Below, piece after piece: positions 1 to 64,000 of a stretch of DNA of 64,000 nt; within the stretch, counting starts at the first letter, position 1, and every line of letters starts with the position of its first letter. Origin of the DNA: Pseudovibrio axinellae (GTDB lineage: Bacteria > Pseudomonadota > Alphaproteobacteria > Rhizobiales > Stappiaceae); NCBI RefSeq assembly GCF_900110875.1, contig NZ_FOFM01000016.1:1-64000 (forward strand). The letters are read 5' to 3'. The translations under genes and the position numbers were made by a program. The notes below the pieces were generated by a model that saw nothing but the letters and a program-made list of their open reading frames with translations, did no database searches and was not told the DNA's origin.

Positions 1-2
1 AC

Positions 3-158
3 CTCAAGGCCTACGACAGTGTGCCAGAAGCTAGAAAGGCCATCGGTAAATTCATCGCCTTTTATAATCAGAAACGCCCACATTCATCGCTTGACCGGAA
101 TACCCCGGATCAGGCTTACTGCAAACACCCGCAGCCCATAACTCAAGCTGCGGCGTAA
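3..158 (+). CDS. IS3-family transposase OrfB, C-terminal end (partial at window start)
   Basis: The window opens inside a reading frame that ends at 158. It encodes about 51 residues with the end-of-integrase-core signature of IS3-type transposases: FIAFYNQKRPHSSL, then TPDQAY. This enzyme would cut and join the ends of its insertion sequence. The sequence after the stop (159 to about 217) should be the right end of this element. Directly beyond it a second, different IS3-type transposase frame appears without its 5' part, so this element seems to have inserted into the other. The 5' part lies outside the window, so I cannot say whether this copy is intact. Confidence 0.75.
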   Translation, partial: LKAYDSVPEARKAIGKFIAFYNQKRPHSSLDRNTPDQAYCKHPQPITQAAA

Positions 159-217
159 TCGGAGCGGATCCACTTATAAAAGACGCTCACCTGCCCAAAC
201 AAACGGGACCACCTCTG

Positions 218-919
218 TATACAAAAGGCTATTTTGCATCTGACGCTTCTGTTTACCGACTACTGAAAGCGCAAGACCTGATTACCTCTCCGGCCTATGT
301 GGTCATCAAAGCAGGTGATGAGTTCAAGAATAAGACAACAGCCCCAAACCAGCAGTGGCAGACCGATTTCACATACTTCAAGATCATTGGTTGGGGCTGG
401 TTCTATCTATCGACTGTCCTGGATGACTATTCCCGTTACATCATCGCCTGGAAGCTGTGTACCAACATGAAGGCAAAGGATGTAACCGATACGCTGCAAT
501 TGGCGCTGGATGCCTCCGGCTGCGAGCAGCCAAAGGTGCTGCATCGTCCGCGCCTGCTTTCTGATAGCGGGCGCTCTTGTGTCTCTTCGGATCTGGCCGA
601 ATGGCTAGCGGGGAAGAAAATGGACCATGTGCGCGGCGCTCCCTACCATCCGCAAACGCAGGGGAAAATCGAACGCTGGCACCAAACGATGAAAAACCGC
701 ATTCTGCTGGAGAACTACTACATGTCTGGGGACTTGGAACTACGGATCGCTCTGTTCGTCGATTACTACAACAACCAGCGCTACCACGAGAGCCTTGGCA
801 ACGTCACACCAGCGGATGCTCACTTTGGGCGAGCCAAACAGATCCTGGAGAAAAGGCAGCTGATTAAACGGCAGACACTTCAAAACCGCCGCTTGCGACA
901 CCACGCACAAGCCGCTTAA
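218..919 (+). pseudogene. IS3-family transposase OrfB, 5'-truncated
   Basis: The frame is open from about 160 to 919. Recognisable protein begins near 218 with YFASDASVYRLLKA, followed by the DDE integrase core: WQTDFTYFKIIGWGW with the first Asp, LLSDSG with the second Asp, and HPQTQGKIERWHQT with the Glu. It ends with a basic tail before TAA at 919. The OrfB helix-turn-helix part and OrfA are missing, so the copy cannot be autonomous. The break coincides with the right end of the upstream element, which suggests disruption by that insertion. A GTG at 299 could start a 206-residue product, but this would be a truncated transposase. The tail after the stop, to about 985, is similar to debris at 29.4-29.5 kb. 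Confidence 0.8.
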
Positions 920-1133
920 TATCAACTCGCAAAGGGGCCAAACACTCCCTTATTCAAAAGCCAAATCTGCCCAACTTCATATGACGACGCACACTTTGCT
1001 GAGGTACAGACGGTGCGAAGGGCTGCGGATGACTCCGCCGCACGAAGGCGAAAGTGGTTTGTGCCCCGGCCTGAGTATGAGCACCTGTTTACAGATAATG
1101 CCGATCACAACCATCCAACAAAGGATGGAAATA

Positions 1134-1174
1134 TATCTTGGTGCACTGCAGGAAAATAGCAGTGCACCAAGATA
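1134..1174. terminator. Perfect 16-bp hairpin, bidirectional terminator
   Basis: The arm tatcttggtgcactgc (1134-1149) is exactly repeated in inverted orientation at 1159-1174 around a 9-nt loop, with a T-run on the plus side (ctttttag). It lies 5 bases beyond the stop of the minus-strand gene ending at 1179, so it most likely terminates that gene. It could also stop reading from the insertion-sequence debris to its left. Confidence 0.8.
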
Positions 1175-1178
1175 CTTT

Positions 1179-1967
1179 TTAGCTCATTGCATCCAAGCGG
1201 TGACGGATTTGACGGTCACAGTCTCCGGCTGGATTACGGACGACTTCTTCATCCTTGAATTTCATAATTTCTTTAGCAGGATTGCGAACCGTATCCAAAC
1301 TGACGCCTTTTTCAAACCACTGCAGAACAGCATAGTCTCCACCAGCATCGGTCAGGAATGCCAATGGCTTTCCGTCTTCGATAATGGCAAGGCGGCCAAC
1401 GCGTACTGGTTCAACTGAGATCTGACGCTCTCTACCGTCTATAGTCAGAAGGTCTCTGGTCAGGCTCATGTAGTTGAAATCTGACTTAACAGTTCCAGTC
1501 CACTTCCCAAGAAGACGCTCGCCCTTGTTCTCAACTGAAAGACAAGAGCCCTTGTAGTTTACGATGGATAAACGGTTTGCTGAAACTTCAACAGCTGCCT
1601 CTTTCTTCCGAGCAACTGTGTATTGCATGGCGTTCGGGCCGGTGCGGTAAAAACGAATGCCGAGCGGAGAATACTTGTCCTCACCCAATTCACGGGTGAA
1701 GAAGTCAAACTGATTGGAATCATTGGTGCCTGCGCGGCGATATAGCCAGCGTTTTGGTAGGCCATCTTCAAAGATCAACCAATCACTGGCAATAAATCCG
1801 CGTGGGCCTTCCTCTGTGTTTAACTGCCACACGCCTGTGTGGAACGGGGATTCTGCCTGAGCTACGCCCATGGAAGCAGTGGCTAAAACCGCGGCGCATG
1901 CGGTTGCTTTGATGGTTTTGCTAAGGAAACGGCTAGCTTTAGAGGCTTTTTGAAATGCGAGAGGCAT
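1179..1967 (-). CDS. Secreted protein of unknown function
   Basis: The 262-residue protein begins with a basic stretch and a hydrophobic segment ending VAQA at about residue 39, a good signal peptidase I site, so it is probably exported to the periplasm. The mature part is rich in aromatic and charged residues. It begins with a short beta-rich stretch (FHTGVWQLNTEEG) and has few cysteines. I recognise no enzyme motif. Its start at 1967 puts the signal sequence right at the N-terminus and I see no better downstream ATG. It is a single-gene unit with a strong terminator beyond the stop. The long ORF on the opposite strand (981-1418) is its shadow. Coding is well supported; function is unknown. 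Confidence 0.75.
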   Translation of the reverse strand: MPLAFQKASKASRFLSKTIKATACAAVLATASMGVAQAESPFHTGVWQLNTEEGPRGFIASDWLIFEDGLPKRWLYRRAGTNDSNQFDFFTRELGEDKYSPLGIRFYRTGPNAMQYTVARKKEAAVEVSANRLSIVNYKGSCLSVENKGERLLGKWTGTVKSDFNYMSLTRDLLTIDGRERQISVEPVRVGRLAIIEDGKPLAFLTDAGGDYAVLQWFEKGVSLDTVRNPAKEIMKFKDEEVVRNPAGDCDRQIRHRLDAMS

Positions 1968-2427
1968 ACTAAAGAAATCCTAGTTTTTTTTCAAATCAAC
2001 TGTGGCTGATAATTAGTCTGATAGACCTTGTGCATATTAAACACGTTCCCCTATACCGCGCAATATTACCGACTAATAATCTTAGGTTGCCCAAAGGAAC
2101 AGTCGCATCCCTCCATCAAAAAAGCCCTGTCGTAAGGCCTTGATTGTTTCACGCCCCACGTTTTGACAGATCCGACGCGCCTCGTCTGGTGAGCTACACC
2201 CGGTTGCATGAACATGCAGTGCTGAGTTCCGCACTGAGGTGCACGCTAAAGACACTTTGATCGGGGGGTGAGAGAATTGATCAGGGACGGTGCGAACAAT
2301 CCAACTAAGGTTGCTTCAGACGAAAAGAATTTAGGTTAAGGTGAATTTATATTATGGAACTAATAACGCTTATTTCGTTAGACTACTCATTAAACATAGA
2401 GAGGTGTCACAGGTTTTAAGAACACAT
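1968..2427. other. Intergenic spacer, 460 bases
   Basis: This is the upstream region of the secreted protein gene on one side and the downstream edge of the prophage debris on the other. I see no convincing ORF, tRNA or strong hairpin here. Confidence 0.5.
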
Positions 2428-2829
2428 TTAAACAAGAACAGATGCGCCGAAGTCAGCCTGAGATTGAATTCCAGCCCATCTCTGCGACATCGGCGCTGTA
2501 AGTAGTCTCATCCAGGCGGCAAATAACGCACTCACCATTGTTGTCCCGATCGCATAGGACAGCGATGTTTTTGGGTTGACATCTGGCCGCCTACCCATCG
2601 ACGCAGTTTTTTTTCCGCCATCATAGGGCACCGCATGACCCTGTTTGATCAGCAAGGCGCCAAGATAGCGCCCACCAGGCTGCACCAATGCCTTTACAAG
2701 CTCTGTGGCCTTGCCTGCGCCGCCATAAGTAGCGGAACGGCCAAAAGGCATGTCGGCAATCTTCGTAGTTTCATGGTTGCCTCTCAAAACTTTACAGGCA
2801 GGCTGTTGCCATCCCTCAATGGCACACAC
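2428..2829 (-). CDS. Unrecognised ORF at the end of the prophage remnant
   Basis: An open frame of 133 codons lies after the lysis-like genes on the same strand. The middle part (GAGKATELVKALVQPGGRYLG) looks protein-like, and the C-terminal part contains a possible small hydrophobic stretch (TTMVSALFAAWM). I recognise no family. Its first codons overlap the end of the preceding degraded frame, so the start may not be real. It could be a decayed phage structural or accessory gene. Confidence 0.3.
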   Translation of the reverse strand: MCAIEGWQQPACKVLRGNHETTKIADMPFGRSATYGGAGKATELVKALVQPGGRYLGALLIKQGHAVPYDGGKKTASMGRRPDVNPKTSLSYAIGTTMVSALFAAWMRLLTAPMSQRWAGIQSQADFGASVLV

Positions 2830-3176
2830 AGCCCTCCGCCTGATAACGCTTCCAGCTCATTTGCAACTGCACTTGAATAGTCCGCGCTGTAGGTTTTCAG
2901 CGTAGGGACTGGGAAAACCCACTCAAACCCTTCAGGTTTCGGCCTATGAAATTGAAGTAAGTCAGATTGCTCAAAGCGCCTGCTCTCGCTGCCGCTCAAT
3001 GATGGTGCCAGGGCTATCATCACTAAGCTCAAGAGCTTCCGCCTCGCGGGCTTGCTGCTTGAGTAACCTCATCCTGTGGCGCATTACTGATACGCTCTTG
3101 TATCTCCAGCTTTTCCAACCGCTCAATAAACACCTCAAGAAACGCTGTAATCACTGCCTTGATGAGTTCTTGCATG
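2784..3176 (-). pseudogene. Rz/LysB-like spanin remnant, frameshifted
   Basis: Reading leftward from ATG at 3176, the frame gives MQELIKAVITAFLEVFIERL and a charged helix. It then shifts near 3045 into a frame continuing QQAREAEALELSDD and ending at a stop near 2960. A further frame then carries VPTLKTYSADYSSAVANELEAL, which resembles the region before the conserved DYxxLRxxIR block of Rz1/LysB-type phage spanins. Spanins fuse inner and outer membranes in the last step of phage lysis. Identification rests on weak similarity and on the position after holin and endolysin, which is the usual order in a lysis cassette. The reading frame is broken, so it is inactive. Confidence 0.35.
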
Positions 3177-3178
3177 GA

Positions 3179-3611
3179 TCACCCAGCCAAGCTTTGCGGG
3201 CTTAGCCGTGCCGATTGTTTCAGCACCCCGTTTACCTGGATGGCTTGCAGCGTTTTTGGCCCGAAACGCCCGGCAACAAACTCCTCCAAATCCGCAGGGT
3301 TCAGATTAAAATGACGTATCGCTTCAGGCGCTTTTCTGGCTGCTTGGATAGGACCATCTCCTCTAAAGTTTTGCGGTGCCTGGCATCCAGCTGCACGCCG
3401 GTATATTTGACGAAAAGCTGGAACGGGCACGCCAATGCAGCAGAAACGAGCGCGCCCAAAACAGTCAACAACGTTGGCAAAACAGCTCCAACCAGCCTGG
3501 CAAGATCAATGGTAAACGGCGTACCAACAGCAAACACAGCTGACACGGGGGCGCAAAAGTGCAGACGGCAAGCATCAGCAAGCCAGCTGCATAGGAGAGC
3601 ATCAGATGCAT
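3179..3611 (-). pseudogene. Phage holin-like membrane protein, frameshifted
   Basis: ATG at 3611 follows a good AAAGGA ribosome site and starts a hydrophobic segment (LMLSYAAGLLMLAVC). The frame then shifts into ARLVGAVLPTLLTVLGALVSAALA, a second membrane segment followed by YTGVQLDARHRKTLEEMV. A second shift leads to AARKAPEAIRHFNLNPADLEEFV and the C-terminus. One or two membrane helices followed by an amphipathic, charged C-terminus fit small holins that sit before endolysins in tailed-phage and gene-transfer-agent lysis cassettes. At least two frameshifts are needed to read it, so it is a pseudogene. Confidence 0.5.
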
Positions 3612-3649
3612 TGGTATATCCTTTAGGTTTTTAGGGAACTTTCGGGCTC

Positions 3650-4082
3650 CTAAGAATTGTCCCAGATTACATTCACCCCGCGCCAGTCAATGTGGGGGAA
3701 TGTTTTGTAAACGCCAAGGCCGCCAGTCAAAACACTTTGCAGCTGACCATGTGTCACTACGAAGATCCAAAGCAGAAAACGACATGTGCTCGCTCTTGCT
3801 GGCTCCGCCAATTGCACGGTTATATGCTGGGCTGCGATTTGCACTCAAGATTGTCAGCAGCCCGCCAGAGGCCTCACGCAAACAGTCAGCAACCTTGGCA
3901 GCAGGGCGTATATTATCCCACAGTTTGCCTGGCCCCAGCGGGTTCAGGCCATATGCAGGATGATCCACATTGCCATGGCTGTGCCCTATAAACATCAGTT
4001 CAACCGCTGAAAAATATCGAAGCTCCAGCGCCTCAACAAGTGCAGCAAACGCCTCTACGTGCTCCAGTTCAGATGTACTCAT
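3650..4082 (-). pseudogene. Peptidase M15-type phage endolysin, frameshifted
   Basis: From ATG 4082 the frame encodes a protein ending NRAIGGASKSEHMSFSALDL. This contains the SxHxxxxAxD zinc-binding signature of M15 D-Ala-D-Ala carboxypeptidase-type muramoyl-peptide hydrolases. The expected C-terminus (GGLGVYKTFPHIDWRG, with the last zinc-ligand His in HID) is in another frame that ends at 3650. A single frameshift near 3715-3735 joins them. The intact enzyme would cleave peptidoglycan peptides during phage or gene-transfer-agent release. Neighbours are tail gene D upstream and a holin-like remnant downstream. Confidence 0.65.
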
Positions 4083-4129
4083 CAGGAAGTCTCCAGTATA
4101 TATGTTTTACAAGATAGGCCGCTCCCGTA

Positions 4130-4918
4130 TCAAGCAGCCTTGGCCTTGCCTTCTATATCGGTGCTCAACCCACCGGCTTTTGAGTAACTATGGGTCACCC
4201 GTTCAATGATGAACTCCAGGCCATCGACACCAGGGCGCACACCGGCATAGGTAAAGGGCGCAACGGCAAACAAAGCCGGATCACCTTCAATGCTCACTGA
4301 TGTTGCACCTCACCGCGCAGCATTTCTTGTGCGCGCGCTTGAGCCGCTTTTTTCACTTCTGCCTCAGAGCCAAACGTCTCGCGGATACGAAAAGTGCCCA
4401 CGCCTTATTTATCGGCAACCGCTTCCACACTCACACGGCGCGCCTTATTGGGGGCGCGATAAAAGGCCTTCACACTCTTATCGCGGCTTCGATCGCCAAA
4501 GTGCACGCGGCACGTCCCGTTGATAATTTGCTGCTTTGAAATGACAGCGACAGGCAATTCCTTCCCGCTTGCACTTGTTCCGCTACCCTTTTTGGCAAAA
4601 ACCAGCCGCCCGTCCTTGATGGAGAAAAGCGCACCATGACGGCGGGCAGGCGCTCCCAAAAAAATGCATATCGGATTCTGATTGCTGACCAATCCGGTCG
4701 TAGTGATGACTGGAAACCTGCGCATCTATGGCCGCGCTCAATGCATGTTCACCGGCAATTTGGGAAACGATATCCTTCACCGTTTCCTCATCCCTGTGCC
4801 GCTCTTTCACTGTTTTCAGGCCCTTCGAAACAACAGTGCCCTCTCCAAGAATGTTGAGGGCATAAGCGTTCCGTGTGTTCGCCCCTACGACACTTATCTT
4901 ATTGAAAAGTAAGGCCAA
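4130..4918 (-). pseudogene. Phage late control/tail protein D (P2 gpD-like), multiply frameshifted
   Basis: Reading leftward from 4918, one frame gives VSKGLKTVKERHRDEETVKD and SAAIDAQVSSHHYDRIGQQS. This is followed by the gpD hallmark ESDMHF and, in the next frame, RRHGALFSIKDGRLVFAKKG. The C-terminus (VDGLEFIIERVTHSYSKAGG) is in a third frame, with the stop at 4130-4132. gpD is a baseplate hub component of P2/Mu-type contractile tails. The N-terminal third of the family is missing and at least two frameshifts interrupt the rest. A pair of terminators sits immediately upstream, so nothing drives it. Confidence 0.6.
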
Positions 4919-4945
4919 AAAAACCGCTCTAAAGGCGGGTTTTTT
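4915..4945. terminator. Hairpin with U-runs on both sides
   Basis: An A-run followed by accgc pairs with ggcgggt plus a T-run around a short loop, with one bulged base. It forms the second of two terminators downstream of the alkylsulfatase gene and lies at the edge of the prophage debris. Confidence 0.5.
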
Positions 4946-4983
4946 GCTATCTGGATTGTTTTTTTAACCCACTTACTTTCATA

Positions 4984-5015
4984 AAAACCCCGTTGAGTTT
5001 CCTCAACGGGGTTTT
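4984..5015. terminator. Perfect 14-bp bidirectional terminator
   Basis: aaaaccccgttgag (4984-4997) pairs perfectly with ctcaacggggtttt (5002-5015) around a 4-base loop. It has the A/T flanks of an intrinsic terminator in both directions. It lies about 90 bases beyond the stop of the minus-strand alkylsulfatase gene. Confidence 0.9.
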
Positions 5016-5107
5016 CAGTTCATTTGAGAGGAACAACGGCCTCTCATGCGTTTGGGGCGGGTCTACATCGCTCCAATTACGGACAGGAGCCAAGTCTCAT
5101 CTAAGCC

Positions 5108-7066
5108 TTATGGTGAGACGATCGGGAATAACGGATCGTACTCATCCATCATTGACATTATGGCACCAAAAGCAAGTGGATTGCCCTCATATGCCATTTC
5201 ATCGGTGCGGACCAACTCAAAGAAAGTTTTCTGCTTGAGCGCCAATGCGTTAAGTGCCCCTCGCGTCATAGTGAAAGACACATTGGCATCATCAAGTGTG
5301 ACGCCGGCTGTGTGATTCAAAACGCCATTCTTCAGTTCAAGAGCATAACGCTCCTCAATATCGGAAAAGTTAAAGTTGATCCTTGCTTCAAGCCCCTTCG
5401 CTTTTTCAGGATTGAGGCGCACCCCAAGATAGTCAAAGAACATTTCCAGGCTCATTGCTGAAACCACATGGGGTCCCGCTTTTGGTCCATGGATAGGCTT
5501 TATGCCCTCTCGTAGCTCCTTGGCAGCTGTTAAATAGAAGTTCCGCCATGGGCCAGATTCAGCGACATATCCAAGCTGTGTTAGCGCTGCTGCTTGCAAT
5601 TCACGCGCTGCTTTGTTCTCCGGCTCTGCAAAGACAACATGATTGACAACCTCAGCGACCCAGCGGAACTCACCCTTATCAAAAGCCAGCTTTGCTTTGT
5701 CCAAGACTGCGTCCGCCCCGCCCATAAATTCAACATAACGCGCACTGCTTTGCGCTGGTGCCAAGCGGTCCAGCTTTGCAGGGTTTCCATCAAACCAGCC
5801 AAGGTAGAAGTTATAGACGGCCTCCGCATTGTGCTTAAGGCTGCCATAGTAGCCGCGTGTGGCAAAGCGCTGAGCCAATCCGTCAGGCAACTTGATCAGG
5901 TTTGCAATCTCACGCGCTGTATAACCTTGGTTGGCCATCCTGAGCGTTTCGTCATGGATAAATCGATAGACATCACGCTGGCCTTTAAGAAAATCTTCGA
6001 CCCCTTCATTTCCCCATGTAGGCCAATGGTGGCTTGCAAAAGCAACTTCCACATCACCGCCAAACAGCTGGATGGACTCATTAATGTACTTTGACCAATC
6101 CAAAGCGTTCCGCACCTTGGCACCGCGCAGTGTGTATAGGTTATGCATAACATGAGAGGTTACTTCTGATAGGCACAAAGCTTTGTGTTTTGGAAAGTAG
6201 AACATAAACTCTGACGGTGCCTCAGACCCGTTCGCCATCTGAAACACAATCGGAACCCCATCAACAACAAGCTCCGTTCCCGTCTCAACAACAAACTCTG
6301 TAGGTGGAAGGTAGGTCACCGTTCCGGCTGAGGTTGTTTGCCCAAGCCCTGTCCCAATCTGCCCTTTGGGTCCTTTTTCAAGGCCATTGCCAAACATATA
6401 GGAGGCCCGCCGCGTCATCACGCTACCAGCCATTACATTTTCTGCAACGGCATGCTCCTTGAAACCTTCAGGAGCAATCACCTTCACATTGCCAGCTGTT
6501 TCAGGATCAACAACCCCAAGAGCACCACCAAAGTGATCCACATGACTATGCGTATAAATGAGCGCAACAACAGGCAGCTCACCCAAATGCTCGTTGGCAA
6601 GCTTCAACCCAGCGCGGGCGGTTTCTTCTGTCAGCAGTGGATCAATGATGATCCAACCTGTATCACCGCGAACGAGCGTCATATTCGAAAGATCAAATCC
6701 GCGTATCTGATAGATACCCTCTGTCACCTCAAACAAACCATTGATTGTATTGAGTTGGCCTTGGCGCCATAAACTCGGGTTCGCAGTATCGGGGGCTTCT
6801 CCCTTTAAAAAGTCATATTTGGTTTGGTCCCAAATAGCCTTATCTTCCGCATCCCGAATTATGGGCGTTTCCAGCGTCGCAATCAAACCACGCGTTGCAT
6901 CTTCAAAATCCTGCCGATCTGCGAAGTTTAGCTTGCCCAACATTGCTTTATTCGCCGCAATAGTGGCTGGCTCTGCCTTGTCCGTTGCCGCCCCTGCCAC
7001 ATAGGGAACAGCGAGAAAACTACTTGCTGCAAACACTGCGGAAAATACGTGCCGATATACTCTCAT
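5108..7066 (-). CDS. Alkyl sulfatase, metallo-beta-lactamase fold (SdsA/BDS1 family)
   Basis: This 652-residue protein should hydrolyse primary alkyl sulfates such as SDS to alcohol and sulfate. A signal peptide (residues 1 to about 26, ending VAGA) sends it to the periplasm or outside. The metallo-beta-lactamase domain holds the metal motif THSHVDH at residues 172-178, with further His and Asp ligands downstream (ASHHWPTWG). A helical dimerization region follows. The last ~120 residues look like the SCP2-type C-terminal domain of this family (ARINFNFSDIEERYALELKN). The length matches the usual 630-660 residues. A LysR regulator gene starts 108 bases away in the opposite direction, the same pairing as sdsA1/sdsB1 in Pseudomonas, which suggests induction by the substrate. 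Two terminators follow the gene. Family assignment is firm; the natural substrate is inferred. Confidence 0.9.
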   Translation of the reverse strand: MRVYRHVFSAVFAASSFLAVPYVAGAATDKAEPATIAANKAMLGKLNFADRQDFEDATRGLIATLETPIIRDAEDKAIWDQTKYDFLKGEAPDTANPSLWRQGQLNTINGLFEVTEGIYQIRGFDLSNMTLVRGDTGWIIIDPLLTEETARAGLKLANEHLGELPVVALIYTHSHVDHFGGALGVVDPETAGNVKVIAPEGFKEHAVAENVMAGSVMTRRASYMFGNGLEKGPKGQIGTGLGQTTSAGTVTYLPPTEFVVETGTELVVDGVPIVFQMANGSEAPSEFMFYFPKHKALCLSEVTSHVMHNLYTLRGAKVRNALDWSKYINESIQLFGGDVEVAFASHHWPTWGNEGVEDFLKGQRDVYRFIHDETLRMANQGYTAREIANLIKLPDGLAQRFATRGYYGSLKHNAEAVYNFYLGWFDGNPAKLDRLAPAQSSARYVEFMGGADAVLDKAKLAFDKGEFRWVAEVVNHVVFAEPENKAARELQAAALTQLGYVAESGPWRNFYLTAAKELREGIKPIHGPKAGPHVVSAMSLEMFFDYLGVRLNPEKAKGLEARINFNFSDIEERYALELKNGVLNHTAGVTLDDANVSFTMTRGALNALALKQKTFFELVRTDEMAYEGNPLAFGAIMSMMDEYDPLFPIVSP

Positions 7067-7142
7067 GAATCCTCTCCCCTGGATTGTTCATTAAGCATAT
7101 TCAATCATAGCTAGAAAATATAATGGATTTAATTTCGAACTG

Positions 7143-7161
7143 TTATAAGCTTTAGCTATAA
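7143..7161. promoter_or_regulatory. Possible LysR-type operator in divergent promoter region
   Basis: The imperfect inverted repeat TTATA-N9-TATAA lies just before the LysR start codon, in the 108-base gap between the divergent alkylsulfatase and regulator genes. A+T-rich interrupted dyads (T-N11-A type) are usual LysR binding sites. This is pattern-based and tentative. Confidence 0.3.
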
Positions 7162-7174
7162 GTGGGAGGCTGCA

Positions 7175-8077
7175 GTGTTAACTCATAAACATCTCAAGCA
7201 AGTGCTGACGATACATCGTTTAGGCACGCTAAATCGTGCAGCAACCGCGCTTAACATCAGCCAACCTGCTCTCACAGCCAGTTTGAATAAGCTTGAAGAG
7301 CATCTTGGAATGAGTTTGTTTCACAGGACAAAAAAAGGCGTAGAGGCAACCCTATTTGGCCAGCATATCATTGAGACAGCGCCCGACATCCTTTCACGAG
7401 TAACACGATTGGAAGATGAGCTCGCTCTGCTGGCTGGCGGCGAACGCGGAGAGATTAAAATTGGAGCGGGGCCAGTGTTCATGCATGGCGCAATGCGGGC
7501 CATCATTCCGGCATTTTGCAAAAGATACCCAGATCTACGCCTAACACTTTTGACGTGTACACCTCGCCGCATACTGCAAGATGTAGAGACAGGGCGCTTA
7601 GATCTAGGTTTTGGGACCATATCTCAAGCTCCGACACGCAGCGATATTGAAATCCGCCCCTTAATAGAAGAGCCTGTTGCATTTGTAGCAGCAAAAGACC
7701 ACCCGTTAAGTGCCAGGGCAACGGTAGGCAAAGACGAGCTTTTCTCATTCCCGTTTGCAACACCTGATCTGCCCTTAGAGCTTCAGGTGCAGGCTGATGA
7801 GTTCAGCTCTGCCAAGGGTTCTGCCGTTAAAAACTGCCTACAAACAAGTGATTATGAGCTGCTGTTTAGCACTGTAATGCAAAGCCATGCGATCTCCGGC
7901 TGCCCACTTCACTTGGCAAAACCTTATTTGAAAACCGGCGAATTATGCGCGCTAAACTATACTGGGCCCCCAGTTATGTGGCAGGCAAAAGCCGTTTACC
8001 GGAAAGTTTCAAGATACTCCCCAAGCTTCCAAATTCTTCTTGAGCGAATTGAGCAATGGTTTAGGCAGGCGGGCTAG
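7175..8077 (+). CDS. LysR-family transcriptional regulator of the alkylsulfatase gene
   Basis: This 300-residue protein has an N-terminal winged helix-turn-helix (about residues 1-60; GTLNRAATALNISQPALTAS is the recognition region) and a periplasmic-binding-like effector domain from about residue 90. The start is GTG at 7175, chosen because a strong purine-rich ribosome site (gtgggagg) lies 5 bases before it and the HTH follows directly. It is divergent from the alkylsulfatase gene, so it probably activates that gene in response to an alkyl sulfate or its alcohol product, as SdsB-type regulators do. A terminator follows at 8133. The family is certain; the target is inferred from position. Confidence 0.88.
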   Translation: MLTHKHLKQVLTIHRLGTLNRAATALNISQPALTASLNKLEEHLGMSLFHRTKKGVEATLFGQHIIETAPDILSRVTRLEDELALLAGGERGEIKIGAGPVFMHGAMRAIIPAFCKRYPDLRLTLLTCTPRRILQDVETGRLDLGFGTISQAPTRSDIEIRPLIEEPVAFVAAKDHPLSARATVGKDELFSFPFATPDLPLELQVQADEFSSAKGSAVKNCLQTSDYELLFSTVMQSHAISGCPLHLAKPYLKTGELCALNYTGPPVMWQAKAVYRKVSRYSPSFQILLERIEQWFRQAG

Positions 8078-8132
8078 AACGCGCCACACAATTAGTGGCA
8101 TCAACTGGTTTCAAAGACCTGTCACAGACAAT

Positions 8133-8166
8133 AAAGGCGCTGCAGTCCTGGGACTGCAACGCCTTT
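8133..8166. terminator. Bidirectional terminator between lysR and speB
   Basis: The arm AAAGGCG plus TGCAGTCC pairs with GGACTGCA plus CGCCTTT, with one mismatched base pair in the middle and a 2-base apex. It sits between two genes that end towards each other (8077 plus, 8184 minus) and serves both. Confidence 0.85.
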
Positions 8167-8183
8167 ATTCATATTTTGGTTTA

Positions 8184-9050
8184 TCAGCCGTCGCTGCGTG
8201 ATGATACAGCCGCTGCCATCAGGCGATAGGTTATCTGGGCAGCTGTAAAATCCCAGGCAGCATTGCCATCTGGCGCAAGCTCTACCACATCAAGCCCAAC
8301 ACATTTGCGGCCCTTTAAAGCATGTTCGACCAAATGCAACGCCTGATAATAGCCAAGACCACCTGGAACCGGTGTTCCCGTTGCAGGCATTTGGGAAGGG
8401 TCCAGACCATCTACATCAAATGAAATGTAAACATGTTCGGGAAAATCCTCAGGCAAATCAACGGCATGAATGCCCTTGGTGACCAGTTCTTCTGCGTCAA
8501 CAAAGAAAACACCGTGCTCGTCTCTGCTGTCCATTTCTTGCTGACAAAGTGCGCGTACGCCAAACTGGGCAAGGCGAACCCCGCACTCTGCAAGAAGGTT
8601 CATGACAGAGGCATGTGAGTGCTTTTCACCTTGATAGGCAACCCGCAAATCCGCATGCGCATCAATTTGAATAATACCGATGCGCTCACCAAGTGCCCGC
8701 GCAACCCCGGAAACGGCGCCATAGGACAGGGAATGCTCACCGCCAAGCGTCACTGGGATCTTGCCTGACTTAACAGCATGCTCGGTGCGCTTTGCAAGAC
8801 GCTCCATGACCTCAGGCAGCGGACCATCGCACTCAACAGCAGGCTCGGTGAAGATCCCAAACGCACAAGGCTCGACGCCATTGCAGCCGCGTTCAAGTTC
8901 ATCACTTGCGTTTAAAATAGCCTCAGGACCATTGAGCGTACCTGAGCCATAGGAAACCGTGCGTTCAAGAGGCATTGGAATGATCGTGAACAGCGAGTTA
9001 TCTTCCTGACGTTCGCTCTGGGTTAGTTCACTTTCAAGAAAAATAGACAT
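8184..9050 (-). CDS. speB: Agmatinase (agmatine ureohydrolase)
   Basis: The 288-residue protein belongs to the arginase/agmatinase (ureohydrolase) family, which uses two Mn ions. The metal ligands are visible: GGEH at 103-106, DAHAD at 130-134 and FDVDGLD at 211-217. It would convert agmatine to putrescine and urea. It is the last gene of a minus-strand operon that begins with arginine decarboxylase, 10 bases after the upstream decarboxylase gene. This context makes agmatinase far more likely than guanidinobutyrase or formiminoglutamase. Length is normal for the family. The start at 9050 directly follows a GGAGG-type ribosome site in the short gap. Confidence 0.9.
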   Translation of the reverse strand: MSIFLESELTQSERQEDNSLFTIIPMPLERTVSYGSGTLNGPEAILNASDELERGCNGVEPCAFGIFTEPAVECDGPLPEVMERLAKRTEHAVKSGKIPVTLGGEHSLSYGAVSGVARALGERIGIIQIDAHADLRVAYQGEKHSHASVMNLLAECGVRLAQFGVRALCQQEMDSRDEHGVFFVDAEELVTKGIHAVDLPEDFPEHVYISFDVDGLDPSQMPATGTPVPGGLGYYQALHLVEHALKGRKCVGLDVVELAPDGNAAWDFTAAQITYRLMAAAVSSRSDG

Positions 9051-9060
9051 GTCGCCTCCT

Positions 9061-10236
9061 TTAGGAAAGACGGGTCAGGAAGTCATCATAGGAAAACTCA
9101 CGAATGATCTTGAGCTCGTCCCGGTCAGAGTTCCAAAGGGCAATCGCAGGCAAAGCAACACCGTTAAACGTGTTCGTTTTCACCATGGAATAATGGGCTT
9201 GATCAAGGAACGCGAAGCGATCACCAATCTTGAAGGGAACGTCGCGGGTATAGTCACCAATCACATCACCAGCCAGGCAAGAAGGCCCACCAAGGCGGTA
9301 TGTATGCCCCTGCTCTGCCTCATTTAACATGGCAGGACGATACGGTGCTTCGATCACATCAGGCATATGACAGGTTGCGGAAATATCCACGATTGCCAGG
9401 TCCATACCATTATTAGGCAGGTCCAGTACTTCTCCGATGAGTATGCCAGCATCCAATGCAACAGCTTCCCCGGGTTCCAGATAAACATCCAGACCGGTTG
9501 TTGCACGCACATCTTTGATAAATGCAATCAATGCTTCGCGGTCATAGTCAGCGCGCGTGATGTGGTGACCACCACCAAAGTTTACCCACTTCAATTGATC
9601 AAAATAGGGAGCAAGCTTGTCTTTCACAGCATTCCAGGTGCGCTCCAAAGGCTCAAAGCCCTGTTCGCACAATGTATGCATATGCACCCCATCAACACCA
9701 ATCAGAGCATCTGCTGTGAGTTGCGATACAGGGAAGCCTAGTCTGGAGCACGGTGCGCAAGGGTCGTATTTTGCAATTTCACCTTCAGAATGTTCTGGAT
9801 TGATGCGCAGTCCAACCTGCACCGGGTGATCAGCAGCTCTCACATTGGGTAAAAATCTGTCTTTTTGCTCAGGTGAGTTGAAGATCATATGATCGGAATA
9901 ACCGATGATCTCATCAATCTCACTGGCTTTGTAGCCTGCACAAAATGTAGCGAGTTCGCCGCCGTATTGTTCGCGTCCAAGACGGGCTTCATAAAGACCA
10001 GAAGCGCACGTACCGCCCAAATACTCACGTATCACTGGAGCAAGCGAAAACATGGAGAATGCTTTCAGCGCTGCAAGCACGTGAGCGCCGGAGCGATCCG
10101 CAACTTCTTTGATGACGGCGAGGTTGCGGCGCACCGCAACCTCATCAACAACAAAACAAGGGCTTGGGACGCGAGAGAGATCAAAATCCTTGAACGCTCC
10201 AGCATCACCAGCCTGTGTTTGCATCATTTCAGCCAT
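9061..10236 (-). CDS. nspC: Carboxynorspermidine/carboxyspermidine decarboxylase
   Basis: This PLP-dependent, alanine-racemase-fold decarboxylase is related to DapA/LysA and ornithine decarboxylases. It removes the carboxyl group of carboxyspermidine to give spermidine (carboxynorspermidine to norspermidine in vibrios). The PLP lysine lies in LAALKAFS near residue 56, the glycine-rich phosphate-binding loop in WVNFGGGHH, and the second active-site part in YRLGGPSCLAGD with the conserved Cys. The frame is open back to 10356, but those codons lie inside the upstream gene. I place the start at ATG 10236, 4 bases after that gene's stop, giving 391 residues, the family's usual size. The next gene makes its substrate. 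Confidence 0.9.
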   Translation of the reverse strand: MAEMMQTQAGDAGAFKDFDLSRVPSPCFVVDEVAVRRNLAVIKEVADRSGAHVLAALKAFSMFSLAPVIREYLGGTCASGLYEARLGREQYGGELATFCAGYKASEIDEIIGYSDHMIFNSPEQKDRFLPNVRAADHPVQVGLRINPEHSEGEIAKYDPCAPCSRLGFPVSQLTADALIGVDGVHMHTLCEQGFEPLERTWNAVKDKLAPYFDQLKWVNFGGGHHITRADYDREALIAFIKDVRATTGLDVYLEPGEAVALDAGILIGEVLDLPNNGMDLAIVDISATCHMPDVIEAPYRPAMLNEAEQGHTYRLGGPSCLAGDVIGDYTRDVPFKIGDRFAFLDQAHYSMVKTNTFNGVALPAIALWNSDRDELKIIREFSYDDFLTRLS

Positions 10237-10240
10237 CAGC

Positions 10241-11452
10241 TTAGAACTGAACCGGACCGTCAAGTTCATGCACCTGCCAAGGCAGGCCATGCTCATTGAG
10301 CATATCCATGAACGCGTCAGGGTCCAGCTGCTCCATGTTCCACACACCTGGTTCATTCCAGATGCCCTTCACAACCATGGCAGCACCAATCATCGCAGGC
10401 ACACCAGTGGTGTAGGAAACAGCTTGAGATCCAACTTCTGCATAGCACTCTTCGTGATCACAGATGTTGTAGATGTAGTAGGTTTTCTCGCCAGAACCGT
10501 CTTTCGCCTGACCAGTTGCAATATCACCGATACAGGTTTTACCGGTTGTCAGCTCACCCAGATCACTTGGGTCTGGCAGAACGGACTTCAGGAATTGCAG
10601 CGGGATAATTTCATGGCCTTCGTGCATGACTGGTTCGATAGACGTCATGCCAATACCTTCCAATACACGAACGTGATTGATGTAGGCATCGCCAAACGTC
10701 ATCCAAAAACGCGCACGTTCAATCTCGGAAAAGTGCGTTTTCATGCTTTCCAGTTCCTCATGATACATGAGGTACATGTTTTTCTCGCCAACACCCGGAA
10801 AGTCAAAAGCAACCTTGTGCGTCATCGCAGGCGAGGTCACCCAGTCACCCTTCTCCCAGTGACGCGCATCAGCGGTCACTTCGCGGATATTGATTTCCGG
10901 GTTGAAGTTGGTTGCAAAAGCTTTGCCGTTGTCGCCGCCATTACAGTCAAGCACATCGATCTGACGGATGGTGTCGAGCTTATGTTTTTTCAGCCAGGTC
11001 GCGAAGACGGATGTAACCCCCGGATCAAAACCTGAGCCAAGGATTGCGGTCAGACCCGCTTTTTTGAAACGTTCCTGATATGCCCACTGCCAGTGGTACT
11101 CAAACTTTGCTTCATCTTCTGGCTCGTAATTTGCGGTGTCCAGATAGTTGATACCAGCTTCCAGGCAAGCATCCATCAGCTTCAAGTCCTGGTACGGTAG
11201 CGCCAGGTTTACCAAAAGCGTAGCGCCACTCTGCTTGATGAGTGCAACAACAGCTGCAACATCCATCGCGTCAACTTCAGCGGTCTTAATCTCAACGCCG
11301 GTCTTCGCTTTGACGCTCTTTGCGATATCATCACACTTAAATTTGCGACGCGATGCCAACGTGACTTCGGAGAAAATATCCGAATTCATTGCCATTTTGT
11401 GTACGGCGGCGGAGGAAACACCACCCGCGCCGATTACCAGAGTTTTACTCAT
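10241..11452 (-). CDS. Carboxynorspermidine/carboxyspermidine synthase (dehydrogenase), saccharopine dehydrogenase family
   Basis: The 403-residue protein starts with a Rossmann motif (VIGAGGVSSAAVHKMA) typical of the saccharopine dehydrogenase-like family. The C-terminal part carries SYTTGVPAMIGAAM. It should condense putrescine (or 1,3-diaminopropane) with aspartate semialdehyde and reduce the imine with NADPH, forming carboxyspermidine (or carboxynorspermidine). It lies between arginine decarboxylase (21-base gap) and the matching decarboxylase (4-base gap). The complete gene order points to spermidine made without S-adenosylmethionine decarboxylase. Putrescine is the likelier amine because agmatinase is in the same operon and no diaminopropane-forming gene is seen. 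Confidence 0.9.
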   Translation of the reverse strand: MSKTLVIGAGGVSSAAVHKMAMNSDIFSEVTLASRRKFKCDDIAKSVKAKTGVEIKTAEVDAMDVAAVVALIKQSGATLLVNLALPYQDLKLMDACLEAGINYLDTANYEPEDEAKFEYHWQWAYQERFKKAGLTAILGSGFDPGVTSVFATWLKKHKLDTIRQIDVLDCNGGDNGKAFATNFNPEINIREVTADARHWEKGDWVTSPAMTHKVAFDFPGVGEKNMYLMYHEELESMKTHFSEIERARFWMTFGDAYINHVRVLEGIGMTSIEPVMHEGHEIIPLQFLKSVLPDPSDLGELTTGKTCIGDIATGQAKDGSGEKTYYIYNICDHEECYAEVGSQAVSYTTGVPAMIGAAMVVKGIWNEPGVWNMEQLDPDAFMDMLNEHGLPWQVHELDGPVQF

Positions 11453-11473
11453 GTCTATTCCCCGGTCCTTGGA

Positions 11474-13381
11474 TTATTCGTAATAAGTGTAGCCGTTGAT
11501 GCTATCGCGGTAAGCGGCCATCAACGTCCGTCGGTCAGCATTCTTGAGTGTTCCAGCCGAGACAGCCTCATCAATAAACTTGCGGAAAGCATCTACGCAG
11601 TCGCGCGGATCATACTCAACATAGGAGAGCACTTGAGAAATGGTATCGCCCTCCACTTCCTGCAACAAATCAAATCCACCATCAGCTCTCAAATCAATGG
11701 TTGCAACATTGGTGTCACCAAACAGGTTATGCAAGTCTCCCAGCGTTTCCTGATAGGCTCCCACAAAGAAAACGCCAAGATAGTATGGCTTATCATCCTC
11801 AAGCGTATGGACTGGCAGTGATGGAGAGATACCGTCTGCCAGAATGAACTCATCAACCTTCCCGTCACTGTCACAGGTGATATCAGAGAGCACAGCACGG
11901 CGGTCAGGCGCTTCATTCAGGCGTTGCAGCGGAACAATTGGGTGCAACTGATCAATCGCCCAAACGTCTGGAAGAGACTGGAACAACGAGAAATTACAGT
12001 GATAGATGTCCGCCACTTTCTCCAACTGCTCATCAATCTCAGGTGCACTGCCTGTCGGCGGCGCAAGCTCTTTGATCTTGGACATGAGATGGAGGTAGAT
12101 ACGCTCAGCACGCGCCATCTGGCGCAGGTCAATATACCCCCGGCGGAACAGCGCACGCAGTTCGTTGCGATAAAAGTTAGCGTCGTTCAAGCATTCCTGA
12201 AGTCGCTCGGAGTTAAGGTAGCCCTTAACAGCTGCCAGATCTGACACAAGGTGATGGTCGTCTGTTTGAGGATGCGGCGCCGTTGGCGCATCATACAACG
12301 TGGCTTCCAGAACGTTAAAGATCAGCATGGAAGATGTTGCCACCACCGCGCGGCCACTCTCTGTGATCAGTGTCGGATGCGTAAGCTGAGCCTCATCCAT
12401 GGCGTAGGCCACGGTTTCCACGACGTTAGAGCAATATTCCTCAACCGAATAGTTGGTGGAGTTTTCAATCGCCTTTTTCTCGCCAGTGTAATCTATGCCC
12501 AGGCCGCCACCCAGATCCAGATGTGTGAGTTCAGCGCCTTCTCTGGTCAGTTCAACAAAATAACGACATGCCTCACCAACGGCGCGACGAACGTCATTAA
12601 CATCTGGAACCTGAGACCCAAGGTGAGAGTGCTGTAACTTGAGACAGTGCAGCAGCTTGGCATCGCGCAGCTTGTCGATGACAGAAACCAACTGGTCCGT
12701 ATTCATCCCAAATGTGGAACGATCACCAGAGCTTTCCTCCCATTTACCACCAATTTGGTTGGTCAGCTTAACGCGCACGCCAAGCAGAGGCTCTTCGCCC
12801 AGCTCTTCGACAACTCCGATTACAGTTTCGAGCTCTTTTGGGCTCTCCAAAACAATCATGGTATTAAAACCAAGCTTGCGAGACAGGATAGCCAGACGAA
12901 TAAACTCTTCGTCCTTAACGCCGTTACAAACAATCAGAGCGTCTTTTGGCAAGCGGTGAGCCAGAGCAATCACCAACTCCGGTTTTGAGCCAGCTTCCAA
13001 GCCGTAAGAATAAGGCCGCCCAAACTCAACGATACGATCAACAACCTGAGCCTGTTGGTTGACCTTAATCGGAAAGACGCCACGGTACTTGCCCCGGTAA
13101 CCAACACGATTAATCGCATCCGTCATGGAATTGTTGATATGGGCAATTTCGTTTTCTAAAAACGAACTTACGCGTAGCAAAATAGGAGCATGGATACCAC
13201 GTTGTTCAAGGTCGTGAACGATCTCCGGAAGGCTCACTTTCGGAGCGTCCGGCATCAACGGATTACTGAGCGCGATATCACCGTTGGGGAGTACAGAAAG
13301 AAGATCCCTCCCCCAACGCCCCATGCCGTAAACAGCATGAGCGGTACCTTGATTATCTGGCAACCATTTATTCCCTTCCAA
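11474..13381 (-). CDS. speA: Biosynthetic arginine decarboxylase
   Basis: The 635-residue protein is an alanine-racemase-fold arginine decarboxylase (arginine to agmatine and CO2). The PLP-binding Lys sits in GVFPIKVNQQ near residue 106, the phosphate-binding glycine loop in LGGGLGIDYTG, and the C-terminal beta domain contains the family block CDSDGKVDEFI. Length matches E. coli SpeA. It is first in the polyamine operon, so it supplies agmatine to the agmatinase three genes downstream. A long (over 900-base) spacer lies upstream and probably holds the operon promoter. Confidence 0.93.
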   Translation of the reverse strand: MEGNKWLPDNQGTAHAVYGMGRWGRDLLSVLPNGDIALSNPLMPDAPKVSLPEIVHDLEQRGIHAPILLRVSSFLENEIAHINNSMTDAINRVGYRGKYRGVFPIKVNQQAQVVDRIVEFGRPYSYGLEAGSKPELVIALAHRLPKDALIVCNGVKDEEFIRLAILSRKLGFNTMIVLESPKELETVIGVVEELGEEPLLGVRVKLTNQIGGKWEESSGDRSTFGMNTDQLVSVIDKLRDAKLLHCLKLQHSHLGSQVPDVNDVRRAVGEACRYFVELTREGAELTHLDLGGGLGIDYTGEKKAIENSTNYSVEEYCSNVVETVAYAMDEAQLTHPTLITESGRAVVATSSMLIFNVLEATLYDAPTAPHPQTDDHHLVSDLAAVKGYLNSERLQECLNDANFYRNELRALFRRGYIDLRQMARAERIYLHLMSKIKELAPPTGSAPEIDEQLEKVADIYHCNFSLFQSLPDVWAIDQLHPIVPLQRLNEAPDRRAVLSDITCDSDGKVDEFILADGISPSLPVHTLEDDKPYYLGVFFVGAYQETLGDLHNLFGDTNVATIDLRADGGFDLLQEVEGDTISQVLSYVEYDPRDCVDAFRKFIDEAVSAGTLKNADRRTLMAAYRDSINGYTYYE

Positions 13382-14297
13382 AATTAATTTTGCCCCATTT
13401 ACTCATGGTCTTTCCATCTGACAAGCTTAATCTTTTCGTTCTGAACATCCGTGGGGATAGAGCGTTTACGCACGCCCCTTCTTCGGACTGTAAAACACAC
13501 AACCTTAGATGAATATTTGACCTACCTGACCATAACTATAAGTAAAAAACAGCACCCAACACCGCCAACTCACTAAACACATAACACTTCAGGTATAGCT
13601 AATTAATATTACCACCAATCTATATATAAGAGTAATTGAGCACAGCTTGGAGATGCAGGCAAAAAACGATAGGAACAACAGTTACGAAAATCAAAATACA
13701 GACGGAAACACTGAGCAACTACTCGATAAAAATGATGTAAATATTTGATTTTTCAAAAACCCTGGAATTCGTAGTTACGATAATCCTTACAAAATCCCAA
13801 AAGGCTTATTCAATAACAATTCGATAAAACCGCCTTTGCAAGCGGGTCTCAATTTGCTTGACCACATGAGATTAAGCACCAGCGTGTCACGTCAAATTAA
13901 AGCGACCATAAACGAGCAAAACGCAATGGTCATGCACTTGCAAAGTACCTTCGCACTTTCCGGTGGTAATCATTTATGCATACATATGGAAAGCGTGTTG
14001 CAGAATTAGTCCTTGATATGCCCGAAAGGCCGCCTTCACCTTGGTTAGACGGCTAAAATTCACGGTTATCAAAACCTCCCAAAATGTATGTATGTTTCAA
14101 TTTATCTAAAAAATGAATTGAGTTTCCTTCCCAATCGATAATATCTGAGATAAAGATTTATTGCGTATTTCTGTTTTGATTTATGCATCTGGATGACTGT
14201 TGATTCTGCTCAATCAATAATTGAGCATCCTCCGCGGGCTCCCTATCCGATTTACTAGTCTTATTTTGCTGTTTGTTTTCAAGTTGAAAGAGCTTAC
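13382..14297. other. Long AT-rich intergenic region upstream of the polyamine operon
   Basis: About 915 bases without a convincing ORF. It must contain the speA promoter on the minus strand and probably that of the small gene at 14298. An 8-bp inverted repeat tgctcaat/attgagca (14207-14227, 5-base spacer) lies about 70 bases before 14298 and could be an operator. I see no tRNA or riboswitch that I can name. Confidence 0.4.
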
Positions 14298-14681
14298 ATG
14301 ACCAACGAATTGAACCCAGTTGAGTCTACAGATGATAACGACACTACACGCGCAGCCGCTCGCCTTCGCGTTGTTGACGACCTTCTCAAAACTGCGGTCT
14401 CAGGTTCAGCGGGAATATCCACCCAGGGACACTGGTGGAACTCAGTAAGTGAAGCACGGCACTCTGACCAGCCTGAGCTTGGCTCGGTTGTTAAACACAA
14501 CCGAACGGATGAAACTGGGTTCGTTTGCGGCGAGACCACACTGGTATCTGGTCAGCGTACATTAATGTTCAGAACTTTTGACAGCGCTCCCACCGAAAGT
14601 GTCTGCTGCAACCCTGAAGATCTTGTCGTCATCGGAGACCCTGCACTGAGGGTGAGTTACGCATTGAGCGACCAGCACTAA
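14298..14681 (+). CDS. Hypothetical protein, 127 residues
   Basis: A small acidic protein preceded by a fair ribosome site (gaaagag, 6 bases before ATG). It has no signal peptide or membrane segment. The middle has ISTQGHWWNSVSEARHSDQ, and two adjacent cysteines occur in ESVCCNPEDLVVIGDP. I recognise no domain. It stands alone between the polyamine operon and an integrase remnant next to tRNA-Lys, so it may be a leftover of an integrated element. The opposite-strand frame at 14294-14539 is probably its shadow. Confidence 0.5.
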   Translation: MTNELNPVESTDDNDTTRAAARLRVVDDLLKTAVSGSAGISTQGHWWNSVSEARHSDQPELGSVVKHNRTDETGFVCGETTLVSGQRTLMFRTFDSAPTESVCCNPEDLVVIGDPALRVSYALSDQH

Positions 14682-14889
14682 GCCAGCAACCAGCTTACAT
14701 GGGGCGCGTCGCAACCTGCCCTATCAATCAATGAAGGCGTTTTCGAAGCGTTGAGCTTGCAGCCAGACGCCTGCATGTTGCTTTATCAAGCCGCTTTTAT
14801 GTAACAAGTGAAAGAAAGGGCGCACAGTCGCCCACTAACGACGATCACGGTTTAATAGCCCCGCCCACTGGTCGAACAAAAATACCTAA

Positions 14890-15096
14890 CCACCGAAGCG
14901 CTTTTTAAAAAACACATTGCACGATCTGCGCGGAACCGCTGTAACAAACTATATTAGGGCGGGCTTTAATGATCAGGAAATTGCCGAATTTGTAGGGTGG
15001 AAGCTTGAAAATATAACTTCTATTCGAAGAAAATACGTTACACGTTCAGAGGTAGTAACAGCGGCAATCAACCGGCTTAATCAGAACCGAACATGA
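14890..15096 (+). pseudogene. Tyrosine recombinase (integrase), C-terminal fragment
   Basis: An open frame of 68 codons with no start gives THCTLHDLRGTAVTNYIRAG-like sequence. It carries the HxLR box (HDLRG) of tyrosine recombinases, followed by FNDQEIAEFVGW and then RRKYV, where the catalytic tyrosine is expected. A stop codon at 14887-14889 cuts it off upstream. It ends about 150 bases before a tRNA-Lys gene, a classic integration site, so it looks like the last trace of a tRNA-targeted island or phage. Confidence 0.65.
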
Positions 15097-15249
15097 ACGA
15101 AACTGTAAACCGCCCTGTAAACCGGCAAAAAAACACCTTCCCCCAAAAATCATATAAACTAGGTGGAAAATGAAAAAAAGCACTTGCGCTAAGTCCCTGC
15201 GATCCTTAGAAGACCCCTCACAGGCAGCGACCACACCAGACGCTCCTAA

Positions 15250-15325
15250 GAGCCCGTAGCTCAGCTGGTAGAGCAACTGACTTTTAATCAGTAGGTCCAC
15301 GGTTCGAACCCGTGCGGGCTCACCA
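15250..15325 (+). tRNA. tRNA-Lys (anticodon TTT)
   Basis: The cloverleaf is complete. The acceptor arm gagcccg pairs with cgggctc, the D-arm is gctcagctggtagagc, the anticodon stem actga/tcagt encloses the loop cttttaa with anticodon TTT, the T-arm holds ggttcgaacc, and a discriminator A and encoded CCA follow. It reads AAA/AAG lysine codons. A terminator follows at 15357. Confidence 0.97.
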
Positions 15326-15356
15326 TTTAACCTCATGGTATATAAAGAGGTTTAGC

Positions 15357-15380
15357 AAAGCTCCCTTCCGGGAGCTTTTT
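15357..15380 (+). terminator. Terminator of tRNA-Lys
   Basis: aagctccc and gggagctt pair around a ttcc loop, followed by a T-run. It lies about 30 bases after the tRNA 3' end. Confidence 0.85.
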
Positions 15381-16432
15381 GCATTTAAGCACCGTGTCAG
15401 CACTATGTAAGCAAATGAGCGCGTTTGAAAGCGCAATTTCACCTCTTTTAGTTCCTGCAAATACCCTTTCAAATTAAATCTGGAAGAGCCGTTAATGTCG
15501 TCACTGGTCATCAGCAGCAAGACATTCTGTGAGGTTTGACACAAACCAAGCCGTCAGAACTTTGTCACCGCTCGTCATGTTGCACGGCGCGATATCTTGC
15601 ATTAGTGGGCGCTTTGAAGTGCGCAGCGCTAGTTTGAAACTTCCCCCTCCGATGGCAGGTTAGAAGAGCTGAGAAAAGGCTCTTCTAACACTCGGTTTTC
15701 CGACCTCCAAAATCAAGCCCTTTCAAACCGTTAAACGGCCTATGGTCGCGGTTTTCGCCAATGGCCCAATGTTTCCAAATGAGCGATTGCACGGGCGAGT
15801 AGTTTCAGGCGCTAATGCGCGATGCCAGAGTTCTTGGGCTGTTTCGCCTACTCATACAAAGCACCATTTCTGCAAAAGCACCGGATCTGTATTTCTACGG
15901 TGATCAAGGAGATAGACGCTACCGCCCTCTATCTTCTGCTTTTCGTAGAGCGTCCGCAATTACATTCTTGCCCCTGTAGTACGGCAACAAAGAGGATGGT
16001 AACCGATGGCCCCGAAGTGTGGCTTTGCAAGCGCGCATGGGGCCAGTTTGACGTGAGCGTGAGCGCAGACAATCACTTGACAAGTGGGCACATCAAGGGT
16101 TGTGACCGGCCCGCCATTTGCACAGGGCGCTGAAACGGAAAACTAACACTTCATAGCAAGGTTGTTGAGCCTGTCGGCCTCATGAGCAATGGTTTTTGAG
16201 ACAGTATGGCCCGCTTTAAACGCTATTAAAAGTATTTATTCACCCACTCATTTTTGTCCAATGAGTACCACCTTCATGAGCACATTCCTTAAATATACCT
16301 AAAGCCCTGAACAGCTCGAAAATACCCGCAGCAACGACCCTGTGCTATTATGTTTCTAAAGGCTCTCCCACCTGTCGGATTACAGGAAACCTGCGCTCAT
16401 ACAAGACTGCGCCTGTTCCCCGTCGAAGCGTT
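15381..16432. other. Intergenic/degenerate region after tRNA-Lys
   Basis: About 1 kb in which the only long frames have no protein-like features. An 11-bp perfect inverted repeat gttagaagagc/gctcttctaac (15659-15689) could be a terminator-like or regulatory hairpin. The rest may be decayed island sequence. I cannot support a gene here. Confidence 0.4.
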
Positions 16433-16840
16433 ATGGACAGATTAGTTGAGTTGAATAAGGGAGTGTTTAGGCCCAGGATCACAAGGACAGGAGCGAGATA
16501 TGGAGCAAAACACAAAGACGGCGAGCGCTATTCCACTAAGGACAAGATCCGAATTGTTGTTGCAGGATTGCGTAGTGAAGTCCGTATTGCTGAGCTGTGC
16601 CGTCAGGAAGGCCCCTCACAAGGCCTTTATTATAGCTGGTTAAAGGAGTTTTTGGAGGCTGACAAAAAGCGCATTGCAGGGGATACAGCCCGTCAGGCCA
16701 ATACCATTGAGATCAAACAACTGCGTAAGGAAGCCCGCGATCTGAAAGAAGTGTTTGCAGAGCAAGCACTTGAACTGCGACTTCTCAAAAACCGTATGCT
16801 CGAGGATGGGAGGAAGACGAATGAGGTGCCCTGCCCATGA
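16433..16840 (+). CDS. IS3-family transposase OrfA
   Basis: The 135-residue protein has the OrfA helix-turn-helix (ERYSTKDKIRIVVAGLRSEV, then ELCRQEG, then YYSWLKEFLEA) and a leucine-zipper-like C-terminus (EIKQLRKEARDLKEVFAEQA). It is the DNA-binding part of an IS3-type transposase and overlaps the start of OrfB by the usual -1 arrangement (OrfB ATG at 16821). It belongs to the same element type as the truncated OrfB at 218-919. OrfB here is cut short, so this copy cannot move alone. Confidence 0.8.
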   Translation: MDRLVELNKGVFRPRITRTGARYGAKHKDGERYSTKDKIRIVVAGLRSEVRIAELCRQEGPSQGLYYSWLKEFLEADKKRIAGDTARQANTIEIKQLRKEARDLKEVFAEQALELRLLKNRMLEDGRKTNEVPCP

Positions 16841-16956
16841 GAAGCTGGAAATTATTCGCCTCGTTGAGAATTCCCATCAACCAGTCAAGCATACTCCGAA
16901 ACGTTTGGGCATTCCCCGCTCCACGTTCTATGGGTGGTATGAGCGTTATTTGTCCG
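16821..16956 (+). pseudogene. IS3-family transposase OrfB, N-terminal stub
   Basis: It starts at ATG 16821 inside the OrfA end and reads HEKLEIIRLVENSH, then RLGIPRSTFYGWYERYL, the OrfB helix-turn-helix. After about residue 45 the similarity stops and the sequence changes to an IS481-like transposase on the other strand. The whole integrase core is missing. Confidence 0.7.
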
Positions 16957-17240
16957 TCATGAAGGGCTTGCAAACAATCATCAAGCGGCAGCAACGTGTC
17001 CCTGCGAAAAGCAACACACAGGGCCTCGTCCTCCACGGACAGGACCGTGGAGCGCGGCTGTTTTGGCCCCGTGGGCAAGTCTTCCACGGAACCGCGACTT
17101 CGCCACTTCATGACCGTTTTAGGGTTGAGGCTGTATTGCTCTGCCAATTCCGAGAGGGTTCCTTTTGAGCACTGGATCGTTGTCCTAAAGGCGTGAGTCA
17201 TCTTGGCACGCCGTGTAAAACCTGTCCCACAGGTCCCTCC
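16957..17240 (-). pseudogene. IS481-like transposase, N-terminal fragment
   Basis: On the minus strand the frame reads GTLSELAEQYSLNPKTVMKW, then DLPTGPKQPRSTVLS and DTLLPLDDCLQALHD. This is the helix-turn-helix region of transposases of the IS481 type. Its C-terminal catalytic core is missing because the frame runs into the IS3 OrfB stub at about 16957. The upstream edge near 17240 is approximate. Confidence 0.6.
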
Positions 17241-17336
17241 TAAGTGACGATAGAGTGTGTAAACTAACTCCATCACTCTGCGGGACTAAACATCTAGGTC
17301 GTTTGGCATTAGCTGCAAAATGTGTCAGAGGCCGTT

Positions 17337-17950
17337 TCATGCATACAATTCAGCTGTGTAGTCGTTCCATTGGTTGGAAAATTGCAGAAACTTCATCGTG
17401 AGCAGATAGGAAACTCTGGGCCTGGCACGGAGACTTGAAACGTTCCATGATCTTTGCTTGTCGTCGCGTATGGCGATGAGAACCTTCTGCCTGATTGTGC
17501 AACCCTTTGTGCTGACGATGCTCGAGATCTGGTGCGATCTCTTTCTTCTCAGCCCATAAGAGCCAAGCTTGTCCATAATCAGAACGCGTGGCATGCCTCC
17601 GCGCTTGAATAGCTATAAAAGAAACGTTTGGTAGGGCGTGATTGCAGCAGGATATCAAGAGTATTGCCATCCACCGCACGCCACAGCCAGTAGGTTACAC
17701 CGTTAATCTTGACCACACTCTCATCTAGATGCCACTTGTCATTAGATGTTGGCTGATACCGTCTGATTTTACCAGCAAAGTGATGCCCCAACTTGTTCAC
17801 CTAATCACCGACTGCCTCATAGCTGAGTACTGTTCTCCGCGCGGCAGGGAGGTTTTCAACATCGCGCAGGCTTACCACAAATCAATGATAGCCCCAGTCC
17901 GCATAGCCAATAATGCTGCGTGGGAAATAGAAACCTTTAAGAGCAGCAAT
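17337..17950 (-). pseudogene. IS6-family (IS26-like) transposase, frameshifted
   Basis: Reading leftward, the order is ALKGFYFPRSIIGYADWGYH (the family's KGRHFP start), a stop, VSLRDVENLPAARRTVLSYE, another stop, then NDKWHLDESVVKINGVTYWL with the first Asp of the DDE triad. After that come VLIMDKLGSYG with the second Asp and, in another frame, HRQHKGLHNQAEGSHRHTRR with the Glu. Several stops and shifts make it inactive. It forms the right end of an insertion-sequence scar next to the radical SAM operon. Confidence 0.75.
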
Positions 17951-18041
17951 AGCATCAAGATTGTGCATGGGATTGATATATGCAAAATCAAGGCATTCAA
18001 TAATCTGACAAAGCCCCTTACCTTCAAGGCAGATAATCGAG

Positions 18042-18272
18042 CTATTGGTTCGTTTCCTGAAACTGCTTTTCGCGTTCTGCAATCTCCGGATAGGCATCTG
18101 TCAACAGTTTGCCGCCGACCCCGATATTATCGTAGGAATGCTCTTCGATATGAATCGTCAGGAGGTTGGCGTCCAGCCCTGTGCTTTCCTCAAAGGCTTT
18201 TGTCAGAGCGGCGACACAAGTAGCCTTTTTCTCTCTGGTAAGACGCGGCGAATAAACAACGATGTGTGGCAT
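18042..18272 (-). CDS. Tautomerase-superfamily protein (4-oxalocrotonate tautomerase-like)
   Basis: This 76-residue protein begins with Met-Pro (MPHIVVYSP). After methionine removal the N-terminal proline is the catalytic base of the tautomerase superfamily. A conserved-looking central part is LLTIHIEEHSYDNIGVGGKL. Small tautomerases act as oligomers on keto-enol substrates. It is the last gene of the radical SAM operon, 42 bases after the second SPASM enzyme, so it may be cotranscribed. Whether it takes part in peptide modification or is a bystander cannot be told from sequence. Confidence 0.75.
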   Translation of the reverse strand: MPHIVVYSPRLTREKKATCVAALTKAFEESTGLDANLLTIHIEEHSYDNIGVGGKLLTDAYPEIAEREKQFQETNQ

Positions 18273-18314
18273 GGCATTTTCCTTTTCTGTCGTGAGATTG
18301 TTTTGTTAAGAAGC

Positions 18315-19310
18315 TCAAGCACTCAGTTTATCATGTATGAGCCAGCAATAGGGATCCTCTGCCATCATATCTTGGTCCACCGCCCAGGCGGCGGCTCTGC
18401 ACCCACCACATTCCCATTTGAAAGAGCAAGAGGCACACCCTCCCTTAACATCGCGTTGGTGCAGTGCCTTGATGTGAGAGGAGTTTGACCAGATCTCGCC
18501 AAAGGGGGCATCCTTCAAATTTCCCAATGACAACGGAAACATCACGCAAGGTGTCACGTCGCCCTCAGCAGTGACGCATGCAATACTGATCCCGGCCTGA
18601 CAGCCTCCCCGGCACGCGTCAGCGTCAGGTGCGAGTGAAGCCAGTCCTGAAGAATGGGCGGACAGATACATATCGGGATAATCAGCCTTGGCTGCCAGCC
18701 ATGTCTGCAATAAGGCGTGCGCTGTGTCAGGCTCCAAGCCGTCGCTCAAGGCACCGCGTCCGGTGGGTATGAACTGAGAGAGGTTGAACCCGTCAACCCC
18801 GAGCTGCGCACAAAGCTCCAACATATCGGGCAGCAGGTGCGCATTGCGACGCATAGCTGTGAAGCAGATGTGGGTTTTCAGCCCTACCTCCAAGGCGATT
18901 TTTACGGCCTCCAACGCCTTTTGAAAGGAACCGGGTCCGCGAATAGCATTGTGCGCCTCTTGGGTACCGTCAATGCTCACCTGTAATCGTGAGAGACCGG
19001 CTTGCTTCAGTTTGTCCGCCGTCTTTTCCGTCAAAGGATATCCGTTGGTGCTGGTGCCAACAGTCATGTTGAGGCTGCGGGCATATGCCACCAACTCTAT
19101 CAGATCGCGGCGCAGCAATGGTTCTCCGCCGGAAAATGCAACGTCGACGACACCAACATCATTCATTTGCCACAAAATTTCTTTTGCGCGATTGGTAGTA
19201 TAGCCCTTGTCACCCTCCTTGTCCGCATTGGAGGAACAGTGAATGCAGGACAGATTGCAATGATTGCTTAAAATGAAAACCACATGCAAAGGATAGGACG
19301 GTTTAAACAT
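18315..19310 (-). CDS. Radical SAM/SPASM peptide-modifying enzyme (second)
   Basis: The 331-residue enzyme has the radical SAM cluster motif CNLSCIHC (C18, C22, C25) and the SAM-binding FSGGEP. The C-terminal SPASM region is rich in cysteines: CRGGCQAG, then CVTAEGDVTPCVMFPLSLGN, then CASCSFKWECGGCR and a last Cys in PYCW. Enzymes of this build carry auxiliary Fe-S clusters and make crosslinks, epimerizations or other changes in ribosomal peptides. I chose ATG 19310 over GTG 19316 because gagagg lies at good spacing. The gene starts 9 bases after the B12-type radical SAM gene stops. It is similar in layout to the first SPASM enzyme of the operon but not a copy. Family is certain; the reaction is not. 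Confidence 0.9.
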   Translation of the reverse strand: MFKPSYPLHVVFILSNHCNLSCIHCSSNADKEGDKGYTTNRAKEILWQMNDVGVVDVAFSGGEPLLRRDLIELVAYARSLNMTVGTSTNGYPLTEKTADKLKQAGLSRLQVSIDGTQEAHNAIRGPGSFQKALEAVKIALEVGLKTHICFTAMRRNAHLLPDMLELCAQLGVDGFNLSQFIPTGRGALSDGLEPDTAHALLQTWLAAKADYPDMYLSAHSSGLASLAPDADACRGGCQAGISIACVTAEGDVTPCVMFPLSLGNLKDAPFGEIWSNSSHIKALHQRDVKGGCASCSFKWECGGCRAAAWAVDQDMMAEDPYCWLIHDKLSA

Positions 19311-19319
19311 AACCACCTC

Positions 19320-20771
19320 TCAAAAAAAGGATTGCAGGATACGGCCTTTGACCGATTTCAGATCCGGTTGCATGCCGCAGGTTTCATAGAACTCTTCAAC
19401 AAATTGCAGATTTTGAGCGATAAACTTGCGCAGCCGTTGCGAAGCATTGCAAATATCTTCATAACTGGAGCCGGTGCTTCTGTGAGTGATCGTGTCTGAA
19501 AATAAGACAGCCTCTGCCAGCGTCGCCCGAGAGAACTTCGAGTAATCTTCAAAGTCCTTAAAGCGTGGCTCCACGCCAAAGCGGGTCGGATCCTCATGAA
19601 TAGGCGTGTGCGGAAACAGGATCATCGGACTTACCCAACGCGGAATGCCGCCGACCTTCATGGTTTCAAGGATCAATTGCTCCGTATCACGCAGCGCAGC
19701 TTCACTCTCACCGGGAAGGCCGACCATCCACCATGTAAACGGCTCAACCTTTGCCTGGACCGCCTCGGAAATACTGAGCACCACCTCTTCGCGGTCGAGA
19801 TGGCGGTTGTTGATCCGCGCCACATCGTAAGATCCGGTCTCGACGCCAAAATCCACACTGGCCAGTTCACAACACGCCGCTAGGGCAGCGTACCCCTCAT
19901 ATCCATAGCTTTCTGGATGGGCAAAAATGTTGAGGTGAGCGGGCCGAATATCGCGGCGGACCAACTCCTCACTCAGTTCGATGAGCTTGACATTTCCGCC
20001 AACAAAAAAATTGTCTTGAATAGTAAAGCGCGTAATGCCCTCGCTCATCAGCGCTGCAACCTGGTCCGCAATACGCCTTGCGGAATGAAACATCAGCTTA
20101 CGCCGGCCCTGAAGGCGGCCAATGACGGGCTCAACGCACCAGGCGCATTTGAATGGACATGCACCGCGTGTAGTGGAAATTGCACCCGCATCTGGTCTCA
20201 GTGAGCGGGGTTTGAGTACGGAGTAGCGATAAACCGGAAGATCATCCATCTCTTCCAGCACGTGAGGCGCCACGCTTTCTCCCCTGTTTGTCACCAGTCC
20301 CGGCACGTCTTCCGTGACTTTTCCAGACAGGGCAACCTGCTGGCATATTGAAAGCAGCGCGTGTTCTGCCTCACCCTTGATGACCCCATCCACATAGGGT
20401 GCATTGGCACTGGCGATTTCTTCAGCAAACATCGTAGCGTGTTGTCCGCCGATATAGACCGGGACACGAGGCAGCGCAGCCTTTACAAGACGGGCCACCT
20501 CAAGTGCGCCAGAGCTGAAATGAACCCAGTTGAGACCAATAGCTATGACTATTGGATCCTCTTTCAGGATGAACGCTTTTACATCCTCCTCCTCAAACCC
20601 ATAATGCAGCGCTAAGGGCACGTGCAGGCCATGCACCTCAAAGCCGTGCGCTTCCAGCCACGCGGCATTAGCAAGCAAACCAAGCCCAAATTGCTTATCA
20701 TCCAGACATGGTGAGGTTTGGTTAAAGGAAGTTGGCGGTTGGATAAATAAGACTCGATCATTTTGCACCAT
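19320..20771 (-). CDS. B12-binding-type radical SAM enzyme
   Basis: The 483-residue protein has an N-terminal cobalamin-binding-like Rossmann domain (about residues 1-150; IGGQHATMFAEE, KGEAEHALL). A radical SAM domain with CPFKCAWC (C205, C209, C212) follows. The C-terminal part contains FGVETGSYDVARINNRHLDR and MVGLPGE, usual in this class. Such enzymes perform methylations at unactivated carbons or ring rearrangements, although not all members use B12. The frame is open to TTG 20789, but I prefer ATG 20771, 4 bases after the PqqD-like gene stops. Its place between PqqD-like and SPASM genes suggests action on the same peptide. Confidence 0.88.
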   Translation of the reverse strand: MVQNDRVLFIQPPTSFNQTSPCLDDKQFGLGLLANAAWLEAHGFEVHGLHVPLALHYGFEEEDVKAFILKEDPIVIAIGLNWVHFSSGALEVARLVKAALPRVPVYIGGQHATMFAEEIASANAPYVDGVIKGEAEHALLSICQQVALSGKVTEDVPGLVTNRGESVAPHVLEEMDDLPVYRYSVLKPRSLRPDAGAISTTRGACPFKCAWCVEPVIGRLQGRRKLMFHSARRIADQVAALMSEGITRFTIQDNFFVGGNVKLIELSEELVRRDIRPAHLNIFAHPESYGYEGYAALAACCELASVDFGVETGSYDVARINNRHLDREEVVLSISEAVQAKVEPFTWWMVGLPGESEAALRDTEQLILETMKVGGIPRWVSPMILFPHTPIHEDPTRFGVEPRFKDFEDYSKFSRATLAEAVLFSDTITHRSTGSSYEDICNASQRLRKFIAQNLQFVEEFYETCGMQPDLKSVKGRILQSFF

Positions 20772-20775
20772 AGCC

Positions 20776-21063
20776 TCAACCAAACTCAATGAGATTACGC
20801 CTGTTCAGCTCTTGCAAAAAAGAAAGGACTGAACTTCTCAGCACTTCTTCCGTGTGGTCACTTTCCTGCAACAGCAGTTTGCCTCCCAGATGAACAACTT
20901 CATCAATTTCTTTGCCATCACACTGATCAAAGATTGCCTTACCGCTGCTGGTGACAATGTGAAGCTGGTCGGTTTTGGGGTGATAGAGCAGAAAGTTGCC
21001 TTCCTCCTCGGTTCGGCAGCGCACGCCCTCCGTGTGGTGCACTGTTGTAAAATGCTCGCTCAA
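20776..21063 (-). CDS. PqqD-like peptide chaperone (RiPP recognition element)
   Basis: The 95-residue protein has the PqqD pattern: a beta-rich N-terminus (EEGNFLLYHPKTDQLHIVTS), GKAIFDQCDGK and a helical C-terminus. PqqD-type proteins bind the leader of a ribosomal peptide and present it to radical SAM partners. The start is judged to be TTG 21063: ribosome site gggagg lies 7 bases before it, and TTGA overlaps the stop of the upstream SPASM gene. This means translational coupling. The frame extends to 21084, but those codons precede the ribosome site. Its presence strongly supports a RiPP pathway here. Confidence 0.85.
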   Translation of the reverse strand: MSEHFTTVHHTEGVRCRTEEEGNFLLYHPKTDQLHIVTSSGKAIFDQCDGKEIDEVVHLGGKLLLQESDHTEEVLRSSVLSFLQELNRRNLIEFG

Positions 21064-22109
21064 CTTCTTGCCTCCCTTTTGCAACTGGGACCGGAGCCGA
21101 ACTCAGGCATATCGGGTTTGATCCAGCAGGTTGGATCGCCAGCATACGCATCTCCATACCAGGCATAACTGGCTGCACGGCAACCCCCACATTTCTCCTT
21201 GTGCTCACACACAGAGCAGTTGCCTGAGCTGATATTTTCCCGGGAACGGATCTTGTGAAGTTCAGGTGCACTGCGCCAGATTTCCGTAAAGGTCTGCTCT
21301 TTCAGGTTGCCAACAGCAACAGGCAGGACAACGCAAGGAGTTACGTCCCGGTCTACAGTGATGCGGCAGTGGGTATATCCAGCCCCGCATCCTTTGTAGG
21401 GATCTGCCTCAGCTTCTGGGAGCAGTAAGCCAACCCGGCAATCATGCCAGTCAATTTCCAGCTTGCCTCTCCACCTCTCACCTGCCTTGATCCAGGCCTG
21501 CAAAAGCGTACCAAGCTCCTGCGGAGAGGGCATCAGGTCAACGCCGCCCCGAGTGGTATAAACATACTCCGTGAGGTTGACTTTCTCCGCACCAAGGCGG
21601 TGCGACAGCGCAATTATTTCCTGAGCTTCGCTCAGATTTGGCCTCATCGGTGTATAGTTAATGGTCACCCGCACACCGGCTTCAGTCAGGTGTTGGGCTG
21701 CTGCACAGGCCTTGTGAAAAATACCGGGTAGCCCGCGGATTGCATCATGTGTTTCGGCAGTCGCGCCATCTAAACTAACGCTCACATTGGAAACCCCAAG
21801 TTTCTTCAGTCGCCTCGCCACCTCTGGTGTCACTAGTATGCCATTGGTCGCAAATGTAACTCGCATACCTAGAGAGGTAGCGTGACCAATCAATTGCTCC
21901 CAGTCCGAACGTAACAGCACCTCACCGCCAGAAAGCGCAAGAATGAATACACCGGCTTCTGCAAGCTGATCAATCAGCTCCAGCGCATCCTCAAGCGGCC
22001 AGTAGTCTGGCCCTCTACCAAATAAGGCATCGGAGTAGCAATGCACGCAGCGTGCGTTGCAATCCAGTGTTGTTTCCCAAACAACGTAAAGGGGAGAAGA
22101 TAGCTTCAT
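21060..22109 (-). CDS. Radical SAM/SPASM peptide-modifying enzyme (first)
   Basis: The 349-residue enzyme has CNARCVHC (C17, C21, C24), the LSGGE SAM-binding motif and a SPASM C-terminus (GCGAGYTHCRITVDRDVTPC, then CSVCEHKEKCGGCR and CW). It should form a C-C, C-O or similar link, or epimerize, in the product of the gene just upstream. It is the first enzyme gene after the NTF2-like gene, 81 bases away, with a hairpin in the gap. The ribosome site gaggt lies 7 bases before the ATG. Its stop overlaps the PqqD-like start. Nothing is missing from the known motifs. Confidence 0.9.
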   Translation of the reverse strand: MKLSSPLYVVWETTLDCNARCVHCYSDALFGRGPDYWPLEDALELIDQLAEAGVFILALSGGEVLLRSDWEQLIGHATSLGMRVTFATNGILVTPEVARRLKKLGVSNVSVSLDGATAETHDAIRGLPGIFHKACAAAQHLTEAGVRVTINYTPMRPNLSEAQEIIALSHRLGAEKVNLTEYVYTTRGGVDLMPSPQELGTLLQAWIKAGERWRGKLEIDWHDCRVGLLLPEAEADPYKGCGAGYTHCRITVDRDVTPCVVLPVAVGNLKEQTFTEIWRSAPELHKIRSRENISSGNCSVCEHKEKCGGCRAASYAWYGDAYAGDPTCWIKPDMPEFGSGPSCKREARS

Positions 22110-22133
22110 CGCGAAACCTCAATCAAGAGGGTT

Positions 22134-22155
22134 CAACGGCGCCGAAACGCCGTTG
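22134..22155. promoter_or_regulatory. Hairpin between putative RiPP precursor gene and first maturase gene
   Basis: caacggcg (22134-22141) and cgccgttg (22148-22155) form a GC-rich stem around ccgaaa, extendable through flanking agagg/cctct. There is no long U-run, so it may act as a partial terminator or mRNA-stabilizing 3' end. That would give more of the upstream gene product than of the enzymes, as is common after RiPP precursor genes. Confidence 0.6.
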
Positions 22156-22190
22156 TCCTCTACCAATTATTGGAGATAGGTTTGTGCAGA

Positions 22191-22718
22191 TTAGGCAACC
22201 ATCCACGCCATGGCAGAAAGAGAGCCAAGATCATCAATTGATAGTGCACCAACAGGAGCCAATTCAGTTTTGCCCGGGGTTCCCACATGAATGTCGAGGA
22301 AACTGATACGGCCATCCTGGAGGCGGAAGTTATGGGTGAAAGGCGCTTGAAGGCCTTCTCCGTTTTTGTTGATGATGTAGCGCAGACCACTTACTACAAT
22401 ATGCTCATCATTCTTGGCGTTGGCCACATTTACCTTAGACAAGTTGGTTGCCAACATGCCATCCACGCCTCTGGCGCGGTTTTGGTAGAACCCCGCGATT
22501 TCATCATGTTTCGCATAGTTCTTTTCGCCAATAGACTCTTTGCCGTGAATGGAAAGTTTTCCGCCTGAATGCCACAGTTCCATAATTGCGTCAGTATCAA
22601 ACTTCTCGCCCTTCACTGCATGAGCGTCCATTTCCTTTACTGCGGCAAAGTATTTTTCAATAACACTCATATTACTTAAAGGCGTCAAGCTAGTTTTATT
22701 GAGCTCGCGTATATCCAT
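22191..22718 (-). CDS. NTF2/SnoaL-fold protein with C-terminal tail, candidate RiPP precursor
   Basis: This 175-residue protein starts at ATG 22718 after gagga. Residues about 15-150 resemble the NTF2-like/SnoaL fold (helix VIEKYFAAVKEMDAHAV, DTDAIMELWHSGGKLSIHGK, then strands ending GRISFLDIHVG). After the fold comes a tail of about 25 residues ending LSIDDLGSLSAMAWMVA, which an ordinary NTF2 enzyme would not need. There is no cysteine in the protein, which excludes thioether rings. It heads an operon of two SPASM enzymes, a B12-type radical SAM enzyme and a PqqD-like protein. I infer that the fold is a leader and the tail the modified core. Alternatively it is an NTF2-like enzyme or binding protein in a small-molecule pathway. 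The gene is certain; the precursor role is inference. Confidence 0.8.
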   Translation of the reverse strand: MDIRELNKTSLTPLSNMSVIEKYFAAVKEMDAHAVKGEKFDTDAIMELWHSGGKLSIHGKESIGEKNYAKHDEIAGFYQNRARGVDGMLATNLSKVNVANAKNDEHIVVSGLRYIINKNGEGLQAPFTHNFRLQDGRISFLDIHVGTPGKTELAPVGALSIDDLGSLSAMAWMVA

Positions 22719-22800
22719 AACTGTATTCCTCTATTTCACTTGTTTTTGCTAATAAAAGGAAGTTGCCATGAAACTGAAACACAATATTTACTAGGCTTAC

Positions 22801-22814
22801 TTGACGTAAATCAA
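22801..22814. promoter_or_regulatory. FNR/Anr-type box upstream of the radical SAM operon
   Basis: ttgacgtaaatcaa matches the FNR/Anr/FixK consensus TTGAY-N4-ATCAA with both half sites intact. It lies 82 bases before the start codon of the first gene of the minus-strand operon, inside a noncoding region. This suggests activation under low oxygen, which would suit oxygen-sensitive Fe-S enzymes. Confidence 0.65.
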
Positions 22815-23149
22815 TTGACTGCCTGTTATATTTCGACTTAATGCATGCCATTCATCAATAGAACCTGGGTTAAAATGATATTTTTCAAAATATCTAAACT
22901 TATGCAGGACTTAGCAGGTGAGTGAAATAATCAAGGACGCGTAAATATGTAATTTGAATACTGTCTGATGAGAAAACATACTTTCATCAATAAATTTGTT
23001 GTTAAGCTTCCAATCACCGACTGCTTCCCCCAATAGCCAGACGGCGCATTTAATACAATCTGTTCGCTTCAGGTAACTCAACATCGACGGCTAATACTAG
23101 TTTTCTGCAGTGGCCTCATCGGCGAAGGTAACCATAAGCTTTTCTTGCA
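22815..23149. other. AT-rich intergenic region
   Basis: No gene is visible. It holds upstream promoter sequence of the radical SAM operon and ends at insertion-sequence debris. Confidence 0.4.
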
Positions 23150-23199
23150 GGAAGCCAAAACACTTTAGTGACTGTGCTATGTTTGACTTGAGCGGCCCC

Positions 23200-23870
23200 A
23201 GTTGAGTGGTCCAGATTGAAAGTTAGCGCATTAGTGGCCTACTCATATTTGATAGTGCGCCAGAACCGTTCGATAAAAGCATTATCGCGCTTGAGGACAT
23301 AGGTGAAATCTATACTGGTGAACTGGTAGCCTTAGTCGGCGTTGAAAATTTCTGGCTTGCCGTGTCTTGAGAGCGCCTCTTCGACAGCTTCGATGCAACA
23401 GGCTACCTCCAAGGTGATTGATAACCACCAGCCCAGTACTTTGTGCGAGTACCAGTCAATGATAGCGACCAAATAGGTGAAGCCCTTTGCCATGGGAATT
23501 TCGGAAATGTCGGTGGCTCATACTAGGTTGGGTCTTAAAACCACAACATCACGCAGCAGATACTGGCAGATTTCATGTCCCGAAGCCGCTAGTAAACACT
23601 GCTTTTGGATACTCTCAGGGCTTTGGCATGCAGCCGTTTGATTTCGACTTCAGGTTCTTGTTTAGCCTGTTTATCAGCCCCAAACACATCAGGTATAGCC
23701 GCAACGGCCTGCCCTTTGCGTTGCATGATCTGGTTTGCGTGCACATTAAAGTCCTGAGCCAATTCACTCAAGGTCTTCTCTCCGCGAATTGCAGCAAACG
23801 CCACTTTCGCTTTAAAAGCCGGGCTATGATTCCAGCGCGGACGTCTGCTCAAGGTGGTCTCCTGTTCTTG
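23200..23870 (-). pseudogene. IS3-family element remnant (OrfA and degraded OrfB)
   Basis: OrfA reads leftward from 23852: RWNHSPAFKAKVAFAAIRGE, then KTLSELAQDFNVHANQI. This is the helix-turn-helix of the IS911/IS2-like branch, ending early. The OrfB integrase core follows with at least three in-frame stops: ATDISEIPMAKGFTYLVAII, then DWYSHKVLGWWLS, NAFIERFWRTIKYE. It is inactive. Together with the scars at 16.4-17.95 kb it brackets the radical SAM operon. Confidence 0.75.
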
Positions 23871-24022
23871 GCATCATGCCAGTTTCAGGAGCTAAATCCA
23901 CTAAGACAACATGTTCGAATTTCCAGAGCCAGCTCGCTTGAAAACAAGAGTTAAAGCTACACACTTTAATAAGTCATGTTAATGAGGCATCGACATATAC
24001 GTTGCCTCATCTGTTTTTGTTC

Positions 24023-24589
24023 TTACCCACCAAATCCGCGACCTGATCTGGACCCAAAACCACCTCGAGACGCGATGGAAGTTCTGGTTTGCACTTTTGG
24101 CGGCTTAGACAGTTTTTTCGTCGCTTTTTTGGGAATGCGGGCCGATCGGCTGTTGGAAGACATGTCGAGAAGGTATCCGCCGCTCGTATAAAAATGGCGG
24201 CGATTGCGATCCGGATAAACAGGGCGAACGCGATACTTCCAGTCAGACAAACCTTGCGTTGCATTTGCAATAAAGTATCCAGCCGCGATTGGAACAAAGT
24301 AGCTGCTGTACGAGGTTCCATTCCCATGCGCTGGAGCACATGCATACCGTCCATGCTGATCTTCGCAAAGGCGGTTGGTATTGTAGCGCGGTGCGGAGGT
24401 ATTCTCTGCTTCTTTGGCAATCTTAAAGGCCGCGGTGCATTCATTCACGCTATATTGCTCAGCAGAAACACATTGCTCCTGATCGACAAAAACCTGCCCA
24501 TCTGCCTTTTCCTCGAACTGATCACATGCAGCGAGCGACACCCCGGCTGTTGCCATCACGACGAGTTTTAGAGGTCCTGAACGTTTCAT
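24023..24589 (-). CDS. DUF1190 lipoprotein (YjfM/YgiB-like)
   Basis: The start ATG 24589 (MKRSGPLKLVV) is set by a strong ribosome site (ggaggaaa) 4 bases before it; the longer frame to 24622 overlaps the upstream gene. Residues 1-22 form a lipoprotein signal ending LAAC, so the mature protein is lipidated and faces the periplasm. The middle carries cysteines (CVSAEQYSVNECTAAF) and the DUF1190 pattern of a Tyr/Pro-rich region. The C-terminus is Ser/Arg/Gly-rich (GGFGSRSGRGFGG), probably disordered. It is the last gene of a four-gene minus-strand operon like E. coli yjfK-yjfL-yjfM. Role: probably envelope stress; exact function unknown. Confidence 0.8.
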   Translation of the reverse strand: MKRSGPLKLVVMATAGVSLAACDQFEEKADGQVFVDQEQCVSAEQYSVNECTAAFKIAKEAENTSAPRYNTNRLCEDQHGRYACAPAHGNGTSYSSYFVPIAAGYFIANATQGLSDWKYRVRPVYPDRNRRHFYTSGGYLLDMSSNSRSARIPKKATKKLSKPPKVQTRTSIASRGGFGSRSGRGFGG

Positions 24590-24606
24590 CTGGTTTCCTC
24601 CTAGGC

Positions 24607-25029
24607 TCAATAGGTCATGCAAGCGGCGTTCAAAAGTCCCACGCTGATCGACACACCACCAAGGTGAATACCAATTGCGCTCTCACCCTTTTCGATTCTG
24701 CTGGAGACCTGCGGGTAAAACGCGCGGAACACCAAGAATGTGATGATTTGCAGGATGCCAGCAACAAGGCCCCACACAACGAAATCAATCAGGCCAACAG
24801 AGTTGGCAGCAGCACTTGCGATCGGAATAGAAAAGCCAATAACTGTGCCTGTGAGCGAGAGGGATGCAGCACTGTTGTTTTCTTTAATGAGTGCCATTTC
24901 CTTATGCGGAGTGACAAACTTGTAGATCGTCACGAAAATCACAAGCATCACAACAGCGACTATAAAATAGGCTAGAAAAGGCACTAAGCCAAATAAGGAA
25001 TTTTGAAGTTCAGCCAAAATATTCTCCAT
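24607..25029 (-). CDS. DUF350 membrane protein (YjfL-like)
   Basis: About 140 residues with four predicted membrane helices: LVPFLAYFIVAVVMLVIFVT, then LTGTVIGFSIPIASAA, LIDFVVWGLVAGILQIITFL, and a C-terminal helix GVSISVGLLNAACM. This fits the DUF350 family, inner membrane proteins of unknown function. I use ATG 25029 (MENILAEL) because the first three codons of the longer frame overlap the upstream gene. Neighbours are DUF2491 upstream (6-base gap) and the DUF1190 lipoprotein downstream. Confidence 0.82.
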   Translation of the reverse strand: MENILAELQNSLFGLVPFLAYFIVAVVMLVIFVTIYKFVTPHKEMALIKENNSAASLSLTGTVIGFSIPIASAAANSVGLIDFVVWGLVAGILQIITFLVFRAFYPQVSSRIEKGESAIGIHLGGVSISVGLLNAACMTY

Positions 25030-25034
25030 CAAGA

Positions 25035-25682
25035 TCAAATATGCAATTCGTGTTGTGAAAGACTACGCCCGAGCATAAAGGCCACACTGCGCTCGTTTGT
25101 GCCTTCCACCTCTTCCATGTTCACCAGCAACATCTCGTCTTTGCCGTCGCTTAGCTCTCGTGCGAACAACATGGCGCTTTGGAAAATTTTACGTCCAGAT
25201 TTACCAGCACGATCTTCACTCACGCTCTCCCAGTACTGCATAGGCTCTTCTGGCTGGTCAGAGCTGTCGAACCATGCCCGCTCAAACAGCACGTCGCCCT
25301 GAGAACTGGAGAGTGAAAAGGTTTTTTGGCAGATGGATCGGCGGATTTCGCGCCATTGGTGATCTGTACTGGGGTACTGAACATCGTAATAGGACCACAG
25401 CATAATCTCATCAACACGCTCATCGGTGACGCCATCCCCGCCTTGAATTTGCAAGAGAAGGGTGTCGTCATCTGGATAGAAGCGGTGCAAATGTGACTGC
25501 TCGCCAAGATCGCAATGGCCTTGCGCAACGATTGAAAACGTCAGCTGTGGCACTTCGATCAAACTGTCCTGAGGCAGCAACTTGACGGAGATGCTGTCAA
25601 CAGTAACAGCCCGACCAATGGTAACGCCAAGCACTTCAGGTAATTCAGTTTTTGCTTTTGATTTACGCCAGAACCGCAGCAT
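25035..25682 (-). CDS. DUF2491 protein (YjfK-like)
   Basis: The 215-residue soluble protein is of the DUF2491 type. It has a short hydrophobic-basic start (MLRFWRKSK), then a beta-rich body with PEVLGVTIGRAVTVDS and an acidic region with YYDVQYP, as in YjfK. The start ATG 25682 lies inside the end of the channel gene (20-base overlap), so translation is probably coupled. Function is unknown. In E. coli the homologous gene lies beside a PspA paralog and a glutathionylspermidine synthetase-like ligase, and both occur divergently in this window. Confidence 0.78.
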   Translation of the reverse strand: MLRFWRKSKAKTELPEVLGVTIGRAVTVDSISVKLLPQDSLIEVPQLTFSIVAQGHCDLGEQSHLHRFYPDDDTLLLQIQGGDGVTDERVDEIMLWSYYDVQYPSTDHQWREIRRSICQKTFSLSSSQGDVLFERAWFDSSDQPEEPMQYWESVSEDRAGKSGRKIFQSAMLFARELSDGKDEMLLVNMEEVEGTNERSVAFMLGRSLSQHELHI

Positions 25683-26781
25683 CAAGCTTCTCCATTAAAC
25701 GAGACCATGTCTCCGGCTCAAGACGCTGCTGAGCCACATAATAGACGGTGGTACCGCCCATCAAATCGCGTGGAAACGGCTTGAATGACACATCATCCGC
25801 TCCATTTTGGCCTACCGCAAGCAAAACGGCATTAACCGAAAGAAGTTGCTGCTCAACTTCTGCAGCCAGATATCCGCGTGCCCCTTCCAGAACACCAGAA
25901 TAGATGGTGGCGTTGTGCGTTGCACTGCTCAATGCCATGATAACCCGGCTTGCGCCTGGATCCTGAGCAGCACGTACAAGCGTTTCTGTTGCACTCGAAA
26001 CCACTGCTTCCACATGTGCTAGTTTGGTTGCACGGCGGGCTGTGTCGCGGTCCCCGAAATAGGCAGCCACATGTACATTGTCGGAGAGCTCACGGATAGC
26101 AAGGCAGGTGTTAAACGTTTCCGCATCGCTCTCGGTGTAAACGATGATCTTTTCTGCATGCTCCACCGCAGCCCGTTTCAGTGTTTCCAGCGTATCGAGC
26201 CGGTCCCCACGAACATAACGAACCCCTTCAGGCACAGTGATATCAGCGGAGGTGGCCAGCAACACAATCTTCGTGTCGTTGTCTCTACCTGCAACCAGAT
26301 TGGTTATCATGCGTTCGGTTCGATCACTGTGATACCCGATGATTACCGTGGCACCGCTGAGGCTTTTGAAGTTACCTCTGCCATCTACCATTCGTCTTAT
26401 CCCTTGAACGAGTGAACTGGTGAGCTTGCTCAACACAGCAGTGAAAATAAGAAGTGCGCCGGGCACAAACCAGATTGCCGAAATAAGGCGGCCAGCTTCT
26501 GTCGCTGGCGACAAGTCACCATACCCAACTGTGGAGGCTGTGGTTGAGGCGAAATATAAAAATACGACGAGATCGGAGGTCAGGCCTGTCTCGCCCGCCC
26601 AGGAAAAAAGAGCCCACGAGATCAGCAGATAAGCGCCGATCAACGAAAATAGGACCCACAAACGCAGTTCGACGAGGTGGTCATAGAACTTGGAGTAAAT
26701 CCGTTGAATAACTGGCACTGCTAAAACTTCCCGGTCCCCACGCACAATTAAATAGACGATAAGCGCCTTTGTGGCAGACAA
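25663..26781 (-). CDS. Potassium channel with TrkA-N (RCK) domain
   Basis: The 372-residue protein has two membrane helices (LWVLFSLIGAYLLISWALF and WFVPGALLIFTAVLSKL) around a pore loop with the potassium selectivity filter TVGYGD. A cytoplasmic TrkA-N/RCK Rossmann domain follows (SGATVIIGYHSDRTERMITN), then a C-terminal part. It should form tetrameric, ligand-gated K+ channels of the 2TM type. It heads the minus-strand half of a divergent membrane-stress locus, an arrangement also seen with PspA/ATP-grasp modules in other proteobacteria. The E. coli yjf operon lacks it. Family is certain; its link to stress is inferred from context. Confidence 0.88.
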   Translation of the reverse strand: MSATKALIVYLIVRGDREVLAVPVIQRIYSKFYDHLVELRLWVLFSLIGAYLLISWALFSWAGETGLTSDLVVFLYFASTTASTVGYGDLSPATEAGRLISAIWFVPGALLIFTAVLSKLTSSLVQGIRRMVDGRGNFKSLSGATVIIGYHSDRTERMITNLVAGRDNDTKIVLLATSADITVPEGVRYVRGDRLDTLETLKRAAVEHAEKIIVYTESDAETFNTCLAIRELSDNVHVAAYFGDRDTARRATKLAHVEAVVSSATETLVRAAQDPGASRVIMALSSATHNATIYSGVLEGARGYLAAEVEQQLLSVNAVLLAVGQNGADDVSFKPFPRDLMGGTTVYYVAQQRLEPETWSRLMEKLDAAVLA

Positions 26782-26966
26782 TCAAAAATTAATCCTATGA
26801 TTGATAGGCAATTATATTGACTTTGCAAATCAGCGAAAGCAATTATTCGACTAAACTACGAATATTTCCTGTTTTAGGCATCTATCGCCTTCCGAAGGTT
26901 GTAGATTAAGGCTCGCAACCTATTTAAGCCCTTTAACCTACATGGTTTTGGATTGGAGAATTGATA

Positions 26967-27407
26967 ATGGCTCAGCCGGTTAGCCACTGGACTGCATCAA
27001 GCCTGGTAGGGGCGCTGCAAGCCTCACCAGAAACATCCTCAGAAGAGATGGAGTTTGTCGCTGCGCCCGAGACAAAGGACGTTTTTGAGGTGCACATGAA
27101 GAGCGCGGGTGATGTTGTTCTTTTTGTAGTTGTCAGTGCAGCACAAATCACTACCTCAACCATTCTTTGGGGACGGGATGAGCTGGACGATCCGCAAGCA
27201 TTTGAGGCACTTATGCTGCGTTCACACCGCACCCTCATGCCACTCAGTGCTCTCTCAATCGGCAAGATTGGTGACCGTGAATACCATGAGTTGTTCGGCA
27301 CCATGTCTTCCACCTCACCTCTTGCTGAGATCATTGAAGAGTTCAAAGTGATCGCAGAAAACGCAATCGAACTGGCCCGTGAACTCGGTCCAAAAGCCAG
27401 CGCATAA
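26967..27407 (+). CDS. DUF2170 protein (YjfI-like)
   Basis: The 146-residue protein begins MAQPVSHWTASSLVGALQ, the DUF2170 pattern, followed by an alpha/beta body (VEVHMKSAGDVVLFVVVSAA-like strands) and an amphipathic helix. The start ATG 26967 has ggag 8 bases before it. It is first of three plus-strand genes (DUF2170, PspA, ATP-grasp ligase), matching yjfI-yjfJ-yjfC of E. coli. The promoter must lie in the 185-base gap to the divergent channel gene. Molecular function unknown. Confidence 0.8.
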   Translation: MAQPVSHWTASSLVGALQASPETSSEEMEFVAAPETKDVFEVHMKSAGDVVLFVVVSAAQITTSTILWGRDELDDPQAFEALMLRSHRTLMPLSALSIGKIGDREYHELFGTMSSTSPLAEIIEEFKVIAENAIELARELGPKASA

Positions 27408-27419
27408 CAGGAGTCATCT

Positions 27420-28091
27420 ATGAGCATTTGGGGCAAACTGTTTTCCGCTGTGAAGGGGCATGTCAACACGGCAGCTGAAAACATTCAGGATTCCAACTTG
27501 ATGGTGATCCTGGAACAAGAAATTCGGGAAGCAAAAGAAGCGATCGCCAAAGCCAAGGACGAACGCGCGCGCATGACCGCAAACAGAGTGCTGAAAGAGC
27601 GCTCCGTTGCTGAACTGGAAAGCGAAGTGCATCGCCGCACAGACGCTGCTCGCACAGCAAAATCAACCGGCGATGAAGTACTGGCCGTTGAAATCATTGA
27701 GAGCATTCTCAAGCTGAAAGAGAAGTCAATCTCAGAACAGGACCTGGCTGATCAATACAAGGCGACAGAAGAAAAGATGGATGCCTCTATCCGTCAGTCG
27801 CAAAGCCGTATCGAGAACCTGAACCGTAAGATCGAAAGCGCCAAGGCGACAGAAGCTTTGATCCATGCACAAAAGGCTTCTTCCACCAGCACAGTCGCGT
27901 CCAACGGCAAGCTGGCAAGCGCAGTTGATAGTCTGGACCGCCTTGAACAACGGCAGGCCCATCAGCAAGCCATGCTGGAAGCAGCCGAGCAAGAAGCGCG
28001 GGTTGATAGCGGTGCCGATCTTGAAGAAAAGATCAAGCGACTTGAGCGTCCGGGCCAAGGCGATGTGCAAAAACTTCTAGAAGCCCTGTAA
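27420..28091 (+). CDS. PspA/IM30-family protein (YjfJ-like)
   Basis: The 223-residue protein is almost all coiled coil, with the PspA start MSIWGKLFSAVKGHVNTAAE and conserved NLMVILEQEIREAKEAIAKA. PspA/IM30 proteins are bacterial ESCRT-III relatives. They assemble on damaged membranes and keep the proton gradient. Length is the family's usual 220-230. It follows DUF2170 by 12 bases with a good aggag ribosome site and precedes the ATP-grasp gene by 16 bases. In this module type PspA is thought to work with DUF2491/DUF350 membrane partners, which are encoded divergently here. Confidence 0.88.
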   Translation: MSIWGKLFSAVKGHVNTAAENIQDSNLMVILEQEIREAKEAIAKAKDERARMTANRVLKERSVAELESEVHRRTDAARTAKSTGDEVLAVEIIESILKLKEKSISEQDLADQYKATEEKMDASIRQSQSRIENLNRKIESAKATEALIHAQKASSTSTVASNGKLASAVDSLDRLEQRQAHQQAMLEAAEQEARVDSGADLEEKIKRLERPGQGDVQKLLEAL

Positions 28092-28107
28092 GCACCTGAG
28101 CTGATTT

Positions 28108-29271
28108 ATGAAACGAATATTGTTGCCTGAGCGCTCCGACTGGAAACAACAGGCAGAAGCGCTAGGCTTCAATTTTCACAGTATGTACGGCGAACCTTAT
28201 TGGGATGAAAGCCGTGCATACCAGTTCACGCTCAAGCAGATTGAGGAAGATCTGGAAGACGTAACGGCAGGGATTTACAGCCTCTGTCTGGAGCTCGTCG
28301 ACAAAGCCGTTCAAAGTGAGCAAATGATGCGTGCGCTCCAGATTCCAGAGAGATACTGGGACTGGATCGCGCAATCATGGAAGAACTCAGAGCCCGCACT
28401 CTATGGGCGGTTTGATCTGGTTTATGACGGCACTGGTCCGGCAAAGATGCTGGAATTTAACGCCGACACCCCAACCTCGTTGTATGAGACAGGCTTCTTC
28501 CAGTGGAACTGGCTGGAAGACCAGCTCACCCGCGGCGGCATTCCCAAGACCGCCGACCAGTTTAACTCTTTGCAAGACAAGCTGATCATCCGCTTAGCTG
28601 AGATCTTGGAAGCCGGAGACCATCTGCATTTCTCCTGCGTGAAGGATGCGATTGAAGACCGCGCAACTGTGCGCTACCTGCAAGATTGCGCACGTCAGGC
28701 AGGACTTCAGGATCACTTCGTCTTTATCGAAGATATTGGCGTAGATGAGCAATTCCAGTTCGCCGATCAAGAAGAGTACGTGATCGAGAACCTCTTCAAG
28801 CTCTATCCCTACGAAGACATGTTCCGTGAGTCTTATGGGCCTATCCTGCCCAAAACCAACATGCGCCTCATCGAACCACCCTGGAAGGCCATTTTATCCA
28901 ATAAGGGCATGCTCCCACTGCTTTGGCAGATGTTCAAAGGACATCCGAACCTGTTGCCAACTTATTTTGAACAAGACACAGACAAAACCGACCTGACCAG
29001 CCGCTTCGTGAGAAAGCCGATCTTCAGCCGCGAAGGGGCGAATGTCTCTATCATTGAAGGGACGCAAGTGACCGAGGAGGTGCACGGACCATACGGTGGA
29101 GAGGGCTTCGTCCAGCAAGCCTATTGTCCAATCCCGCAATACGGTGAGGACTTCACCGTGATTGGATCATGGGTTATCGGAGATGAGCCAGCAGGAATTG
29201 GGATCCGTGAAGACAGTTCAAAGATTACCAAGGATCTGTCGCGTTTCATCCCGCACTACATTTACGACTAA
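28108..29271 (+). CDS. Glutathionylspermidine synthase-like ATP-grasp ligase (YjfC-like)
   Basis: The 387-residue protein has the glutathionylspermidine synthetase pre-ATP-grasp and ATP-grasp domain: LEFNADTPTSLYETG near residue 118, EPPWKAILSNKGMLPLLW, FVRKPIFSREGANVSI with the ATP-binding Lys, and EGFVQQAYCPIPQYG. It lacks the amidase domain of E. coli Gss, as YjfC does. It should ligate a carboxylate to an amine using ATP. The true substrate of YjfC-type enzymes is not known; peptides or polyamine conjugates have been proposed. A spermidine pathway is encoded elsewhere in this window. It is the last gene of the PspA operon. Family certain, substrate unknown. Confidence 0.85.
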   Translation: MKRILLPERSDWKQQAEALGFNFHSMYGEPYWDESRAYQFTLKQIEEDLEDVTAGIYSLCLELVDKAVQSEQMMRALQIPERYWDWIAQSWKNSEPALYGRFDLVYDGTGPAKMLEFNADTPTSLYETGFFQWNWLEDQLTRGGIPKTADQFNSLQDKLIIRLAEILEAGDHLHFSCVKDAIEDRATVRYLQDCARQAGLQDHFVFIEDIGVDEQFQFADQEEYVIENLFKLYPYEDMFRESYGPILPKTNMRLIEPPWKAILSNKGMLPLLWQMFKGHPNLLPTYFEQDTDKTDLTSRFVRKPIFSREGANVSIIEGTQVTEEVHGPYGGEGFVQQAYCPIPQYGEDFTVIGSWVIGDEPAGIGIREDSSKITKDLSRFIPHYIYD

Positions 29272-29429
29272 CGTTTTCTTGCTGAGACTTAACCATTAAA
29301 GCGGCATATGTTGCACCAGTATTAGCAGCACTTTGTAAGTCATTTTAGATTTTCGAATGTGCAGCTACTAAGGAAAATAGTTATGATAAATGATAACAGT
29401 TCTGGTAAAAAGATTATCCGTCAACAAGG

Positions 29430-29667
29430 ATAGTTGGACAAAATCGGCTTTCGAATAGCGGAGTGTCTGCGCCTTTTGCGTGGTGATGTTAAGCGGCTTG
29501 TGTGTGGTAGCGCAAGCGGCAGTTTTTGCAGAGTTTTGCGTTTAAACACCTGCCGATGCGGTAGGATCTGTTTATCTCGCCCGCAATAGGCGCAGCCCTA
29601 TCTGGATAACGGACACCTGGAGCTGGACAACAACGCAGCCGAACGCGCCATGAAGCCTGTGGCATAG
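29430..29667. pseudogene. Insertion-sequence debris: IS3 OrfB tail and IS66 TnpC fragment
   Basis: On the minus strand, 29489 to about 29545 encodes RLRYHTQAA then a stop. This is the end of an IS3 OrfB like the one ending at 919, and the bases beyond (29430-29488) match that element's right end. On the plus strand, 29596-29667 reads YLDNGHLELDNNAAERAMKP then stop, the signature near the end of IS66-type TnpC transposases. Both are scraps. Confidence 0.7.
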
Positions 29668-29772
29668 GTTTTCTCCAAAGATGAAGCCAGGCACCTGCTC
29701 CGTGAAATATCTCAGCACTACGCTAGAGACTGAAAAATCCGCCATTGATGCGATCAGTAATACTTTTCTCAA

Positions 29773-30440
29773 TCATTTTTTACTCTCAAGGTATCTGGTC
29801 GTGTTGAAGCAAAAAACATGTAGGAGTACAGGCCAAACGAAATATACCAAGAAGCTAACTAGGATAATTGATGAAACTAATGGCGTTTCGCCCGCGAAGA
29901 AGTAGCCAAGTGCGGAGCTTCCTATGAGGTCCTCTGGCGCGACAAAATTATGAAACCCTGGCAATAAAATGTGAAATATCAAAATAGGGGCGATAAGAAA
30001 CAGGGGCACAAATATTAAAAATTGTAGTACCAGTTGACCAGGTGTAAAGGTCTTATCATCGAGACCTACAGGTCTCTTGTTGCACAAGGTGCACAGCAAA
30101 CAAAGGACAGCAATGTTCACCAATACGTAAACAACGTAAAATTGCCTATATGGTTCCATCATGTAATATTGCGCGATGGGTTCAACACCGTAAATTATTG
30201 CGATGACAAACAAACCTGTCCACACGGCAGGATAGAACCCAGAACGATAAGACAATTCCTTGTATAGTGCGTATAAAAGTCACCAGAAGACAAGAAATAC
30301 CCCAAGACCGATACTTCTTATGTCAAAGTAGTAATATAAAAACACAATCACAAAAGTAACACCACCTAGAACAATATGTCTCAAGGGGGTGTTTTTCTTA
30401 TCAAAAAACAGCGGCACTATTTTAATAACCTCTAACCTGG
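29773..30440 (-). pseudogene. Multi-pass membrane protein interrupted by an in-frame stop
   Basis: Reading leftward from about 30440, one frame encodes KIVPLFFDKKNTPLRHIVLG, the helix VTFVIVFLYYYF and GLGVFLVFW, then a TGA near 30280. The same frame then continues LLYALYKELSYRSGFYPAVW and three more membrane helices to a stop at 29773. The frame on both sides of the TGA looks coding, with four or five helices in total. I recognise no family. No clear start codon precedes the first part. It is either a pseudogene or has restarted translation at the 160-codon part (start 30255). Confidence 0.45.
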
Positions 30441-31600
30441 GGCGTTTTTGAAGGAGAGTCGATAGTCAGACTGCCTCTCCAATAGAACGCAATCATACAT
30501 TTTGATGGCCTGCAAGTTCTCCCCCAACAACAGGTATTCCAGGCAACCAACCGTTACGCATCTTACCCAGCGTCGTTGCGGATATATCAGCGGCAGGACG
30601 GAAAAATTCTTCTGTGAATACAATTCCCCGCACCAGCGTTGCTCTTACCAGACAAAGACCAGCTTGCTGTCCCGACTGTCTCACCACCTGAGGCTGTCAG
30701 CTATACTCATTCCTCCAGTAATAAAGCAAAGCTCCTTTGACCATACCTCGCCTGAACATGAACCCTCATGTAACTTCGCTGGTCGCTTAAAATAGTGCCC
30801 TCGATGGTCAAAAGACGAATTTCCTAAAGCACAACGCACCAGTAAAAGCACGCGCCCACGGGGAAGCAGTGCTCCAAAAAACTTTATCCCCCTGTGCCCA
30901 AACACCCCTTACTCTTAGTTGCATGCCCACGTAACGGGCTACTGGCGGACCGTCCGTCAGTGTGGCGTGGGCTGGGTGGGGCTGCTGGGGGAAGTAACGT
31001 ATCTTTCCAGCAGGTCCGGTGGAACCGATTTTCAGAGGTGACCGCATGCTCTGGAAGGAAGGGCTCAAGCCTGAAGGGCATCACGCGGTGGCAGGCTCCA
31101 TTGGGGCTTGTCAGGGATGAAGGATCTGTTTGGGCAAGGAAACGCCCCCAAACAAGGCCTTATTCTTCCAGGAAACTGGCTATCGTGTCTTTCAGTATAA
31201 GAGCGATGTTGTCCATACCAAAATGCCCGGGCAAGGCGACAAGCCAATGCCGAAGAAACTAATTTAATAAGTAGCGCAGGCATTGCCTGCTCGCCTTGCT
31301 CACCCCGTATCCGGGGTTTTCAGCTTCACCACTGCATGGCCAGCCATGCGGTGCTATTGGCACATGGATCGGCAGCACATGCGACGCATACCGACCAGCG
31401 GTCGTTGTCGGCTCTTCACCTGATCGCAGCTTGATGCCAAGGCTATGAGTGCAATATGAGCAGACCTCCCTGCCCCTATCAAATCCCAGCCAGTTGTCGG
31501 CGAGTAATAAACTATCATGTTCAGTATGTCATACTGCCATGACGCTTCATCATCTAACTTACGGGTCAGTACACTTCGCACAAATAGCTAATATAGCGAG
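30441..31600. other. Degenerate region with broken ORFs
   Basis: No intact gene is visible. On the minus strand 30432-30687 contains GIVFTEEFFRPAADISATTL and MRNGWLPGIPVVGGE, then a shift. This looks like a decayed small helix-turn-helix (excisionase-type) gene. On the plus strand, from ATG 31045, a frame reads MLWKEGLKPEGHHAVAGSIG, meets a TGA, then continues LFFQETGYRVFQYKSDVVHT to a stop near 31266; I do not recognise it. A terminator-like hairpin accccg/cggggt plus T-run lies at 31302-31320. All of this is weak. Confidence 0.35.
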
Positions 31601-31681
31601 ATGTTAGCTGCTCTTCTTTCAGTTGGCGACAGCCAAGGTTTAAGCCGGTGCTATGACCCGCAACCCTCTAAGGAGTTTGCG

Positions 31682-32077
31682 ATGTCTTCGAAACATGAAA
31701 CACTTATCAAATCCATGTTGATCGATTTGCTGGAGCAACAGCGTATTGATCGAGTGACTGACTATTTCACCGAGGACGCATTGCTTATGATCAACAACAC
31801 CCGCCTCGTTGGAATAAAGGCAATTTTACAGCGACTGGCTTGGATACGCGATAACCAACCTGCATTGAAACTCTCAATAAAACGGGTGTTCTTTAATGGC
31901 GATGAGGGTTTCGAACATCATGAATCAGAGGCGACCAATGATCAGGGCGAAACCATATGCTTCAAGCTTTTCAGCTTTATCCAGATGCGTGATGATAAGG
32001 TCTGTCGTTATGAGGTTGTGGCGATACAGACTATCGGACAGGGAGATATCGGAGTGACAACTGCCATCAATGTCTAG
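31682..32077 (+). CDS. SnoaL/NTF2-like domain protein
   Basis: The 131-residue protein starts at ATG 31682, set by aaggag 8 bases before it; the frame is open from 31601 but lacks such a site there. It has the NTF2-like pattern: N-terminal helices (LIKSMLIDLLEQQRIDRVTD), YFTEDALLMINNTRLVGIKA, then strands ending in LFSFIQMRDDKVCRYEVVAI. SnoaL/ketosteroid-isomerase-like proteins bind small hydrophobic ligands. It ends soon after the last strand, without the extra tail of the 22191-22718 protein. It stands alone in a poor region. Confidence 0.7.
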   Translation: MSSKHETLIKSMLIDLLEQQRIDRVTDYFTEDALLMINNTRLVGIKAILQRLAWIRDNQPALKLSIKRVFFNGDEGFEHHESEATNDQGETICFKLFSFIQMRDDKVCRYEVVAIQTIGQGDIGVTTAINV

Positions 32078-32348
32078 AATTTCCTGTAGCTGATAGGCAA
32101 AAAATAACCCTTGGATCTATAATGCCGCGTGTTTATAGGCTTGCCGCAATGTAAATTGCTTCAAGACCGGCTCTATAACAACTTCGACTGCGAGTTAGGT
32201 CGCCTTTACCGAGCGCTTACTCTTCGCTTTGAAAGTTTAATACTCACCAGCACCGGACACTAGTGAAGCCCAGAACAATCATAACTTGAGATATAAATAA
32301 CTCTTTAAATCCAGCAATTTATCTATTTCAATTTCGCGACCTAAGAAC

Positions 32349-32795
32349 TTACCTTTCGTTAAACTGCAACCAGAACCCCGATGATAACTCAGGCTTCCAT
32401 ATAAAATGGCCGCGACCTGCCATAAGCACGTGCCCACATGCATCAATGAGTGCCCAGAACGCAAAATCTGAATAGGTGTACAGAACCTCATACTTTGCCA
32501 GATTGTATTCGGAGTTCGATTTGTCATTAGGATCATGACTAGCTGGACGAACTCTCATTTCACCAACATTCAGAGCCGATCCGTCAGGAGGAAATAGTTC
32601 TGCCACGTTACTGTTGCTGCGGGTCTTCATTTTAGCGAGCAAGACTTGCCTCATTTCCTGTTCAGTCAGGTTCGGCCTGCATTCTTTCGGCCTCTCCATC
32701 TGGATAAAAGCAACAAGGACAAACAGAAAAAGGCCAGTCACCACCCATAAAGCTCTTGTCAAATACACCCGTTGAATACCCAATACGAGCATCAA
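32349..32795 (-). CDS. Hypothetical membrane-anchored protein
   Basis: The 148-residue protein has one N-terminal membrane helix (LWVVTGLFLFVLVAFIQM). A polar domain follows with two cysteines (one in PKECRPN, one in DACGHV). The sequence RPASHDPNDKSNSEYNLAKY precedes FWALIDACGHVLMAGRGHFI. It probably faces the periplasm. No family recognised. There are two adjacent ATG codons at the start. Confidence 0.5.
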   Translation of the reverse strand: MMLVLGIQRVYLTRALWVVTGLFLFVLVAFIQMERPKECRPNLTEQEMRQVLLAKMKTRSNSNVAELFPPDGSALNVGEMRVRPASHDPNDKSNSEYNLAKYEVLYTYSDFAFWALIDACGHVLMAGRGHFIWKPELSSGFWLQFNER

Positions 32796-33021
32796 TAACT
32801 CACTTGGCTGGTGCCTATGTTAAAATGATCTTTTGGTGCGCCTGCTGGCTCGCCGAAGCAAGCCCCCTTTAAAAACCACGCTCCGTTGCTAACAAAAATT
32901 GAGACTGCCACTGCCAGAACTCTCGACTGTCTGTTTTTCGATTGAAGTGGCTTTCAAGCTTAATATTTCATTATATTGGGAATGAAGGAAATGGTACGAG
33001 CAACTAATATTAGAGACGGGT

Positions 33022-33222
33022 ATGAAAGATACAGAATTCCTCAGCTTTTCTCCTGACTTTGCCCAGGCTATGGCGTTTTTTCAGGCGCAGGAAAATTATA
33101 AGGCCTCCCCTCTGCTCCAGTTACATGGTGCCAATGGGCAGACCTTTCTTGCCAAAGACGAAACAAACCGGATGGGGCTGGGTGCATTTAAGGCACTTGG
33201 AGCCCCGCTTCTCTCAGTTTGA
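33022..33222 (+). pseudogene. Diaminopropionate ammonia-lyase, N-terminal fragment
   Basis: The 66 codons read MAFFQAQENYKASPLLQLHG, then FLAKDETNRMGLGAFKALGA, then stop. This is the start of PLP-dependent diaminopropionate ammonia-lyase (YgeX type). The family's KDES/T-R-GLNAFK block includes the PLP-binding Lys. The remaining ~330 residues are missing, so it cannot be active. It lies at the edge of the nonribosomal peptide locus and may mark where that locus joined the chromosome. Confidence 0.65.
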
Positions 33223-33349
33223 GTAATGCTGTTGCATTTAGGCTTGAACCTACATCATTCAAAGTATTTATTGGTATTAGGATAAAATTTATTTCCGATA
33301 GAGCCAGAGCCCCTATCCTTCAAACAAACGAAGTCGTGTTACGTGGCAG

Positions 33350-34261
33350 TCAGTCTGCCAACTCCATCTCATTCATGATTAGGTGAGGTTCTGCGGCAGC
33401 TGGTTGAGTGCCTAAAACAGTCACGCGTTCGCCAAAGCGGGAGTATGGATAGTAATCCCACACTGCGCGATGCTGCGTGCAGCGATTGTCCCAAAGTACC
33501 AATGTGCCCGGCTCCCAACGTATACGGCAATTCAATGCCTGTTCACGCTCAACGAGTTGAAAGAGCATCTTCAAAATGGCATCACTCTCCTCTTCGGATA
33601 AATTTGGGATATGCGTTGTAAAGCCTGAGTTCACAAAAAGCATTGGCTTGCCTGTCTCAGGATGTTTCGCAACTATTGGGTGCTCAGTTTTAGGTAGCCC
33701 TTTTGGTGGCGTGAAGCCCTTCCACGGCACGGCTCCATCGTGAACTGCAGTAAGCCCAAGTAAGAACTCTTTCATCATAGGCGACAACATCTCATAGGCC
33801 AGATGCATGTTCGCGAACAAGGTATCTCCACCGCATCCAAGCTCAGGTGTTTCATGCATGTACAACATCGAGCTATGCGAAGGCGCAGGATCCGCTGTGC
33901 CATCCGTATGCCACACCTCTCCTGCTACAAAGCGAGATTTCTTACCGGCACGGATTAAGACAATCTCTGGATCATCACCATCAATGTCACTCAGTGGAAG
34001 AGCACGCAGTGTACCAAACTGCCGGGCAAACTCCTTTTGTTGGTCTTTGGTGAGTTTTTGGTTGCGGAACACCAGAACATGGTTCTCAAGAAACGCACGG
34101 TGAATCTCTGCAAACTGCTCTTTGCTTACGCCATCAGATAGATTTACTCCGCAAACTTCAGCACCAATGACCGGTGTAAGGCGGTCCAGCTGAATATGCC
34201 GGTAGGTTTCTCGAGGCGCTGCCGCAATACTTTCAATAGCTGTCAGAGCATGTTCATGCAT
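33350..34261 (-). CDS. TauD/TfdA-family Fe(II)/2-oxoglutarate dioxygenase
   Basis: The 303-residue enzyme has the iron triad: His and Asp in WHTDGTA and a distal His in TQHRAVWDYYP. The 2-oxoglutarate-binding Arg lies in RFGERVTVLG. Start ATG 34261 follows a textbook aaggag site; codons further upstream belong to the previous gene's end. Enzymes of this family hydroxylate or desaturate unactivated carbons; taurine dioxygenase is one member, amino-acid hydroxylases in peptide clusters another. As last gene of the operon facing the synthetases, it probably hydroxylates a building block or peptide residue, for example the basic residue of module 4 or Pro. A housekeeping sulfonate role is possible. 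Confidence 0.82.
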   Translation of the reverse strand: MHEHALTAIESIAAAPRETYRHIQLDRLTPVIGAEVCGVNLSDGVSKEQFAEIHRAFLENHVLVFRNQKLTKDQQKEFARQFGTLRALPLSDIDGDDPEIVLIRAGKKSRFVAGEVWHTDGTADPAPSHSSMLYMHETPELGCGGDTLFANMHLAYEMLSPMMKEFLLGLTAVHDGAVPWKGFTPPKGLPKTEHPIVAKHPETGKPMLFVNSGFTTHIPNLSEEESDAILKMLFQLVEREQALNCRIRWEPGTLVLWDNRCTQHRAVWDYYPYSRFGERVTVLGTQPAAAEPHLIMNEMELAD

Positions 34262-34284
34262 GAAGTTTTCTCCTTGGAAAAAAG

Positions 34285-34926
34285 TTAAACAATAACAGTT
34301 CGAAGGCATCTAACGAGGTGCTGTAGAGCTTCACAGTAACGCCTCTCCAACTCACCAAATGCATGAGCACACGCAAAGGCATAGGCCGAAGCTTTAAACA
34401 GGCTGAGTAAAGCAGTCGTATTTGCATCTTGCAGCGAGCCATCAGTAAACAGTTTGGCGTTTATGTTGGAATGAACTTGCGCGTTTGCTCGCGCAAACGC
34501 CTTGGTATTGGCTTCGCTGTTTAAAGTGCCATAATAATCAGCATAAGCTACCGCAGAGCCAAACTCGCTCTCGATCATATCTTTGTTGCCCGCGGCAAAC
34601 TCAAGCGCACTGGAGTGTGAAACGCGGTAGGTTTTCTCCGCGACAAACGCAAGGCGAAACAGGACTAAATAGGCGCCTTCTAACGCATCGAGCCAATGCT
34701 CTAAAACTGGCATATCCCCTATCGCCGCTTTGCAATGCATATCTTTCAGGCATTCCAGCTCACGGGTGCTTTCCCCACGCATCTGTGCTGCGTCAATTCC
34801 AAGCACCAGTACTGTTCGCCCCATGTACGCATGGAGCTTCTGAACCGTACCATCGGTCAACAAAGACATGGTACAGCTCGTCAGATCAGCCTCAATGTGT
34901 TCTTGCTTCAAATCACGCACCAACAT
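34285..34926 (-). CDS. Unknown helical protein of the peptide operon
   Basis: The 213-residue protein starts at ATG 34926 after a ggggg site, overlapping the upstream gene's stop by 14 bases. It looks all-helical and soluble, with conserved-looking stretches such as MPVLEHWLDALEGAYLVLFR, HSSALEFAAGNKDMIESEFG and AFACAHAFGELERRYCEALQ. The layout of helices with spaced His and Glu resembles heme-oxygenase-like or TENA-type folds that hold metal or flavin, but I cannot assign it. Its overlap with both neighbours means it belongs to the same pathway. A longer start at 34956 is possible but less likely. Confidence 0.6.
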   Translation of the reverse strand: MLVRDLKQEHIEADLTSCTMSLLTDGTVQKLHAYMGRTVLVLGIDAAQMRGESTRELECLKDMHCKAAIGDMPVLEHWLDALEGAYLVLFRLAFVAEKTYRVSHSSALEFAAGNKDMIESEFGSAVAYADYYGTLNSEANTKAFARANAQVHSNINAKLFTDGSLQDANTTALLSLFKASAYAFACAHAFGELERRYCEALQHLVRCLRTVIV

Positions 34927-35584
34927 GGGCTGATACCCCCTGACTGACAAACGCATTCAAAATAGCCTGCCCAAATGCAGTATTCCCGTGAATCGGATCA
35001 TTTTCCTGCGAGAAGTCTTCGTGCTGTAGTTTATCAAAACCCGTAGTAACATCACGAACGTCCAGAACCGGAAGACCCAAGCGTTCTGCTTCTGCAATCA
35101 TCACGTTTTGTGCTGCCTGGAAAACACTTGGCTCTGAAGTCTCAGGTACTTTCTGCGGAGGAAGAACGGCAACCGCCTCAACTCCCATTTTGAGAACGGT
35201 GCGGTAGAAATCCAAAGCGCCCTGTGCCATTGCACAGATAAGGTCATGAAACAGAGGGCCTTCCAGAAAGGCTGATGGCAGCTTGCCGTCGACCTCCCTG
35301 TATATCTCCCAGTTTTCAGTGGTTGCATAAAAATGCAAGGCAAAGCCGAAAGTGCAAAGCAGTGGAACCTCTACATCCTGCAGCGAATTTGCATCGAGTT
35401 CTCCCAGAAAAGACCGATACATTTCATTTGCATAACCACTTCGAAAAACCGGATCTTTGTTATTCCAGTCAACAAAAGGAGCTGTGAACTCGCGCCCTGC
35501 CCCCATCGGACCACCAACGAATAAGATCCCAGCTTCTTTGGCCGCACGCCCAATTGCGCCAGCGTGGGAGTCTCCTAACAACAT
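34913..35584 (-). CDS. SGNH-fold hydrolase-like protein
   Basis: Residues start MLLGDSHAGAIGRAAKEAG: GDSH is block I of SGNH hydrolases with the nucleophile Ser. Near the C-terminus NDPIHGNTAFGQAIL carries the catalytic Asp/His block (DxxH). The middle has AVLPPQKVPE and a helix AQNVMIAEAERLGLPVLDVR. I place the start at ATG 35584, right after the GSCFA gene's stop (10-base gap). The frame is open to 35710, but that part lies inside the GSCFA gene. Such proteins act as esterases or acyl-transfer enzymes. Here it may cleave or attach an ester on the peptide. It pairs with a GSCFA protein, itself SGNH-like. Confidence 0.6.
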   Translation of the reverse strand: MLLGDSHAGAIGRAAKEAGILFVGGPMGAGREFTAPFVDWNNKDPVFRSGYANEMYRSFLGELDANSLQDVEVPLLCTFGFALHFYATTENWEIYREVDGKLPSAFLEGPLFHDLICAMAQGALDFYRTVLKMGVEAVAVLPPQKVPETSEPSVFQAAQNVMIAEAERLGLPVLDVRDVTTGFDKLQHEDFSQENDPIHGNTAFGQAILNAFVSQGVSAHVGA

Positions 35585-35594
35585 AAACTGGATG

Positions 35595-36641
35595 TCATTT
35601 GTAATAGTCGAGTAGTTCTTCTTCACAGATGATGTCCTCAGTTGGCAGGAATGATTGCGTACTGACGTCTGATTGGTCTTGCAGCGTCTGGTCAGCAGAA
35701 GAAATGCCATTAAAGAAATGGCCCATTACAAATCGGACGCCGGTTGGTGTAATCGTGCGTTTGTTGGGGTTGTAGAACACTCCGTTCATAGGAGGAGAAG
35801 CAACCAGTTCGTAGGATGGAAAATACTCCACGTTCTCATTGGTGGCTTCCAACTGCCCTGCCACAGCTCTCAGAACAGACTTGGTATAGGTGGAAGCTGT
35901 TAGCACATGATGCGTCGTGAATGTCGCCGTGACCGGAACCGGTGAGACGGTGAACACCAGACGTAGGTTGGGATTGTGCCTTCCTATAAGATCGATACAT
36001 TCCTGAAAATCAGAGAGTATTTCTGCAAAGGCAAAATTATGCGCTTGATGCAATCTTTCATCAAACCGGCCTTTCACTGTGCCAGGGCACATGGGATAGA
36101 CAACATTTGTTGCCGTATTGAGCCAGGCCTCTGTCAAACCCATAGTAAACACGAACAGATCAGCAGAGCTTATCGCTTTGCGAATAGCCACAAGGGTGTC
36201 TTCACGTGATGCCCACATGGCTTGAGGGCTTTCAAAGCCATCAGGAGAAATATTGGGCCGGAATGGATCGAAATACCGCTCTCCATTATTCCAAGTCTCT
36301 TTAGACTGGGGGACTTCATCAAAAGCCCATTGGAGCCATTGCAACAACAAACGTGCGGTGTAGATGTTTCCTGTTCTGAATGAAAACACGCCATAGTTGT
36401 GATCAAAGGCTTCCTGAGCGCTTAAACTGTCAGGCGCGGGTTCTGCATTATGCCAGTTCATCCCACGTCGCTGCAGTTCTTTGCCCATGTTTTGAGAGAA
36501 GCAAGATCCAGCAGTTATTATGGCAGCATCCTTCTGTATCTTAAACTTCGGGGTCCAAACCTGCGAGATCGAGAAATAGTCTCGCTCAGCGACCGATGGA
36601 CGCCAGAACTTGTTGGAAGCCAGAGAACTGTACGGGTTCAT
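35595..36641 (-). CDS. GSCFA-domain protein
   Basis: The 348-residue protein has the name-giving motif in AAIITAGSCFSQNMGKELQR near residue 43. It is followed by NHNYGVFSFRTGNIYTAR-like sequence, FTMGLTEAWLN and FTVSPVPVTATF. GSCFA proteins have an SGNH-hydrolase-like fold; their substrates are not known. A good gaggag site precedes ATG 36641. It is second in the operon, 35 bases after the exporter gene. Together with the next gene it may form a two-protein acyl or ester-handling step. Family is clear, reaction unknown. Confidence 0.8.
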   Translation of the reverse strand: MNPYSSLASNKFWRPSVAERDYFSISQVWTPKFKIQKDAAIITAGSCFSQNMGKELQRRGMNWHNAEPAPDSLSAQEAFDHNYGVFSFRTGNIYTARLLLQWLQWAFDEVPQSKETWNNGERYFDPFRPNISPDGFESPQAMWASREDTLVAIRKAISSADLFVFTMGLTEAWLNTATNVVYPMCPGTVKGRFDERLHQAHNFAFAEILSDFQECIDLIGRHNPNLRLVFTVSPVPVTATFTTHHVLTASTYTKSVLRAVAGQLEATNENVEYFPSYELVASPPMNGVFYNPNKRTITPTGVRFVMGHFFNGISSADQTLQDQSDVSTQSFLPTEDIICEEELLDYYK

Positions 36642-36676
36642 TTCACACCACTCCTCACGTGAGATGGGTCAGCAGT

Positions 36677-37921
36677 TCAGCTGGCCTGCTCCGCAATTTC
36701 TTCTCTTTGTCTGGTTGCACTGAGCAGCCGGAAACCCAGGTAAGCTACCGGTACGCACATTATCGCGGATGTGAGGAACAATGGCCCTCCACCGATGTGT
36801 TCAATCACCATTGCTGCGGCAAATGGGACCGCAGCAGCGCCCGCATTGGAAAGCATATAAAGGCCCATATAGCTGTTCCTAAGACGCACAGGAGCGGTAC
36901 GGTCTACCACTGTGGCAAACAAAGGCATGGCGATAATTTCCGCCAATGTCGCAAGTGCTATCGCAACAAGCCACAACTCCCTTATTTCAGAGCGGTTGGA
37001 AGCGATCACCAGCAGACCAAGCATCAGGAAAAAGAAAGCAGCCAGAATGGCCTTGTGTTCTTCTAGCTCAACCAGCCACTTCATCAAGAACAGATGAACG
37101 ACCAAAACGACGCTCGTGTTGGTAACGTTGATCGATGCGATAATCCCATTGATGTCAGGCGTTTCGAGAGACATCAGGAAAAATGTCAGGGGATCATCTA
37201 TTTGTGCGTACAAGATGACCAGGAAGAAATTTGAGATAAACAGTGTCAGAAACAAACGATCCACTAAAGCTGTTTTTAACAGTGTCGAAACAGGTATTTC
37301 CTCCCTGCCTGAGACAACAACGCTTGGCGCGACACTTTTCATTATGCAGAGCGCGAGAACAGCGTAGGCGACCGCACCTACGAGAAAAGCGAAGTTTGAG
37401 TTTTGGTTTGCAAACCAAAGCCCGCATAACGGCCCTAACGCACCTGCGATATTGACCAGATAGTAGCGTATGTGAAACAGCAGAGGTCGGTCTTCATCCT
37501 TGGTTGCGCAGTCCCCCAATGCAGATCGTAAAAGCGGCTCAAGTGCACCATTGGCAACGGCCATGCCCACAATGACCGCAAAATAGATCTGCTCGTCCTT
37601 CCCAAACGCCAGAACGCAATAGAACCCTAAGGTGCTCAAAGCACTGATCAGCATGATCGCGCGACGATTCAACTTGTCCGCTATAATCCCACTTACAGGC
37701 GAAGCAATAAGCGCAGCAAATGCCGACAGCGAAAAAACTACTCCGAGTTCTGCAATAGAGGTTCCGAAGTTTCGTGCCATGAGTATCGCAAAAAAAGGCC
37801 AGATCATGAATGATGCAAAGCGTGCGCAAAAGGTGCCAACCAGAATGTTTTTTGCTGGTCTAGGAAGTCCCCAGAATTGACGCAGAAATGATTGCCGGTG
37901 ACTTGGTACGGGAATGAACAA
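36677..37921 (-). CDS. MFS transporter, probable peptide exporter
   Basis: The 414-residue protein has about twelve membrane helices, with the MFS A-motif-like loop GIIADKLNRRAIMLISALST between helices 2 and 3. N-terminal residues FWGLPRPAKNILVGTF precede helix 1. The C-terminus is charged. Major facilitator exporters commonly sit beside peptide synthetases and give export or self-resistance. It is the first gene of the leftward operon, sharing a 387-base promoter region with the synthetase genes. Family certain; cargo inferred from context. Confidence 0.85.
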   Translation of the reverse strand: MFIPVPSHRQSFLRQFWGLPRPAKNILVGTFCARFASFMIWPFFAILMARNFGTSIAELGVVFSLSAFAALIASPVSGIIADKLNRRAIMLISALSTLGFYCVLAFGKDEQIYFAVIVGMAVANGALEPLLRSALGDCATKDEDRPLLFHIRYYLVNIAGALGPLCGLWFANQNSNFAFLVGAVAYAVLALCIMKSVAPSVVVSGREEIPVSTLLKTALVDRLFLTLFISNFFLVILYAQIDDPLTFFLMSLETPDINGIIASINVTNTSVVLVVHLFLMKWLVELEEHKAILAAFFFLMLGLLVIASNRSEIRELWLVAIALATLAEIIAMPLFATVVDRTAPVRLRNSYMGLYMLSNAGAAAVPFAAAMVIEHIGGGPLFLTSAIMCVPVAYLGFRLLSATRQREEIAEQAS

Positions 37922-38308
37922 AATAACCTGCTCGTTAATGAGGACGTTCGGCGCGGAAGTTGCGCGGCTAGTTAGTTGCTATAGAAAACTTCGCAATCAG
38001 TGTCCGACCAGCCTTTTAGGTTGCCGATCATATCAATATTGAGATGATCTCCCTCAAATATGCGTGGTTCATTTATTTCCCCAGCACGCTAACAAGATGC
38101 CTTCAGATTCGAATTATAGCTTGACTTTGTGATATATTGGAAAGAATGTTTGAGCAATTAAAAATTTAATACCAGAGGCTTTAATGAATAAAATTCACCT
38201 TTACTTCCCTGAGTCCGACCTTACCGGAAACATGGACTGAGAATAAGTACAAATAACTCTCAGTAATATAAATTTTTATTCAATTACACAATCAATGATA
38301 GTTGTTTC
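37922..38308. other. Divergent promoter region of the nonribosomal peptide locus
   Basis: This 387-base gap separates the leftward tailoring/export operon from the rightward synthetase operon and must hold both promoters. It is AT-rich near the synthetase start. No regulator gene and no clear operator are visible. Confidence 0.5.
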
Positions 38309-41300
38309 ATGGAAGAAGCCAATCCTCGCAACCAGGTTACGATGAACCCAGGTGACCTAGGCAATGTCGTGTCGCAAATAGAACAAGTTGTGACGAAAAA
38401 TGCTTCAAATCCAGCCTTAGTGGGGGATGGAAAGACTATCAGTTACCGCGAAATGCTTGCCGCAACAGACCAACTTGCAAGCGTTCTGCAATCAAACGCG
38501 GTTGGGCCCGAAGTTACTGTTGCAGTGTGTATGCCTCGCACTCCAGAAGCCATAATAGCGTTGCTTGCCATTCATAAAGCTGGAGGAGTTTATGTCCCAC
38601 TGGACAATAATCTCCCATGCAAACGGCTTGAGTTCATGCTTAAGGACAGCAAGGCCAGTGTCGTTGTGTGCACTGACGAAACAGCGTCTCTTGTGAAGGA
38701 GTTATCTGCCGAGATACCGAACTCATTGCAGATCATTAATTATTCTAAGCTGGATCCAACTCCCTTCACTAGCAGCACAAGCCAATCGGTTAAACCAGAT
38801 CAGCTTGCTTACATCATCTACACCTCAGGCTCTACGGGACAGCCCAAGGGTGTCATGATTGAGCATCGTGGTCTGCTAAATCTAGCCTTGGAGCAAGCAC
38901 GCTGTTTTGGTTTGGATGAGAGCTCTCGCGTCCTTCAGTTCGCATCTTTAGGTTTTGATGCTTCAATATCCGAAATTTTGGTGAGTTTGTGCTGCGGAGC
39001 CCAGCTTCATTTTGCACCCGACGGCACGCTGTTAGCCGGAGATGCATTGAAGCACATGGTTAGAGACAGATGTATTTCTCATCTAACAGTGCCTCCCTCT
39101 CTTGCCAGTCGCATGGACCCGTTGGATTACTCGAGCTTAAAGACATTGGTGGTCGCGGGCGAGGCAATGCCGTGGTCGCTCGTGGAACGCTGGTCCGGGC
39201 ACGTTAACCTGATAAATGCATATGGTCCGACTGAAAACACTGTATGCGCAACACTTTTCAAGAGCAGCGGTGAGACTGGTACTTCGGATACAGTTCCGAT
39301 AGGCAAACCTATCTCAAACGTTGATGTCCATCTTCTCGATGATGACCTGAAACAAGTGAAAGATGGTGAGGTCGGCACCCTGTGGCTGGGTGGTATCGGG
39401 TTAGCCCGTGGATACAAGAACCAGCCAGATCTTACTGCGAAAGTATTCCGTTCTGTCCCCGGCATTGCAACTGGCCGGCTCTATAACACAGGAGACCGCG
39501 CGCGACGACTTGCAGATGGAACGCTGGAGTTCCTCGGTCGTCTGGATGAGCAGGTCAAGGTGCGTGGCTATCGTGTTGAATTGCAGGAAGTTGAGAAGTG
39601 TTTTTCTAAGCTTGAATGCATAGAGCACGCTCATGTTACCGCGACAACAGCGGATTCAAAAGACCCGGAAATCCTCGCCTATTTCACTTCACGAGATGGC
39701 ACTCCTGTCCCTAGCGTAGACGAGTTTAAAACGAGCCTCTCCGCCTTCTTGCCAAGCTATATGGTACCGAACGCGTTTATTCACCTCGATGAGTTCCCTC
39801 TAAATGTAAATGGCAAGATAGATCGAAAAGCACTTCCAGCTCCTGACAGATATGCCCGCGGCGCGCAGTCAAAGGAGCTTCCGAGCACAGAAACGCAACA
39901 GATCCTCGCTGGTTTTTGGAAAGATCTGCTCCACGTCGAAACGGTCTTTTGTAATGACACACTTCAAACTCTGGGAGGCTCTTCCCTTGATGCCGTTCAG
40001 TTTCTCACGCGGTGCCGTGAACGGTTTGGTTTGGTCCTCTCACTAGAAGACGTATTTACCGGAAAGAAACTCAGCGAACTCGCGGCAAAAATCCAAACTT
40101 CAGAAGAACCAGACAGATCCGATAGGTCTTTGACTGATTATGATCTGGGAAGAACCACCTTCCCCGTTTCTCATCAGCAAAACGGAGTGTGGTTACTGGA
40201 AAAACTAACGCCGGGGTCTCTTGCATACAACGCTCAATGCCTGATCCGGATGCAGGGCGAAGTAGATGCATCCGCGTTACAATCAGCATTGGACCTGATT
40301 GTCGAGCGTCATGAGATTTTTCGCACCACGTTTCACGAAGATACTTCTGGTACGACCTATCAGAAAGTTCATCAACCTGTGCCTGCGCAATTGGATCTGG
40401 TGGACCTGAACACCTCAATGGATAGCCCAGAGCTCTGGAAGGTTGTCGATCGCGAGGTCTCAAAACCCTTTGACACCAGCTGCTTGCCATTGGCTCGCTG
40501 GGTATTGTTCAAGTTTGATGATGGCTCCTCCGCTCTCTTGCACATTGAACACCACCTTGTTCATGACGGTTGGAGCGCGAATATCTTTCTTTCAGAGTTT
40601 CTGGAGGCTTATGAGGCTTTCGCAGATGGAGCACTGCCCAATCTCGCACCTGTCCCTGCCCAGTACCGGCATTACGTGGGATGGCAGCAGAGTGAGGACG
40701 CTGAAAGAACCTATGAAAAACAGCTGGCCTATTGGAAAGAACAACTCTCAGGCGCCAACTTTACTCTCGCTCTCCCAACTGATGCCTCGCGCCCTGAAAC
40801 AATGTCATTCAAAGGTAAACAGTCCCGTTTGGAATTAACAGGGACGCTGCTTCAAAAACTGGAAGCCTACTGTAAGGCCAGTGGTCACACAGATTATACA
40901 GTGCTTCTCGGTGTTTTCCATCTTCTACTCTCCCGCTACACAGGCCAAAAAGATCTGCTCACAGGCAGCGCTGTCGCAAACCGGAAAACCAGCTTTTCAG
41001 AACATATGCTGGGCATGTTTGTGAACAGTGTCGTTATTCGCTCCAATCTGTCTAACAACCCGAGTTTTTCAGAATTTCTGAACCGACTGCGAAGCACACT
41101 CTCCAACGCTTATGACAATGAAGAAGTGCCGTTTGAACGAGTTGTCCGAGCGTTGCAGCCTGAACGGGACCTTTCCAGAAACCCCATTTTCCAAGTTGGT
41201 TTTAGCTACCACAACTCAAAGGTACCAGAGCTTGCGCGAGATGATCTGAACATCTCGCTGTACGAAGCCTATAGCAACAACTCAGCCAAATTTGATATTG

Positions 41301-44300
41301 AGGTAGTCATTCTCCCCCGTTCCTCTGACAATACTGATATCCCGGCGCTGACTCTTTTGTGGAACTATGCGACTGACCTCTTTCAGCCTCAAACCATCGA
41401 ACGCATGCAGGAGAATTTCTTCGCGGTGTTGGACCAGTGTTTATCTGAGCCACGCCTGTCAGTCACCAGTTTCAGCGCAGTTTGCGAAGAAGAACGAAAG
41501 CTTCTGATCTCGCTCAGCGCGCCTATCCAACCGCCGAAGACCAGTGCACCAAGTCCGGTTGTCCATAGACTGGAACAGCTCGCAAAATCCCAGCCTCAAC
41601 ACATCGCGATCCTTCAGGACGAAACATCACTCTCCTACGGTGAATTAGAAAAGCAAGCCGCATACCTGGCCATGAAACTACGTGTTCATGGTGTAGGTAA
41701 GGAGAAGCTGGTCGGCGTTTGTATGGAACGAAACACCGATTTGATCGTAACACTGCTGGCAATCTGGAAAGCTGGTGGAGCATATCTTCCAATCGATCCT
41801 GCACTGCCAGAAGCGCGGAGGGCCTTTATTCTCCAGGACAGTGCGCCAGATTTGATCTTATGCTGCCGTGCAACACACCAATCTCTCGCAAGTTTGCCAG
41901 ACAATCAAAATCTCTATGTTTTTGAAGATCTTGCAGAAACCACAGACCACTCAGTACCGATGGGTCCTACGTTGGAGCCTGTCTGCGCTGAGGATCTTGC
42001 CTATGTCATCTACACCTCAGGATCTACCGGGCAACCCAAAGGCGTTCAAATTGAACATCGGCACATTGCACGTCTGATTGACACCTGCCAGCCTCTGTTC
42101 AACTTCACATCTTCCGATGTCTGGTCCTTCTTCCATTCCTACGCATTTGACTTTTCGATTTGGGAGATATGGGGAGCTCTTTCTACGGGCGGCTCTGTGG
42201 CAATTGTGCCAGAGGATGTGCGCCGTGATCCCGCTCAGTTCTACGCTTTGTGCTGCAACCAAGGCGTAACAATTCTCAATCAGACACCTTCCGCCTTTCG
42301 TGCTTTCATGACAGCACAGGCCGAAGCCAACACGCCACATTCATTGCGCTCAGTGGTGTTTGGTGGTGAAGCCCTTTCAACGCCGATGCTCAAAAACTGG
42401 TTCGAGAACCCTGGCAATTCGGACTGTCAGATGGTGAACATGTACGGGATCACAGAAACCACCGTACATGTTTCCTATATGGAGCTCACGGCTGAGAACA
42501 TTCATCGCTATTCAGAAGGTAGCCCCATTGGTCGCCAGTTGGATGACCTGAGCCTTCATGTACTGGATGACAACCTCATGCCTGTGCCCTTCGGTGCAGC
42601 CGGAGAGTTATATGTCGGTGGAGCGGGCGTTGCACGAGGCTACCTTAACCGTCCTGCCTTAAACGCGGAGCGGTTCATTGAGAACCCGTTTCTACCCGGT
42701 GATCGCCTGTATAGAACAGGGGATCTGGCTAGGTATGCAACTGACGGCACCTTGTTGTATCTGGGCCGCAACGACAGTCAGGTGAAAGTACGCGGATACC
42801 GCATCGAACTGGGCGAAGTCGAAGCCGCTCTAGCTACCCACGATAAGCTTCAGCACGTTGTAATCATCTGCAGAAATGAGGCCACAAGCGATGCCCTGCT
42901 GGTCGCCTACTATGTGCCCGTGGCACAAAGAACAGGCTTGGATTCCAGCGCGCTACGTTATTTTGCAGCTAATCTTCTGCCAAACTACATGGTGCCCTCA
43001 GTATTCGTAGAGTTAGAGGCGCTACCGCTGACCCAAAACGGTAAACTGGACCACAAAGCACTTGAAAAATACGACGTTGCACAGACCAAAGTCTTCGTGG
43101 GTCCAGAGGGGGACAGCGAAACGCTGTTAGCTCAAGTTTGGGCGGATATCTTAAAGGTCAAACAGGTTGGCCGCTTTGATAACTTTTTCGAGCTGGGTGG
43201 TCACTCACTCTTAGCTGCAAGAGTGCAGGCCTCCATGCATGCCAAAGGCTGCCATCTCGCAGCGGTGGATTTGCTACGCAGGCCAGTGCTCAAGGATCTT
43301 GCGCAACACATTCAATACAGTGCCCAACAGAGTTCAACTGCTGGAGAAACCAGCACCAACCAAAGCCCAATGTCTATCGCCGGCCTTTCGCAAATGCAGA
43401 TTGAGCATGTTGCAGGCTCGGTGCCCGGTGGCATCCAAAATGTAAAAGACATTTACCCTCTGACACCATTACAGGAAGGCATCTACTTCCATCATCGGCT
43501 TTCAGAACAAGGGGATCCTTATCTGCTCTGGAGCCTGATGGCATTTGAGACCGCTGAAGCATTGCAGAGCTATCTTGCGGCCCTCCAGAAGGTCATGGAT
43601 CGCCACGACATTTTGCGCACAGTGTTTGTGTCCGAAGGGCTGGAAAAGCCACTTCAGGTTGTTCTCAAGACTGTTGAGCTGAAAACCTGCGAGTTGGATA
43701 CAGATAGCCTCGAAGGGACTGGAGATGCAATTGCAAAGCTTCAGGCCTTGTTTGATCCCCGAGTAACAAAAATTGATCTTCGCGAACCCTCCCTTCTTCG
43801 CGTTCATTATTGCTATGATGCTGACAACAAACGCTGGCTGGCTCTCAAACTGTTCCACCACATTATCGACGACAACACATCGCTCAAGCAGCTGAATGCT
43901 GAGGTCAAAGCATTCATGAGGGAACAAGGCGAGACGTTGCCTTCCCCTGTTCAGTTTGGAAAATATGTTGCGTTCCAACAGGGGCAGAGCCGTAAGGAGG
44001 ACACACACAATTTCTTTCGTGACCTGTTCACTGGGTTTGAAAGCGCTACGGCACCCTTCGGTCTTACAGGTGAGCATGTTCATGGCGCAGATCTGGATAC
44101 TGATAGCGCGAGTACCGGCATCACGCTGACTGCGGACATCAGAGAACTTGCCAGCCGATTAGGGGTGAGTACAGCTTCAGTATTTCATTTCGTCTGGGCT
44201 CTGGTCATGGCAAGGTGTTCTGGTCAGGAAGATATTTGCTTTGCCACAGTTCTCCTTGGCCGATTGCAGGGGCTCGAAAATGCTGAGCGGATACTGGGCC

Positions 44301-46603
44301 CCTTTATCAACACCCTTCCCTTACGCATCCAGCTTGCTGACCGTGATTGGGTGAGTGCCCTTCGTGCTGTCCACCAGACACTTGTCGATCTGATGCACCA
44401 TGAGTTCTCCTCGCTAACCGATGCGATTGAAGCCAGTGGGGTGGACCGTGCTACACCACTCATCACTTCGTTGATCAACTTTCGCCATGCCGAACTTCTG
44501 TCAGATGGGTCTCAAGGTACCTCTCACCGCGACTTACCAGGCGCCACGTACCTCAGCGGTCATTATGGCACCAGTTACCCGTTCAATCTGACCATTGATG
44601 ACTTCGGGGGGACATTCAAACTCCAAACACAGGCCCCACATGGCTGCAATGCATCTGCACTTTTGAGGATGACACTGGAGGGGCTGCAACACCTCACAAA
44701 AGTCTATCCAGAGGCTGAAACGACACCAACACATCAACTTGTTGGTTTAGATCGGGATCTGGAGACCAGGCTCCATGAATTTGCAGCAGGGCCAGAGTTT
44801 TCGGAGAGTTCAACCACACTCCATGGCGCCTTTGAAGCCGCGGCTGCAGCGCACGGTGGTCAGGTTGCCTTGATCACTGATGAACTCCAACTCACTTATG
44901 CTCAGGTGAACAGTCGGGCCAACAAGCTTGCCAGATACCTGAAGTCCAAAGGCGCTGGAACCCAAGACCGTGTTGCAGTGTGCATGCAGAAATCCGCTGA
45001 TGCCGTTATCGCACTCCTCGCCATCCTGAAAACCGGCGCAGCCTATGTCCCAATTGATGCAACCTATCCCTCCGAGCGGATCACTTACCTGATTGAAGAC
45101 AGCGCTCCGGCTCTGGTTCTGTGTGATGATCTAACCCTGCCTCAAATGGCTGAGATGGGTGTTTCTGAGAAGCTGATCAATCTTGATCAGCCTGACCCAT
45201 GCCGGCAGGCGCTTGGCGAAGACAACTTAAATGCATCGGTTTCCCGCGAAGACACAGCTTATGTGATCTACACCTCTGGCACCACGGGCAAACCTAAGGG
45301 CGTGATGGTACCGCACAAAGGTCCGGCTAATCTCGTTGCATGGTTCCAACAGCAAGGACAAATCACGCAGCAAGACAGAGTTCTCCTGTCCACCTCTCTT
45401 ACCTTTGACATCTCAGTGGTTGAGATATTCGCCAGCCTTACCTGTGGTGCAAGCCTAATTGTGGCAGACCGCTCCCGCTTACTGGAAGGTTCGTATCTGG
45501 TTGAACTCATAGGTGAGTATCAGGTCACAGTCTGTCAGTTTGTCCCTTCTTTGTTGGGCTTCTTCCTGTCTTGTGAAGGGGCTGACACTTGCTCGAGCTT
45601 GCGTTCGGTGCTGTGTGGTGGCGAGGCCTTTTCTTCCTATCTGGCAAAGCGCTGTTTCGAAGTACTGGGGCCCGTACGGCTGCAGAACCTTTATGGACCC
45701 ACTGAGGCAAGCATATATTGCACAGCGCAAGAGGTTGAACATCACGCAGATTATCCGCCAGTTGTTCCTATAGGCCGACCCATCGCAGGCATGACTATGT
45801 ATGTTCTGGATCAACATCTGGCACTTGCCGCCCCCGGTGTGGCGGGGGATCTTTATGGTGCTGGCCCAGGTGTTGCAACCGGATACCTGAACCGCCCAGA
45901 ACTCACAGCAGAACGTTTTATTGATAGCCCGTTCAAAGCTGGAGAGCGCTTTTATAAGACTGGTGATATTGGGCGCTATCTGAAAGATGGCACTATTGAG
46001 TATTTGGGGCGAGATGACTTCCAGATCAAAGTGCGTGGCTATCGGATTGAGCCCGGCGAGATCGAACATGCCTTGTGTCTAAGTAAGGGCGTGTCCAATG
46101 CTGTCGTCGTGACCCATCAGGATGAGGCCAAAGACACGCAGTTGGTAGCTTATGTATGCCCTGATAAAGGCGCTGGCTCGCTAAATCCTGCTGCATTGCG
46201 TACCACCCTTACCAGCCAATTGCCGGAATATATGGTGCCGGGGCTCTATGTGCAGCTGGATACCTTGCCTTTGACGTCTAACGGCAAGATAGACCGTAGC
46301 CAGCTTCCTGAGCCCGATAGCGGCAGTATTCAACCGATCACCAGTTACGTGCCCCCTGAAACCCCAATGGAAGAGGAGCTTGCGCGTATCTGGGCCGAAG
46401 TGCTGCAGCTGGAGCGTGTCGGCATATGCGACAATTTCTTCGACATTGGCGGACATTCACTTCGCGCCACACGCATTATTGCCCGAATGCATGATGTGTT
46501 GGGAATGGAAGTGCCGCTGCGCATCTTTTTCGAACGCCCCACCATTGAGCAGACACTCGATTACATTTTTGAAGAGCTGGAAGCAGCCGAAGAATATTCC
46601 TGA
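38309..46603 (+). CDS. Nonribosomal peptide synthetase 1 (A-PCP-C-A-PCP-C-A-PCP)
   Basis: The protein has 2764 residues. Domains by residue: A1 about 20-510, PCP 530-595 (GGSSLDA), C 615-1045 (HHLVHDGW), A2 1085-1585, PCP 1605-1670 (GGHSLLA), C 1705-2140 (HHIIDDN), A3 2170-2670, PCP 2690-2755 (GGHSLRA). There is no C domain before A1, so it can start a peptide. Pocket residues read by alignment to the GrsA pattern are DASTVAAVCK (A1; a known Tyr code), DFWNVGMVHK (A2; Thr code) and DIVQLGLIYK (A3; closest to Gly codes). No epimerization, methylation or terminal C domain is seen. The product would be Tyr-Thr-Gly bound to the last PCP, handed to the next protein, whose gene starts 36 bases later. 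Substrate calls for A1 and A2 are fairly safe, for A3 moderate. Confidence 0.93.
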   Translation: MEEANPRNQVTMNPGDLGNVVSQIEQVVTKNASNPALVGDGKTISYREMLAATDQLASVLQSNAVGPEVTVAVCMPRTPEAIIALLAIHKAGGVYVPLDNNLPCKRLEFMLKDSKASVVVCTDETASLVKELSAEIPNSLQIINYSKLDPTPFTSSTSQSVKPDQLAYIIYTSGSTGQPKGVMIEHRGLLNLALEQARCFGLDESSRVLQFASLGFDASISEILVSLCCGAQLHFAPDGTLLAGDALKHMVRDRCISHLTVPPSLASRMDPLDYSSLKTLVVAGEAMPWSLVERWSGHVNLINAYGPTENTVCATLFKSSGETGTSDTVPIGKPISNVDVHLLDDDLKQVKDGEVGTLWLGGIGLARGYKNQPDLTAKVFRSVPGIATGRLYNTGDRARRLADGTLEFLGRLDEQVKVRGYRVELQEVEKCFSKLECIEHAHVTATTADSKDPEILAYFTSRDGTPVPSVDEFKTSLSAFLPSYMVPNAFIHLDEFPLNVNGKIDRKALPAPDRYARGAQSKELPSTETQQILAGFWKDLLHVETVFCNDTLQTLGGSSLDAVQFLTRCRERFGLVLSLEDVFTGKKLSELAAKIQTSEEPDRSDRSLTDYDLGRTTFPVSHQQNGVWLLEKLTPGSLAYNAQCLIRMQGEVDASALQSALDLIVERHEIFRTTFHEDTSGTTYQKVHQPVPAQLDLVDLNTSMDSPELWKVVDREVSKPFDTSCLPLARWVLFKFDDGSSALLHIEHHLVHDGWSANIFLSEFLEAYEAFADGALPNLAPVPAQYRHYVGWQQSEDAERTYEKQLAYWKEQLSGANFTLALPTDASRPETMSFKGKQSRLELTGTLLQKLEAYCKASGHTDYTVLLGVFHLLLSRYTGQKDLLTGSAVANRKTSFSEHMLGMFVNSVVIRSNLSNNPSFSEFLNRLRSTLSNAYDNEEVPFERVVRALQPERDLSRNPIFQVGFSYHNSKVPELARDDLNISLYEAYSNNSAKFDIEVVILPRSSDNTDIPALTLLWNYATDLFQPQTIERMQENFFAVLDQCLSEPRLSVTSFSAVCEEERKLLISLSAPIQPPKTSAPSPVVHRLEQLAKSQPQHIAILQDETSLSYGELEKQAAYLAMKLRVHGVGKEKLVGVCMERNTDLIVTLLAIWKAGGAYLPIDPALPEARRAFILQDSAPDLILCCRATHQSLASLPDNQNLYVFEDLAETTDHSVPMGPTLEPVCAEDLAYVIYTSGSTGQPKGVQIEHRHIARLIDTCQPLFNFTSSDVWSFFHSYAFDFSIWEIWGALSTGGSVAIVPEDVRRDPAQFYALCCNQGVTILNQTPSAFRAFMTAQAEANTPHSLRSVVFGGEALSTPMLKNWFENPGNSDCQMVNMYGITETTVHVSYMELTAENIHRYSEGSPIGRQLDDLSLHVLDDNLMPVPFGAAGELYVGGAGVARGYLNRPALNAERFIENPFLPGDRLYRTGDLARYATDGTLLYLGRNDSQVKVRGYRIELGEVEAALATHDKLQHVVIICRNEATSDALLVAYYVPVAQRTGLDSSALRYFAANLLPNYMVPSVFVELEALPLTQNGKLDHKALEKYDVAQTKVFVGPEGDSETLLAQVWADILKVKQVGRFDNFFELGGHSLLAARVQASMHAKGCHLAAVDLLRRPVLKDLAQHIQYSAQQSSTAGETSTNQSPMSIAGLSQMQIEHVAGSVPGGIQNVKDIYPLTPLQEGIYFHHRLSEQGDPYLLWSLMAFETAEALQSYLAALQKVMDRHDILRTVFVSEGLEKPLQVVLKTVELKTCELDTDSLEGTGDAIAKLQALFDPRVTKIDLREPSLLRVHYCYDADNKRWLALKLFHHIIDDNTSLKQLNAEVKAFMREQGETLPSPVQFGKYVAFQQGQSRKEDTHNFFRDLFTGFESATAPFGLTGEHVHGADLDTDSASTGITLTADIRELASRLGVSTASVFHFVWALVMARCSGQEDICFATVLLGRLQGLENAERILGPFINTLPLRIQLADRDWVSALRAVHQTLVDLMHHEFSSLTDAIEASGVDRATPLITSLINFRHAELLSDGSQGTSHRDLPGATYLSGHYGTSYPFNLTIDDFGGTFKLQTQAPHGCNASALLRMTLEGLQHLTKVYPEAETTPTHQLVGLDRDLETRLHEFAAGPEFSESSTTLHGAFEAAAAAHGGQVALITDELQLTYAQVNSRANKLARYLKSKGAGTQDRVAVCMQKSADAVIALLAILKTGAAYVPIDATYPSERITYLIEDSAPALVLCDDLTLPQMAEMGVSEKLINLDQPDPCRQALGEDNLNASVSREDTAYVIYTSGTTGKPKGVMVPHKGPANLVAWFQQQGQITQQDRVLLSTSLTFDISVVEIFASLTCGASLIVADRSRLLEGSYLVELIGEYQVTVCQFVPSLLGFFLSCEGADTCSSLRSVLCGGEAFSSYLAKRCFEVLGPVRLQNLYGPTEASIYCTAQEVEHHADYPPVVPIGRPIAGMTMYVLDQHLALAAPGVAGDLYGAGPGVATGYLNRPELTAERFIDSPFKAGERFYKTGDIGRYLKDGTIEYLGRDDFQIKVRGYRIEPGEIEHALCLSKGVSNAVVVTHQDEAKDTQLVAYVCPDKGAGSLNPAALRTTLTSQLPEYMVPGLYVQLDTLPLTSNGKIDRSQLPEPDSGSIQPITSYVPPETPMEEELARIWAEVLQLERVGICDNFFDIGGHSLRATRIIARMHDVLGMEVPLRIFFERPTIEQTLDYIFEELEAAEEYS

Positions 46604-46639
46604 CGCAAAAGCAGATTGTCAGCGTCATTGGGAGGACTC

Positions 46640-49600
46640 ATGCAGGACGAATTAAACAAGCGCAAACGTCGCTCTCTTACACCAGAGCAGCTTTTGAAGA
46701 TGCGTCAACGCAGCGCTCTCAAGGCAGCCCCGCGTGATCAAAGCCCCCTGCCACTTTCCTTTGCGCAGGAGAGGCTCTGGTTCCTCTCTCGCATGGAAGG
46801 CATCAATTCAGCCTATCATCTGACCCTTGGTTTGCGCCTTCGTGGCGAGTTAAATGTGACATACCTGCAAAGCGCGCTAGACCAGCTGATGGACCGTCAT
46901 GAAGGCCTGCGTACAGTCATTACCGACGATAACGGGGAGTTGGCTCAAAGCTTCTTACCCCGTGCCTGTGGTTTTCCCCTTCGTCTGCTCAAAATTGATG
47001 TCGATAGCGACCCAGAAACAGAGATCCGCCGTTTGGCAGAAGAGGAGAGCACACGGTCGTTCGATCTGCTGCAAGGACCGTTGGCTCGCTGTTGTCTTAT
47101 CCGGATCAGCGAGACGCATCACGTGTTGCTGCTGGCATTGCATCACATCATTTCCGATGGATGGTCCAACGGGCTCCTCCTCAAAGAGTTGGGTGAAAGC
47201 TACTCTCATCTGATTGAGGCAGAAACACCAATCAAGCGGGAAACACCCGACCTTACATACGCCGATTATGCGGTTTGGCAGAAACAGCCGGACCAGCTCA
47301 AAAAATTTGAAGAGCAGAAGGCTTATTGGAAAGGAACGCTTGCCGGTGCACCCGAACGTTTGCTGTTGCCAACTGATCGGCGGCGGCCTGCTCAGCAAAA
47401 TTATGCGGGTGATCTTTTACCGTTGGAGTTAGGCCCTGAGCTCAGTGACAAGGTGCGCCGATTGGCGCGCAACACGAGTTCCACACCCTACTTGGTGCTT
47501 ATGAGCGCTTACGCAATCGTGCTCTCCCGATTGTCTGGACAAGAGGATCTAGTCATTGGCACCCCATCTGCCAACCGTGTCCGCAAAGAGCTGGAAGAGA
47601 TGGTGGGCTTGTTCGTGAACACGCAGGCAATGCGCTTTGACTTGAGCGAAAATCCCACTGTAGGTCAGCTACTTACCCAGATGCGGGGCATTTTCCTCGA
47701 CAGTCAGGATAATCAGTCTCTCCCATTCGAGCAGGTGGTGGAAGCGCTAAGCCCTCAACGGTCCTTGTCTTACGCTCCGCTTTTCCAGGTTATGTTCGCA
47801 TGGCAAAACACAGAGGGTGGGATACCTCAATTCGCTGGATTGGAGTTGGACACTGTACAGCTACCTCGCACCGCCTCACAGTTCGATATCACACTTGAGC
47901 TGGTAGACGATGGCTCAAACATCGCCGGCGGCCTGGAATACGCGACAGCTCTGTTTGACCGCCAAACCATAGTTCGGCTTGCGGGTTATGTGTTACAGGC
48001 AGTGAAAGCCATCTGCGTAGACCCGGGACAGGCAGTGGCCGAACTGCCCCTTATGGATGCAGCCACACATACAGCAACATTAAAAGCTTCCCATCTTGTA
48101 TCTACAGATGTACCGGCAACAAGCGCTATCCATCTGCCTTTTGAAGAGGCCGCTGCGGCCCACAGCGATCAAGTTGCATTGATCAGCAATGAGACCGAAC
48201 TCTCTTATGCTCAACTGAACAGTCAGGCCAACAAGCTCGCCAGATATCTGCGTTCTAACGGGGTTGCAAATCAGGACCGGATTGCGGTGTGCATGCGTAA
48301 ATCCGCAGACGCGATTATTGCCTTACTCGCCATTTTGAAAACCGGCGCTGCATACATTCCAATTGATGCGGACTATCCCCCTGAGCGGATCAACACGCTT
48401 TTACAAGATTGCCAGCCCAAAGCCATTCTTATCGATATGCGTGGTCAGGAGCAATTGGATCAACTCGCCGAGCTGTCTGCCCAGACTGTTCATGTTGCGA
48501 GGAAGAGAGTTGATTGGGCTTCTCTGGCTGCACACAATTTAGATGTTGAAATCACGCCTGACCAACTGGCCTATATCATCTACACTTCCGGTTCGACGGG
48601 ACAGCCCAAAGGCGTCATGGTCGATCATCGTGCGATCTGGACTGTCAGAGATGCATGGAGCAGCCTTTACGACTTCAAGGAACCACCATGTGTTTTGCAG
48701 ATGGCGAGTCTTTCGTTTGATGTCTTCACCGCAGACCTTGTCCGCGCCCTCACGTTTGGAGGCAGGCTTGTTCTGGTGAGTCAGGACGAGCTGGTAGATA
48801 GTGCTGCCCTTCTCGCAAAAATCGAGCAGCACCAGATAACATTCGGTGATTTTGTTCCTGCAGTTTTGGACAATCTCACAGCCCACTTGCAGACAATCAG
48901 AAAACACTCGACCAGCCTCAAAACTGTCGTGTGCGGTTCTGATCGTTGGTCCTCCAAAGGTGCTTGCGAAGCACGAAAGGCCTTCGGATCTGAAGTGCAC
49001 ATCATTCATGCTTACGGCTTAACCGAAACCGCCATTGATTGCCTCGCACTCAGCTTACCTGAGGAGATTTCTCCGAACACGACGCTGAGTCTCGGCACTG
49101 CACTCAAGAATTATCAGGCCTTGCTTTTGGACACTTCCGACCAACTTATCCCTGAAGGGGTTGTTGGAGAAATCTGTATTGCCGGATCTGGTTTGGCACG
49201 CGGCTATTGGAACGCACCTGAACTCACGAAGCAAAAGTTTACCGATGTATCGTTTGGTGATGGCCTGAGGATCTTCAAGACAGGAGATTTAGGCCGTCAA
49301 TTACGCGATGGGTCGATGGAGTTTTTAGGGCGGAATGACCGGCAGGCAAAACTCCGCGGTTTTCGCGTCGAGCTTGGTGAGGTTGAAGCTGCTCTTGAAT
49401 CTGATGAACGCGTCACATCAGCCATTTGTGTTGTAAGACCCCACACCAGCGGCGAACAGCTTCTCGCCTATGTCGTCCTTGCGGATAATGAGGGGCCTGA
49501 AGTTCCTCAGGCACTGAAAGCAAGCCTGAACCAAAAACTCCCACACTTCATGGTACCTACCGGGATCACCGTCATCGACAATGTACCACTCACTCCCAAT

Positions 49601-52600
49601 GGTAAAGTCGATCTGAAAGCCCTCCCGGACTTTGATCTATCCACGCTCTCACAAACAGAGTTTGAGCCTCCACGAACAGGCAGAGAAACGGAACTGTGCC
49701 GGATCTGGTGCGATGTACTCGGTGTCGCCAATATTGGGCGTAACGATAACTTTTTTGCTCTGGGCGGCCATTCTCTGCTTGCAGTACGGTTAGCCCAACG
49801 TATCCGTGAAACACTTTCCGTCGAAGTCCCGGCAACAATTGTTTTCACTGCCCCAACGCTGGCCTCTCTTGCTGAGGCAATAGACAGCCAGACACGCACG
49901 ACAAAAAGACAGATTGAGCCCGCAGATAGAACACAGAACTTGCCGCTTTCCTCCTCTCAGCAACGCTTATGGTATCTGGCAGAAATGGAAGGTCAGAGCG
50001 AAGCCTACCATATGCCATTGGTTCTGGAGCTAAGGGGCAGGTTGGACGTCTCTGCCCTGTCTCAAGCAGTTGAGAAAATCGTTGCACAGCACGAGGCTTT
50101 GCGTACGTGTTTCAGTCAGAAGAACGGAACCGCCTATCAGGAAATTCAGCCAGAAAATGTTTGGCGGATGAGTACGGCTACTCAGGTGTCAGCGGCTGAG
50201 ATTTTACAAGATCATGTTGCTCGTTTGATCTCTCTGCCCTTTGATTTGGAGGCGGGTCCGCTGTTTCGTGCGGACCTCTTACGCTGTGACGAGAACCATC
50301 ATGTGCTGGTGATTGTTATGCACCACAGCATTTCAGATGCTTGGTCCATGGGTATCTTCAGCAGAGAACTGAGTGTGCTTTATTCTGCTCTGTCCCAACA
50401 CCAGAATACCAAGCTCCCCGATTTGCAAATCCAATATGCAGACTTCGCGCAGTGGCAGAGCAATGAGTTAAAGAATGGCTCATGGGACCAGCAAAAGCAC
50501 TATTGGAAGTCCAGGCTCGCGGATGCTCCTGTGCTGCTGGAGCTGCCAACCGATCATCCAAGACCAAAGCGGCAATCCTTCAAAGGCACCATGGTTCCAT
50601 TGAATCTGGAACCATCACTAACTCAGAAAGTGAAGGAGCTTGCTGCATCCAATCGGATCACGTTGTTTACCAGTCTGCTTGGGACGTGGGCGCTGACACT
50701 GGCCAAGCTTTCAGGACAAAAAGATGTCGTTGTTGGCAGTCCGGTCGCCAACAGAGATCATTCACAGCTCGACAACATGATTGGTTTTTTCGCCAACACA
50801 CTGGCCTTGCGGGTGGAAGCGAATGAAAGCCTTACCTTGCAAGACTACCTGTCTCAGGTGCAGACCACTGTTTTAGAAGCACAACAAAATCAGGACCTTC
50901 CCTTCGAACAGGTGATTGAACATATCAACCCGCCGCGAAGTCTTGCGCACTCCCCCTTATTTCAGGTGCTGTTTGCCTGGGAGGGAGAGAACAATGACCG
51001 GTTCGAGCTTCCCGGTCTTTCTGTTGATGTACTCCCTCACCACCATGGCGGTGCCAAATTTGATCTACTGTTGTCACTTCAGGAAAGAGACAGCCAGCTG
51101 AAAGGTGCCATCGAGTTTGCAAGCGATCTGTATGAGCCAGAGACCGTCGCTCGCATCGCAAAGTACTTCGAGCATGTTCTCACTCAAATGGTTGCAGACG
51201 TGGGTACGGAGGTCCGTTCAATAAGTCTGTTGAGCGAAGAGGAACAAACGCTGGCGCTGGATGCATGGCAACAGCCTTCTGTGCCCTACCCTGAGTTTGA
51301 ATGCATCAGCAGACGCATTGAAGAACATGCCGCACGCGCACCGACAGCCACAGCGCTGATCTTCGGCCAGACAAAACTCAGCTACGACGAGTTGAACACA
51401 TGCACTAATCGGTTTGCTAATGCACTTGTGCAGGACGGCATTCGCCCGCGAGCAAACATCGCACTTTGCGTGGACCGATCACCGGAAATGGTCGTCGCGC
51501 TGCTGGGTATCTTGAAGGTAGGGGCTGTTGTTGTGCCGCTGGATCCAGCTTACCCTGAGGCCCGTCATCAGGCTATCTTGCAGGATGTTAAGCCGGATCT
51601 CGTCATAACCACAGATGCATTAAAGCCCAAACTGCCAGTCGAGTTCGCAAGTTCAACAGCCACTCTCGCAGAGCTCGCACAAAAGGGCCAAAATATTCCA
51701 ACGGAGAATGCGGGGCTTACCCCTGCCCCTCTTGACCCGGCCTATGTCCTTTACACCTCTGGGTCTACAGGCAAACCAAAAGGCGTGGTGCAGACCCACC
51801 GTACCTTGCGCAATCTGGTCAACTGGCAACTAAAACAGGGTCCAGTAGAAAGAGCCCCGTCGCGCGTTCTCCAATTTGCCTCACTCAACTTTGACGTGGC
51901 TTTTCAGGAGATTTTCTGCACGCTGTGTCAGGGTGCAAGCCTTGTCTTGCTGAGTGATGAACAGCGCAAAGACATCGGCAACCTCGCTGGCTTTATCAAG
52001 TCCAACGGCGTTGAACGCGCCCACTTGCCCTTTGCGGTATTGCAACAGATGGCAGGACTTTTTGAGGCAGAGCAGCTGCCGGACGGCCCTGCTTGTGAAG
52101 TGATCACTGCTGGCGAGGCACTGCTGGTCAATGACAGCCTTCGGCAACTCCTTAAAGCGCTGGGAGGGCGCTATTTTTACAATCAATACGGCCCCACTGA
52201 AACCCATGTGGTGACCCAGCACGTTCTGGATTGCGCGCACATGGAGGCTTGGCCAGCCTCCCCGCCCATCGGCAAGCCCATGGATAACACCAGTGTGTTT
52301 CTTCTGGATGAGCGCATGCGTCCGGTGCCTTCCGGAACAATTGGAGAGCTATATGTGTGCGGAGACAATCTGGCTTTGGGTTACTTTGGTCAGGAAGAAC
52401 TAACCGCAGAACGATTTGTCACGCACTCGTTCGCCTCTCAAGACGCGCAACGCTTTTATCGCACCGGTGATTTGGCAGCCTACCTGCCAGATGGCAGCCT
52501 TGCCTTCCATGGCCGTGCAGATGATCAGGTGAAGTTCCGTGGGTTCCGGATTGAGCCGATGGAAATCACGAACTGCATCTTACAGATGGACGACATTGTG

Positions 52601-55600
52601 GAAGCCGCCGTGATCTTGGACAAAGAAGCAGGCCCCGAGCAGGCCCGGCTCGTCTGCTACTTCGTCGGTGCAAGACCCGCTGACACATTGCGGGCAGAGT
52701 TGAAAGCTCGTTTGCCGGACTACATGATCCCAACTGACTGGGTGCCTCTGGAAGAGTTGCCCATCACCCGGAACGGCAAGCTGGATCGCAGAGCTTTGCC
52801 ATCTCCTGTTCGCTCAGGAAGTGCAGACTATGAAGCACCATTGCCGGGGCTTGAAGCAGGTATTGCTCAGATTTGGCAGGCGGTGCTCAAGGTGGAACAG
52901 GTTGGCCGCACCGACAACTTCTTTGACCTTGGCGGGCATTCTTTGTTGGCGACCCGCCTGATCCATACAATAAACAAAGAGCTGTTACTCGGTCTGTCCC
53001 TCAGTGATCTTATTGAAAATCCGAGGCTTGCTGATCTGGCGGCCTCGGCTAATGCCAACATCGGGAAGGCCGAACCCTCAACACTGCAAATCCATGCAGA
53101 TGAAGCAAACCGGTATGAACCGTTTCCACTCACAGACATCCAGCAGGCTTACTGGGTTGGCAGAGATGATGGCTTGGGGTTGGGCGGTGTTAGCGCTCAT
53201 GCCTATGAAGAAATTGAGATCCCTCACCTAGATCTTGATAGGTTCAACGCTGCTTTGAACAGATTGATCCTTCGTCACGATATGCTGCGAGCTGTTTTTG
53301 CCAGCGATGGCACCCAGCGCATTTTAGAGGATGTTCCTGAATACATCATCCAGACTGACGATGCCCGTGGCCGCAGCGAACGTGTCGTCGAGCGCATTAT
53401 CTCAAGAAACCGAGAGGCCATGTCGCATCAGGTTTTGGATGCGGGAACATGGCCGCTTTTCGAGTTCCGGGCCGTACAGCTTGATAATGAGATAACCCGG
53501 CTACACATTTCCATGGATGCATTAATCGTGGATGCAGCCAGCAGCCAGATCTTTTCACGCGAACTGGCTACATTCTATGAGGACCCGCAGGCAGAGTTTC
53601 CGAGGATTGAAATCACGTTCCGCGACTATGTGGTGCAGGAACTGGCGATGAGGGATGACTCTCGCTATGCGATTTCTCTGAAATACTGGCAAGACCGCTT
53701 ATCGGCTCTCGCTGCAGCTCCGGAACTGCCGCTTGCAAAACAGCCAGAGAACATCAGTAATCCCCGGTTCACACGCAGACAACTTGTTTTGGAAGAGGCC
53801 AAATGGTCAACGATCAAAGCAAATGCGCGAAAGTATGGTGTCACCCCCTCCGGTTGTCTGCTGACAGCATTTTCGCAGGTGCTGGCTAAATGGAGCCAGT
53901 CGTCCCGGTTCACGCTCAGTTTACCTGTGTTCAATCGCCAACCGCTCCACCCCCATATCAACGGCCTCATCGGCGACTTTACTTCTATTGTTTTGCTGGA
54001 AGTTGGCTCGGACCCGGCGAAGAGCTTTTCTGACAATGCAAAAGCAGTCCAGCGTCAACTCTGGAAGGATATGGATCATAGCGAAGTCAGTGGTGTACGG
54101 GTTCTGCGGGAACTCACGCGCCTGCGTGGTGAGCAGCAAACGGGAATGCCCATCGTCTTCAACAGCACCCTTGTGGAGATGATCCCGGATCAGGAGGAAA
54201 TTACGCTTTCCTCCGCATTGGACGCTCAAAATGTACATACCATCACCCAAACACCACAGGTGTGGCTGGATCACACCATCATGGAGATTGATGGCGAGCT
54301 ACATTTCAACTGGGACAGCATAGACGAGCTGTTTCCAGAGGGCATGATGCAGGACATGTTTGATGCCTATTGTGCTCTGCTTGAAGAGTTGGTCACCTCT
54401 GGTCGTTGGCAACAGCAAGTCCCCCAGCACTTTCCTGTCTGGAACGCTGAGCGCGCACTGTCACAACATTGGCCATTGATGCATGAGCTGTTTGAAGAAC
54501 AAGCGCTCAAAACACCAGCTGCTCCTGCCGTGATCTGCGGCGATCTGGTTCTATCTTACAAACATGTCCGCCAGCGTGCCCGTAATCTTGCCACTCTCCT
54601 TCAACAGAAGGGCCTGGCAAAAGGTGATCTGGTTGCCATTCAGATGCGGACCGGTTGGGAACAGAGTGTTGCCGCCCTCGCCATCCTATATGCAGGGGGC
54701 GCATATCTTCCAATCGACCCAGATCTGCCAGCCAATCGCATTGAAGGTATTTTGCAACGGACCAGGTCCAGGCTCGTATGTGTTAAGACAAGCCAGAGTG
54801 ACAAGCGCAAGGGACTTCCTGCGTTTGCTCAAACGGTTGATGTGGGTAGTGAACTGAATGCTTTAAGCGATGAGAAGCTGCAGGTAATTGATACACAGCC
54901 AGATGACCTTGCCTACGTGATCTTCACTTCCGGTTCCACCGGGGAACCCAAGGGGGTCATGATCGATCATCGCGGAGCAGTTAACACGCTCCTTGATATC
55001 AACCACCGTCTAAACGTGCAGCCAGAAGATCGTGTGTTTGCCATCTCTGCATTGGGCTTTGATCTCTCAGTCTATGATATTTTTGGATTGCTGGCGGCAG
55101 GTGGTGCCTTAGTCCTGCCCAATGAGGCTGAGGCAAAAGACCCAGCCCATTGGCTGGAGTGCCTCATTCGTCACAAGGTCACGATCTGGAATTCTGCACC
55201 AGCTTTGCTTGGTGTACTGACAGATTATGCTGAAAGCGATCACAAAGGTCTCGGCTTGCATTTGCGTCAAGTGATGTTGTCTGGTGACTGGATCCCACTT
55301 TCACTGCCTGAGCGGTTGCGTGCGCTCGCGCCGAACGCACATGTCTTGTCTCTGGGTGGAGCAACTGAAGCCTCCATTTGGTCCATCTGCTTCCCTGTTC
55401 AGGATATCGCGCCACATTGGAAGAGCATCCCCTACGGTAAAGCGCTGGACAACCAGCAATTTTATGTTCTGGATGACGCGCTGGCCTCTCGCCCCTGCTG
55501 GGTCACTGGTGAATTGTACATCGGTGGCATTGGACTTGCGAAAGGCTATTGGCGGGACGAAGAACAAACCAACCATCGTTTCATCACCCACCCCAAAACC

Positions 55601-57040
55601 GGCGAACGCTTGTACCGCACCGGCGATTTGGGGCGCTATATGCCTGATGGAAACATAGAGTTTCTTGGGCGCGTGGATACTCAGGTCAAGGTGCAGGGTT
55701 TCCGCATTGAGCTTGGTGAGATCGAAACGGTGCTCAATGCCCGTAAAGACGTAAAAGCCTCAGTCTTTAAGATGTTTGGCGCGGCACAAGGCGATAAGCA
55801 ACTCGTTGGCTATGTGGTTCCGGAAAAACGCGGTGTCAATATTGATGCTCTTCTGGATCATTTACGCGCCCACCTGCCCCACTACATGGTTCCCTCTTCT
55901 CTCCTTGAGATTGAACGCCTCCCGATTTCTGCAAACGGCAAAATTGATCGGAAGCAACTGCCGGAACCAGGCAGGGAGACACAAGCTGAGCCAAGCCTCA
56001 ATCCGCGAGGGGAACAGGAAGAGAAAATCCACGAGATTGTCTCTCAGATCTTGAAACTGGATCACGTCACTCCCGAGGATAATTTATTGCAGCTGGGAGC
56101 GACCTCTATCGATATCACGCGCATTTCAAACGCGTTGTCGAGCACGCTCTCATTCCGCCCACCACTTGCAAAGTTTATGGGCAGCCCAAGCCTTGCAACG
56201 CTCCTTGCCATGTACCGGGAGCAGTTTGGTCAGGTGGCGGAAGAAGGGCAACCTGCTGCAACAAAGTCCGCAATTGCCACTCTTGAGGACCCGCTGCAAC
56301 GACAGTCTTTCAAAGACCGTAATGTTGGGTTGCGCAAGTTTGATCAGCAACATGGCGTGCATCAGTTGGAACACTCCGGCTCTCCTGAGTTCGACGAGTT
56401 TGACGCCTACCGGTCAGTGCGTCAGTTCATTTTGGATCCTGTTCCCAAAACCCGATTAGAAGCACTCCTCTGCGCATTACGGCGTAATCAGAACCAGACA
56501 GCACCAAAGCACTTGTTTGCAAGCGCCGGGGGGCTCTATCCGGTGCAAACCTACCTTTACATCAATCCCGGTCGTGTGCTGGGCCTGGAAGGTGGGGCCT
56601 ATTATTACGATCCTGAAAAACACGCTCTGATTTCGACAGCAAATGGCAAGGCACTGAGCCCGGATGCCTATGATTACTTCGTGAACCGGCCAATTTTTGA
56701 AAAGGCTGCCTTCGCGCTTTTCTTCATCGCTGAGCGGCAGGCAATCGAACCCCTTTATGGCGAGATGAGCGAGCAGTTCTGGTTGATCGAAACAGGCGCA
56801 ATGGCACAGCTGTTGACCATGCGTGCCCATGAAGCAGGGTTAGGCCTGTGCGGCATCGGCTCCATAGATGAGACGGTTTTGACGGAGCTGTTCCGGTTGG
56901 GGCCTACTCATAAGCTCATCTATTCCATGATCGGCGGCACACCCACCACTGAGCAAAACCGGCAACACACCATAGAGACCTTCGGGACTGCGCTTGCCTC
57001 CTCAATGGATGAAGATGAAATGGAGGAGTTTGAAATATGA
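46640..57040 (+). CDS. Nonribosomal peptide synthetase 2 (C-A-PCP-C-A-PCP-Cy-A-PCP-Ox)
   Basis: The start ATG 46640 follows ggaggact; the frame is open from a TTG at 46616. About 3466 residues: C 35-470 (HHIISDG), A4 495-1000, PCP 1020-1085, C 1100-1530 (HHSISDA), A5 1555-2055, PCP 2075-2135, heterocyclization domain 2155-2590 (DALIVDAAS in place of HHxxxDG; TQTPQVWLDH), A6 2615-3110, PCP 3130-3200 (GATSIDI), SagB/McbC-type FMN oxidase 3245-3450 (YRSVRQF; FASAGGLYPVQTYLYI; GLGLCGIG). Pocket codes: DVADVGAIDK (A4; acidic positions suggest a basic residue), DVQHIAQVVK (A5; near Pro codes), DLYNMSLIWK (A6; Cys code). Cy plus Ox downstream of a Cys module predicts a thiazole. The stop overlaps the next gene's ATG (ATGA). 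Confidence 0.93.
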   Translation: MQDELNKRKRRSLTPEQLLKMRQRSALKAAPRDQSPLPLSFAQERLWFLSRMEGINSAYHLTLGLRLRGELNVTYLQSALDQLMDRHEGLRTVITDDNGELAQSFLPRACGFPLRLLKIDVDSDPETEIRRLAEEESTRSFDLLQGPLARCCLIRISETHHVLLLALHHIISDGWSNGLLLKELGESYSHLIEAETPIKRETPDLTYADYAVWQKQPDQLKKFEEQKAYWKGTLAGAPERLLLPTDRRRPAQQNYAGDLLPLELGPELSDKVRRLARNTSSTPYLVLMSAYAIVLSRLSGQEDLVIGTPSANRVRKELEEMVGLFVNTQAMRFDLSENPTVGQLLTQMRGIFLDSQDNQSLPFEQVVEALSPQRSLSYAPLFQVMFAWQNTEGGIPQFAGLELDTVQLPRTASQFDITLELVDDGSNIAGGLEYATALFDRQTIVRLAGYVLQAVKAICVDPGQAVAELPLMDAATHTATLKASHLVSTDVPATSAIHLPFEEAAAAHSDQVALISNETELSYAQLNSQANKLARYLRSNGVANQDRIAVCMRKSADAIIALLAILKTGAAYIPIDADYPPERINTLLQDCQPKAILIDMRGQEQLDQLAELSAQTVHVARKRVDWASLAAHNLDVEITPDQLAYIIYTSGSTGQPKGVMVDHRAIWTVRDAWSSLYDFKEPPCVLQMASLSFDVFTADLVRALTFGGRLVLVSQDELVDSAALLAKIEQHQITFGDFVPAVLDNLTAHLQTIRKHSTSLKTVVCGSDRWSSKGACEARKAFGSEVHIIHAYGLTETAIDCLALSLPEEISPNTTLSLGTALKNYQALLLDTSDQLIPEGVVGEICIAGSGLARGYWNAPELTKQKFTDVSFGDGLRIFKTGDLGRQLRDGSMEFLGRNDRQAKLRGFRVELGEVEAALESDERVTSAICVVRPHTSGEQLLAYVVLADNEGPEVPQALKASLNQKLPHFMVPTGITVIDNVPLTPNGKVDLKALPDFDLSTLSQTEFEPPRTGRETELCRIWCDVLGVANIGRNDNFFALGGHSLLAVRLAQRIRETLSVEVPATIVFTAPTLASLAEAIDSQTRTTKRQIEPADRTQNLPLSSSQQRLWYLAEMEGQSEAYHMPLVLELRGRLDVSALSQAVEKIVAQHEALRTCFSQKNGTAYQEIQPENVWRMSTATQVSAAEILQDHVARLISLPFDLEAGPLFRADLLRCDENHHVLVIVMHHSISDAWSMGIFSRELSVLYSALSQHQNTKLPDLQIQYADFAQWQSNELKNGSWDQQKHYWKSRLADAPVLLELPTDHPRPKRQSFKGTMVPLNLEPSLTQKVKELAASNRITLFTSLLGTWALTLAKLSGQKDVVVGSPVANRDHSQLDNMIGFFANTLALRVEANESLTLQDYLSQVQTTVLEAQQNQDLPFEQVIEHINPPRSLAHSPLFQVLFAWEGENNDRFELPGLSVDVLPHHHGGAKFDLLLSLQERDSQLKGAIEFASDLYEPETVARIAKYFEHVLTQMVADVGTEVRSISLLSEEEQTLALDAWQQPSVPYPEFECISRRIEEHAARAPTATALIFGQTKLSYDELNTCTNRFANALVQDGIRPRANIALCVDRSPEMVVALLGILKVGAVVVPLDPAYPEARHQAILQDVKPDLVITTDALKPKLPVEFASSTATLAELAQKGQNIPTENAGLTPAPLDPAYVLYTSGSTGKPKGVVQTHRTLRNLVNWQLKQGPVERAPSRVLQFASLNFDVAFQEIFCTLCQGASLVLLSDEQRKDIGNLAGFIKSNGVERAHLPFAVLQQMAGLFEAEQLPDGPACEVITAGEALLVNDSLRQLLKALGGRYFYNQYGPTETHVVTQHVLDCAHMEAWPASPPIGKPMDNTSVFLLDERMRPVPSGTIGELYVCGDNLALGYFGQEELTAERFVTHSFASQDAQRFYRTGDLAAYLPDGSLAFHGRADDQVKFRGFRIEPMEITNCILQMDDIVEAAVILDKEAGPEQARLVCYFVGARPADTLRAELKARLPDYMIPTDWVPLEELPITRNGKLDRRALPSPVRSGSADYEAPLPGLEAGIAQIWQAVLKVEQVGRTDNFFDLGGHSLLATRLIHTINKELLLGLSLSDLIENPRLADLAASANANIGKAEPSTLQIHADEANRYEPFPLTDIQQAYWVGRDDGLGLGGVSAHAYEEIEIPHLDLDRFNAALNRLILRHDMLRAVFASDGTQRILEDVPEYIIQTDDARGRSERVVERIISRNREAMSHQVLDAGTWPLFEFRAVQLDNEITRLHISMDALIVDAASSQIFSRELATFYEDPQAEFPRIEITFRDYVVQELAMRDDSRYAISLKYWQDRLSALAAAPELPLAKQPENISNPRFTRRQLVLEEAKWSTIKANARKYGVTPSGCLLTAFSQVLAKWSQSSRFTLSLPVFNRQPLHPHINGLIGDFTSIVLLEVGSDPAKSFSDNAKAVQRQLWKDMDHSEVSGVRVLRELTRLRGEQQTGMPIVFNSTLVEMIPDQEEITLSSALDAQNVHTITQTPQVWLDHTIMEIDGELHFNWDSIDELFPEGMMQDMFDAYCALLEELVTSGRWQQQVPQHFPVWNAERALSQHWPLMHELFEEQALKTPAAPAVICGDLVLSYKHVRQRARNLATLLQQKGLAKGDLVAIQMRTGWEQSVAALAILYAGGAYLPIDPDLPANRIEGILQRTRSRLVCVKTSQSDKRKGLPAFAQTVDVGSELNALSDEKLQVIDTQPDDLAYVIFTSGSTGEPKGVMIDHRGAVNTLLDINHRLNVQPEDRVFAISALGFDLSVYDIFGLLAAGGALVLPNEAEAKDPAHWLECLIRHKVTIWNSAPALLGVLTDYAESDHKGLGLHLRQVMLSGDWIPLSLPERLRALAPNAHVLSLGGATEASIWSICFPVQDIAPHWKSIPYGKALDNQQFYVLDDALASRPCWVTGELYIGGIGLAKGYWRDEEQTNHRFITHPKTGERLYRTGDLGRYMPDGNIEFLGRVDTQVKVQGFRIELGEIETVLNARKDVKASVFKMFGAAQGDKQLVGYVVPEKRGVNIDALLDHLRAHLPHYMVPSSLLEIERLPISANGKIDRKQLPEPGRETQAEPSLNPRGEQEEKIHEIVSQILKLDHVTPEDNLLQLGATSIDITRISNALSSTLSFRPPLAKFMGSPSLATLLAMYREQFGQVAEEGQPAATKSAIATLEDPLQRQSFKDRNVGLRKFDQQHGVHQLEHSGSPEFDEFDAYRSVRQFILDPVPKTRLEALLCALRRNQNQTAPKHLFASAGGLYPVQTYLYINPGRVLGLEGGAYYYDPEKHALISTANGKALSPDAYDYFVNRPIFEKAAFALFFIAERQAIEPLYGEMSEQFWLIETGAMAQLLTMRAHEAGLGLCGIGSIDETVLTELFRLGPTHKLIYSMIGGTPTTEQNRQHTIETFGTALASSMDEDEMEEFEI

Positions 57041-60000
57041 AAGCTCAACAACTGCTTGATTATTTTGCCCAGCACAATGTGAGCCTCCAGACTGATGGAG
57101 AAAAGCTGCGTTTCAAAGCGCCAAAGGGGTTTCTGGGAGCTGATCTTGCCGCCGTTCTGAAAGCGGAAAAATCAGAGCTGATTCATCTGCTGCAACAACA
57201 TGCAGCAGAAAGGCAGACTGAAGGCGTACCACTTTCACCATCACAGCGCCATTTGTGGTTCTTGCATCAATTGGAGCCGGAGAGTCCGTTTTACAATAAC
57301 CCCGTTGCGCTCAAAGTTTCCGGGATGCTCGAGTTGGAAACTCTGCACCGCGCCGTAAATGCTGTTGTTGCGCGTCACGACATGCTCCGAGCGAGGTTCA
57401 GCACAAGCAACGGAACGCCTACACAAACTTTTCCAGAACCTGCTGAGCTGCCCTTTGACCTCTTGAACCTTTGCCATCTGAGTGACGAAAAACAGGTGGA
57501 GGCGCTCAATGAACGTGTCCAGCATGAGGCAAGCCGACCGTTTGATTTAGAGCACGGCCCGCTCTTGCGCTCAAGTTACATAAAGCTTGCAGATGAAGAA
57601 CACGTATGGCTCGTAAACCTGCACCACATTACCGCTGATGGCTGGTCTATCGGTTTGTTTTTCAGCGAAGTTACGGCTCATTACAACGCTTATCAAATGG
57701 GCACCTCGCCCGACCTTCCCCCTCTGTCCATGCAGTACGCCGATTATGTGACGCATCATAAAAACGAACGCAGTTCATCCAGAGAGCAGCAACAGATCCA
57801 GTTCTGGACTGACAAACTTGAGGACCTGCCAGACTTACTTGAGCTACCCACGGATTTCCCTCGCCCGGCAGAACAGACACATAATGGTGCTCACTTTGAA
57901 CTCACGCTTGATGACAACTTGAGTGACCGCCTGCGACTTTTCTGCAAAAGACGCTCAATCACGCCATTTGCGCTCTATCTGGCCGGATTTGCCGCCCTCT
58001 TATGGCGCTACAGCAAACAGGAAGGCATCTGCATTGGCACCTCTTTTGCCAACCGCCATCTGGTAGAGCTGGAGCCTCTGATCGGGCACTTCATCAACAC
58101 GCTCGCACTTAAAACGCATGTCACGGCCACAAGCACCTTTGCTGAGCTGGTAACGCAGTCGCAAACGACCATTCTGGAAGCGCTGGACAATCAGGATTTG
58201 CCTTTTGAAAAGGTGGTCCAAGCTGTAAATCCGGAACGCTCACCAGCCCACTCGCCTCTGTTTCAGGTCATGCTGATTTATCAGAACCTGCCGGGGGGAT
58301 CGGCTCAAATGGATGGTGTTGAAATCGAAACACTGGCAACAGATAGCCAAACTGCAAAGTTCGATATCACGCTGGAAGTGTTTGAACGAGGCTCCACGTT
58401 TAGCCTTGGCTTTGAGTACAACAAAGATCTGTTTACGCATTCCCGCATTGCACGAATGGCAAGTCACCTCACCTGCTTCCTCTCAAACGCCGTCGAAGCA
58501 CCAGAAGTGGATCTCGGTGCGATTGATTTCATCCCCCCCGAAGAAAGACATCTGTTAACACAAGTATGGCCTCACGGAGCGCAGCACGCGTTAAGCTCAA
58601 CGTGCATTCACAAAGCATTTGAGGCTCAATGTGAGCATTCACCCGAAGCACCTGCACTCGTGTGCGGCGAAGACGTGTGGAGCTACGCCAGCCTCAATAC
58701 CAAAGCAAATCAGCTTGCCCGCCACCTGAAGGAACTTGGTGTTACTGAGGGAAGTCCAGTGGGCCTGCTCTTTGAGCGGTCCAGTGAGTTGGTGATAGCC
58801 ATGCTTGCCGTGCTCAAGGCGGGTGGTCACTTCATTCCGTTGGAGCCCGGACTGCCAATCAAGCGTCTTGAGTTTATGGTGCAAGACTGCCAGCCCAATC
58901 TGATCCTCACCCACCCAGAGGCATCGGAAGCGGTCACGAGACTCAAGAGCCTTTGTGACGTTGAAGTCTTATCACTGGATACAGAGCAACGAGCCAAAAT
59001 CACTCAATCCTGCGGCACTGATAATTTGCCAGCTAACGGTATAAGCACCGAGGATCTTGCCTATATCATTTACACGTCAGGAACCACCGGCGTTCCAAAA
59101 GGCACCAAACTCACACACAAGGGTTTGGTGAACCTCATAGAGTGGAGCAATCGCACATTTCCAGGCAAGCCCGGTGATGCGCTTTTGCAGAAGACGCCGA
59201 TGGGATTTGACGCGGCGATCTGGGAATTCTTCTGGCCATTATGCACTGGCGCATCACTGGTGCTGGCTCCGCCTCATGCTCACACCTCTCCTGCAGAGCT
59301 GGCAAAGATCTGTGCATCTCATGGTATCACCAGTATCCAGTTCGTTCCCGCGATGCTGAATTTGTTTCTTGACGAACCGGAGACTGCCCAATGCACCCAA
59401 CTGCGCAATGTGTTTTGCGGTGGTGGTGAGTTGAGCGGCGCACTTATGCGCAAGTTCTCCAGCAAGCTGCCGTGGGCAACACTGCACAATGTTTACGGTC
59501 CGACTGAATGCACCGTAGACAGCACCTGGCATAGTGTGAAGCCGGAAGATCTGGACAAACCTTCAGCCCCCATCGGCAAACCCATATCGAATGCAAGGAC
59601 TTACCTGCTTGATGAGAGCATGTCGATTGTCCCGATTGGACTGGTTGGCGAGCTTCACATCGGTGGTGCCGGCTTGTCCTCAGGCTATCTTAACGCCCCG
59701 CAGCAACAAGCATCAGCGTTCATTACCAGCCCATTCGACTCAAATGAACAGCTCTACCGTACCGGCGACCTTGCCTACTATGATGAACAAGGTCAGCTGG
59801 TTTTTGCAGGCCGCAAAGACAACCAGATCAAGCTGAATGGCTTTCGCATCGAGCTGTCAGAGATTGAAGCTGTTCTCCGACAGCATCCCGAATGCCACGC
59901 CTGTGCCGCGCTCGTGGTTCAGCAAGGCGGTGGCTCTGCCCAGCTCGCTCTTTGCTACACCACATCAGACGGTTCTCCCCTCGTAGAAAGTGACGTTCGT

Positions 60001-61158
60001 CGTCATCTGGCAGAAGCGCTTCCGGACTACATGCTTCCTCATATTCTGCTGCATTTGGAAACTTTCCCTCTCACCAATAACGGCAAGATTGATTATTCCA
60101 GCCTAAAGGCATCTGTGCTGGCCCATGAGGCCGTGTTCAAGGTCAATCAGGAAAGCCCACGAGATCATATCGAGCTCCAGATCTATAACATCTGGAAGGA
60201 AGTGCTTCTCCATCCATCTATCGGAATCAGCGACAGTTTCTTCCATGTCGGTGGTTCTTCCATCGCAGCGATCAAAGTGGCCCATCGGGTTGGTGAGGCG
60301 TTCAAAATTCAAGTCCCGCCCAAAACGTTCATTTTAAATCCGACAGTAGAGGCGCTTGCCAGTTGGATACGAAACGGAGCTGCGGAAGAAAACTCCCGCG
60401 ACAACCTCATTACGTTCCGCGAAAGCCAAAACGGTGAGCATGTCGTGTGCGTTCATCCTGCTGGTGGGACAGCCTTTTGTTATCTGTCTCTGGCAAAGAT
60501 CCTGGCTGATGATATTGGCGTTTATGGCCTGCAATCGCCCGGCCTCAACGCGGAAGAGGAAACTCTCCCCTCCATAATGGCCATGGCCAGCGCGTATCTG
60601 GAACGTATCGAACACATCGCGCATGAAAAAATTGTCCTCACCGGCCTGTCGTTTGGGGGCTACGTTGCCTATGAGATGGCCCGGCTTCTGAAAGCCCGTG
60701 GTAACCACAATGTCAGCGTCATTCTTCTGGACACTCAGGGGTTTGAGGAGCATGAGCGCCAGAGCCTTGCACCAGTTGATCTTGCAGAATTTCGAGACAA
60801 GCTGGTGAAGTTCAACGGTATGTATCCGGGCATCGATGACGAGCAAATCAAGCGCTACCATCAGGTTTACAATCACAACCGGGCCTGTGTGCCGGATTAT
60901 GACTGCCAGCCATTGGACGCGCGAGTTGTGTTCATTCAGGCGCTTGGCTCGCTCAACAAAGGCTTCCTGCATCAACTGCGTCAGTTTTGGATTGAAAGAG
61001 CCTCAGGTGGCTTCATGACGAGATTGGTTCGGGGAGACCACTGGGAACTGCTGGAAACAGAAGAAATACAGCGTGTCAAAAAGACGATTTCCTATGAGTT
61101 TCAATTATTTGAGCGGCAAACCATCTCTCCTGCTGTTCCTATGCAGATAGACGCTTAG
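57037..61158 (+). CDS. Nonribosomal peptide synthetase 3 (docking-C-A-PCP-TE)
   Basis: The protein has 1373 residues. Residues 1-55 form a TubC-like N-terminal docking domain (LLDYFAQHNVSLQTDGEKLR, then APKGFLG). It should dock onto the C-terminus of the preceding synthetase. C 65-490 (HHITADGW), A7 525-1020 with pocket DAWQFGVVDK (Gln-type code), PCP 1045-1110 (GGSSIAA), type I thioesterase 1130-1355 (GLSFGGY with the catalytic Ser; GDHWELLE with the His). The thioesterase releases or cyclizes the finished peptide. The ATG overlaps the previous stop by 4 bases, so translation is coupled. A fourth synthetase gene starts 8 bases beyond, so the terminal thioesterase is not at the end of the operon. 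Confidence 0.93.
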   Translation: MKAQQLLDYFAQHNVSLQTDGEKLRFKAPKGFLGADLAAVLKAEKSELIHLLQQHAAERQTEGVPLSPSQRHLWFLHQLEPESPFYNNPVALKVSGMLELETLHRAVNAVVARHDMLRARFSTSNGTPTQTFPEPAELPFDLLNLCHLSDEKQVEALNERVQHEASRPFDLEHGPLLRSSYIKLADEEHVWLVNLHHITADGWSIGLFFSEVTAHYNAYQMGTSPDLPPLSMQYADYVTHHKNERSSSREQQQIQFWTDKLEDLPDLLELPTDFPRPAEQTHNGAHFELTLDDNLSDRLRLFCKRRSITPFALYLAGFAALLWRYSKQEGICIGTSFANRHLVELEPLIGHFINTLALKTHVTATSTFAELVTQSQTTILEALDNQDLPFEKVVQAVNPERSPAHSPLFQVMLIYQNLPGGSAQMDGVEIETLATDSQTAKFDITLEVFERGSTFSLGFEYNKDLFTHSRIARMASHLTCFLSNAVEAPEVDLGAIDFIPPEERHLLTQVWPHGAQHALSSTCIHKAFEAQCEHSPEAPALVCGEDVWSYASLNTKANQLARHLKELGVTEGSPVGLLFERSSELVIAMLAVLKAGGHFIPLEPGLPIKRLEFMVQDCQPNLILTHPEASEAVTRLKSLCDVEVLSLDTEQRAKITQSCGTDNLPANGISTEDLAYIIYTSGTTGVPKGTKLTHKGLVNLIEWSNRTFPGKPGDALLQKTPMGFDAAIWEFFWPLCTGASLVLAPPHAHTSPAELAKICASHGITSIQFVPAMLNLFLDEPETAQCTQLRNVFCGGGELSGALMRKFSSKLPWATLHNVYGPTECTVDSTWHSVKPEDLDKPSAPIGKPISNARTYLLDESMSIVPIGLVGELHIGGAGLSSGYLNAPQQQASAFITSPFDSNEQLYRTGDLAYYDEQGQLVFAGRKDNQIKLNGFRIELSEIEAVLRQHPECHACAALVVQQGGGSAQLALCYTTSDGSPLVESDVRRHLAEALPDYMLPHILLHLETFPLTNNGKIDYSSLKASVLAHEAVFKVNQESPRDHIELQIYNIWKEVLLHPSIGISDSFFHVGGSSIAAIKVAHRVGEAFKIQVPPKTFILNPTVEALASWIRNGAAEENSRDNLITFRESQNGEHVVCVHPAGGTAFCYLSLAKILADDIGVYGLQSPGLNAEEETLPSIMAMASAYLERIEHIAHEKIVLTGLSFGGYVAYEMARLLKARGNHNVSVILLDTQGFEEHERQSLAPVDLAEFRDKLVKFNGMYPGIDDEQIKRYHQVYNHNRACVPDYDCQPLDARVVFIQALGSLNKGFLHQLRQFWIERASGGFMTRLVRGDHWELLETEEIQRVKKTISYEFQLFERQTISPAVPMQIDA

Positions 61159-61166
61159 AGGCTTAC

Positions 61167-64000
61167 ATGACTATCAACACTTCTCAAGAGTATTTAGCCT
61201 CGACCTCTTATGATTTAGAAATTGGAGATCAGGGACCCGTCCAATCTTCGTTACTAGACAGTATCAGCTTTTATGCGGACCATTTTCCTGAACTGGCCGC
61301 GGTGCAGGATCATGATCGTATCCTCAGCTACCAAGAGCTCAACGAACGCTCCTCACAAGTAGCCTCAGCAGTGAGAGGCCACGGCGTAAAAAACGGCGAT
61401 GTAGTTGCCGTCTGTTTGCCTCGCTCTCAAGAGCTCGTAGTTGTCATGCTCGCGATACTGAAAGCGGGAGCAACGGTTGTCCCATTAGATGCCGCCAGCC
61501 CGCCAGACCGGCAAACAGCAATCTTAACTGATAGCCAAACACGTTTTCTTATCGTGCCAGAGGCGAGTGCATCCACGCCATTTTCCCAACAAGCGCATCA
61601 GATCCTTCATGCTGACCAGTTGCTCATACAAAGCCTGCATGAGAATAGCGGCGACCTCCCGCGTTATCCTTTGGCGAAAACTGCGTTTTTGTTTTACACA
61701 TCTGGAACAACGGGGACGCCCAAAGGCGTTCAAGTGCCTCTCTCAGCAATCGAGAGGCTTGCCCATCAACCCCGCTTTGTCCCCATGCATATCGGAGATC
61801 GCTACGCGCATATTTCCAACCCTGCGTTTGATGCACTCAGCTTTGATGTTTGGGTACCGCTTTTAACTGGCGGATGTAGTGTCGTTTTCTCCAGTGACGA
61901 ACTCTCCGATTTTGCAGGCTTTGCTCGGCAGCTGGAGCAGCAGTCGATCTCAACCATGTTCATGACAGTCTCTCTGTTCAATGCGATGGTCGATCACGGG
62001 CCTGCCTGCTTTGGATCGCTTGGGCATCTGCTCATTGGCGGCGAGCAGCTAAACCCCAAAACTGTCGAGAAATGGTATGCAGCAAACCCTGAAAGCGCCT
62101 GTCAGATATACAATATCTATGGCCCGACAGAGTGTGCAACCTTTGCCTTGTGCTTTGCAATTCCTCGGGACTTTGATGCAGACATCATTCCCATTGGCAG
62201 TCCCATTGCCAGTACAGACTGTCAGCTAAGGTCATCAAACGGCGAAATCACCAATACTGGTGAAACTGGGGAACTCTATCTTGGCGGCGCAGGCGTTGCT
62301 CATGGTTATCTGAATAGAACAGAGGAAACACAGCGTAGGTTTGTAGAGCTTCCAAACTCTGGAAAATGGTATAGTACTGGCGATCTGGTCCGCCTCAATC
62401 CGCAAGGTCTGGTCGAGTATGTGGGCCGCATTGACAGGCAGATCAAAGTACGCGGGTTTCGCGTAGAACCTGAAGAAATCGAACAGCGCATCCAGCAATA
62501 TCCGAAGATACAGCAGGCTTGTGTTTTAGCAGCTCAGGAACAAGGCAAACCGCTTGAGTTGCATGCTTACTTAGCGAGTGAAGAGCAGCTTGATTATGAA
62601 GAGCTTGATGCCCACTTTTCTGCTTACCTGCCAGATTATATGCGTCCTCATAAGGTCTTTTGTCTTGGCTCGTTGCCTCTGAATGCAAACGGGAAGATCG
62701 ACCAAAAAGCCCTTCAAGAAATGGAGACTACTCCATTCCGTCGTGTTTCCTCCTGTGATGCCTCGGAGAGTGCCGTTCTGAGCAGCATTCTGCAAACTGC
62801 AGAGATGGTTTTGAGTGTGGCGCAGTTAAGCCGTGAAGAGACGCTGCTTACCGCAGGTGGCGATTCACTCAAAGCAATCAGCTTATCTAACCAACTCAAC
62901 ACAGTATTTGGCTGCCGCGTTGCGCCGTCACAGCTTCTAAACCTGACATTTACTGAACTCTCTGAGATTGTTGGCAAACACAATGAGCAAGCCAACAGTT
63001 TACCGCATGCATCTGCTCCATCAGGTTTGGCAAAAGAGCAGGCAACCTCGGAGCAAATGCGGTTATGGCTACAGCAACAAAAGAACCCTGCTGACATATC
63101 CTACAATACACCGTTCATTTTTCGGTTTTCAGGTCATCTGAGTGCCGAAAATTTGGGTCACGCAACATATGAGTTGGTCAAAAAACACCCGGCACTGCGC
63201 ACCAGCTTCCATCTCATCGATGATGGGGTGCAGCAGCGGGTCGCTGAAAGCAATCCAGAGGCGTTTCACTTCCACGGAACCTTGGAAGAAGAAGCAATTT
63301 CGCAACTCCAAACCAAACTCCTCACTCAACCATTTGTTCTTGAGCACCCAAGCCTGTTTCAACTTCATCTGGTCCACGAACCAAATGGCAGCAGCGTCCT
63401 TCTGTTTCATGCACACCATATCATTCTGGACGGCTGGTCACTCAACATCTTGTTTGAAGATCTTTCCCGTTCATTTCAGGCAGAAACAGACGAGACAGGA
63501 CAGGACCAAAAGCCAATTGGGCTGACACCATTAGATTTTGCAAAATGGCAGTCGCACCTATGGGAAACTAAACATTACAACAAGCAAAAGGATGCTCTCT
63601 TCAAGCTATACGACGCGCCGGAGATGGAGGAATGCTGGAAGCCCGTGCTGAAACACGGTCAAGGGATGCAAGGTGTTTCAGCGGGGCGAACACGTTTGAC
63701 ACGTCTTGACGCAGCCACCAGAGCAAATTTGCTAACCATTGCAAAGCGTCTTTCACTAACACCCCATCAGGTCTTTCACGCGCTGTTTGCCCATGCACTT
63801 TATGTGCACACGGGGAGAACGAGTTTCACAGTTGCAAGCCCTGTAGCGAACCGGCTAACAACAGAGTTTGAAGCAACAGTTGGAATGTTCGCCAACACAG
63901 CGTTGGTTCCGGTTAATATCGACCCAACTGCCTCCATTCAACAAAATACAAGCACCCTCACTCAGGCTTCAAAACAAGTCCTTGCCTGTCAGGATGTTGC
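61167..64000 (+). CDS. Nonribosomal peptide synthetase 4, partial (A-PCP-C...)
   Basis: It starts at ATG 61167, 8 bases after the thioesterase gene, and is open to the window's end (944 codons). After a short leader the A8 domain runs about residues 25-530 (FYTSGTTGTPKG; IYGPTE; YVGRIDRQIKVRGFRVE), then PCP 535-600 (TAGGDSLKA), then a C domain from about 620 (HHIILDGWS). Pocket residues read as DAFFLGITFK, close to Val and Ile codes. There is no C domain before A8, so this protein can also start a chain. Either it feeds synthetase 1 or it belongs to a separate product. The rest, including any C-terminal domain, lies outside. Confidence 0.9.
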   Translation, partial: MTINTSQEYLASTSYDLEIGDQGPVQSSLLDSISFYADHFPELAAVQDHDRILSYQELNERSSQVASAVRGHGVKNGDVVAVCLPRSQELVVVMLAILKAGATVVPLDAASPPDRQTAILTDSQTRFLIVPEASASTPFSQQAHQILHADQLLIQSLHENSGDLPRYPLAKTAFLFYTSGTTGTPKGVQVPLSAIERLAHQPRFVPMHIGDRYAHISNPAFDALSFDVWVPLLTGGCSVVFSSDELSDFAGFARQLEQQSISTMFMTVSLFNAMVDHGPACFGSLGHLLIGGEQLNPKTVEKWYAANPESACQIYNIYGPTECATFALCFAIPRDFDADIIPIGSPIASTDCQLRSSNGEITNTGETGELYLGGAGVAHGYLNRTEETQRRFVELPNSGKWYSTGDLVRLNPQGLVEYVGRIDRQIKVRGFRVEPEEIEQRIQQYPKIQQACVLAAQEQGKPLELHAYLASEEQLDYEELDAHFSAYLPDYMRPHKVFCLGSLPLNANGKIDQKALQEMETTPFRRVSSCDASESAVLSSILQTAEMVLSVAQLSREETLLTAGGDSLKAISLSNQLNTVFGCRVAPSQLLNLTFTELSEIVGKHNEQANSLPHASAPSGLAKEQATSEQMRLWLQQQKNPADISYNTPFIFRFSGHLSAENLGHATYELVKKHPALRTSFHLIDDGVQQRVAESNPEAFHFHGTLEEEAISQLQTKLLTQPFVLEHPSLFQLHLVHEPNGSSVLLFHAHHIILDGWSLNILFEDLSRSFQAETDETGQDQKPIGLTPLDFAKWQSHLWETKHYNKQKDALFKLYDAPEMEECWKPVLKHGQGMQGVSAGRTRLTRLDAATRANLLTIAKRLSLTPHQVFHALFAHALYVHTGRTSFTVASPVANRLTTEFEATVGMFANTALVPVNIDPTASIQQNTSTLTQASKQVLACQDV

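What the first reader, a model, noticed from the sequence alone, without database searches (positions are those of the whole stretch)
18042..22718. Candidate RiPP operon with an NTF2/SnoaL-fold leader and three radical SAM enzymes
The operon carries, in order, an NTF2-like protein with a C-terminal extension, a SPASM radical SAM enzyme, a PqqD-like recognition protein, a B12-type radical SAM enzyme, a second SPASM enzyme and a tautomerase. PqqD plus SPASM enzymes is a strong sign of ribosomal peptide modification, yet no short precursor ORF is present. The only candidate substrate is the folded NTF2-like protein. Large folded leaders are known from nitrile-hydratase-like and Nif11-like precursors; an NTF2-like leader with this enzyme set is one I do not recognise as a characterised class. 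Genes overlap or are a few bases apart, so they act together.
Basis: partly seen in the sequence, partly recalled or inferred. Interest (0 to 1): 0.88.

Follow-up and report, generated by a model that had tools for sequence, protein, structure and literature searches.

The report
Radical-SAM cassette with tail-bearing NTF2 protein
A compact, apparently oxygen-regulated and mobile six-gene cassette in distantly related bacteria probably modifies the unchanging last nine amino acids of a folded carrier protein, making one fixed, cofactor-like product rather than a variable antibiotic peptide.

Summary
The operon is real: NTF2-like protein, SPASM enzyme, PqqD-like protein, B12-type radical SAM enzyme, second SPASM enzyme, tautomerase (18042-22718, minus strand; Pseudovibrio). 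The gene order recurs in an Indioceanicola plasmid, a Rubrivivax MAG, an Opitutaceae MAG (no tautomerase) and four other Pseudovibrio (one with frame breaks, one decayed).

The tail proves the most constant part: the last nine residues, LSAMAWMVA, are identical in 7 of 7 aligned homologs, although Pseudovibrio and the other lineages are 56-58% identical, and all six degenerate codons vary. This resembles mycofactocin's precursor, not antimicrobial peptides.

New: an Fnr-type box precedes the first gene in 7 of 7 loci with that gene whole and is broken in the decayed copy; similarity among Pseudovibrio copies ends near the cassette edges, so in the stretches held no linked precursor, peptidase or exporter is shared.

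Best explanation (0.62): the PqqD-like protein and the radical SAM enzymes turn the tail of the folded NTF2 protein into one fixed modified structure under low oxygen. No chemistry is shown. A tetrapyrrole rival stays open, since the SPASM enzymes score best against AhbD/NirJ-type families.

The parts
18015..22996 (-). Block of DNA shared with other Pseudovibrio carriers; similarity ends here while flanks differ: operational limits of the cassette
   Evidence: blastn: L007 and L009 both align over window 22996-18015 at 88.4% and 87.2%; L008 over 22763-18052; L012 also ends at 22996. The only other L007 match is 68 bp in transposase-like sequence. On the downstream side L009 holds only about 130 further bases
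22801..22814 (-). Fnr-type box TTGATTTACGTCAA, 96 bp before the NTF2 start codon
   Evidence: Only match to TTGAYN4RTCAA in the 64-kb window; the same box stands at -95/-96 or -69/-70 in 7 of 8 loci, broken in the decayed one; other boxes in this genome lie by ccoN, hemN, pyruvate formate-lyase
22191..22718 (-). NTF2/SnoaL-fold protein, 175 aa: proposed folded substrate
22194..22232 (-). C-terminal tail, residues 163-175 (12 of 13 invariant); LSAMAWMVA (167-175, bases 22194-22220) identical in 7 of 7 homologs: proposed modification site
21060..22109 (-). SPASM radical SAM enzyme 1, 349 aa; CX3CX2C at 17/21/24 and eight SPASM-region Cys invariant in 6 of 6 rows
20776..21084 (-). PqqD-like protein (probable peptide-binding recognition element), probable start about 21063
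   Evidence: Pfam PqqD 33.6 bits, cut-off 23.4; start judged from L006/L010/L011
19320..20789 (-). B12-binding radical SAM enzyme, 489 aa as listed; true start probably about codon 7
18315..19316 (-). SPASM radical SAM enzyme 2, 333 aa; sister of SPASM1 (83/87) in a 26-row tree
18042..18272 (-). Tautomerase of the DmpI/4-OT family, 76 aa, Pro-2 kept in 5 of 5 rows; no match in L011 and L012

Best explanation
The cassette makes one fixed, chemically modified structure out of the C-terminal tail of the NTF2-fold protein. Low oxygen (through an Fnr/FixK-type regulator at the box before the first gene) switches it on. The PqqD-like protein docks the folded NTF2 protein to the two SPASM enzymes. 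These and the B12-type enzyme then rework the invariant LSAMAWMVA tail. Since the tail has no Cys and no Tyr, the likely chemistry is oxidation, decarboxylation, C-C bonding or C-methylation around Trp172, the two Met and the C-terminal Ala, not thioether or literal PQQ/mycofactocin chemistry. The tautomerase acts late, on an enol/keto or quinone-like group, or in using the product. The product is either kept on the protein (an enzyme or carrier with a built-in cofactor; slightly preferred because no peptidase or exporter belongs to the cassette) or clipped off by a host peptidase as a small cofactor. Shown: gene content, co-inheritance, invariant tail, conserved box. Inferred: induction by low oxygen, modification, its order, its chemistry, the fate of the product.
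For: Tail: the last 9 residues are identical in 7 of 7 homologs, the longest invariant run in the protein (82 of 175 columns are invariant overall), and 6 of 6 degenerate codons among the nine vary. Between the window and the three other lineages, the other five cassette proteins keep 0-5 of their last nine. Co-inheritance: NTF2-SPASM-PqqD-B12-SPASM in this order in L006, L007, L008, L009, L010 and L011 as in the window; within the genus the same 5 of 16 genomes hold the NTF2 and B12 genes; they decay together in G009. Substrate by exclusion: cassette edges, no convincing conserved short ORF nearby. The PqqD-like protein passes Pfam's cut-off. Fe-S Cys motifs of both SPASM enzymes kept in 6 of 6 rows. 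Tail predicted unstructured, pLDDT under 50 from residue 149. Fnr-type box in 7 of 8 loci. Parallel: mycofactocin's precursor also has an almost invariant C-terminus (PMC3023750, passages).
Against: No direct proof of any modification. The SPASM enzymes score highest against tetrapyrrole enzymes (AhbD 230.8 and 213.6 bits, NirJ2 205.3 and 198.3), above peptide enzymes (GeoRSP 166.4 and 164.6, MftC 154.7 and 154.5), all below cut-offs; in the tree they fall, weakly (85/67), with the haem-type clade and a GDL-peptide enzyme, apart from MftC and PqqE. The four lineages are in effect two groups: the three outside Pseudovibrio are 78-83% identical to each other in the NTF2 protein, and among those three the B12 enzyme and the PqqD-like protein also keep 8-9 and 6-8 of their last nine residues. 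The NTF2 domain itself is well conserved, so it may have a function of its own. Low pLDDT may only reflect the shallow alignment (6 rows). The tautomerase is not found in L011. Two of the lineages are MAGs.
Confidence: 0.62

Rival explanations
1. The true substrate is a short peptide encoded elsewhere in the genome. The NTF2-like protein and the tautomerase are late enzymes or a binding protein for the product.
For: NTF2/SnoaL folds are commonly enzymes (one search lists ketosteroid isomerases, epoxide hydrolases, TerC); mycofactocin and PQQ precursors are short and easily missed.
Against: The Pseudovibrio copies share a block whose edges leave no room for a linked precursor; no convincing conserved short ORF in up to 3 kb of flanks; the invariant C-terminal tail would have no explanation.
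Confidence: 0.13
2. Tetrapyrrole route: the two SPASM enzymes are NirJ/Ahb-like and make an unusual haem-like cofactor under low oxygen; the NTF2 protein, with four invariant His, binds it, with tail Met or His as ligand.
For: Best NCBIfam scores for both SPASM enzymes are AhbD, TIGR04053 and NirJ2; weak grouping with the haem-type clade (85/67); Fnr-type control as for hemN; relatives lie beside nitrite reductase or near cobA on other plasmids.
Against: All haem-family scores are far below cut-off (best 230.8 against 500); none of the six genes matches a known siroheme-modifying partner; PqqD-like proteins are, from general knowledge, peptide binders; TIGR04347/TIGR04053 genes themselves occur beside an annotated 'rSAM-partnered candidate RiPP'.
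Confidence: 0.13
3. Classic folded-leader RiPP: the NTF2 domain is only a leader and the tail is a variable core released as an antimicrobial or signal peptide.
For: Gene set (PqqD-like plus SPASM) is RiPP-like; large leaders resembling a nitrile hydratase subunit are known from proteusins (PMC8326336, passages).
Against: The core does not vary in 7 of 7 homologs; no exporter, peptidase or immunity gene is seen to travel with the cassette.
Confidence: 0.05
4. The tail is conserved for another reason (degradation signal, docking onto the PqqD-like protein or an SPASM enzyme) and the enzymes modify a residue inside the NTF2 domain or another protein.
For: A short hydrophobic C-terminus can serve as a protease signal, and radical SAM enzymes also mature folded enzymes (both general knowledge, no call).
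Against: Nine strictly fixed residues including Trp and two Met exceed what such signals usually need (general knowledge).
Confidence: 0.07

Closest known systems
Mycofactocin (MftA-MftB-MftC)
   Same: PqqD-type protein plus SPASM enzyme; substrate invariant at its extreme C-terminus; sporadic distribution, once on an archaeal plasmid (PMC3023750 and PMC7491314, passages)
   Different: MftA is short with a Val-Tyr core; here the carrier is a 175-aa folded protein without Tyr in the tail; a B12 enzyme and a second SPASM enzyme are added; no mftE/mftD/mftF-like gene among the six; MftC cut-off not met
Proteusins and Nif11-type RiPPs (large leaders)
   Same: Large protein-like leader with radical SAM enzymes (proteusin: PMC8326336, passages; Nif11 recalled)
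   Different: Leader fold is NTF2; tail invariant, not variable
Aminopyruvatide (apy) cluster, ApyD
   Same: B12-type radical SAM enzyme acting next to a peptide C-terminus; NF050148 is the second best NCBIfam match of the B12 enzyme (78 bits, cut-off 750)
   Different: apy uses a P450 and an MNIO; ApyD makes beta-methyltyrosine (PMC11117315, abstract and passages); none of these partners is among the six genes
GeoRSP system
   Same: SPASM enzyme plus separate PqqD-family chaperone; matches for both kinds of protein
   Different: Scores 166.4/164.6 and 28.2 bits against cut-offs 400 and 100
NirJ / AhbC / AhbD haem-modifying enzymes
   Same: Best family scores for both SPASM enzymes
   Different: Well below cut-offs; own sister pair in the tree; no tetrapyrrole partner gene among the six

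Membership tests
RiPP pathway (general) | Ribosomal precursor encoded with modifying enzymes | tested here: inconclusive
   NTF2 protein with invariant tail is the only candidate seen; modification not testable here
RiPP pathway (general) | Recognition protein (PqqD-like/RRE) | tested here: met
   Pfam PqqD 33.6 bits, cut-off 23.4; binding itself not tested
RiPP pathway (general) | Leader removal by a peptidase, or export, encoded with the precursor | tested here: not met
   No such gene among the six shared genes or in the shared block; a host peptidase is not excluded
Mycofactocin | MftC at or above curated cut-off (TIGR03962, 265 bits) | tested here: not met
   154.7 and 154.5 bits
PQQ | PqqE at or above cut-off (TIGR02109, 381.35 bits) | tested here: not met
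   149.5 and 137.3 bits; no Tyr in the tail
GeoRSP | TIGR04303 and TIGR04302 at or above cut-off | tested here: not met
   166.4 and 164.6 against 400; 28.2 against 100
Proteusin / Nif11 precursors | Nitrile-hydratase-like or Nif11-type leader domain | tested here: not met
   Only SnoaL_2 found in Pfam, nothing in NCBIfam, both at E 1 or better
Proteusin / Nif11 precursors | Conserved leader, variable core | tested here: not met
   Last nine residues invariant in 7 of 7
Sactipeptide / ranthipeptide | Cys in the modified region | tested here: not met
   No Cys in residues 149-175 of any of the 7 homologs
Haem d1 / alternative haem enzymes (NirJ, AhbC, AhbD) | Curated cut-offs of TIGR04051, TIGR04055, TIGR04545, TIGR04546 | tested here: not met
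   Best 230.8 bits against 500
NTF2/SnoaL fold | NTF2-like alpha+beta fold | tested here: met
Fnr-type regulon | Conserved TTGAYN4RTCAA upstream | tested here: met
   7 of 8 loci; the eighth is decayed; binding not testable here

The most novel reading that the evidence does not exclude
An enzyme or electron carrier with a self-borne cofactor: under low oxygen, three radical SAM enzymes turn the last nine residues of an NTF2-fold protein into a fixed, Trp-based prosthetic group that swings into its own NTF2 pocket. The whole trait is packed in a 5-kb cassette that has moved between alpha- and betaproteobacteria and possibly Verrucomicrobiota.
Probability: 0.33. Interest if true: 0.9.

Novelty: new variant of a known kind. 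Interest (0 to 1): 0.74.

Why it matters
Mycofactocin was first recognised from a precursor with an invariant C-terminus beside a SPASM enzyme. Here the same signature sits on the tail of a folded 175-aa protein, with an Fnr-type box upstream, in a self-contained mobile unit. If confirmed it would add a new precursor architecture and possibly a new redox group, and show that genome mining limited to short precursor ORFs misses such systems. It is directly testable with one co-expression and mass-spectrometry experiment.

Tried and rejected
Chance or annotation artefact: rejected, as gene order recurs in other lineages. Variable-core RiPP: tested by tail comparison, disfavoured.

Nearby short precursor: all-against-all comparison of 1519 stop-to-stop frames (12 aa or more) from up to 3 kb of flanks (only 159 bases downstream in L009 and 2020 in L008; hits within Pseudovibrio were set aside) gave dozens of weak cross-lineage hits, mostly between frames of the GC-rich loci at unlike positions. 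The strongest (L007 against L011, E 4.9e-9) is a pair of response-regulator genes, on opposite strands. One weak hit lies at a shared position: antisense frames directly before the NTF2 gene in L010 and L011 (51 and 65 aa, 29% over 41 aa, E 8e-4); printed out, they show no clear common motif. A very short, poorly conserved peptide could be missed.

Tail motif in viral contigs: one hit, at the end of a 19-residue stop-to-stop frame; no cassette protein has a match better than E 0.07 on the 7.4-kb stretch held, so it is taken as chance. Relatives of the NTF2 protein: none in phage records at E 0.01, none among the candidates in viral contigs. PDB by sequence: no match for the NTF2 profile at E 1, for the B12 enzyme at E 0.01; PqqD-like protein only an unrelated E 0.89.

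Wider taxon samples (1 of 385; 1 of 300; 1 of 286; 1 of 81; 1 of 249, in each case only the genome the search was centred on) gave no new member. Origin of the SPASM enzymes: the 26-row tree groups SPASM1 and SPASM2 as sisters (83/87) and puts them weakly (85/67) with the haem-type clade and a GDL-peptide enzyme; long branches are flagged, and no AhbD or GeoRSP reference was available for it. In one search my start guesses cut the PqqD rows of L007 and L009 and the B12 row of L009 to a few residues; the invariant-column counts for those two proteins are not used. The TGA that one search reports in the B12 gene of G008 lies just before the probable true start.

Other Fnr-type boxes: 5 of 26 boxes lie within ORFs of 150 aa or more. 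I passed 20 hand-picked ORFs beside 17 of the 25 other boxes to NCBIfam: 5 had no match at E 1e-10, and several (LysR, TetR-like, P-type ATPase, AbrB-type membrane protein, chemotaxis) are not typical Fnr targets.
Full report

Relatives. Homologs of the NTF2 protein: 5 of 101 genomes in the sample of relatives, all of the own genus (G000, G006, G008, G009, G015); 1 of 72,556 plasmid records, Indioceanicola profundi, 58% identity; genome contigs gave five loci: P. ascidiaceicola, P. denitrificans, an uncultured Pseudovibrio, a Rubrivivax MAG and an Opitutaceae MAG. The first three are the same contigs as those of G015, G006 and G008 by length and coordinates. Samples of the class (385), the order of the Rubrivivax MAG (300), the class of the Opitutaceae MAG (286), the genus of the Rubrivivax MAG (81) and the phylum (249) showed only the centre genome each time. 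The gene is rare and patchy.

Cassette. tblastn of the six window proteins on seven other loci: NTF2, SPASM1, PqqD, B12 enzyme and SPASM2 are in the same order in L006, L007, L008, L009, L010 and L011. The tautomerase follows in L006, L007, L008, L009 and L010, and has no match in L011. L008 (a draft genome) shows frame breaks in three radical SAM genes, errors or decay. L012 (G009) is a decayed copy: NTF2 with a stop and altered end, SPASM1 broken, B12 gene cut at residue 145, no match for SPASM2 at its place or for the tautomerase. In the genus, the same 5 of 16 genomes hold the NTF2 and B12 genes. In the class sample both were found only in the own genome (limit E 1e-20 for the B12 enzyme). 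DNA similarity between the window and L007 or L009 runs over 22996-18015 and stops, and with L008 over 22763-18052 (L009 holds only about 130 bases beyond, so the downstream edge rests on L007 and L008). So the trait is a self-contained block of about 5 kb with differing flanks. It lies on a plasmid in Indioceanicola, near conjugation genes (TraL, TraE, TraK) in the Rubrivivax MAG, near an ArdC-type gene in the Opitutaceae contig, and between transposase remnants in the window. The Indioceanicola (alpha), Rubrivivax (beta) and Opitutaceae MAG copies are nearer each other (NTF2 78-83%) than to Pseudovibrio (56-58%). This fits transfer, with the caution that the 15.7-kb Opitutaceae contig could be misbinned.

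The tail. In seven aligned homologs, 82 of 175 columns are invariant. The longest invariant run is the last nine residues, LSAMAWMVA, and 12 of the last 13 are invariant. If invariant columns were placed at random, nine of nine at the end would have P 8.5e-4; this ignores relatedness and the choice of stretch, so it is descriptive only. The DNA is not frozen: 6 of 6 degenerate codons of the nine vary, as does the stop codon. Between the window and the three other lineages the last nine residues of the five other proteins share 0-5. Among the three mutually closer lineages, however, the B12 enzyme keeps 8-9 and the PqqD-like protein 6-8 of nine, so the contrast rests on the deeper split; and SPASM2 differs in length at its end, so its count is not position by position. 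Haft and colleagues reported the like for the mycofactocin precursor: seven invariant residues among the last eight, extreme diversity upstream (PMC3023750, passages). The difference is that the part before the tail is a conserved folded protein here.

Regulation. A TTGAYN4RTCAA box stands 95-96 bp (Pseudovibrio) or 69-70 bp (Indioceanicola, Rubrivivax, Opitutaceae) before the NTF2 start in 7 of 8 loci; the eighth is the decayed copy, whose box is broken. It is the only match in the 64-kb window and one of 26 in 5.13 Mb, against 14 for the reversed control pattern; at that rate one in 400 bp is expected with a chance of about 0.002. I examined 20 hand-picked ORFs beside 17 of the 25 other boxes. 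Curated cut-offs are passed by, among others, ccoN, hemN, cytochrome c oxidase subunit II, uroporphyrinogen-III methyltransferase and a UbiD-family decarboxylase; pyruvate formate-lyase, a FixK/FnrL-like regulator and FeoB match below cut-off, two of them on ORFs cut by the end of the stretch; 5 of 20 had no match at E 1e-10, others are not typical of Fnr, and 5 of 26 boxes lie within long ORFs. The box is therefore most likely an Fnr/FixK-type site. That fits oxygen-sensitive enzymes; induction itself was not tested.

Enzymes. Both SPASM proteins keep the CX3CX2C motif and eight further Cys of the SPASM region in 6 of 6 rows; the B12 enzyme's Cys 211/215/218 are kept in the 5 rows read properly. 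SPASM1 and SPASM2 are sisters (83/87) in a 26-row tree, so one probably arose from the other before the cassette spread. Their best NCBIfam scores are to tetrapyrrole enzymes and TIGR04053, with GeoRSP, MftC and PqqE lower, all below cut-offs, and the tree puts them weakly (85/67) with the haem-type clade and a GDL-peptide enzyme. By PDB sequence search the best matches are PqqE and SkfB. Thus family placement alone does not decide between peptide and tetrapyrrole, and leans to the latter. The PqqD-like protein, which passes its cut-off, and the invariant tail tip the balance to peptide. The tail has no Cys or Tyr, so thioether and literal PQQ- or mycofactocin-type chemistry are excluded.

Mechanism proposed. 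Low oxygen induces the operon (inferred from the box). The PqqD-like protein brings the folded NTF2 protein to the SPASM enzymes (inferred). These and the B12 enzyme modify the flexible LSAMAWMVA tail (inferred). The tautomerase acts on the product or its use (inferred). The product stays on the protein or is clipped by a host peptidase. Absence of a dedicated peptidase slightly favours the first, but mycofactocin can be released by an unknown peptidase when MftE is missing (PMC7491314, passages). ApyD gives a precedent for a B12 enzyme acting next to a peptide C-terminus (PMC11117315, abstract and passages).

Literature. Searches of the held library: SnoaL with PqqD, radical SAM and precursor (0 papers); radical SAM with RiPP and NTF2 (1 paper, on an Antarctic cyanobacterium, listing seen); Pseudovibrio with RiPP and radical SAM (1 paper, on Microbulbifer, listing seen); radical SAM, PqqD, SnoaL-like, at least two (44 papers, none of the 10 listed holds SnoaL-like); RiPP recognition element, radical SAM and SnoaL (0); nuclear transport factor 2, radical SAM, peptide modification, at least two (39 papers, none of the 8 listed holds the first term); radical SAM, FNR, PqqD, anaerobic, RiPP, at least four (18 papers, 8 listed, one of them with FNR, on PqqE). 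No description of this system was found. Most papers of subscription journals are outside that library.

Noticed in passing
L010 4315-9278: Beside the Rubrivivax MAG cassette: genes with ORC-CDC6-like, PRTase-CE and SIS/HAD matches, which look like a biological-conflict module.
   Followed up: no
L006 14779-17876: Downstream of the Indioceanicola cassette: two TIR-type proteins and a SIR2 family protein, often seen in defence islands.
   Followed up: no
window 16433-17679 and 23589-23852: Transposase remnants (HTH_Tnp_1, DDE_Tnp_IS240, some below cut-off) on both sides of the cassette.
   Followed up: partly
window 24023-26781: Operon-like run of DUF1190, DUF350, DUF2491 and an ion-channel/TrkA_N protein, followed at 26961-27407 by a DUF2170 protein on the other strand.
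   Followed up: no
L057 747-4086: A haloarchaeal plasmid carries TIGR04347 and TIGR04053 SPASM genes beside a gene annotated 'Htur_1727 family rSAM-partnered candidate RiPP', so a family grouped here with haem enzymes also has a peptide-type neighbour.
   Followed up: no
L012 (G009) 6454-9078: Decayed copy of the cassette in a near relative: NTF2, SPASM1 and B12 genes and the Fnr-type box are damaged together, while the PqqD-like gene still matches over its length.
   Followed up: yes
L023 228-2336: Another Fnr-type box of this genome sits between a MauG/MbnH-like di-haem gene and a FixK/FnrL-like regulator gene, all matches below cut-off.
   Followed up: no
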